Below, in pieces: positions 1-33,813 of a stretch of DNA of 33,813 nt (position 1 is the stretch's first letter; each line of letters opens with the position of its first letter). A program made the position numbers and the translations under genes. Origin of the DNA: Bacteroidales bacterium (lineage in GTDB: Bacteria > Bacteroidota > Bacteroidia > Bacteroidales > F082); contig JAFYJV010000027.1 in NCBI GenBank assembly GCA_017537965.1, positions 1 through 33,813 on the forward strand. Reading direction: 5' to 3'. The notes below the pieces were generated by a model, which was not told the origin of the DNA, did no database searches, and worked only from the letters and a program-made list of their open reading frames with translations.

Positions 1-845
1 ACAGTGATGGATTGTAGTCTTGTGCAATTATGGAAAGCTCCTTCTCCGTAAGCGTTGTTTTCAGGGCTTATTGAAACCAAGGTAGAAGGTACATGAAGTG
101 CTCCTATTGGACATGATGAGAAAGCTCCTCTTTCGATGGTCGTGACACCTTCTGAGAAGACAACAGATGGAATATGACAACCTGCAAATGCTCTTTCACC
201 TATTGTTGTGACAAGAGGTGGTATGACTATTGAATCACAGAGAGGACCGCATCTATCAAAGGCTCCATCATCTAATACTGTTAATGTTTCGGGAAGGTTT
301 GAAATATGCTCCAGTGCATAGCATTGGGCAAATGAATAGTCACGGATCTCTTGCAATCCACTGCCGAATACTACCGAAGTGATACCGTCGCAATAGAAAA
401 ACGCATTGGCACCGATGATGGTCACAGAATCGGGAATTACCACCTCTCCAGTGATGCCATGACAATCAAGGAAGGCTCGTTGACCGATGAAAGTCAATGT
501 GTTAGGAAACACAACAGAAGTAATGTCCGAACAATCATAAAAAGCACTGAAATCTATACGAGTTACGGTGTAAATCGTGTCGTTGTGTGTTACAGTTGAG
601 GGGATAACCAAGTCTCCGACCGGTTTGTCGAACCCGTAATAATATGTGATTATGTGATTTCCATTGGCATAGTAATCCCGAGAACACGGATATGTAACCC
701 ATACTTCTTGTGGAGCATAGTCTCTTTTCAGAAAATACAAAGTTTGTCCTGATTCGACAACTTCGGAAAAATGATAGTGGAGCTGCTGTGCGAATCCGCT
801 CATGGCCAAGGCCGTCAAAACTATGATTACAAATAACTTTTTCAT
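1..845 (-). CDS. BspA-like leucine-rich repeat surface protein (C-terminus cut by window edge)
   Basis: The ATG at 845 opens a reading frame that stays open to base 1, so about 281 N-terminal residues are visible and the C-terminus lies outside the window. The first 19 or so residues (MKKLFVIIVLTALAMSGFA) form a signal peptide, so the protein is exported. From about residue 75 on it shows repeats of about 23 residues with the pattern 'V.I.G..AF..C..I..V.FP..' (for example IGQRAFLDCHGI, IGERAFAGCHIP), typical of the LRR_5/BspA family (PF13306), which mediates adhesion and surface interactions. It starts 20 nt after the stop of the upstream LRR gene with no promoter-like box between, so both are probably one transcription unit. 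A T9SS sorting domain may lie in the missing part, by analogy with its neighbour. Family call is firm; binding target unknown. Confidence 0.85.
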   Translation of the reverse strand, partial: MKKLFVIIVLTALAMSGFAQQLHYHFSEVVESGQTLYFLKRDYAPQEVWVTYPCSRDYYANGNHIITYYYGFDKPVGDLVIPSTVTHNDTIYTVTRIDFSAFYDCSDITSVVFPNTLTFIGQRAFLDCHGITGEVVIPDSVTIIGANAFFYCDGITSVVFGSGLQEIRDYSFAQCYALEHISNLPETLTVLDDGAFDRCGPLCDSIVIPPLVTTIGERAFAGCHIPSVVFSEGVTTIERGAFSSCPIGALHVPSTLVSISPENNAYGEGAFHNCTRLQSIT

Positions 846-865
846 GGTATTAGGTTTTTAATGGT

Positions 866-3685
866 TTATTTTACAACAAATTTCACGGTCTGTCTGCCCA
901 CGCTGATGAAATACATCCCAGCGGGTAGAATGGTAATGTCAATCTGTTGGGTTTCAGCTGAAATGTTGCCAGTCAGCAAGGTTTGTCCCATCAGGTTGGT
1001 GATGCGGTAGGTTTGGTCTGGTAGAGACGTTGCGCGCAACGTCTGTACAAACAAAATGTTGTTGGCGGGATTGGGATAGACCACCAAGGTCCCTGAGCTT
1101 GTCGAAGGGTCGTCTTCCTCAATGCCGTTGTGCCATTCGGCATAAACGGCATCGCAGTCTTCGTCGCCATATTTGAAGACCAGTTCGTCCTCCACCCAGT
1201 AGCAGCGCATGCCTTCCACGCGGTAGCCCTTGTCTCGGTTCATCAGCCGTTCCGGGAAGAAACTGGTGAGATGGCCGATACCGCAGACAATGCTGCCGGA
1301 GAAAAGACCGTCCAGGTCGCTCACCTGCAGCATCTTGTAGGTCCTGCCTTCATATTCAATGTATTCTATGGCATCCACATGCATCGTGATGCTGTCGTGT
1401 TTGACATGGATTTTCCATCCATCGCCCACTTCGGCGCCAAGGTCGTAAAGCATGGTGAATTCCTGTAACTCCTTGTTCCACCAATACACTATATTATCTT
1501 CCTCGATAATACATTCGCGAGAAATCTCATTTTGGTTTTGTTTGTCATAGATTTGGTTAGTACGCACTATTACCTTGGCTTTGTGGCTGTCGAGGGTGGT
1601 GTCGCCGACGCACTGCAAGTGCTGGTAGGTGATGCTGCCGTCCTCGTTCTCGATTTCGTAGTACCATTCAGATTTGTCGGGCAGGAGAGGTTCCCGTGGA
1701 TTGTCCGTAACGATATAGGAAAATTCAATCTTGTGGATGGAGTTCCTATAACCGTATAGCATGTCGTTTTGTTGCTTCAGATGGTCTTCGTTGTAGAGAT
1801 AGAAATCGGCTTGCCATACGCCGTTCACCCAGGCTTCGCCATCCCATTTTTCAAAGGTGACCATGGCAGGATACCCCATTTCGTCCAATTCATACAGCGC
1901 ACGGTTGGCATCGACCCATTCGTTTTCTTGCCACAACTTGGTTTCGGCTAGTGTAAGGCGGCCGTCCGGATTAAAAAGGTATTGTACCAACTTTTGGTTT
2001 TCCCACACGCCGTTGTAACGTTTTTGTGTCAAGGCACTCACAAGGTGTCCTTGCCCGTCATAGCCGTATGTGACCAAGGTGGCACTGTCGTTGTAAGGTT
2101 CGTTTTGTTGGGTGAGCAAAAGGCTGTCTTCCGAAAAACCTCGAGTTTCTTTATCGAGTCTGATCCAATCGCCATTAGTTCCATTGGAATAGCCTTCGGT
2201 GGTGATGACGGTTTCGTTGTCGTGGTATTCGTAGGAAAGTTCTTTATAATAGCGATTTACCCTTAGTTGTTTTTCGGTTTGCAACCGTCGCAGTTCATCA
2301 TAAGCATATGAGGTGCTGTCTTCTAAAATCATCTCGTCTTCATGATAATTTTCAAAATGACGTGTATAGTTTGTCAATAATCCATCTTCATAAACATAAT
2401 GGTTTTGATAAGGTACAGCTCCCATATCACCATAATAAGTGTCGTTTTGTTGGACTACATGGAGATCGGCATCATAAGTGAACCTGTAAGTGTGGTCATA
2501 GTCGCAAATCTCACCAGCAGGATGAACAGAAAGAGCTCTTTGCACTTTTAGTAATCCGCTTGGATAGTATTGGAATCCGGCTTGGAAATCACCGTATTCA
2601 GATCCCATGCTACTGTTGGGGTCTAGGGTAATAGTGGCATGATTTGGCTGGTAGAGGAAACCGTAGGAATTGGGCAACAACAAAGAGTCTGGATGAAATC
2701 CAAACCGGGCAATCAGTGAAACATCTTTGTCTAATTCAAAAGAATAAGGGTTCTCGTTTGAGACCATATCACCGTCGATTTCCCAGTGCAAAAACTCGTA
2801 TCCATCATTAGGAACGGCCGACACTTCCACCATTAAGTCATCACATGAATCAGGCTCTTTTATTATGTCAACAACACCTTTGTTCTCGTCTTCAGATATG
2901 GCTTGAACGGAATAAATGAGATGATTATTAAATTGGGTGAATTCATTCCAGTATTCAGCATTTTGATATAGTTCAATGCTGCCGCAAGGAACGTTAACAC
3001 TTATATTCTTGTTAATACTATAAAAAGCAGCAAACTCTAGGGTAGGCGGCTGTTCCCTGTCAATCGTTATGGATGTGATGCTTATTGTATCATTATCAAG
3101 AAAAGCTCCTCGTTCAATATGAGCTACTTTGCCTAATGATAGTGTTCCGGACAGTTTTTCGCAAAAGAGAAAAGCGTATTCTCCGATTACCGTATTGGAA
3201 TTGCCAATAATGGTTAGTTGATTAAAATAGCCTTGACGAAACATATAATTGGGGATTCTATCCACACTATCACCAATGATAAGATGACCGGTGCATTCGT
3301 AAAACGGGAAAACTTTAAAATTGTCAATATCCGCACAGTTTTTGGCATTGTAGTACACTTCATCGATGTTACTACAATAACCGAAGGCTAAATTCCCAAT
3401 CTCCTTTATGCTATGGGGTATGGAAATGCTTTTGAGAAGTTTACATTCATAAAATGCAGCACCTCTGATAGATACTACTATATATGTGACACCATCGAAT
3501 GTCACCTCCTCAGGTATGACCAAATCTCCTTGAGCGGATGTGCCATTTACATGGCCATCAAGTTCCACAGAGGGTGGATTGGTGTTGAGGATGGTGTAAA
3601 GTAGCTGTTCCGATTGGAAATCATAAGCCCAGGTTTGCAGGTATAAACCCAAAATGATTACGATGATTGTGATTGACTTTTTCAT
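866..3685 (-). CDS. T9SS-sorted BspA-type LRR protein with YD-like repeat middle region
   Basis: 939 aa. I place the start at the ATG at 3685, giving a clean signal peptide (MKKSITIIVIILGLYLQTWA). An in-frame ATG at 3769 would lie upstream of the -7 box at 3713-3720, so it is unlikely to be used. Order of parts: LRR_5/BspA repeats (about residues 35-240, e.g. RGAAFYECKLLKSI); an InlB-type bacterial repeat (about 260-330, ending 'NPYSFELDKDVSLIARF'); a long stretch rich in Y.YD..G.L motifs (e.g. YGYDGQGHLVSALTQ), resembling YD/DUF3836-like repeats; and a C-terminal T9SS type-A sorting domain beginning VVYPNPANN and ending GMYFISVGRQTVKFVVK. It should be secreted by the type IX system and anchored at the cell surface. 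Two dispersed palindromic repeats lie inside the coding sequence near the sorting domain (listed separately). Ligand unknown. Confidence 0.88.
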   Translation of the reverse strand: MKKSITIIVIILGLYLQTWAYDFQSEQLLYTILNTNPPSVELDGHVNGTSAQGDLVIPEEVTFDGVTYIVVSIRGAAFYECKLLKSISIPHSIKEIGNLAFGYCSNIDEVYYNAKNCADIDNFKVFPFYECTGHLIIGDSVDRIPNYMFRQGYFNQLTIIGNSNTVIGEYAFLFCEKLSGTLSLGKVAHIERGAFLDNDTISITSITIDREQPPTLEFAAFYSINKNISVNVPCGSIELYQNAEYWNEFTQFNNHLIYSVQAISEDENKGVVDIIKEPDSCDDLMVEVSAVPNDGYEFLHWEIDGDMVSNENPYSFELDKDVSLIARFGFHPDSLLLPNSYGFLYQPNHATITLDPNSSMGSEYGDFQAGFQYYPSGLLKVQRALSVHPAGEICDYDHTYRFTYDADLHVVQQNDTYYGDMGAVPYQNHYVYEDGLLTNYTRHFENYHEDEMILEDSTSYAYDELRRLQTEKQLRVNRYYKELSYEYHDNETVITTEGYSNGTNGDWIRLDKETRGFSEDSLLLTQQNEPYNDSATLVTYGYDGQGHLVSALTQKRYNGVWENQKLVQYLFNPDGRLTLAETKLWQENEWVDANRALYELDEMGYPAMVTFEKWDGEAWVNGVWQADFYLYNEDHLKQQNDMLYGYRNSIHKIEFSYIVTDNPREPLLPDKSEWYYEIENEDGSITYQHLQCVGDTTLDSHKAKVIVRTNQIYDKQNQNEISRECIIEEDNIVYWWNKELQEFTMLYDLGAEVGDGWKIHVKHDSITMHVDAIEYIEYEGRTYKMLQVSDLDGLFSGSIVCGIGHLTSFFPERLMNRDKGYRVEGMRCYWVEDELVFKYGDEDCDAVYAEWHNGIEEDDPSTSSGTLVVYPNPANNILFVQTLRATSLPDQTYRITNLMGQTLLTGNISAETQQIDITILPAGMYFISVGRQTVKFVVK
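1021..1048. repeat. Short palindromic repeat inside the coding sequence
   Basis: The 28 bases are a near-perfect palindrome: arms GTAGAGACGTTGCG and CGCAACGTCTGTAC, with one mismatched pair. Read on the minus strand it encodes 'VQTLRATSL' within the T9SS sorting domain of the LRR gene, without disturbing the frame. From general knowledge, GTAGAGACGTTGC-type palindromes occur as dispersed repeats in Bacteroidota and cyanobacterial genomes. Only one copy lies in this window, so dispersion cannot be shown here. Confidence 0.6.
1091..1109. repeat. Dispersed-type repeat CCCTGAGCTTGTCGAAGGG in coding sequence
   Basis: This 19-base sequence matches the widely seen CCCTTCGACAAGCTCAGGG element that many bacterial genomes carry in many copies. 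Here it encodes 'DPSTSSGT' on the minus strand, in the linker just before the VVYPNPA start of the T9SS sorting domain. It lies only 42 bases from the palindrome at 1021-1048. Recognition is from memory of the element; its copy number in this genome is not visible. Confidence 0.6.
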
Positions 3686-3712
3686 AGTATAGGGTGTTTT
3701 TCGTTGTTGCTG

Positions 3713-3744
3713 CAAAGATAGCAACAATAAAAAGCCTTTGTCAA
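3713..3744 (-). promoter_or_regulatory. Bacteroidota-type promoter of the LRR gene
   Basis: On the minus strand TATCTTTG (3720-3713) matches the -7 consensus TAnnTTTG, with TTG at 3744-3742, 21 nt upstream, as the -33 element. The box lies about 28 nt upstream of the ATG at 3685, which supports that start. It would drive the LRR gene and the partial LRR gene behind it. Confidence 0.65.
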
Positions 3745-3813
3745 GCATCAACCATGGCTTGTCTATCACTAACGCAAATGATAATAAAATAAACGATTGA
3801 TATACAGTTGCAT

Positions 3814-3838
3814 AAAAAAACGACAGCCAGCCGTTGTC
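3814..3838 (-). terminator. Possible intrinsic terminator after the CotH-like gene
   Basis: About 50 nt after the CotH-like stop, the minus strand reads GACAACGGCTGGCTGTCG followed by seven T. The GACA/TGTC outer stem with a C-G inner pair and the T-run resemble a rho-independent terminator, though the stem is imperfect. It sits upstream of the LRR promoter, where a transcript boundary is expected. A second weak inverted repeat (AAAAAAC-CGAT-GTTTTTT, 3875-3892) overlaps the CotH-like stop. Confidence 0.4.
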
Positions 3839-3891
3839 TATGATGCTGTTTGTTTACACTACCCCTAAAAACACAAAAAACCGATGTTTTT

Positions 3892-5739
3892 TTAACGTTT
3901 GAAAACCTTTTGGGTGTATGCGCCCAACTTCAGAATATACATCCCGGGCGCAAGATCAAGACTAAGGTCAAGGTAGTTGGTTCGCGGATCGACCATGGTG
4001 GAAAAAACACAACGACCCGTCAGGTCATAAATATCCAATGGATATGGTTCGACCGCATCGGCAAGGAAACTCAACCTCAATTGATCGTGGAATGGATTCG
4101 GATATGCCGAAAGAGAACTCAATAGGTTGGAGACCACAGAATACTGGGCCATGAACATACGAAGCTGAGCGAGCGCATCGGATGGACGTTCTTCGAGGTA
4201 ATGGCGTATCTTCTCGATTTCAGACGGCCACCACGATGGATGATAGGGAACCCTAAAACGACGCGACTGGTTGGGGATCTCATCATGAAGGGTGTTGGAA
4301 ATATAGGCCAGCGCAGGATAAGTGCTGTCGTAGTGGAAATGGGTGTCCAAAAGAGACTCGAAACGCGATTGAAACCTCGAGCAAAACTCTTTGTTTTCAA
4401 GCAGTTTCCTGAACATAAGGGTCGCTTCGGTGCATGAAGGCCAGGTTTGGTCACCCACATAGACGGCGGGACCGAAGGCATCGTAATCTAACGCAACGAC
4501 ACCGGCATCGCCATCAAAAAAGAGCCAACGCCATTTGCCATTGTTCTCTCTCCAAAAACGCACGTTGTTGGCCGGCCAGTCCTGATTACTGATGAAGAGC
4601 TCGAAGGCATAATAGTCGATGAAACAGTCAAGGTCGATCCGCTCCGACAAATACTGGTAGTTCATGGGGATCGAGAGGTCGGCTTGCCCAAGCCAATCCA
4701 TCAAGGCGAGGTAATCTTCGTCGCTGCCAAGCTCCAAGGTGACTGGCCACCAGTCACAAATGATGTCGCAATGCTCGATGTCCACTCCGAGATGATCCTC
4801 CAAATAACGCTCATCGCCTTTCTCCTGAAGATAATAGATGCCCCAATACTCGCCATTCAGAAAGAGGACACAAGGGCGGGTGGCCAGACTTTCGAAATTG
4901 AGTCCACGAGCCAATTGACAGCACACATAATCCTGCATGCCGCCAGCGGTGGAGGAACAGCAATAAGGCTTCAGGACGAGGTGCTTGAAACTCTCAACCT
5001 CGGTGGATTCAAAAAAACGATGCTTGAACCGTTTCTTGCCATACTCCTCACGGGCATAGATCTTTAAGCCTTTTTGGACAAAACGACGTGCATTTCCCCC
5101 ATGGGTTCGCAGCCCCGACAATTGATTGATTCCCGTATTGTCCAACTCGTAAAACTCCACGTTCGACAGTCGCTCCCAGTCCCTACCTTTCATATAATAG
5201 TTGCCGGTCCAATGATCAGGATGCTCCGCATCGAAATTGATTCCCGGCACCATGATGCCTCTCTCGTAATCGAACAGATCCAAGGAATCGGCACAGATGG
5301 AGATCACGGGAAGCCCATGGGTGTTACAGTTCAAGGAATGGATAAAATAACTATTTGTAACTACTTTACTAACAATGCTATCGTTTTCATCAAAAACAGC
5401 TGCTCGGATAACGATGCAGTGTCCGACCGAATCTGGGACAAAATCCGTTGGATCAGGTGAAATCTGAATGGTATAGATATCTGAATTAGAATACATTTCG
5501 CTATCTAATCTCAACGGATCCTTGAATAGATGCGAATGTACTGTAGGCGTGTTGCCGTTAAGGGTATAGAACACCCTGTTTTGAGGATGGAGACATGACA
5601 ATTCCAAAGTGAAGGACTCGTCGTAGAAGCCACCCGGCGCCGAGAAGATTACCTTTTCGGGCTGAGCGAGGCCCAAAGAAGGAACAAGCAGGCAACAAAG
5701 CCCGATGAACCATTGGAGCCTTCGCCATGGAATTGTCAT
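3892..5739 (-). CDS. CotH-kinase-family secreted protein with T9SS sorting domain
   Basis: 615 aa. N-terminal signal peptide (residues 1-25, ending SLGLAQ). Residues about 28-130 resemble the chitobiase/beta-hexosaminidase C-terminal-type domain (GGFYDESFTLELS, RVFYTLNGNTPT). Residues about 140-470 match the CotH protein-kinase-like family (PF08757): 'LRTHGG' (210-215), 'FLNGEYWGIYYLQEKGDE' (293-310), 'NQDWPANNVRFWR' (385-397) and 'WRWLFFDGDAG' (404-414), the last holding the Asp pair expected at the metal/catalytic site. The C-terminus from about 543 (SAYPNPFHDQLRLSF to KVFKR) is a T9SS sorting domain, so export to the surface is expected. CotH of Bacillus is a spore-coat kinase; the substrate in Bacteroidota is unknown. 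It starts only 11 nt after the glyS stop and may be transcribed with it. Confidence 0.88.
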   Translation of the reverse strand: MTIPWRRLQWFIGLCCLLVPSLGLAQPEKVIFSAPGGFYDESFTLELSCLHPQNRVFYTLNGNTPTVHSHLFKDPLRLDSEMYSNSDIYTIQISPDPTDFVPDSVGHCIVIRAAVFDENDSIVSKVVTNSYFIHSLNCNTHGLPVISICADSLDLFDYERGIMVPGINFDAEHPDHWTGNYYMKGRDWERLSNVEFYELDNTGINQLSGLRTHGGNARRFVQKGLKIYAREEYGKKRFKHRFFESTEVESFKHLVLKPYCCSSTAGGMQDYVCCQLARGLNFESLATRPCVLFLNGEYWGIYYLQEKGDERYLEDHLGVDIEHCDIICDWWPVTLELGSDEDYLALMDWLGQADLSIPMNYQYLSERIDLDCFIDYYAFELFISNQDWPANNVRFWRENNGKWRWLFFDGDAGVVALDYDAFGPAVYVGDQTWPSCTEATLMFRKLLENKEFCSRFQSRFESLLDTHFHYDSTYPALAYISNTLHDEIPNQSRRFRVPYHPSWWPSEIEKIRHYLEERPSDALAQLRMFMAQYSVVSNLLSSLSAYPNPFHDQLRLSFLADAVEPYPLDIYDLTGRCVFSTMVDPRTNYLDLSLDLAPGMYILKLGAYTQKVFKR

Positions 5740-5750
5740 GGTAGGATGCG

Positions 5751-7274
5751 TTATTTCTTCGGCTTCAGTTCGTCGAAGATCATGTTACGCAAATTCTCGA
5801 TCGGGACGCGCACCTGGTTCATCGTGTCGCGGTCACGGACGGTGACAGTGTTGTCAACCAAGGTGTCGTTGTCAACGGTGACGCACATCGGCGTACCGAT
5901 GGCATCCTGACGACGGTAACGCTTGCCGATGGAGTCCTTCTCTTCGTATTGGCACATGAAGTCGAACTTCAGGCTGTCGATGATCTCACGGGCCTTCTCC
6001 GGCAGACCGTCTTTCTTGACCAGCGGCAACACGGCGACCTTGTAGGGTGCCAGGATGGCCGGCAGCTTCAGCACCACACGCTCCGAACCGTCTTCCAGCT
6101 TCTCCTCGGTGTAGGCATTGCTGAACATGGCGAGGAACATACGGTCGAGGCCGATAGAGGTCTCGATGACGTAAGGAGTATAGCTCTCGTTGGTGTCGGG
6201 GTCGAAGTACTGGAGTTTCTTGCCCGAGTATTTGGCGTGGGCCGAGAGGTCGAAGTCGGTGCGGCTGTGGATTCCTTCCAGCTCCTTGAAGCCGAAGGGG
6301 AAGTCGAACTCGATGTCGGTGGCGGCGTTGGCATAGTGGGCCAGCTTCTCGTGGTCGTGGAAGCGGTATTTCTCGGCGGGCAGTCCTAACGAGAGGTGCC
6401 AAGCGAGGCGTTCCTGCTTCCAGTGCTGGAACCACTCCAGTTCCGTGCCGGGGCGTACGAAGAACTGCATTTCCATCTGCTCGAACTCGCGCATGCGGAA
6501 GATGAACTGACGGGCCACGATCTCGTTGCGGAAGGCCTTGCCGGTCTGGGCGATGCCGAACGGGATCTTCATGCGGCCGGTCTTCTGCACGTTGAGGTAG
6601 TTGACGAAGATGCCCTGTGCCGTCTCGGGACGCAGGTAGATGGTGTCGGAGCCGTCGGCCACGCTGCCCATCTTGGTGGCGAACATCAGGTTGAACTGGC
6701 GCACGTCGGTCCAGTTACGGGTGCCGCTGATGGGGCAGACAATCTCCAGGTCGAGGATGAGCTGCTTGATGGCGTCGAGGTCGTTACGCTCCATGGCGCC
6801 ATACAGGCGGTGGCTGATCTCCTCGATCTTGGCCTTGTGTTCCAGCACACGCGGGTTGGTGGTCACAAACTGCTCCTCGTTGAAGGCGTCGCCGAAACGC
6901 TTGCGGGCTTTCTCCACCTCCTTATTAATCTTGTCTTCGATCTTGGCCATATAGTCTTCGACCAACACATCGGCACGATAGCGTTTCTTGCTGTCGCGGT
7001 TGTCGATCAACGGGTCGTTGAAGGCATCGACATGGCCTGAGGCTTTCCAGGTGGTGGGATGCATGAAGATGGCGGCGTCGATGCCCACGATGTTCTCGTG
7101 CATCTGCACCATGGCCTTCCACCAGTATTCACGGATGTTCTTCTTCAGCTCCACGCCGTTTTGGCCGTAGTCGTAAACAGCCGAAAGACCGTCATAAATC
7201 TCGCTCGACGGGAAGATGAAGCCATATTCCTTCGCATGAGCGGTTATCTTCTTGAAAAAGTCTTCTTGGTTCAT
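5751..7274 (-). CDS. glyS: Glycyl-tRNA synthetase (single-chain, alpha2 type)
   Basis: 507 aa class II aminoacyl-tRNA synthetase that charges tRNA-Gly in the cytoplasm. N-terminal family signature 'GFIFPSSEIYDGLSAVYDYG' (18-37); the 'LRPETAQGIF' segment (214-223); class II motif 2 around 'RNEIVARQFIFRMREFEQME' (249-268), the region binding ATP and the acceptor end; motif 3 in 'YVIETSIGLDRMFLAM'; and an HGTP-type anticodon-binding domain from about residue 405 (LAPYKVAVLPLVKKDG) to the end. Length is normal for the eukaryote-like, single-subunit GlyRS of Bacteroidota. The ATG at 7274 fits the family N-terminus. It follows queA by about 70 nt of low-complexity DNA in which I see no TAnnTTTG box on this strand. 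Codon use is GC-rich, like the other housekeeping genes here. Confidence 0.97.
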   Translation of the reverse strand: MNQEDFFKKITAHAKEYGFIFPSSEIYDGLSAVYDYGQNGVELKKNIREYWWKAMVQMHENIVGIDAAIFMHPTTWKASGHVDAFNDPLIDNRDSKKRYRADVLVEDYMAKIEDKINKEVEKARKRFGDAFNEEQFVTTNPRVLEHKAKIEEISHRLYGAMERNDLDAIKQLILDLEIVCPISGTRNWTDVRQFNLMFATKMGSVADGSDTIYLRPETAQGIFVNYLNVQKTGRMKIPFGIAQTGKAFRNEIVARQFIFRMREFEQMEMQFFVRPGTELEWFQHWKQERLAWHLSLGLPAEKYRFHDHEKLAHYANAATDIEFDFPFGFKELEGIHSRTDFDLSAHAKYSGKKLQYFDPDTNESYTPYVIETSIGLDRMFLAMFSNAYTEEKLEDGSERVVLKLPAILAPYKVAVLPLVKKDGLPEKAREIIDSLKFDFMCQYEEKDSIGKRYRRQDAIGTPMCVTVDNDTLVDNTVTVRDRDTMNQVRVPIENLRNMIFDELKPKK

Positions 7275-7280
7275 TGTTTC

Positions 7281-7325
7281 AGTATTTCAAAATTTCAAAA
7301 TTTCAGATTTCAATATTTCAAAACT
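7281..7325. repeat. AT-rich TTTCAAAA-type simple repeat between queA and glyS
   Basis: The stretch is built from imperfect copies of TTTCAAAA/TTTCAGAT/TTTCAATA units. It is non-coding and contains no TAnnTTTG box on the minus strand. It resembles the spacer repeats often found between Bacteroidota genes. Confidence 0.55.
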
Positions 7326-7345
7326 CTGCATTCATCATTCAGCAT

Positions 7346-8410
7346 TTAGATGATGAGCATCGCGTCACCGTAGGTGAAGAAGCGGTATTTCTCAGCGACA
7401 GCCTCTTTGTAGGCCTTCATCAGGAATTCATAACCCGCAAAGGCCGCCACTTCCATCATCATGGGCGACTTGGGCAGGTGGAAGTTGGTGATCATGCAGT
7501 TGGCCACCGAGAAGGTGTAAGGCGGGAAGATGAAGCGGTTGGTCCAGCCGTTGAAAGGCTTGATTTTGCCCGAGATGGTCTGGGCGGTCTCCAAAGCCTT
7601 CATGGTGGTGGTGCCGACAGCGAAGACGTTGTTGTGGCGTTTGTTGGCTTCGTTCACCATGTCGCAGCATGTCTGATCGACAAACATCTCCTCCGAGTCG
7701 CATTTGTGCTTGGTAAGGTCTTCCACTTCGATGTCACGGAAGTTGCCCATGCCGGGATGCAAGGTGAGTTCGGCAAACGAGGCGCCGATGAGCTCAAGAC
7801 GCTTCATGAGGATCTTGCTGAAGTGCATTCCTGCCGTGGGAGCGGAGACGGCACCTTCGACCTTGGCGTAGATGGTCTGGAAGTCTTCCGCATCCTCGGG
7901 CAACACCTCTTGGTTCTCACGACGCTCCAGTATCTCCTTCGGCAGAGGGGTGTGACCCAGCGAGAAGATGGTCTGTTTGAATTCATCGTAGGTGCCGTCG
8001 AAAAGGAAACGCAGCGTACGTCCACGGGTGGTGGTGTTGTCGATGACCTCGGCCACCAGCTCCTCGCCCTCGCCGAAATACAACTTGTTGCCAATGCGGA
8101 TCTTACGGGCTGGATCGACGAGCACATCCCAAAGGCGGCTCTCATGGTTCAACTCACGCAGAAGCAAGACCTCGATCTTGGCTCCGGTCTTCTCTTTCTC
8201 GCCATACAAACGGGCTGGAAACACCTTGGTGTTGTTGATGACAAAGACATCGCCGTCCTTGACATAATCCACCAGGTCCTTGAACACCCGATGCTCTATG
8301 GTTTGCGCCCTGCGGTTAAGCACCATCAAACGGGCCTCGTCACGATTCTTGGTAGGATAGCTGGCAATCAGATCCTGCGGTAAGTTGAATTTGAATTGAG
8401 ATAACTTCAT
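7346..8410 (-). CDS. queA: S-adenosylmethionine:tRNA ribosyltransferase-isomerase QueA
   Basis: 354 aa. QueA transfers and isomerises the ribosyl group of S-adenosylmethionine onto 7-aminomethyl-7-deazaguanine in tRNA, giving epoxyqueuosine, the next-to-last step of queuosine synthesis. Family signatures: '[20 protein letters not shown]' near the N-terminus, '[17 protein letters not shown]', '[10 protein letters not shown]', '[11 protein letters not shown]', and '[10 protein letters not shown]'. I start it at the ATG at 8410 ([12 protein letters not shown]), because the 14-codon in-frame extension to 8452 crosses the likely -7 box at 8432-8439 and does not belong to the family. It sits downstream of truB with a 77-nt gap carrying its own promoter-like boxes. 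No other queuosine gene is in the window. Confidence 0.97.
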
Positions 8411-8431
8411 GGTTTTTGTTATTGAAAGATG

Positions 8432-8462
8432 CAAAGATAATCCAATTGACAAATTTTGTCAA
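8432..8462 (-). promoter_or_regulatory. Bacteroidota-type promoter of queA
   Basis: TATCTTTG on the minus strand (8439-8432) matches -7 TAnnTTTG, with TTG at 8462-8460 and a 20-nt spacer. It ends about 22 nt before the queA ATG. It implies queA can be transcribed separately from the ftsX-truB genes. Confidence 0.6.
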
Positions 8463-8487
8463 GTGAAAAACGCTATCTTTTTGATTG

Positions 8488-9219
8488 TCAGGATTGTTTT
8501 TCCTTTTCCTGTTGATATTTCCTATACTCCTCACCCGTGTCGATGATGGCTTGTTTGAGGTCGTCGAGTTGCCATGCGTCCTCAACTTTGAAGTCGCCGA
8601 TGCGGGTGCGTCGTAGGCTCTTGAGGCAGGCGCCGTTGCCAAGTGCCTTGCCGAAGTCGTTGGCGAGGCTGCGGATGTAGGTGCCCTTGCTGCAAGTGAC
8701 CTCGAAATCCAGTTCCGGGAAACGCTCGGTGCTGACCTTGAAATCGTCGATATGGATGTCGCGCGCCTTGAGTTCGATCTCCTCGTCGGAACGGGCGTAG
8801 TCGAAAGCGCGTTTCCCCTTGATCTTGATGGCGGAGTACTTCGGCGGATGCTGCTTGATGTCGCCGATGAACTGTTGCCTTGCCGCGTCGATCTGCTCTG
8901 CCGTGATGCTTTCTATGGGAAAGAAGGCGTTGGGCTCACTTTCCAGGTCAAAAGTAGGAGTCGTCTGGCCAAGGATCATGGTTCCGGTATAGGTTTTGAC
9001 TTGAGCCTGGAAGTCATCTATTTGTTTGGTCATGGGTCCGGTACAGAGGATCAGCAATCCCGTTGCCAGTGGGTCGAGCGTGCCTGCATGTCCCACCTTG
9101 AGCTTGCGGATGCCATAGAACCGCATGAACAGCGAGCGGATGAAGTTCACCGTGTCGAACGAAGTCCAGTCGATGGGCTTGTCGATGAGAAAAACCGTTC
9201 CTTCTTCAACGAAAAACAT
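8488..9219 (-). CDS. truB: tRNA pseudouridine(55) synthase TruB
   Basis: 243 aa. TruB converts U55 of the T-loop of most tRNAs to pseudouridine and acts as a tRNA chaperone. 'FLIDKPIDWTSFDTVNFIR' opens the family fold, and 'KVGHAGTLDPLATGLL' (41-56) holds the catalytic Asp49. 'HPPKYSAIKIKGKRAFDYAR' and 'CSKGTYIRSLANDFG' are further conserved TruB segments. The start is the ATG at 9219, not the longer frame to 9315: it overlaps the uppP stop as TGATG, a pattern for coupled translation, and it gives the usual N-terminus. The tail (KYQQEKEKQS) is short and charged. Confidence 0.96.
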   Translation of the reverse strand: MFFVEEGTVFLIDKPIDWTSFDTVNFIRSLFMRFYGIRKLKVGHAGTLDPLATGLLILCTGPMTKQIDDFQAQVKTYTGTMILGQTTPTFDLESEPNAFFPIESITAEQIDAARQQFIGDIKQHPPKYSAIKIKGKRAFDYARSDEEIELKARDIHIDDFKVSTERFPELDFEVTCSKGTYIRSLANDFGKALGNGACLKSLRRTRIGDFKVEDAWQLDDLKQAIIDTGEEYRKYQQEKEKQS

Positions 9220-10040
9220 CAGGCGAAGATGATAGCGATGACGCCCACGATGACGCAATACACGGCAAACCAAATCAACTTGCCCTTCTTCACGAGATTG
9301 ACCATCCACTTGCAAGCGAGGCAGCCCGTGAGGAATGCGGCGAGGAATCCGACGACAAGCGAGGTCACCGAGATGCCATTCATGGCTGTGGTCAAGCCCA
9401 TCTCAAACACATCCTTCACATCGAGCAAAGCCTCACCCAACACGGGTGGGATCACCATCAAGAAGGAAAACTGAGCCAGCTTCTCCTTTTTGTTGCCGAG
9501 GAGCAAACCCGTGGCAATGGTGGAGCCTGAACGCGACAGGCCAGGCATCACGGCACAAGCTTGGGCGATACCGATGATGAAGGCGTGCCATCCGCTGATA
9601 TGCTCTTTCTGTCTCGGCTTGGCGAAATACGAGAAAGCCAGCAATGCAGCAGTCACCAGCAACATGATGCCCACGATGAGCAGACCCGATCCGAAAACCT
9701 CTTCCACCTTGTCCTTGAGGAAAAAGCCCACGATGGCCACAGGGATCATGGAGATGAGGATGTTGATGACGTATTTGGTACCGCCGTTCAAGCCACTGTA
9801 GCTATGCCACGACTGTTTGGCAAACAAGTCCTTGAAGATCCACACGACCTCCTTCCACAAGATGACCAGGGTGCTGAGCACGGTGGCCACATGAAGCAGC
9901 ACGGTGAAGGTGAGATTCGACGCCCCGTCGTCAAGGCCGAAGAGCGCTTGACCTATGGCCAGATGGCCGCTGCTGCTGACGGGGAGATATTCTGTCAGGC
10001 CTTGAACGATGCCTAAAATCAATGCTTCAATCCAGTTCAT
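9219..10040 (-). CDS. uppP: Undecaprenyl-diphosphatase UppP (BacA family)
   Basis: 273-aa multi-pass inner-membrane enzyme that dephosphorylates undecaprenyl diphosphate to recycle the lipid carrier for peptidoglycan and other surface polymers. It can also confer bacitracin tolerance. The two signature regions are present: '[20 protein letters not shown]' (10-29, with the conserved Glu/Ser/His) and '[10 protein letters not shown]' (166-175, with the conserved Arg). About eight hydrophobic segments are visible. Its stop overlaps the truB start by one base (TGATG) and it begins 6 nt after the DUF3098 gene, so it is in the ftsX operon. Confidence 0.96.
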
Positions 10041-10046
10041 GATCGA

Positions 10047-10331
10047 TTATTTTTTCTTCCAAAAAATAGCCACTATTTCCACTACAAATCCGACCAAAAT
10101 CAAGATCGGAGCCAAGGTAAGATGCTGGAAGTCGAACATCTTGTCGTTGAAGACATCTGGGTTGTCGGAGCCGCCGCCAATCATCAGGATCATGCCCAGG
10201 GCGATGAGGGCGACACCTATCAGCACGATGATGTAGTTTTTCTTGGTAAACGGCATGGTCTTGCCCTTTTCCTCGTCATTGGCGGGGACGGTCTTGGAGG
10301 TGTTTTCTTTGGGTTTAGTCTGTTTTGCCAT
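10047..10331 (-). CDS. Small membrane protein, DUF3098 family
   Basis: 94 aa. A charged N-terminal tail (about 30 residues rich in K, E, T) is followed by two membrane segments, 'IIVLIGVALIALGMILMI' and 'LAPILILVGFVVEIVAIFW', with the family's 'GGGSDNPDVFNDKMFDFQ' loop between, and a KKK end. DUF3098 proteins are conserved beside ftsX and uppP in Bacteroidota. The function is not known, but the position suggests a link to the cell envelope or division. Spacing to ftsX is 17 nt and to uppP 6 nt. Confidence 0.85.
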   Translation of the reverse strand: MAKQTKPKENTSKTVPANDEEKGKTMPFTKKNYIIVLIGVALIALGMILMIGGGSDNPDVFNDKMFDFQHLTLAPILILVGFVVEIVAIFWKKK

Positions 10332-10348
10332 AGTTCAGTATTTCTATA

Positions 10349-11227
10349 TCAGGCGTAAAGTTTGTCGAGGTTTGCTTTGAGGAACTTGTCGAGGGCGGCC
10401 CTTGTGGAGAGCCAGGCGAGGATGACGCCGAGCACCACGATGCCGATGAAGACAGCCACCAGCGCCGTAGTGTCACGAATCAGCGCAAGGTCAGGGATGC
10501 GTTTCGAGGCGCCAAAGAGGAGCAGGGCCAGCAGGAGATCGGCCAGCAGTCCGCCGAAGAAGCCTTGTGAGACGCCGGAGCGCAGGAAAGGCCTTCTAAT
10601 GAAGCGCTCGGTGGCACCCACGAGCTGCATGGAACGCACCAGGAAGCGTTTTGAGTAGATGGAGAGACGGATGGTGTTGCGTATCAAGGCGATGGCGATG
10701 ACAAGCAACAGGGCACTGACGATCATCAGCACCGTGGCGATCTTGCGGAGGTTATGGTTGATGAGGTCCACCAGTGACTTCTGGTAGTAAACCTCTTTGA
10801 CGTCGGTGTTCTCGAGAAGTTGTTTCTCGATGAGGGCGATGCTGTCGTTGTTGGCGTATGCCGCATGGAAGCGGACGTCGATGGAGGGCAGCAGCGGGTT
10901 GGCTTCGTTGCCAAGCCATTGCAGGAAGTCCTCGCCGAGGTCTTCGCTGAGTCGGGTGATGGCTTCGTCCTTGGTGATGTATTCTGTTGACTTCACCGCG
11001 GGCATGGCATCGAGTTCCTTCTGCAGGCGCAGGATGTTGGCTTCCTTGACGTTGCTGTTCATGACGATCTCGAAGCCGAGATTCTCCTTGATGTGGTTGG
11101 AGAGCTTGCGGGCGTGGAGCATGAAGATGGCGAACACGCCGAGGAGGAAGAGCACCAGGGTGATGCTCACCAACGACATGGCATAGGAGCCAGCCACACG
11201 GCGTTTGTTGGATTTCTTATCTGACAT
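10349..11227 (-). CDS. ftsX: Cell division protein FtsX (permease-like)
   Basis: 292 aa. FtsX forms with the ATPase FtsE an ABC-type membrane complex at the division site that controls peptidoglycan hydrolases. The architecture is typical: cytoplasmic N-terminus, TM1 (SLVSITLVLFLLGVFAIFML), a periplasmic domain of about 130 residues ('LRLQKELDAMPAVKSTEYIT' and following), then three more TM segments within a FtsX permease domain (IATVLMIVSALLLVIAIALI; GGLLADLLLALLLFGA; LVAVFIGIVVLGVILAWLS). The start is the ATG at 11227 (MSDKKSNKRR); the in-frame extension to 11248 runs into the likely -7 box. First gene of the operon ftsX - DUF3098 - uppP - truB. No ftsE is in the window. Confidence 0.94.
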   Translation of the reverse strand: MSDKKSNKRRVAGSYAMSLVSITLVLFLLGVFAIFMLHARKLSNHIKENLGFEIVMNSNVKEANILRLQKELDAMPAVKSTEYITKDEAITRLSEDLGEDFLQWLGNEANPLLPSIDVRFHAAYANNDSIALIEKQLLENTDVKEVYYQKSLVDLINHNLRKIATVLMIVSALLLVIAIALIRNTIRLSIYSKRFLVRSMQLVGATERFIRRPFLRSGVSQGFFGGLLADLLLALLLFGASKRIPDLALIRDTTALVAVFIGIVVLGVILAWLSTRAALDKFLKANLDKLYA

Positions 11228-11245
11228 CTTCGTGATTTGAAAGTG

Positions 11246-11253
11246 CAAAAGTA
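11246..11253 (-). promoter_or_regulatory. Putative -7 box of the ftsX operon
   Basis: TACTTTTG on the minus strand matches TAnnTTTG, 18 nt before the ftsX ATG. No clear TTG at -33: that space is filled by the AGAATTT tandem repeat. The match is to the -7 element only. Confidence 0.45.
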
Positions 11254-11281
11254 AGAATTTAGAATTTAGAATTTAGAATTT
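11254..11281. repeat. Four perfect tandem copies of AGAATTT between divergent genes
   Basis: The 7-bp unit AGAATTT is repeated four times without error, between ftsX (minus) and the acyl-CoA carboxylase gene (plus). It directly abuts the putative ftsX -7 box. Such short tandem repeats can change copy number by slippage. Confidence 0.85.
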
Positions 11282-11307
11282 AGGGATGTTTTATTGATAG
11301 ATTTTAG

Positions 11308-11315
11308 TAATTTTG
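11308..11315 (+). promoter_or_regulatory. Putative -7 box of the acyl-CoA carboxylase gene
   Basis: TAATTTTG matches TAnnTTTG, 21 nt upstream of the ATG at 11337. The -33 element is not clear. The box overlaps the TTG at 11313 that would start an 8-residue longer protein, which argues against that start. Confidence 0.45.
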
Positions 11316-11336
11316 TCATTTCAAAGACTCATCAAG

Positions 11337-12944
<1,608 letters not shown>

Positions 12945-13223
12945 TTTTGTTGCTGGTTTCCATCATTTCGGCAGGGGCAACCACAAAAACAGCTTCAGGA
13001 ACATTGATTTCTTCCGAGGTCAAATCCGGGAAAGCGTTTTGTTCGGATTTTTTTCGCACTTCTAAAAAAGCACGACATCCTCTTTCGTGGTAATGATTGT
13101 GTTTTGACGGCAATAATAATTGTATTTTTGTTGATCCAATTTTTTTTGTTTCAGGTTGAAAAACCGATAGAATTGAACTATTATTCACGTAAGTTTACAA
13201 AGTGATTTTATAAGAATAATACC
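12945..13223. other. Intergenic boundary between housekeeping genes and accessory region
   Basis: No convincing gene. Base composition turns clearly more AT-rich here. TATTTTTG at 13123-13130 (plus) matches the -7 consensus, about 95 nt before the PARG-like gene, with TTTG at 13103-13106 as a possible but short-spaced -33. A GTG-initiated minus-strand frame of 84 codons (12934-13188) overlaps the carboxylase stop and has no recognisable domain, so I do not call it. Confidence 0.4.
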
Positions 13224-14129
13224 ATGAGACCTTCAAATTATGACCCAGAAGTCGAAAAGACACGGCAACACAATGCAAGAGTTTTTAGAGAAACAACAGC
13301 CATTATAAAGGCTGGTTTTTACACCACGCCTTCAGGCAAACGCGTTGACCTGAATATGCAACCAATGATTGACGGCGGACGCTGTTACCACAAAGAGCTT
13401 GCACAGGTCGACAAGCCAAAAGTGGACGGCAGAACAATCGTTAAGGTGGAGCGGGGCGACTGCCTAAAAGTAGCTGAGCGTCTTGTTAGGGAAGGCTATC
13501 ATCCGGCATTGCTCAATTTTGCCAGTGCTGGTCATCCTGGCGGAGGAGTTGAAACCGGAGCGCGTGCTCAAGAGGAGACCATCTGTCGACGCAGCACACT
13601 CACGCGTTCCATTTTCAGTTTTGATGCCAATTTTGCCCATCGGTACGGTTACACCCATCGAGACGGAAACAACTACCCCATCTTTCGTTCACTCGACTTT
13701 AGCATGGTCTATTCGCCTGAGGTCACGGTGTTTCGCGATGCTGGTCCGGATTACACACTAATGGAGGATCCTTTCAATGTTGCCATTATCACCAATGCGG
13801 CTCTTAACTTGAACGGCAAATTCTCTATTCTTCTCACGCATGACGGCTGTATGCCGGAAAAAGCCAAAGCCATTACGCGCAACAAGATTCGCGCAATATT
13901 GCGAATCGGTTTGATCAAAGGACACGATAGCCTCGTGTTGGGTGCTTTCGGTTGCGGAGCCTTCCACAATCCACCGCGTGAGATGGCTGGGCTGTTTAAA
14001 GAGGTGATGGCAGAGGAAGAATTTGCTGACCGTTATCGCCTTATTACCTTTGCGATCCTTAGTGACCATAACGACCACAGTCATAATTTGGAGTCATTCA
14101 AAGAAGTTCTTGACAAGTTGGATGACTGA
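13224..14129 (+). CDS. Bacterial-type poly(ADP-ribose) glycohydrolase family protein (TIGR02452/DUF2263)
   Basis: 301 aa. The family has a macrodomain-like PARG catalytic fold that removes ADP-ribose from modified targets. The signature GGG-X7-QEE is intact: 'HPGGGVETGARAQEETICRR' (104-123) with GGG at 106-108 and the catalytic Glu pair at 117-118. It is preceded by 'LLNFASAGHPGGG' and followed by 'TLTRSIF'. Later 'YSPEVTVFRDAG', 'NVAIITNAALNL' and 'VLGAFGCGAFHNPP' match the rest of the fold. The N-terminal part ('RQHNARVFRETTAIIKAGFY') is the usual family accessory helix. The ATG at 13224 gives a complete family N-terminus. Its 3' end overlaps the convergent small gene on the minus strand by 36 nt. 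No ADP-ribosyltransferase partner is visible, so its role (defence, toxin immunity or repair) is open. Confidence 0.88.
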   Translation: MRPSNYDPEVEKTRQHNARVFRETTAIIKAGFYTTPSGKRVDLNMQPMIDGGRCYHKELAQVDKPKVDGRTIVKVERGDCLKVAERLVREGYHPALLNFASAGHPGGGVETGARAQEETICRRSTLTRSIFSFDANFAHRYGYTHRDGNNYPIFRSLDFSMVYSPEVTVFRDAGPDYTLMEDPFNVAIITNAALNLNGKFSILLTHDGCMPEKAKAITRNKIRAILRIGLIKGHDSLVLGAFGCGAFHNPPREMAGLFKEVMAEEEFADRYRLITFAILSDHNDHSHNLESFKEVLDKLDD

Positions 14130-14507
14130 GACAATTAGCATCACAAAGCTTATAGCCTTCCCTCTTACATTCCAAAATAATAGGATTGCTTCTTCAAACT
14201 CATGTGGCACTTGCTTTTCTATTTTCTTTCTTTCATCTTCAACTTCACTAATATCAATCTGACGAAGAATCTCATATTCTGTGGTTATACAAAAGAATCC
14301 GTCTAATGGACTGAGCGTTTTCACAGAGAAAACCTTGAAATAACCATTGTCTATTACGTCCAAGATGACGCCTTTATATTCACACGCCTCGAAGTCATCT
14401 TCGGTCAAGTTATTATATCCGAACATTCTATTCAAGTGAACATGTGGCTGCTTTGTCTTAAACACTATGTGATCATCTTTCTTATACATACCTTCCATTC
14501 TTTCCAT
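14094..14507 (-). CDS. Unrecognised small protein with C-terminal membrane anchor
   Basis: About 137 aa from the ATG at 14507; a TTG at 14531 and ATGs at 14498 and 14489 are alternatives. I do not recognise the family. The soluble part ('HVHLNRMFGYNNLTEDDFEA', 'KVFSVKTLSPLDGFFCITTE') precedes a hydrophobic C-terminal segment 'AISFVMLIVSVIQLVKNFF', so it may be a tail-anchored membrane protein. It follows the 277-aa gene closely and ends inside the convergent PARG-like gene (36-nt overlap). Real-gene status rests on length, operon spacing and composition. Confidence 0.6.
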   Translation of the reverse strand: MERMEGMYKKDDHIVFKTKQPHVHLNRMFGYNNLTEDDFEACEYKGVILDVIDNGYFKVFSVKTLSPLDGFFCITTEYEILRQIDISEVEDERKKIEKQVPHEFEEAILLFWNVRGKAISFVMLIVSVIQLVKNFFE

Positions 14508-14523
14508 TTGCTGTTTCCCATTG

Positions 14524-15357
14524 TTATCCAATGACTATGTGCAGCATGTCAAATATGAACTCATTACTGACGTTTTTACCATTCAATTTGAATTGCCCAG
14601 AATAGTAAGTAACAACATCATTCCCTTTCTCATATCTGTTTCCCCTCATGAATATATGCTTCAACACCCAACCATTATTCCGAAAAGCCTCGTTAATCAA
14701 AGCTAAGTTTACCGTGGTAAGTCCTTCTCGGCCCATAATGTTAATTACATCTTCCAAAGTGTAAGCTTGATACAAGCTCTTGGCTTCGTCATAACGGTTG
14801 TTGATCCTCATAAAACTCGACCAGATTGACGCAAATGAACCACTGAGGGATCTAGAGTCGGTCTTGCCTTCACTATTGACAATGCCGCAACGATTGGAAC
14901 CCGACAAGGGGCTTCCCGCAATACGGTACACGAGCCATTGGAGATCGTCTTTCTTGCCAATCGTGGCACTTTCACAATTGAGCCACCATTCAAGGTAAAC
15001 CCCCAATGTCGGACGTTGAAATCCGCTCGTTCCCGTATAAGCCAAGCCGCTTTGGATAGGAATAGGGCAAAGGAACATGCGGCTGTCCGACATGATCCTA
15101 TCCCTATGCTGAAAAAACAGGAAAGCGTTATTCAAGAAAAGCCTTTTCCTCTTTTTCTTCTGCTCGTCACTGATTGGTGCTGCAACTGGCTTGGGCTTTC
15201 CAACACTCATATAAGTACCGGTAACATCCAATTTCAGTTCATTGTCCATTTTTGCCTTTGGCTGTTCCAAAGGATAGCAGTCAAGCACTTTGCCGTTCAA
15301 TAATTGGATTTTCCCTTCAGGATGGACGAAGTTGTCGTTTGTCTTGATGATTCCCAT
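14524..15357 (-). CDS. Unrecognised 277-aa protein
   Basis: 277 aa from the ATG at 15357 (MGIIKTNDNF). No signal peptide, no clear membrane segment, so probably cytoplasmic. I do not recognise a domain. Visible features are a basic patch 'SDEQKKKRKRLFLNNAF' (about 63-79), a central 'WLVYRIAGSPLSGSNRCG' segment and a C-terminal region with 'EAFRNNGWVLKHIFMRGNRY'. It lies 25 nt after the hydrolase-LRR gene and 16 nt before the small membrane-anchored gene, so these three probably form one unit. Confidence 0.7.
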   Translation of the reverse strand: MGIIKTNDNFVHPEGKIQLLNGKVLDCYPLEQPKAKMDNELKLDVTGTYMSVGKPKPVAAPISDEQKKKRKRLFLNNAFLFFQHRDRIMSDSRMFLCPIPIQSGLAYTGTSGFQRPTLGVYLEWWLNCESATIGKKDDLQWLVYRIAGSPLSGSNRCGIVNSEGKTDSRSLSGSFASIWSSFMRINNRYDEAKSLYQAYTLEDVINIMGREGLTTVNLALINEAFRNNGWVLKHIFMRGNRYEKGNDVVTYYSGQFKLNGKNVSNEFIFDMLHIVIG

Positions 15358-15382
15358 AGTGAATGCGTTTTGAAAATTACAA

Positions 15383-16903
15383 CTATTGACAGAGATTTAG
15401 TGACAACCATTTACTCGACGACTGCCCACTCTTAGGATAAGCGCCATAACCACCCAAAAAATCAATCTTTTTGAGATTGGAATTGCCGGCAAAAGTGTCT
15501 GGATCCATGTTCTCAACATACTGTTTCACCGTGATGGTTTCCACAAAGTCGTTTGAACTGAAATCAGCAATCCGTTTGACACACTCAGGGACAACATAAT
15601 CCTTCTGCATAGTCCAACAGCAAAGCATTTCTCCGCTGTTATCGTCAATCAAGGCATCGTTCTCGACATGATAGCCAGGTGCCTTGCACACCACCCCTTC
15701 AAAACCTTTATGAGCCGTGACAATGCCCCAACCAATTCTTGTGACATTTTCAGGGATGACGAGGGCTTTTAAGTGTTCGCAACCATAGAATGCTCCATAC
15801 CCAAGTTCTTGGATGTTCTTGTGTATCTCTATGGATTCAATGCCGCTAAAACGCAAGATGTCAGGGGCAATCCATCGAAGCTTACTTGGCAACTTGATAT
15901 GCCTCAACGACTCGCAGCTAGCAAACGCATTGTCTTCAATGTATTCAATGCTTTCTGGGAGGTTGATTTCCTTCAGTTTCGTACAACCATTGAAGGCACC
16001 GATACAAATATCTGTGATGGTTTGAGGCAGAGTAACGGTTTCCAACTCTTCGCAACAATCAAATGCTGAAGCACTGATTTCGGCGACACCTGAAGGAATC
16101 ACGATGGCTTCAATCGGACAACGAAGGAATGCGTTGTCGCTAATTTTTCGCAAAGTGCTCGGGAAATGGATTTGACGCAACTGAGTACCGATGAAGTCTC
16201 CCTTCATGACCTCAACGCCTTCTGGTATGGCGTATTCCTCACAAGTGAACAGGTCTCTGTCCACGCTCTTCAACACCCTGCCATAGTTACTATAGGTAAC
16301 ACCCCATTCGTCAGTCTGTTCCTCGTTGATGAGCATCTTTGCAAATGGAACGATGACGTCACGAAGTATGGCATTGTTCATCCGATGCCCGCCATGAAAG
16401 TCGATGATGTGCGGATAATACTGCCGCATGAACTCTTCCTTGTAGTTGACGGTGGTGTCGCCGTCGCCGAAGAAACCCCAGCACAACTGACGGCTTTCGT
16501 CAGTAAGTCCGTCATAAAGATATTGCTCCATATCGCGGAAATGTTGGATGATTTCTTCGGTGATGGTGAAACTCGTTTTGCCAGAGGCCGTAGGTTGGAA
16601 ATAGTCGAAAGTGCCCACTTTCAAAATCTCGTGCTGTTCCGACATCCGAAGCGCCGGGTTCACACAGATGCGTTTATGGTCGTGCATTTGCATGGCATAC
16701 ATGGCACCCATACTGGTCCCTATGACAAGGTCGGGCATATACCTAGCGCAGAGCTGTCTCAAATAAGGCAAGGCCTCTTGCGGATCAACGGGGATGTCGG
16801 GAGCGATGATTTCGCATTCGGGCATCAGCTTTCTCAAATAGTCAACGGTATGACTCATTCCCGAGGAGCCGTAACCGTGAAGATACATGATAGCCTTTTT
16901 CAT
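15383..16903 (-). CDS. YqiA/UPF0227-like alpha/beta-hydrolase fused to BspA-type LRR repeats
   Basis: 506 aa. Residues 1 to about 190 are a small esterase-type alpha/beta-hydrolase: 'MYLHGYGSSG' oxyanion-side motif (6-15), nucleophile elbow 'GTSMGA' with Ser64, 'FGDGDTTVN' (145-153) with the likely acid Asp, and 'FHGGHRM' with His173. This is the YqiA/UPF0227 pattern. Residues about 220-500 are LRR_5/BspA repeats ('LRKISDNAFLRCPIEAIVIP', 'ITDICIGAFNGCTKLKEINL'). There is no signal peptide, so unlike the BspA proteins at the left of the window it should be cytoplasmic. The frame is continuous, so it is a true fusion and not two adjacent genes. The LRR part probably binds a partner or target; the substrate is unknown. 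Confidence 0.85.
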   Translation of the reverse strand: MKKAIMYLHGYGSSGMSHTVDYLRKLMPECEIIAPDIPVDPQEALPYLRQLCARYMPDLVIGTSMGAMYAMQMHDHKRICVNPALRMSEQHEILKVGTFDYFQPTASGKTSFTITEEIIQHFRDMEQYLYDGLTDESRQLCWGFFGDGDTTVNYKEEFMRQYYPHIIDFHGGHRMNNAILRDVIVPFAKMLINEEQTDEWGVTYSNYGRVLKSVDRDLFTCEEYAIPEGVEVMKGDFIGTQLRQIHFPSTLRKISDNAFLRCPIEAIVIPSGVAEISASAFDCCEELETVTLPQTITDICIGAFNGCTKLKEINLPESIEYIEDNAFASCESLRHIKLPSKLRWIAPDILRFSGIESIEIHKNIQELGYGAFYGCEHLKALVIPENVTRIGWGIVTAHKGFEGVVCKAPGYHVENDALIDDNSGEMLCCWTMQKDYVVPECVKRIADFSSNDFVETITVKQYVENMDPDTFAGNSNLKKIDFLGGYGAYPKSGQSSSKWLSLNLCQ

Positions 16904-16938
16904 GGTTCTTTCTGTTTTTGTAATTATTTATCTTGGTT

Positions 16939-17430
16939 TCATCCGTTTTTCAACCCTAATAATCGTTTTTTTGTGTCTTGATCAAAAAAACCGGGCGGAA
17001 AACGACGTTTCTGGTCCCATTCGCGTGTTTCCTCCAAATAAAATTCGATCTCATCAACGGTGATGTTGTGCTCGGGAAATGGTTTGTCCAAGGCTTGATA
17101 GACAAAACGATCCAATGTTGCAGCAATTTGCTTTTTTGCCTTTTTTAATGGTGAGATTTGCTTTTGATACTGCTTGTTGTCAAGTTCGCCCATACGAAGT
17201 TTTTTACGTAGTGCGATGATTTTTTCGCTGAGTTCTGCTGTTTGGCGGTCGGCGGATTCTTTCTTTTCCTTGTAAAGTTGCATAAAAGGCTCTAACTTGG
17301 ATTGGTGCGCCAATACCAACTCCCATTTCAGCCGGTCCACCTGATACTCCAACCAAGCGATCTTGTGGTCTTTGTCTTCTATGTGAATTGGTTGTGATTT
17401 CCGTGACTTCAGCGGGTTTATTCGAGTCAT
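16939..17430 (-). CDS. Unrecognised coiled-coil protein
   Basis: 163 aa from the ATG at 17430. Highly charged, with a long predicted coiled coil from about residue 20 to 110 ('IAWLEYQVDRLKWELVLAHQ', 'LSEKIIALRKKLRMGELDNK', 'ISPLKKAKKQIAATLDRFVY') and a C-terminal tail rich in W/R/F ('WDQKRRFPPGFFDQDTKKRL'). No signal peptide. I do not recognise the family. It lies 83 nt downstream of the AddA-like gene and 35 nt upstream of the hydrolase-LRR gene on the same strand and may be co-transcribed. Confidence 0.65.
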   Translation of the reverse strand: MTRINPLKSRKSQPIHIEDKDHKIAWLEYQVDRLKWELVLAHQSKLEPFMQLYKEKKESADRQTAELSEKIIALRKKLRMGELDNKQYQKQISPLKKAKKQIAATLDRFVYQALDKPFPEHNITVDEIEFYLEETREWDQKRRFPPGFFDQDTKKRLLGLKNG

Positions 17431-17513
17431 TTTTCTCTAGTTTCTGAAGGCACTTAGTCAAGATCTGGTGTGTTTTCAACCTATAGGGCGATAAAAACGT
17501 CACATATCACGTT

Positions 17514-20500
17514 TTAATCAAGATGCGTTTTTAACGACACTAGATTCCCCGTCACTGAATAATAAACCAATTTGTCTAACACGCCAATTCCTGCTGCAAG
17601 CAATGCTTCTTCGTAGGCATTAAGCTGAGCTGCGTATTGCCCCACATATTCCTTAGCCGTTTTGTCCAGTGCTCTGCTCATAACGCCTGGATAGTTCTTG
17701 AAGTCAACCAGCACACATTCCTTGGGCGAGGTGTACCACAACAAATCCATTTCACCCACAACAACCTGTCCGCCAATCTCGTGACGGAACGGGACCTCAT
17801 GCTCCACCTTATGTGCTTTTCCATAGGTCTGCTCCAAAAACTGGTACAGACTGGCTATCGAAAGAAGAATATCATCAACATCAGGCAACATCTTTGTCAT
17901 TCCGTAGGCATTAATGATTTTTTGGGCCTTCTCACGCATTTCAACATTGCCAATATCAGGACGATAGATGGCAAAAATGTTGTGGATGCAGGTGCCCATA
18001 ATGTCGTATTCATCGCCAGAACCGACATGGATGGGGTGAGGCGTTACGTCTTGCACCGGATAAACCACACAAGGCTGCACCTTGTCTTTTAGTGCATCGT
18101 CAACCATCTTGCTCGGCGACAAGTATTTTTCCTCCAATTCCGTTTTTGCTTGATGCTCTTTTCGACAGAAATAGTGCTCTGGCTCAGGAAGGCTCTCGTA
18201 GCTGCCATCGTCAGCCACTTTCACGAACCTCGATTCCGCAATGCTTTCACCTTGACCCCAGATGGCCTGATAATCGCCCGAGTCGTTAATAACAGACTCT
18301 ATGCCGGCAGCAAGCATCCATGGCAACTGTTTCCCTTCTAACGAAGTAGTGACAAGATAGTCACGAGCTCGCGTGACTCCCACATAAAGAAGACGGCAAG
18401 CTTCATAAAGCTGTCTATCAACATATTGATGATAAGTCTTCAATGTGTCAATATCCGCCATCATGTCATCGGATAATTTGGCGTTTGAAGCCGACAAATA
18501 AGCTGGAAGACAAGTGAGACAATATTCGGAATAAAGCTGACTCTCGCTTGGTTGGTTTATTCTGACATAGTTGACCCCAATAGCAAAACGCTTTTTAAGT
18601 TTGTTGTCGTTCAACGAGTCATCATCCAACGAACATAGAATAACCACATTCCACTGCAGACCTTTGGAACGGTGATAGGTAAGCACATGTACCCCTTCAT
18701 TGAAGAAACCTTCTTTGATGGTCACGCCTTCAGTATCAAGATGGTCAAGATATTGCTCTATCGAAGAGGCTTCGCCCATGGTTTCGGCATTGGCATCAAA
18801 AGCCTTCGCATCTTCGATGATGGCCTGAAGGGTTCGTTCACGTTGATCCGCCATACCCCATTTGTGGCAACGGTTGATGAGGTCCAATTCAATAACCAAC
18901 GTTTTCACTATATCGGCCACTGGAAGAGCCTGCAACCGCTCTTTCATTGCATTTAACTGGTTGAACACAGAAGACTCCAACAATTGTTGCTTGTTTTCCA
19001 AAACGTCTTTTGTCTTCACGCCAAAGAGCAAATGAGCGATTTCCGCTTTCAAAAGCGGTGACTCTTCTGCCATGTAGTTGAGCAACAATCTTACAAGCTG
19101 CATTTCCTTGCTATTGCCGTCCACAACGCTTTCGCAAACCACGGGAATATCTTTGGCATTCAAAGCTTCAGTAATAGCGTTTACGTCGTTGTTACTCCTA
19201 GCCAAAACCGCAATGTCTGAGTACGTAACAGAGCGAGGTCTCCCACTTCCCTTATCGATGACTTCTTTGATTTCACCACGGCCATCCACCATATCTCTTA
19301 TCTGAAGCGCTATGGAATTGAATAGTTTCTCCTTGTTGGCCGTAGCCCTTGTTTTTCCTGGTTCAAGCGTCTTTTTCTGTTCCCAATGCCATAGAGCTGG
19401 AGTATTGCCCGGCAAAGACTCCGTTCGGTGTGCGGTGAGCGTAACCATATCAGGATCCAGGTCATCAAACACCCTCGTAAACACAGCCGAGGTGGCATCC
19501 ACCAAAGGCTTCACCGAACGGCGCGACTCCTTTAGGGTGTCGTAGTCCATTCCATTGTTTCCTTTGTCTTTGATGACTTTATCCGTCAAAGCCTGCACCA
19601 GCACGGTGTCGCACCCTCTGAAGCCATAGATGGCTTGTTTTGGATCACCCACCCAATAGCTTCGTTCCACCAAATCCGATAACAAGTCAAAAATCTTGAT
19701 TTGCTTCGGATTGGAATCCTGGAACTCGTCCACAAAGACGTATTTGATTGACCTCGAAATCTCGGACTGTACCTCTTTGTCCTCCAACAGCTGGATGAAC
19801 TTTGTCTCCATGTCGTTGAATTCAATCAGCCCATGCTCTTCCTTGAACTGATTGAAAAGCACATACCAATCTCGTGCGATACGGAAAATGCGATGAATGC
19901 AGTCGTTGTACATTCTGCGCAACTCGTTTTCACTCTTTTGGGTTTTCCCATTCAAGAAAGAGAAACGTCCGTCAGCTCCCAAAAGCAACTGGGCCAATTC
20001 GATCGACTTTCCCTCAGACACCGCCAAATCAGTGATGCCGAAAGCATCAGCTTTTTCCACCAGGTTCTGCACTAACGACTTCCAAAAGTTGTAGTCAAAT
20101 TTGGAAGAAACGCTCATTTTGATGCCAAAGGTTTCCGTGTACTCCCTGAATGCGGCGACATCCTCATCACTAACCACCTTGGTCAAAGTACGGTTGAGAT
20201 AACCCATCTTGGCTTCATCCGTAATGGTTTCAACCGAAGCGCTCAATCCCAACTTGTACCAGTATTTCTTGATGTATTGCAATCCTATTGAGTGTACTGT
20301 CCCGATAGCTGCAGAGTCAAGCTCGGCAGCCTCGGTAAACAAACCTCTTTCCAAAAACTTCTCTCGCGCATTTTTCTTCAGGTCTGCAGCAGCATCATTA
20401 GTAAAGGTTGAGGCTATGATCTGCGATGGAGTGCATTGGTGGTTGATGACTTTGTTAGCCATTTCCTCTGTGAGGCGATAGGTTTTGCCAGAACCGGCAC

Positions 20501-20528
20501 CAGCGTTGATATAGGTAATGTTTTTCAT
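17514..20528 (-). CDS. UvrD/AddA-like helicase-nuclease
   Basis: 1004 aa superfamily 1 (UvrD/RecB/AddA-type) DNA helicase with a C-terminal PD-(D/E)XK nuclease. Helicase motifs: Walker A 'AGAGSGKT' (9-16), Ia 'ASTFTNDAAADLKKNARE', Walker B/II 'VFVDEFQDSNPKQI' (264-277), III 'VGDPKQAIYGFRG' (293-305), V 'VHVLTYHRSKGLQW', VI 'LYVGVTRARDYLVT'. The nuclease has 'VGEMDLLW' (Asp928), 'VLVDFKNYPG' (Asp942, Lys944) and a downstream 'GQYAAQLNAYEEAL' with the RecB-type Q-x2-x-Y pattern. It should process double-stranded DNA ends together with the overlapping AddB-like gene (TGATG overlap at 20528). The N-terminus (MKNITYINAGAGSGKT) and the setting differ from the usual chromosomal addA, so I regard it as an accessory pair, possibly in defence. 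A housekeeping AddA role is not excluded. Confidence 0.88.
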   Translation of the reverse strand: MKNITYINAGAGSGKTYRLTEEMANKVINHQCTPSQIIASTFTNDAAADLKKNAREKFLERGLFTEAAELDSAAIGTVHSIGLQYIKKYWYKLGLSASVETITDEAKMGYLNRTLTKVVSDEDVAAFREYTETFGIKMSVSSKFDYNFWKSLVQNLVEKADAFGITDLAVSEGKSIELAQLLLGADGRFSFLNGKTQKSENELRRMYNDCIHRIFRIARDWYVLFNQFKEEHGLIEFNDMETKFIQLLEDKEVQSEISRSIKYVFVDEFQDSNPKQIKIFDLLSDLVERSYWVGDPKQAIYGFRGCDTVLVQALTDKVIKDKGNNGMDYDTLKESRRSVKPLVDATSAVFTRVFDDLDPDMVTLTAHRTESLPGNTPALWHWEQKKTLEPGKTRATANKEKLFNSIALQIRDMVDGRGEIKEVIDKGSGRPRSVTYSDIAVLARSNNDVNAITEALNAKDIPVVCESVVDGNSKEMQLVRLLLNYMAEESPLLKAEIAHLLFGVKTKDVLENKQQLLESSVFNQLNAMKERLQALPVADIVKTLVIELDLINRCHKWGMADQRERTLQAIIEDAKAFDANAETMGEASSIEQYLDHLDTEGVTIKEGFFNEGVHVLTYHRSKGLQWNVVILCSLDDDSLNDNKLKKRFAIGVNYVRINQPSESQLYSEYCLTCLPAYLSASNAKLSDDMMADIDTLKTYHQYVDRQLYEACRLLYVGVTRARDYLVTTSLEGKQLPWMLAAGIESVINDSGDYQAIWGQGESIAESRFVKVADDGSYESLPEPEHYFCRKEHQAKTELEEKYLSPSKMVDDALKDKVQPCVVYPVQDVTPHPIHVGSGDEYDIMGTCIHNIFAIYRPDIGNVEMREKAQKIINAYGMTKMLPDVDDILLSIASLYQFLEQTYGKAHKVEHEVPFRHEIGGQVVVGEMDLLWYTSPKECVLVDFKNYPGVMSRALDKTAKEYVGQYAAQLNAYEEALLAAGIGVLDKLVYYSVTGNLVSLKTHLD

Positions 20529-23203
20529 CAGACAAGTCCTCCTTTCAATACGATGTTTTTGTTTCCGTAACTGGTTCCTTTCAATTCTTTATCGTAATAA
20601 TCCCGTCTCAACGGATAGAGTTGTTGGGTGATTGCGTCTTTCTCATACTGCAAGTCAGCTAACTCCATACCCTCACCCTCTTCAATAAGACCTGCTTTCA
20701 ACTGGTTCATTCTATAAGTATAAGAATTTGCTGCCAGTTGCATCAAGTCGCTATTACTCTCGGCTTCAACAACTTCTATGCTGCCCTTTTGAGGCCTCAG
20801 GCTGTCGTAAACCGTATAAAGGGTATGTCTTGGGAGCACAAAATAACCCATAAAACTCACTCTATGTGGATCGCTTGTATCTTTCAAGTGTTGTTCCAGA
20901 ACGGCTCGATAGACGGCCAGTTGCAAGGCGTCGTTTTGTTCTAGTTTGGTTTGATAGGTTTTGCTTTCACTCCATTTGAAATCAACAATGACATAGTCAC
21001 CATTGTTGTCGGTCAACACATAGTCGATGTATGCCGTCATCTTTCCAATGACGGGGAGGTTGGCATCGTAATGTTGTTCAGCCCCGACAATGGTCAGGTT
21101 GTTCTTTTCAATGATGTCAAGCAGAACGTCCACACTCTTTTTCAAAAGGGATTTGAGACGCTTGAACTCCAAATCGTTCTCTTCCAAAAGCAGGATAGCT
21201 CCTTGCGTTTCAGCCAAGTAGCTGACAATTTCGACAAATCTAGTGTTATGAATTTGGCGCATGGACGAAACACAGCGCTGACCTTCCTCGGTCAACTTTT
21301 CAACGTAAGCATGTGCCACTGTTCCCTTTACGGTATCCATGTCAGCCATGGCCGCCTTGCCATATTCTTTTAGATGAAGGATGTAGTCCATTACATAGTC
21401 AAAAGGCCTTTGGATAAGCTCGTCAAGACTGCTATAACTTTCTGCCTCACGTTTCAAACCTCCGTCTTCCTTTGGGGTGTCAAGTAGACCAAAAACTGAA
21501 GGATTAATCTGATACTCGCTTTGCTTTTCAGAAGCGGCTTCAACGGGCTTCTGTTCCATATCATGCAGCTCAGGCACTTTCGCCTGAATGACTAAATTGC
21601 CTTTGTGTCGCAGTTCAGTCGCCACTGGGTCTTCAACGGGAATCTCGCCACCGATAACCTCACATTCAAGCATGACAATACGCTCTCGCACATTCGACAA
21701 CACGCCAAGCATCATCTCTCGTCTGGCTTTCAGCAGTGTTTCTCTGTCAGCCACTTCAAGCCTGTTTGTTTTGAGGATGTCGATTTCTTCAGGATTCAAG
21801 AAATCAAGTTCATATTGGAAACGATATTCTGGAGTCGTACAAGCCCAATAGAGCACGTTAGGCGCAGTATGAATGTCAGTCACAGCACGAGTCACATCGA
21901 TGGCACCTCTACGGGCTGACAAAGTGGTCAACTCAACGGGGCGATTGATTTGGGCAGCCCACAGCATTAAATCATGGGTTTTGATGGTATCAGGCTCATC
22001 ATCCAATATCATCAGCATGGTCTCGCAATTGCTCACAATGGCATTAAATTGCGTAGCCTTGGCTTCATCGTAAAGATTCTGTTTCGCCCACTTCTTCATG
22101 GATTCGAGATACTTTACCACCACTACCTTATCGACAGTACAGCCGTCACCTTGTCCACTAACCTGTTTCCATTGGTTGATGAACAACAATGCCATAGATC
22201 GCTCGGGCGATTTTGTCTTGTCATTACCCTCGTAATCATACACAGCTTCATCGATGAGTGCATCCCATTTTTCGCTGATGCCATTATCCTCCACCAGCTG
22301 TTCAATAAGCGCACGATGCAGTGACTTGTAATAATCTTTGCCGTCTTTGTCTTGTCTTTTGACGCATAGCTTGTTCAAAGGCATTGCCGGCAGCTGAAGG
22401 TAGGCAAGCAAAGTGTTTACATTGAGAGGCTTATTGAAAAGGCCAAGTCCCAACGTAAAGATCTGCATGATAGCTCCGATGGCATTACTTTCAGCACCAA
22501 CCTGAGGCTTACCGTCTAATGCAAGGTTCAGATTAAGAATGGAAGTGTCGTCGCAAACCACAACGTCATTATCGCCTATCGGCTGTTGTGCCAGCCATTC
22601 AGCCATTTCTATGTCATTCTTAAACGAATAGACGATTGCTTTGTCGTGCAAATTACCGTCGATTGCACACGGCTTGTAGGACACATTGCAACCCTGCGAC
22701 GACATACTGTCAAATAGTTGCCGATACAGCGGCTCTAAATGCCTTTGCTCACAAGTCACTACAATGCAATCGTCATCGCCGAGCAAGGGCGAAGTTCGGG
22801 CAAAATCAAGAAGACCGCGCCAACGGTCGGCCTCTCCTTTTTCTTCAAAGCAAGCTTCCACCAAGGCCAAATCGTCGAGGCGACGGCTACCCGTGACGAG
22901 TCTGTTCCAGCCCGATTTCACCAAAGCATCGCGCCAGCCCAAGATAACAATGGCTGTACCCAGCTTATCCTTCTCAAACGACTTGGCAAAGAACAAGCCA
23001 GTGTTCTTAGTGATGGCTTTTTTCATGGCTCTGGCATAATGCACAGCCCGCTGAAAGTTATCGGAATATCTTCCTGTCAATCCAACACGAAGTTCCAGCT
23101 CGGCAAGCAGGCCTTGTGGCCCCACCACTTTCTCGCCGATAACGCAACTCGTGGTCTTCACATAGACCTTGGAGTCGTAATAAGGGTTAAAGATGAGTTT
23201 CAT
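20528..23203 (-). CDS. AddB-like PD-(D/E)XK nuclease
   Basis: 891 aa. The C-terminal PD-(D/E)XK nuclease (PDDEXK_1 type) is clear: 'GKMTAYIDYVL' (720-730, Asp727), 'VIVDFKWSES' (Asp741, Lys743), then 'QLAVYRAVLEQ' (about 761-771). The N-terminal and middle parts ('ILGWRDALVKSGWNRLV', 'VVVCDDTSILNLNLALDG', 'FNKPLNVNTLLAYLQLP') look like the inactivated helicase scaffold of AddB/RecC, without a Walker A motif that I can find. It would partner the AddA-like protein, with which it overlaps by one base in a TGATG junction. Start at the ATG at 23203 (MKLIFNPYYDSKV). Upstream lies a 405-nt stretch with pseudogene and repeat sequence, listed separately. Confidence 0.83.
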   Translation of the reverse strand: MKLIFNPYYDSKVYVKTTSCVIGEKVVGPQGLLAELELRVGLTGRYSDNFQRAVHYARAMKKAITKNTGLFFAKSFEKDKLGTAIVILGWRDALVKSGWNRLVTGSRRLDDLALVEACFEEKGEADRWRGLLDFARTSPLLGDDDCIVVTCEQRHLEPLYRQLFDSMSSQGCNVSYKPCAIDGNLHDKAIVYSFKNDIEMAEWLAQQPIGDNDVVVCDDTSILNLNLALDGKPQVGAESNAIGAIMQIFTLGLGLFNKPLNVNTLLAYLQLPAMPLNKLCVKRQDKDGKDYYKSLHRALIEQLVEDNGISEKWDALIDEAVYDYEGNDKTKSPERSMALLFINQWKQVSGQGDGCTVDKVVVVKYLESMKKWAKQNLYDEAKATQFNAIVSNCETMLMILDDEPDTIKTHDLMLWAAQINRPVELTTLSARRGAIDVTRAVTDIHTAPNVLYWACTTPEYRFQYELDFLNPEEIDILKTNRLEVADRETLLKARREMMLGVLSNVRERIVMLECEVIGGEIPVEDPVATELRHKGNLVIQAKVPELHDMEQKPVEAASEKQSEYQINPSVFGLLDTPKEDGGLKREAESYSSLDELIQRPFDYVMDYILHLKEYGKAAMADMDTVKGTVAHAYVEKLTEEGQRCVSSMRQIHNTRFVEIVSYLAETQGAILLLEENDLEFKRLKSLLKKSVDVLLDIIEKNNLTIVGAEQHYDANLPVIGKMTAYIDYVLTDNNGDYVIVDFKWSESKTYQTKLEQNDALQLAVYRAVLEQHLKDTSDPHRVSFMGYFVLPRHTLYTVYDSLRPQKGSIEVVEAESNSDLMQLAANSYTYRMNQLKAGLIEEGEGMELADLQYEKDAITQQLYPLRRDYYDKELKGTSYGNKNIVLKGGLV

Positions 23204-23298
23204 AAGTGTAATGGTGAAAAGTGTTTCTATTTACCTAATAGTCTCAAGAAATTGATTTTTCAACTTCCATCAGAAAAAAAGACTATCCTTGTTACTTG

Positions 23299-23484
23299 TC
23301 AAATCTTTGCTGAGACACTTAGGCGTTTTTCTTGGTGCGTTTCTTGGTGCGTTTCTTGGTGCGCTTCTTGAACACCTTCTTGGTCATTCGCCCCTGGCGC
23401 TCTCTTGATGATAATCACAAATTCATGGATTCTTTCTTGTTTTTCGTTTAAATACAACCACTCATTAAAGCGCCGTGTATGCGA
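23299..23484 (-). pseudogene. C-terminal remnant of an AlbA_2/ATP-binding-family gene
   Basis: On the minus strand a 61-codon stretch without start codon runs from a stop at 23487-23485 to a stop at 23301-23299. It contains 'RIHEFVIIIKRAPGANDQEG' followed by the repeat 'VQEAHQETHQETHQEKR'. Such tetrapeptide repeats after a beta-strand-like 'F.I.I.R' end are typical of the linker before the C-terminal winged helix in Schlafen-AlbA/divergent-AAA ATP-binding proteins of Bacteroidota. The winged helix itself is missing. Recognition is by pattern only, so a chance open frame over a tandem repeat is possible. Confidence 0.5.
23328..23387. repeat. Five 12-bp tandem units (TTTCTTGGTGCG)
   Basis: Three perfect copies of TTTCTTGGTGCG (23328-23363) are followed by two degenerate ones (to 23387). 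On the minus strand one frame reads repeated HQET (the pseudogene remnant). Another is a 22-codon ATG-initiated frame (23387-23319) encoding a strongly basic peptide with three KRTK units. I favour the HQET reading as the ancestral one. Confidence 0.8.
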
Positions 23485-23611
23485 TTATTACGCCCAATTC
23501 TCTTTTAAACTTTACATTTTTCGTCTAAATCTCATTAACCAACAACTTCTTTATTTATAGGTTATTACAGCAGCGTTTCGTCTAAAAAAAACAATTTTTG
23601 TCTAAATCTCA
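23441..23611. repeat. Four dispersed copies of TTTCGTCTAAA-type motif
   Basis: Copies at 23441-23452 (TTTTCGTTTAAA), 23518-23534 (TTTTCGTCTAAATCTCA), 23576-23586 (TTTCGTCTAAA) and 23595-23611 (TTTTTGTCTAAATCTCA). The second and fourth agree over 16 of 17 bases, and the last overlaps the stop codon of the AlbA-type gene. Spacing is irregular. They may be operator-like binding sites, remnants of duplicated 3' ends, or recombination scars. Confidence 0.7.
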
Positions 23612-25276
23612 CACCAATACCCATAGACGTTTTTCATTGAGCTTAATAATATTCTTCTTGGCTAACGAATAGAGCAAGTTCTTTATCTTGTTCTTCTTCT
23701 GTTTTTCTGACAACACATCCGACAACTTGTTCATCAGCAATTCGTCAATCTCAGCTCTGCTGGCAGACCCGAATTTTTCGATATATTGGACGATTAATCT
23801 GCGGAAATACTCATCATCAAAACTCTTGTTCCTTACATACGTTGATTTCAACCCCACATTGCCCGTGTTTCTGGTTATGGACTTTGAGAGAAATAGATTG
23901 TTTTTGCGCCCCTCGATGTATTTTTTCTTTCTCAAATACTTGATTTCCTCGTCTCCCAATCGTTTTTGCTTCTGAACCTTGTCAAGCAGAATCATATCTG
24001 ACATAGACAGTTCGGGCACGCTTACAAGTATCCTTGCAAACTGCTCGTCGATGACTTTGCCTTCGATGTCAACGGTCACCATCCCTCCCGAAGTGTCGTA
24101 TTCTGGCATGGGGAAGAAACGCTTCTTTTGCTGCTCATACAGTTTCTTGATACCACCACCTTCCGTATCCACCATGTGTACGTTCCTCATGGCCTCTACC
24201 AAGAACGGATTCCGATAGATGGACTCAGGGCTGTCGTCTAAAACCACTTTCTCAACTGATTCGGGCAAGAAAATGCCATGATTTCTGAACACCAAATGGT
24301 CGTTCTCATATTCAATCACCTCAATCCTCGCACCTTTGTCGTAGTCCTGATGGGCAATGGCGTTATTCAAAGGCTCTCTTAAGGTGAACTCGTCGTATCG
24401 GTATAGTTTCTCCGGAAAGATGTTACCGCTGATGGTAAACTCGTATGTGGTATTCCTGATTTGCCGTCCGATGTCCTCAATAGCCAGTATCATCGGGATA
24501 GAGAATATCTTGAAATCAAGATTCTCGGCTTTTTCATTCTTCAGCGACCACCTTACTTTGCAGACTTTCGGCAGCAGGTAATGCTCCGATTCCTCACGTC
24601 CTAACAATATAATGGCAGCAATGGTTATTTGTCCTTTGATGGTGATATGCGCCTTGTTCAGGAATGTCTTGTCGTCCCATCCGTCTACTTCTTTCTCCTT
24701 ACCTGGATGGACTTCCTTGTACTTGTCGCGAGCCTTCTTGATGGCAGAAGGGTCAAGGTCGTCCATGGTGGCATCTGGGAGAATCGTGGCGGTCCAGTCT
24801 TGCTGTAGCAAGCCTTCGCTTAAGATGGCATCCTCACGCTCACGGGTCAGTGGTACGAGGTTGTCTTTGATTCTCTGCCAGGCTTTCTTGTGGGCATACA
24901 CAGGCCTGCGTGGAAGATGCTTGGGGATGTGGATAACCCACACCACCTTGTTCGTGTCGCTTGTCACGTATTCGTCAATATATAGACCTTCAGATGACAC
25001 ATTTGTGCAATTCTCCTTGATTTTATAGACGGCAGAGTTGGTGTCGAGATTGAACTGCGACAGGTCTGTTCCCACAATCTCCAGCGTCTTGTCCACAACG
25101 CCAATCACAAGCGTGCCACCCTCCATATTTGCGATGCCTGACACATACGACATCACATCCTCTCCTTCGTGTCCGTTGAAAGAGTTCTTCAGGTTCTTCA
25201 ATTCTTTCCAGTCGCACTTCTCATCCTCCACAGGATAATGCGCAATCAAGAATTCTCGTAGTTCGTTTTCTGTCAT
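23609..25276 (-). CDS. Schlafen AlbA-domain ATP-binding protein (putative regulator)
   Basis: 555 aa. An N-terminal AlbA_2 (Schlafen-like, PF04326) domain at about 18-140: 'EKCDWKELKNLKNSFNGHEG', 'GIANMEGGTLVIGVVDK', then 'AHKKAWQRIKDNLVPLT'. A central HATPase_c_4-type domain at about 290-400: 'LREPLNNAIAHQDYDKGARI', 'LVFRNHGIFLPESVEKVVL', 'RNPFLVEAM', 'TEGGGIKKLYEQQKKRF'. The C-terminal part (about 480-555, 'SRAEIDELLMNKLSDVLSEK') looks like a winged helix. Proteins of this layout are annotated as ATP-binding or transcriptional regulators and are common in defence and mobile regions of Bacteroidota; the true activity is poorly known. Start at the ATG at 25276. Remnants of a related gene lie on both sides, which suggests replacement or insertion. 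Confidence 0.85.
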   Translation of the reverse strand: MTENELREFLIAHYPVEDEKCDWKELKNLKNSFNGHEGEDVMSYVSGIANMEGGTLVIGVVDKTLEIVGTDLSQFNLDTNSAVYKIKENCTNVSSEGLYIDEYVTSDTNKVVWVIHIPKHLPRRPVYAHKKAWQRIKDNLVPLTREREDAILSEGLLQQDWTATILPDATMDDLDPSAIKKARDKYKEVHPGKEKEVDGWDDKTFLNKAHITIKGQITIAAIILLGREESEHYLLPKVCKVRWSLKNEKAENLDFKIFSIPMILAIEDIGRQIRNTTYEFTISGNIFPEKLYRYDEFTLREPLNNAIAHQDYDKGARIEVIEYENDHLVFRNHGIFLPESVEKVVLDDSPESIYRNPFLVEAMRNVHMVDTEGGGIKKLYEQQKKRFFPMPEYDTSGGMVTVDIEGKVIDEQFARILVSVPELSMSDMILLDKVQKQKRLGDEEIKYLRKKKYIEGRKNNLFLSKSITRNTGNVGLKSTYVRNKSFDDEYFRRLIVQYIEKFGSASRAEIDELLMNKLSDVLSEKQKKNKIKNLLYSLAKKNIIKLNEKRLWVLV

Positions 25277-25326
25277 TTTTTAGATCAATTTATATGCTTA
25301 TTTTACACCACCTCCTTTATCTTCTC

Positions 25327-25443
25327 TTATCTGGCAAGGTGCCACCCTAAACAACTCTCTGGGAAACCGCCTTTGGCCGATTTGTATTCCAATTCGGTGT
25401 CCTCTGCCAAGCCTATCTGTTTTCTTATCTGTTCTGTGGTCAT
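25327..25443 (-). pseudogene. N-terminal remnant of a second AlbA_2-domain gene
   Basis: The ATG at 25443 opens 38 codons ending at TAA 25329-25327. The first about 30 residues, 'MTTEQIRKQIGLAEDTELEY' followed by KSAKGGFPES, are a typical AlbA_2 domain start (IGL.ED.E.E.K.A.GG.P.S). Immediately after, where the family continues with LW.T.SAFANT.GG, the homology stops ('CLGWHLAR' then stop). So only the first strand-helix of the domain survives. The intact AlbA_2 gene begins about 50 nt downstream and is different in sequence. Confidence 0.65.
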
Positions 25444-25452
25444 AATATGTTT

Positions 25453-25539
25453 CTATTTGCTTGCAAAACCTGCTACTTGAATCACTTTCTTGGTCACCTC
25501 GCCATGATCTCGTGATGATAGTGTTTCTTGTGCTGTCAT
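25453..25539 (-). other. Short open frame with promoter-like leader
   Basis: A 28-codon frame from the ATG at 25539 reads 'MTAQETLSSRDHGEVTKKVI' plus QVAGFASK. It ends at a TAG nine bases before the ATG of the AlbA_2 remnant and is in the same frame. TATTTTTG on the minus strand at 25572-25565 matches a -7 box. I do not recognise the peptide; it may be a remnant or a leader. Low confidence as a gene. Confidence 0.25.
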
Positions 25540-25597
25540 AACACCAATTCTCCTTTGCTTTTCGCAAAAATATGCATTTGTTGCATACTATTTATTT

Positions 25598-26218
25598 TTA
25601 TTCCTTCTGTAGATTATCATCATCAAGTGGACACAATTTGTCATAAATGTCATAAAGATACGAAAAACTATTAAAATTCATTTCCTCTTCCTCTCTATCA
25701 TAACACGAAAAACGTTGATCTGTTGCATTTTTTATCTTTTCACAGGCAACAACAGGATCTATCCCTCGAATTTCAATGTTATACATGAATATTCCAAAGC
25801 AAATATGCATATCAGCAGATATAAGACTTTGGCGAGGCCCCAACACATAGCATATTTGTGAACAACATTGAAACAATGTGTAGGCTACTTGCATCAATCC
25901 TCCCCTGCAACAAGATAGCATCAAAATACTATCGTCATTTATACAATGATTTTTACATAATAGAGACGCAAATTCTTCCCATTTCATATCCACTTGTTTA
26001 TCTTCACTTGCAAAACTTTCTGCACAACCGTGAGCACTTAAGTATATGTAATCAAATTGCCCATTGGAAGACAAAATTATTTCCAGTTCTTTATTGTCTT
26101 TTACTTTTTTGCAAACACTTTCTATTTCGTATAATTGAGCCTGTTCACAAATCCCATTACACTCATGCGGTTCATCCGAATTGCCACATGCTTCTATCAC
26201 TAAAATCCTTTTCTTCAT
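25598..26218 (-). CDS. Caspase-like (CHAT-type) cysteine protease
   Basis: 206 aa from the ATG at 26218. The whole protein is one caspase/CHAT-like fold: an N-terminal strand 'KKRILVIEACG', a second strand with the catalytic His in 'FDYIYLSAHG' (His63), the nucleophile strand 'SILMLSCCRGG' (Cys104 aligns with the usual L-S-A-C position; Cys103 is next to it), then 'ICYVLGPRQSLISADMHICF' and 'EIRGIDPVVACEKIKNAT', matching the 'G.....A...F....L..G.....A' end of CHAT domains. No signal peptide and no extra sensor domain, so it is likely a cytoplasmic effector activated by a partner. It is the last gene of a tight unit, 16 nt after the 329-aa gene and behind the DUF1998 helicase. Substrate unknown. 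The fold call rests on motifs; activity is inferred. Confidence 0.75.
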   Translation of the reverse strand: MKKRILVIEACGNSDEPHECNGICEQAQLYEIESVCKKVKDNKELEIILSSNGQFDYIYLSAHGCAESFASEDKQVDMKWEEFASLLCKNHCINDDSILMLSCCRGGLMQVAYTLFQCCSQICYVLGPRQSLISADMHICFGIFMYNIEIRGIDPVVACEKIKNATDQRFSCYDREEEEMNFNSFSYLYDIYDKLCPLDDDNLQKE

Positions 26219-26234
26219 AAAATTAAAAGTTACT

Positions 26235-27224
26235 TTATTTATTTCTCACATAATACACCTGCTCTGTACTTGAGCAAATTGGTATTCTTGCATTTACACC
26301 ATTATTTGTGCCATAGAATTGCCTATCGGCTTGACATTGTTGCACATCAAGACCCCAATGTGCCAATCCAGCATCAGGCATGATGCGCAAGACATTATTA
26401 CCTGCTTTTACCATCAGTTCCCTATAATGAGGGATTTCCTTCTTTTCTTTTGATTCGAAAACAAACTTGTCATCATTAATCAGCACATTTCCAATCTCAT
26501 CACGTTTTCCATCGCTGATGAAAGAATCGCCCAATCTTCTATACCCTTCATCGTTGGCTCTTGGATCAGAAAAAGACTCTCCAATCATTTTTACTCTATA
26601 GGAACTTGGATGCAATACAGCTATAAGATCCTTTATAAATTGAAGGCATATTACTAAAGCCAATTCTGTTTTAACATATCTGTCGCTATATGTGATTTCT
26701 ACCTGTGCGTTCTGATTGTTCTTGCAAAAATCATTTATATCAACAAGTTTTCCACTTACCTTTTCGAACAATTCTCCGACTCGTATATTTTGCGCTTCGA
26801 TTATACCCTGCTGCCAACCTTGTGGAAATTGAGGTGTATAACGGTTGAAAGCAGGGATTGGTTTATTGTTCCAATCAACTTTATAGACATTGTCCAAAGC
26901 CCAATCGCCATTCAACAAAGAATACTCCTCCTTGTCGGTGAAGTACATGGTGTTGTCTGCCAACATAATCGGATAGAATCCGTTTCCCAGAGTAAAACCG
27001 CTATTAACGGTAAACAAGTTTGCCCAATCAGACATTTTGAACAACGAAATTATGTGTTCATCGGGAAGAGTGTGCGGCAAATCAAACAGACACACATTTA
27101 ATTTTTCACCTCCATTATTTGGTCTAATACTTGATAAACGAGGCGTTTGTTTCCATGAAGATTCGTCTGCATCATATATTATCGAGTTCAGATTGCTGAA
27201 ATTGAAGAATAGTATCTTTTCCAT
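26235..27224 (-). CDS. Unrecognised 329-aa protein of the helicase operon
   Basis: 329 aa from the ATG at 27224, 6 nt after the helicase stop. I do not recognise a family with confidence. The N-terminal half has 'LNVCLFDLPHTLPDEHIISL' and 'YSLLNGDWALDNVYKVDWNN'. The C-terminal half has 'VEITYSDRYVKTELALVICL', 'HYRELMVKAGNNVLRIMPDA' and 'GLAHWGLD'. The order 'I.Y.D.Y...', a helix, a strand, then 'H.RE..V' and 'G..HW' recalls phospholipase D-like/MIT-C folds, but a canonical HxK motif is absent, so this is only a hint. Tight spacing on both sides indicates co-expression with the helicase and the caspase-like protein, perhaps as an adaptor or second enzyme. Confidence 0.8.
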   Translation of the reverse strand: MEKILFFNFSNLNSIIYDADESSWKQTPRLSSIRPNNGGEKLNVCLFDLPHTLPDEHIISLFKMSDWANLFTVNSGFTLGNGFYPIMLADNTMYFTDKEEYSLLNGDWALDNVYKVDWNNKPIPAFNRYTPQFPQGWQQGIIEAQNIRVGELFEKVSGKLVDINDFCKNNQNAQVEITYSDRYVKTELALVICLQFIKDLIAVLHPSSYRVKMIGESFSDPRANDEGYRRLGDSFISDGKRDEIGNVLINDDKFVFESKEKKEIPHYRELMVKAGNNVLRIMPDAGLAHWGLDVQQCQADRQFYGTNNGVNARIPICSSTEQVYYVRNK

Positions 27225-27230
27225 GACTGT

Positions 27231-30200
27231 TTAATTAAGTGTTTGTATAATTTCTAAAAACGAAGAGGCTTGAGTCCCGGGATATGCATTTGTAATGTGC
27301 TGTGGAACATCTCTTCTATGCCTTGATTCCTCGACCAACCATTCCAGTGCAGCCTTTATGTCAATCTCATCGGAATAGCGTTGGGTATAAGTGTCAAGCA
27401 GGCTGAAAAGCGAATTGCAGCTAGCAAGTTTTGTCCGACAATAATCCAATGCTTTTTCAATTTTGTTTTGGTTCAACTGGTTGGAGTATCCAGCACCACC
27501 TTTGGCTTTATCATAAATGCATAAGGCAAGAGCTTCTTTTCCTGTTGTAATAATGAAATCAATATCATTTCGCTCGCAAATGCCTTCATTTACCATAAAC
27601 GAGCAGAACAGCACGCCGAGAGTAACTAAAATCTTCCGATCGTCTTCGGTACTGAAAATATGAAGATTATTTAGATTATCACTCCGATAGAAACTGATTT
27701 CACAGAAATCTGTTTGGACAAGGCCGCCGATAATAATATTTCGGAATAGTTTATCATCAATATCATCCCTGGATGTATCAAAAAAACAAGTCTTTGTCAC
27801 ACCGATTAAATCGTTGTGATAACGTAATTCGGTGTTGTTTACAACTGTTTTGTTTTTGTAGAACAACTCTACCACTTCATCGTTGTGTTGTTTGTTTGTC
27901 GAATCTTCCTCAATCTCGGTCTTTCCGCATTTTTTGCAAACCCGATAACCGTATCCTTTTCCATCGTTGTATATTAAAATTTTCGAAGTGGTGTTGTTGG
28001 AATCACTAACGCGGTGTGAGAACCAGCCCCGAGTTGGTTTATGAATTGGGGAAGCCCCAATGAGTTCCGCCTTTGCTCTTGTGTAGTTCTTGTTGCCATC
28101 CGTAATCCTTGACCTATCTGTAGTTGGGATAAATGCTATTGGCTCAATTAATTTTAACTCAGTGGCGTTGTTCACAGACCATACTTTCAAGTTGGCACTA
28201 CCACACAAAGGACATTTCGTTTCTTGCGACACCCATGTGTGTCCGCAAGTTGCGCATTTCCGGATTTCCTTCCATGACTGGTTGTAATCTCGTTGTACTC
28301 CACCAATCTGATAAGTGGTATCCTTTATGGTGATATAGTTACCTGGAGCCCATTGTCCAAGAGCCGTTGCGAGGTCGTATGTTGGGTTTTCATTGTTTTT
28401 CGAGTAACTGCCTTTAGCATCCGAAATCTTGAGTTCAACAATATTGACAGGCATGTTTGCATTAGGCAAGAATTGATGATTGGACAAGAAAGTCAGAAGA
28501 TTGTCTTTCAATCGACTTGTGAAATCATAATTCAATCCTTTTCTATATTTTTTTAATGAGTTCGCCCCTATGTTGGAATTGCTTTCAGCATCTGCTTGTC
28601 TTTGTTTCAAAGTTTTAAAATACCCGTCAATCTCCTCTTTCCATATTTTTTCAATGGCATCAGCGGTATTCTTTACATAACTATCGAGTCTTCCTCCAGC
28701 ATATACCGTCCCGTTAATAATGCGCAAAAGACCTTTACGAACTTCATTATCTTGTTGAGTCCTTGGATGGTCAAGATGCAAACCATACAAGAAAATGACA
28801 AAGTCATTCCAACTGGCATTTTGTGTTTGTTGGGTGTCGTATGGGATTTCGTCGGGGTCATCACTGCCATTGGGACGCACTCGCTTTCCATTCAGCTTGT
28901 ATTTCACATAAGTATAATCCGGTCTATCAGTTTTATCGTCAATTCTCCACTCGTAATTAGTAAACAAATCCATCACTTCTGACATTAAACCAACTGTATT
29001 CCACTTTTGTTTAAACAAATAGCTATTGATGTGTCTTTGCAATACTTGCGGACTATTCAAATCAACTGTTGGCGGTTCTATTTGTTTGGTGACGTTTGTC
29101 TTGGAATCAGCGAAGAATGCCGCATCAACGCCGTCCGAGCCGCAAATGGTCAAGCAGGCACTGTGCGTCTGACCACGACGACCGGCACGGCCAGCGCGTT
29201 GTTTGTAATTGGCTGGATGTGGTGGGATATTTGTCATTTCAACAAGTTCTACACTACCCAAATCAACACCCATTTCCATGGTGGTCGAACACGAAAGAAC
29301 ATTGATTTTGTGTTCTTTGAAATCTTTGATGCGTTCTTTGGTTTGTGTTCTTCCCAATTGTGCCGTATGCTCGGATTGTATGAATAGATTTGGCTTCTGC
29401 ATAAGAGCAATGGTTTGGTTTGGAACGGCGACCTTGTCATACAATCCTGTCAACGGATTTTCATCGTATGGAGAATAATCCTTAAAGGTCGTGGTCAGAT
29501 AGCGATTGGTTACGGGGCATTTCCACGCGGTTCCGGGCAAAGAAAATGCCATTCTGCTCACATTCATACGACCTTGCTCATTAGCATTATAATCGGGGTC
29601 AAGTTCATCTGGAACCCATGCATTATCCCTATAATCTTGTCCTAATTCAATAATATTATTGTTGTAAAGCACATCCCAGCAGTAATCAAGCACATTGTCA
29701 ACGAGGCTTTTTTTGTTAGGACTCAATTGGTCATACCTTTCACCCAACAAGTTGCATAGGAGCTTTTTGTATTTGTCCGGCACATTGTGTTTTCCTTTTT
29801 TCACAGTTCTCCTTACACCATTTACGGTTCGGAGATTTCTACAAGCTGAAATGGAAATCTTATCCCAAACTTTTGGATTGTTACGCTTGAAAAACAGACA
29901 TTCATTAATTCTAACTTTATGATCAAGATAAATTGTCAGAAAATCGATCCAATCATCAACTGTGATTCGTTTGCCGGGATCGTTTATGGCGGCATTCAAA
30001 TCAGATAATACTTGTGGCAGACCATCAATTACCCATTGTTCTCTGAGCACAGCAAAATCTGGGTAAACGACCTTGATTTGACCTTTGGTTTCAGCGGTCT
30101 GCGCATTCTTCTGACGATATTTGAACACCTCATACAAAGCGGCAAGAACATATTTCTTTTTGTACTCGACATAGTCGTCCAAATCCTCCTTTGACGCAAA

Positions 30201-32339
30201 TTGTTTTGCAAAGTAATCGCAATAGGGATCATCATGCAAAGCATCAAGAGCTTGGTTCCATGAGAGTGTTTGATTTGTAAGATTTTGAATTTCATTCTCA
30301 AGGCGTTCTATTTCTCTTCTGTTGTCTTCTGTTTGCAATTCGTCATAATTCTGTTTTGCAGCAGCAAGCGATCTTTTTCGTTGATTAATTAAAGTCGCAT
30401 TGTTATTATGCATGGAAACAAGTTTATTATAAACCACCCATTCCACCCAATTCCTTTCGCTCTCCTTGTTTTGTTTAAGAGTAGGCTTTGCTGCTTTATC
30501 GCGACTGTCAGCAAAAGCAATCATTTGCTTGCCTTGGTAAAGAAGTCCAGTTGTATTTGGTGCACTTTGTGCTTGGTCAAGCAGCGAAGGAGCCAAAACT
30601 CTTGCTACTTTATCAGCCGCCACATTGAATTGTCGAACCGAATGTTTCATGCCGCATATTGGGCAAACATCGCTCTCGGCATAGCGCACATACTTATCGC
30701 CGTTTATAACTTCCATATCTGGAGACAAGTCGAAAGGATTACATTCCTGATCCAATGTTTTACCCAAGGCCTTTGCAATGTGTTCCGCATTGTTTTTATG
30801 AGTCACCAAAAATGCGCCGTCTTCTCCACCGACTGATATAACTGATATATTTGTAGTGTTATCATCATCCGTATCGTCATCCGTGTCAACATCAATGGCA
30901 TTATCGAATATAGATGTAGTTGAAATAACACCTTTTGTCAGTTTGTTGTCGACCAAATTACCAGATGCAAAGACGGTTCCGCAATGATTACAGAATTTTG
31001 CCTCCAAAACATGCATATCGTACGAACCAGTGTTGGGGTCTATATCAATCTCGTCAAACAACGAAAAATTGTTATTCGTGGCAGTATTCATATTCACAAA
31101 TAGCCCCCTGTTCAGTGCTTTAGCGAAGAGATGTAGCTTTACTTTAAGTCCGGCATTGCACAAATTATCAAGAGCATCCAGCTTGTCTTCCACGCTCATA
31201 TTCCCCGAAATCATCTCCCCCAATGTCAGAAAAGCCTCATCGTGAAGGTGTTGAAATGAGACATTGTTGATAGATTGCAGGCTTCTGTTTCCTCTTATTA
31301 CATCGATTTCATTTTGAGGTTTGCCGGTAATGTCCGAAATAAATTTGACAAGGTCTTGTGTTCCATTGATTCCTCCAACTGTAGCGGATGATGTCGCAAA
31401 ACGAACATTATCGATAGAAGTGCCAAAGGCATCAAGCACACGACGTATAAGCAAAGCCAGTTCAGCAGCTCCTGCACCCGTAAATGTGTGTGTTTCATCA
31501 ATTACAATCCAACGTAACTGATTTTGGGAGGCTTCCAATATGGGTTGATCGTTTGTCCTCAACAGCAAATATTCAAGCATGGTTGGGTTTGTGAACAAAA
31601 TGTTAGGATGATTGTCGCGTATCTCATCTCTTAGCACATATTCGTGTTTCCTTCTATCGGCTAACACTGTGGTTACGTTTCTATCAACGTCATCAACATC
31701 TTCTGGAGTGTTTCCGTTGTAAACCGCAAATCTCAACTCTTGCCCAGAACATTCAATGCACTCGCTCATTCTGGTTCTTTGATCGTCCATTAGAGCATTC
31801 AATGGATAGAGGAATATGGCTTGTACAGGCTCAGGTTGGGGTTGCTGCCCATCTGCATGACGTTTGACATACTCATCCGCCAAATCTTTCACCAACGGAA
31901 CCATAAAGCACTCGGTTTTACCCGAACCAGTGCCAGTTGTAACACAAATTGATTTGCCACTCAACAGTTTTTCCCAACTTTCGACCTGATGTTTAAAGGG
32001 ATTGAATGGTTTATCTTTGAAAACTGCCGTTCTATTCGTTTCAAGACTACATTCTTCTTTGGTGATTTCATTTCCATTACTATCCTTTTCATCCCATTCA
32101 CGCCAATACTGTTTTGGCAACAAGGTGACTGGAAATGTCGGCGCACTTTCCCATTCACCCATGTCTTCCACAAGAATGTTGTCGCCCGTGAAGCATCCAT
32201 TGAGGATGTCATCCAACCGATTCTCATAATCTTTTAGTGTGACACCGCCCTTCCACAAATCTTTGTTTTCAAGCCAAATGTCTTTGATTTGTTCTTTTAA
32301 CTGCTTTTTACAGTTTGAGTATAATTCTTTAAATCTCAT
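27231..32339 (-). CDS. Giant DEAD/DEAH helicase with C-terminal DUF1998 domain (DruE/MrfA-like)
   Basis: 1702 aa superfamily 2 helicase. Motifs: Q-like '[15 protein letters not shown]' (112-126), Walker A 'TGTGSGKTE' (135-143), Ia '[11 protein letters not shown]', Ib '[11 protein letters not shown]', Walker B 'IVIDETHTF' (278-286), III 'SSAT' (317-320), then a long insert before the second RecA lobe with '[20 protein letters not shown]' (near 1020) and VI '[12 protein letters not shown]' (near 1050). Cys pairs at about 450/453 and 559/562 suggest a split zinc-binding unit in the insert. 'CATCGHTW' plus 'CPLCGS' (1362-1379) and 'CKKCGKTE' (1468-1471) give further zinc ribbons. The end has the DUF1998 signature '[12 protein letters not shown]' (1608-1619). 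Relatives include Druantia DruE, DISARM DrmA/DrmB, DpdJ and MrfA, all acting on nucleic acid, mostly in defence or repair. Size is closest to DruE. 5 nt after the upstream gene. Confidence 0.92.
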
Positions 32340-32344
32340 ATTAT

Positions 32345-33813
32345 TTAGTTGTTTAATAAATTCATAAAGAAGTCGTTATTTGAGAGTTCGTCTAAAACTG
32401 TTTTCCGAGAAGATGAATCCACGTTCCAGAAACAAGCTTTTGCGCTAGAATTGACACCTGTGCCTCTGGTAAAATCATTCAACATTGTTCTCAATACAGT
32501 ATTAGTATTTCCAGTTGCTCTATTTGGAAGTTGCACTTCCCAGAAGATATTGATAAATCCAGTATAACCACTTTGTTTTTTTCGCCTAGGATTGTTAAGC
32601 AACAATTCTTTAACAGAACCCCTTTCTTCTACTTTCCAAATATCACGTGGGATTAACATCCAATCAAATAAAAACTCATCTGCCATTCGCCATAGAGAAG
32701 TATAGTCGACGATTTCAGCTGTTTCTATGTATCGTCTGAAAAAGTTCGCTAGATTATCGGCCGAATATTCGCTCAACACAAGGCTTTCGTGATAGCTCCT
32801 AATATTTTTAATATTTTCATCATAATGACAAACAAGCCCCATAAGCGCATCAAAACTACCGAAATAATTTCCAGTCTTAGAAGCTGCTTCAAAATAAGCC
32901 AAAGCATCATTAAATCTATCTGCATTATCACTTAAATAACTATTGTGGCATTTGTCAATCCTATTTAAACGTCTGCCTCTTCGTTGTTGCTCATTTAAAT
33001 TCTCAACACTATCTATATTGGGAACATAAAAAGGTCTGATGAAGTATTTTGGGATATCATACTTTTTAACTTGTTGCATAATGATGCCTTCTGAAAATCC
33101 TTTCACGTCAAAACAACAAGATCCGTCATCTTTGCTAATTAGTGGAATCGGCACAAGCTCTCTTGGATTGTCAATAGCTGAAAACACAAATGTCAGATCA
33201 CTAAAATCAAGATTTCCTCGATTTATATACGGTTTCCCGTTTTCCCATTTGAATTCAGTATGAGTAAATGTCTTGAAAGAAACATATGGTAAATCCGCTT
33301 GGTTTACAGTTGGATTGAATCGATACTCTTTCAAATCTATAAATGCTCTTTGGAGCTTATCGTATCTCGAAAGTTCAATTTTATTATTTTCCGGCAGTTT
33401 AAACGCTTCTAATTTGTCAATAGCACAAATAGGCAACCTAAGACCATTGTTGTTGCTCCCGACATCAAATATAACACCATTTGTTTTTCTCTTGAACACG
33501 ACGGCATCAATGGGTTGAGGATAGGTTAAGTCAAAACTCATATTACCATCGGAGATTGTATAAATTGCATTAGGGTTGTGATAATCAATTTGTTTTCTCT
33601 GCCAATGCATTCTTTTAACGCCATTATCATCCCTTAAAACCTCATTATTAATAGAAATCGTCAACTCTCCAAAACCGCGAAAGCTCGTTGTCAAATTTTC
33701 ATTATCTATCAACTTTTTGTTAGTTTCCGACCATTTGGGTAATGCAAAACAATCGATGGTTTTTGACTTTTCTTTAGCTTTAATCGACACTTGACATTGG
33801 AAATAACCTAATT
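32345..33813 (-). CDS. Unrecognised protein, first visible gene of the helicase operon (N-terminus off window)
   Basis: At least 489 aa. The frame remains open to the right edge. A GTG at 33790 could serve as a start, but the residues before it (LGYFQCQ) read on naturally, so the true start is probably outside. The stop is 5 nt before the helicase ATG. No family recognised. Visible parts: a beta-rich N-terminal region ('[20 protein letters not shown]', '[20 protein letters not shown]'), a helical region with '[20 protein letters not shown]' and '[20 protein letters not shown]', and a C-terminal '[20 protein letters not shown]'. In type III Druantia the gene before druE is druH, so a DruH-like role is possible, but I see no motif to prove it. 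Confidence 0.75.

What the first reader, a model, noticed from the sequence alone, without database searches (positions are those of the whole stretch)
25598..33813. Candidate defence operon: DUF1998 helicase plus caspase-like protease plus two unknown proteins
Four same-strand genes are spaced by 5, 6 and 16 nt: an unknown protein (>=489 aa), a 1702-aa DEAD/DEAH-DUF1998 helicase, an unknown 329-aa protein and a 206-aa CHAT-like protease. DUF1998 helicases are the core of Druantia (DruE), DISARM (DrmA/B) and Dpd (DpdJ); caspase-like proteases serve as cell-death effectors in several bacterial immune systems. I do not know a described system with exactly this set. The inferred logic is helicase-based detection of foreign DNA followed by proteolytic activation of cell death or of a partner.
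Basis: partly seen in the sequence, partly recalled or inferred. Interest (0 to 1): 0.85.

Follow-up and report, generated by a model that had tools for sequence, protein, structure and literature searches.

The report
Portable caspase-like gene on defence operons
The locus is a Druantia-III-like anti-phage operon whose helicase-nuclease is split into two genes and whose last gene encodes a small caspase-like protein; close relatives of that gene sit at the end of several unrelated bacterial defence operons, which suggests a plug-in protease that adds a second, probably suicidal, line of defence.

Summary

The four genes are not a conserved unit. The protease is portable: in 9 of 9 intact loci with upstream sequence it directly follows another operon: Druantia-III-like, Ssp, Ssp-Pbe, Dnd-Pbe, Type-4 BREX or helicase-methylase-HATPase. 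Its divergence does not track theirs; 4 of 10 loci carry a RES-domain gene after it. Most likely it is a recurrently acquired second-stage (death) protease, like the nuclease-protease pairs of PMC12799240 but on other systems. Proteolysis and targets are inferred.

The parts
32345..33811 (-). C-terminal >=488 aa of an unknown gene in the position of DruH, cut by the contig end
   Evidence: no PADLOC hit at E<=0.1 while DruH of L032/L033 score E 7e-117 and 9.5e-103; hhalign against a 3-sequence DruH alignment is not significant
27231..32339 (-). DruE-type helicase part (YprA-family SF2 helicase with Zn-binding MZB domain), 1702 aa
   Evidence: PADLOC DruE3 PDLC00036 E 2e-243; Pfam DEAD, Helicase_C, MZB; about 30% identical to Chryseobacterium DruE over 1213 alignment columns
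26235..27224 (-). DruE C-terminal PLD-nuclease region as a separate 329-aa ORF, same frame as the helicase, after one TAA and two further codons
   Evidence: PADLOC DruE3 profile positions 1770-1982 of 2023, E 1.1e-17; alignment to the C-termini of three full-length DruE with a shared DRY motif and H-x-R...D-x-G; junction read; Pfam finds no domain in it
25598..26218 (-). 206-aa caspase/CHAT-fold putative protease, predicted dyad His63/Cys104, terminal gene of the operon
23609..25276 (-). Schlafen AlbA_2 + HATPase_c_4 protein, 321 nt beyond the protease; candidate backup effector or substrate (association only suggestive)
   Evidence: Pfam SLFN_AlbA_2 E 1.9e-10, HATPase_c_4 4.3e-11; such genes follow the protease within three genes in 6 of 10 intact loci

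Best explanation
The locus is a Druantia-III-like DNA-targeting defence operon in which DruE is split into a helicase ORF and a PLD-nuclease ORF. A portable caspase-like gene is appended as the last gene. The protease is not a Druantia component. It is an optional second-stage module that Bacteroidota defence operons acquire at their 3' end, where it is transcribed, probably translationally coupled, after the primary system. Shown: gene order, homology, predicted fold, invariant catalytic-type residues, purifying selection among the less diverged copies, attachment to different systems, and divergence that does not follow the host system. Inferred: the protein is made as a latent protease, is triggered when the primary DNA-targeting system engages or is blocked, and cleaves a partner (the RES-domain gene where present; elsewhere perhaps the Schlafen-type neighbour, a defence subunit or host proteins), stopping growth or killing the infected cell.
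For: Caspase fold and invariant His63/Cys104. In 9 of 9 intact loci with upstream sequence the gene directly follows another gene on the same strand, spacing about -17 to +37 nt depending on the start chosen. Operons: DruE3; SspB/C/D/E; Ssp-Pbe with GmrSD and kinase; Dnd-Pbe; Type-4 BREX with BrxP, BrxC, PglZ, BrxL; SNF2/PLD helicase + methylase + HATPase. dN/dS 0.04-0.10 in all non-saturated pairs except two near-identical ones; pairs with the window are saturated. Swapping: L016 (BREX4 judged from a 161-aa fragment) and L017 (Ssp) proteases 95% identical, synonymous difference 0.11; L020 and L021 share Dnd-Pbe core genes at 90-97% but proteases only 80%, synonymous difference 0.77. A RES-domain gene follows in 4 of 10 loci. 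Precedent: protease-activated pro-effectors recurrently acquired by unrelated immune systems (PMC12799240); terminal suicidal genes in echeloned operons (PMC11090510).
Against: No activity, substrate or phage data. The protease is optional: of 25 genomes with SspD in the genus of P. dentasini (348 searched) 1 has it intact and 2 have remnants; 0 of 12 fetched SspD loci (12 of the 22 others) have gene or remnant in the stretch read. The only Druantia example is this window. No downstream partner is universal. The DruE split rests on one in-frame stop in one assembly and could be decay or an error, so this Druantia copy may be inactive. The protease has degraded in four other genomes. The loci were found with exact short peptide patterns, so distant relatives in other contexts would be missed. 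The model was built from only 10 similar sequences.
Confidence: 0.5

Rival explanations
1. The caspase-like protein is a processing or regulatory protease of the primary defence system (it matures, activates or limits a subunit), not a death effector.
For: It is at the end of the operon in every locus with upstream sequence. Several host systems share parts: PbeA and the L015 helicase combine an SF2 helicase with a PLD domain, and DruE does so by homology (PMC12458937 passage).
Against: No component common to all systems was seen: in the genes scanned, the Type-4 BREX and SspE-type Ssp loci have no PLD helicase. Ssp-Pbe core operons occur without the protease. Protease divergence does not follow the system.
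Confidence: 0.17
2. A mobile or passenger gene that survives by inserting behind expressed defence operons, without a functional link to them.
For: Rare and patchy (1 of 173 genomes in the window's family; 1 intact among 398 of one genus), optional, often degraded, exchanged between operons together with neighbouring accessory genes.
Against: Purifying selection, invariant catalytic-type residues, and every intact locus with readable upstream sequence lies behind a defence operon (9 of 9, one of them assigned only from a 161-aa fragment). No transposase or repeat boundary was looked for systematically.
Confidence: 0.17
3. A toxin-antitoxin-like unit: the caspase-like protein restrains or degrades the RES-domain toxin, and the unit hitchhikes on defence operons.
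For: Protease and RES genes are adjacent (RES begins about 20 nt after the protease stop) and kept together in 4 of 10 loci with RES 90-100% identical.
Against: 6 of 10 loci, including the window, have the protease with no RES gene next to it.
Confidence: 0.1
4. A pseudo-caspase that works as a thiol- or metal-responsive sensor or scaffold instead of a protease (12 invariant cysteines in about 193 residues).
For: Cys at 11, 20, 24, 36, 88, 103, 104, 119, 123, 140, 159 and 172 invariant in 10 of 10, and a conserved His/Cys-rich N-terminal motif.
Against: His63-Gly and Cys104-Arg-Gly resemble the SHG and QACRG motifs of caspases (motifs recalled).
Confidence: 0.06

Closest known systems
Recurrently acquired nuclease-protease pairs and Canu (PMC12799240, Science 2025; abstract and passages seen)
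   Same: A protease gene acquired by several unrelated immune systems; in Canu a caspase-family protease acts on a downstream effector
   Different: There a trypsin fused to Hachiman, AVAST, Lamassu or DRT proteins, or a caspase with Ig-like fold, partnered with an MBL nuclease. Here a standalone short caspase-fold gene behind Druantia-III-like, phosphorothioate, Type-4 BREX and helicase-methylase-HATPase operons; neighbours are RES, Schlafen-AlbA_2 or unassigned genes, with no MBL nuclease among those scanned. Druantia, BREX and Dnd do not occur in that main text.
Druantia type III, DruH-DruE (PMC13192584 sections 9 and 13 and passages; PMC12458937 section 7 and passages; PMC13316683 abstract and outline)
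   Same: DruE3 helicase with C-terminal PLD region, preceded by a large unknown gene
   Different: PLD part on a separate ORF; upstream protein not recognisably DruH; extra caspase-like gene
Backup effectors of BREX and Dnd systems (PMC12839542 section 34, first part of 35, passages; PMC10853773 passages)
   Same: Auxiliary suicide effectors appended to DNA-modification defences, among them Schlafen-HATPase-wHTH proteins like those seen here
   Different: In what was read they are mainly nucleases; the word caspase does not occur in either main text
CHAT/caspase effectors of bacterial immunity (SAVED-CHAT 8tl0, Csx29 8eex, Borvo as listed in PMC10952713)
   Same: Caspase/CHAT fold
   Different: A single small domain without room for a SAVED or TPR sensor; no Pfam match

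Membership tests
Druantia type III | DruE3-type helicase | tested here: met
   PADLOC DruE3 E 2e-243 against DruE1 3.4e-117 and DruE2 4e-75
Druantia type III | C-terminal PLD nuclease region of DruE | tested here: met
   Present by homology, but as a separate 329-aa ORF; Pfam finds no PLD domain in it; nuclease activity not tested
Druantia type III | DruH partner | tested here: inconclusive
   Only the C-terminal 488 aa are in the contig; no DruH profile hit, hhalign not significant; positive controls hit. DruH is described as substantially more divergent than DruE
Caspase/CHAT clan | Caspase-like alpha/beta fold | tested here: met
Caspase/CHAT clan | Catalytic His and Cys | tested here: met
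   H63-G and C104-R-G invariant in 10 of 10; geometry in the model not measured
Caspase/CHAT clan | Match to a curated family profile | tested here: not met
   Pfam and PADLOC 0 hits at E<=0.1; the L013 homologue has only sub-threshold Pfam hits, among them C13 at E 0.16
Caspase/CHAT clan | Proteolytic activity | not testable with these tools
   -
Canu (caspase-nuclease) | MBL-fold nuclease gene downstream of the caspase | tested here: not met
   Window: next annotated gene is Schlafen-AlbA_2. Elsewhere the downstream genes scanned with Pfam are Schlafen-AlbA_2, Fic (behind a remnant), YhcG or unassigned, none MBL; not every downstream gene was scanned (none of L015's)
RES-domain proteins (downstream partner) | Similarity to annotated RES-domain proteins | tested here: met
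   tblastn 28-31% identity, best E 2e-22; 6 of the 7 plasmid records matched are annotated RES domain-containing protein, 1 has no annotation. Against: Pfam gives no hit for the L013 copy, no PDB sequence matches, AF2 model poor, pLDDT 41
RES-domain proteins (downstream partner) | NAD+-consuming toxicity | not testable with these tools
   Activity of RES toxins is recalled

The most novel reading that the evidence does not exclude
One transferable caspase gene serves as a general-purpose execution switch for many DNA-targeting immune systems (phosphorothioate systems, Type-4 BREX, Druantia, helicase-methylase-HATPase). It reads a shared signal of engaged or blocked restriction and fires by cleaving exchangeable partner effectors, including a RES-domain pro-toxin: a prokaryotic counterpart of an executioner caspase shared by several upstream sensors.
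Probability: 0.28. Interest if true: 0.82.

Novelty: new variant of a known kind. Interest (0 to 1): 0.6.

Why it matters
Recurrent acquisition of protease-effector modules has been reported for Hachiman, AVAST, Lamassu and DRT systems (PMC12799240). If the reading here is right, the principle extends to restriction-type systems (phosphorothioate, BREX, Druantia) with a single small caspase and exchangeable partners. That would make the question 'what common signal do unrelated DNA-targeting systems hand to a shared death protease?' testable in one set of constructs, and RES would be a candidate proteolytically activated toxin.

Tried and rejected
Rejected: a conserved four-gene system (the protease is not next to DruE in the other 8 loci with upstream sequence). 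Rejected: the 329-aa gene as a new component (it is DruE's C-terminus). Left open: DruH identity of the upstream gene; hhalign aligned 25 residues at 0.1% probability, which is not evidence; NCBIfam and PHROG hits for it are weak (E 0.021 and 0.039). Weak: Schlafen-AlbA_2 as obligate partner; 6 of 10 protease loci against 2 of 12 protease-free Ssp-Pbe loci (a third has a 100-aa fragment), Fisher p 0.074; two of the protease-free loci are cut by contig ends and the two sets were not counted by identical criteria. A 38-aa ORF at 25327-25443 looked to me like an AlbA_2 start, but BLAST gave no hit at E<=1. An AF2 model of the RES protein failed (pLDDT 41), so no fold search was run on it. The first genome-contig scan with the helicase found nothing. 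Protease in plasmids: best E 0.4 and 0.05, not significant; phages: none at E<=0.01; PDB sequences: nothing significant. L031 (G853, E 5.7e-4) was not supported by DNA comparison and is not counted as a remnant. L023 (truncated) was left out of alignment A2. L018 and L019 are near-identical and not independent. No tree was built; the swapping claim rests on pairwise identities and synonymous differences.

Not-in-print searches. Druantia with caspase: 3 papers; the single caspase mention in PMC11090510 is a CARD-like domain in another system, PMC10952713 lists CHAT for Borvo and CRISPR III-E, and PMC10542128 was seen only in the listing. Many subscription papers are not held.

Full report
WHAT IS THERE. 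Four codirectional ORFs on the - strand end a 33813-base contig, with gaps of 5, 6 and 16 nt. The genome is held as 41 contigs, 2.32 Mb, 93.8% complete, 4.1% contamination.

THE HELICASE IS DruE, SPLIT. The 1702-aa protein matches PADLOC DruE3 with E 2e-243, far above DruE1, DruE2 and DruE4, and carries Pfam DEAD, Helicase_C and MZB. The 329-aa protein matches the end of the same DruE3 profile (1770-1982 of 2023, E 1.1e-17) and aligns with the C-termini of three full-length DruE proteins, sharing a DRY motif and an H-x-R...D-x-G pattern. Published work places two PLD nuclease domains there, the last one predicted active (PMC12458937 passage; PMC13192584 section 9). The helicase ORF ends in TAA; two codons later the 329-aa ORF starts with ATG in the same frame. 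This may be a real split with reinitiation, a recent nonsense change or an assembly error; no close relative was found to decide.

THE UPSTREAM GENE. Its visible 488 aa match no PADLOC family at E<=0.1 and do not align significantly with the presumed Chryseobacterium DruH or, by hhalign, with an alignment of three DruH. DruH proteins of two genomes of the same phylum as the window were found by the same library with E 7e-117 and 9.5e-103, so the search works. I therefore call the locus Druantia-III-like.

THE PROTEASE IS A PORTABLE TERMINAL GENE. In all 9 intact loci with upstream sequence it directly follows another gene on the same strand; L013 begins at a contig end. Window: Druantia-III-like. 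L015: SNF2/PLD helicase, Eco57I-type methylase and a 672-aa protein with a weak HATPase hit (E 0.006); PADLOC's HmaA hit on the helicase is 1.7e-30 but not the best hit, so 'Hma-like' would be an architectural label only. L017: SspB, SspC, an SspD homologue, SspE. L018 and L019: GmrSD-type protein and kinase, identical in the two; L019 extends to SspC, an SspD homologue, PbeA and a PbeC-like gene in two ORFs, while L018 is cut at its contig end. L020 and L021: DndC, a DndD/PbeC-type ATPase, DndE, PbeA, PbeC (profile hits made on L020 except DndE on L021; the operons are 90-97% identical in these genes). L022: BrxP E 4e-276, BrxC, PglZ E 2e-181, BrxL, DndB, that is Type-4 BREX, which is phosphorothioate-based (PMC12839542 section 34). 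L016: only a 161-aa end of a DndB-like gene 79% identical to that of L022. The window's own genome has no SspD match (the same query matched 25 of 348 genomes of the genus of P. dentasini), so the window is not a phosphorothioate locus of that type.

SELECTION AND SWAPPING. Non-saturated protease pairs have dN/dS 0.04-0.10, except L016-L017 (0.28, few changes) and L018-L019 (1.16 on 1% synonymous difference); all pairs with the window or L015 are saturated at synonymous sites (0.77-0.96) with non-synonymous differences of 0.16-0.20; RES pairs have 0.11-0.15. L016 (BREX4 end, from the fragment) and L017 (Ssp) carry 95%-identical proteases (synonymous difference 0.11). L020 and L021 share Dnd-Pbe core genes at 90-97% amino-acid identity but proteases at 80% (synonymous difference 0.77); their last accessory genes are also diverged, at 53-74%. 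The terminal region, not the protease alone, is thus exchanged independently of the core. No tree was built.

NEIGHBOURS BEYOND. In L013, L018, L019 and L022 the next gene encodes a 354-361-aa protein whose plasmid relatives are annotated RES domain-containing (6 of 7 records, 28-31% identity, E down to 2e-22). L017 and L021 instead have a related 302-313-aa protein of unknown function. Schlafen AlbA_2/HATPase proteins lie within three genes downstream in 6 of 10 intact loci (window, L013, L017, L020, L021, L022), against 2 of 12 protease-free Ssp-Pbe loci by BLAST, with a fragment in a third; Fisher p 0.074, not significant.

RESULTS AGAINST. The gene is rare and optional. Single-sequence search: 1 of 247 in the order, the window itself. 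Profile searches at E<=0.001: 1 of 173 in the family, again the window; among 398 genomes of the genus of P. dentasini 6 matches, namely 1 intact, 3 N-terminal remnants, 1 C-terminal remnant and 1 weak hit that DNA did not support; 4 of 379 in a further set, all already known; 1 of 45, already known. By their handle numbers all 25 SspD genomes were also searched: 1 has an intact protease and 2 have remnants. Of the other 22 I fetched 12; none has gene or remnant in the 8-16 kb read. Remnants in L023 and in L029/L030 stop near codon 31-33.

MECHANISM. The position suggests an echelon: the DNA-targeting system acts first and the terminal gene is made last, as proposed for other superoperons (PMC11090510 passage). 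DruE loads on 3' single-stranded DNA and is called a helicase-nuclease effector (PMC13192584 section 9 and abstract). A caspase-type protein behind it would be a second response. Protease-activated pro-nucleases are reported for trypsin pairs and for Canu (PMC12799240 abstract and passages), whose authors think other proteolytically activated effector classes possible. The RES gene is the best candidate partner; in the window the candidates are the Schlafen-type protein, DruE-C or host proteins. Trigger, activity and substrate are inferred.

VERDICT. What remains is a short caspase-fold gene, not found in print within the searches named in Tried and rejected, attached to at least six operon types. 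Ssp, Ssp-Pbe, Dnd-Pbe and Type-4 BREX are phosphorothioate-based; the Druantia-III-like and helicase-methylase-HATPase operons are not known to be.

Noticed in passing
L023 10001-10120; L029 and L030 near 1490-1590; L037 about 9848-9972 (- strand): Remnants of the protease gene: N-terminal remnants in two contexts both stop near codon 31-33, and one C-terminal remnant precedes genes 99-100% identical to those of L021; possible recurrent breakpoint.
   Followed up: partly
window 25598-26218 and alignment A2: 12 invariant cysteines and 3 invariant histidines in about 193 residues; metal or thiol chemistry possible.
   Followed up: no
L034 3262-12087 (G588): A 2099-aa DruE-related helicase (BLAST) directly downstream of an 821-aa PIWI-like protein (PADLOC PprPIWI E 7e-69).
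   Followed up: no
L042, L077-L088: Hybrids of Ssp (SspD; SspC in L042) and Pbe genes in the genus of P. dentasini with a variable 3' end after PbeD.
   Followed up: partly
window 13224-14126 (+): Microbial-type PARG protein (PF10021 E 1.3e-34); ADP-ribose related.
   Followed up: no
window 17514-23203 (-): AddA/UvrD-like helicase and PD-(D/E)XK nuclease pair, probably housekeeping AddAB; the PADLOC GajB hits look like general UvrD similarity.
   Followed up: no
window 25327-25539 (-): Two tiny ORFs (38 and 28 aa) between the protease and the Schlafen-type gene; the first looks by eye like an AlbA_2 start but BLAST does not confirm it.
   Followed up: partly
L014 7931-17871: Chryseobacterium plasmid with a WYL-domain gene immediately upstream of the presumed DruH-DruE pair.
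   Followed up: no
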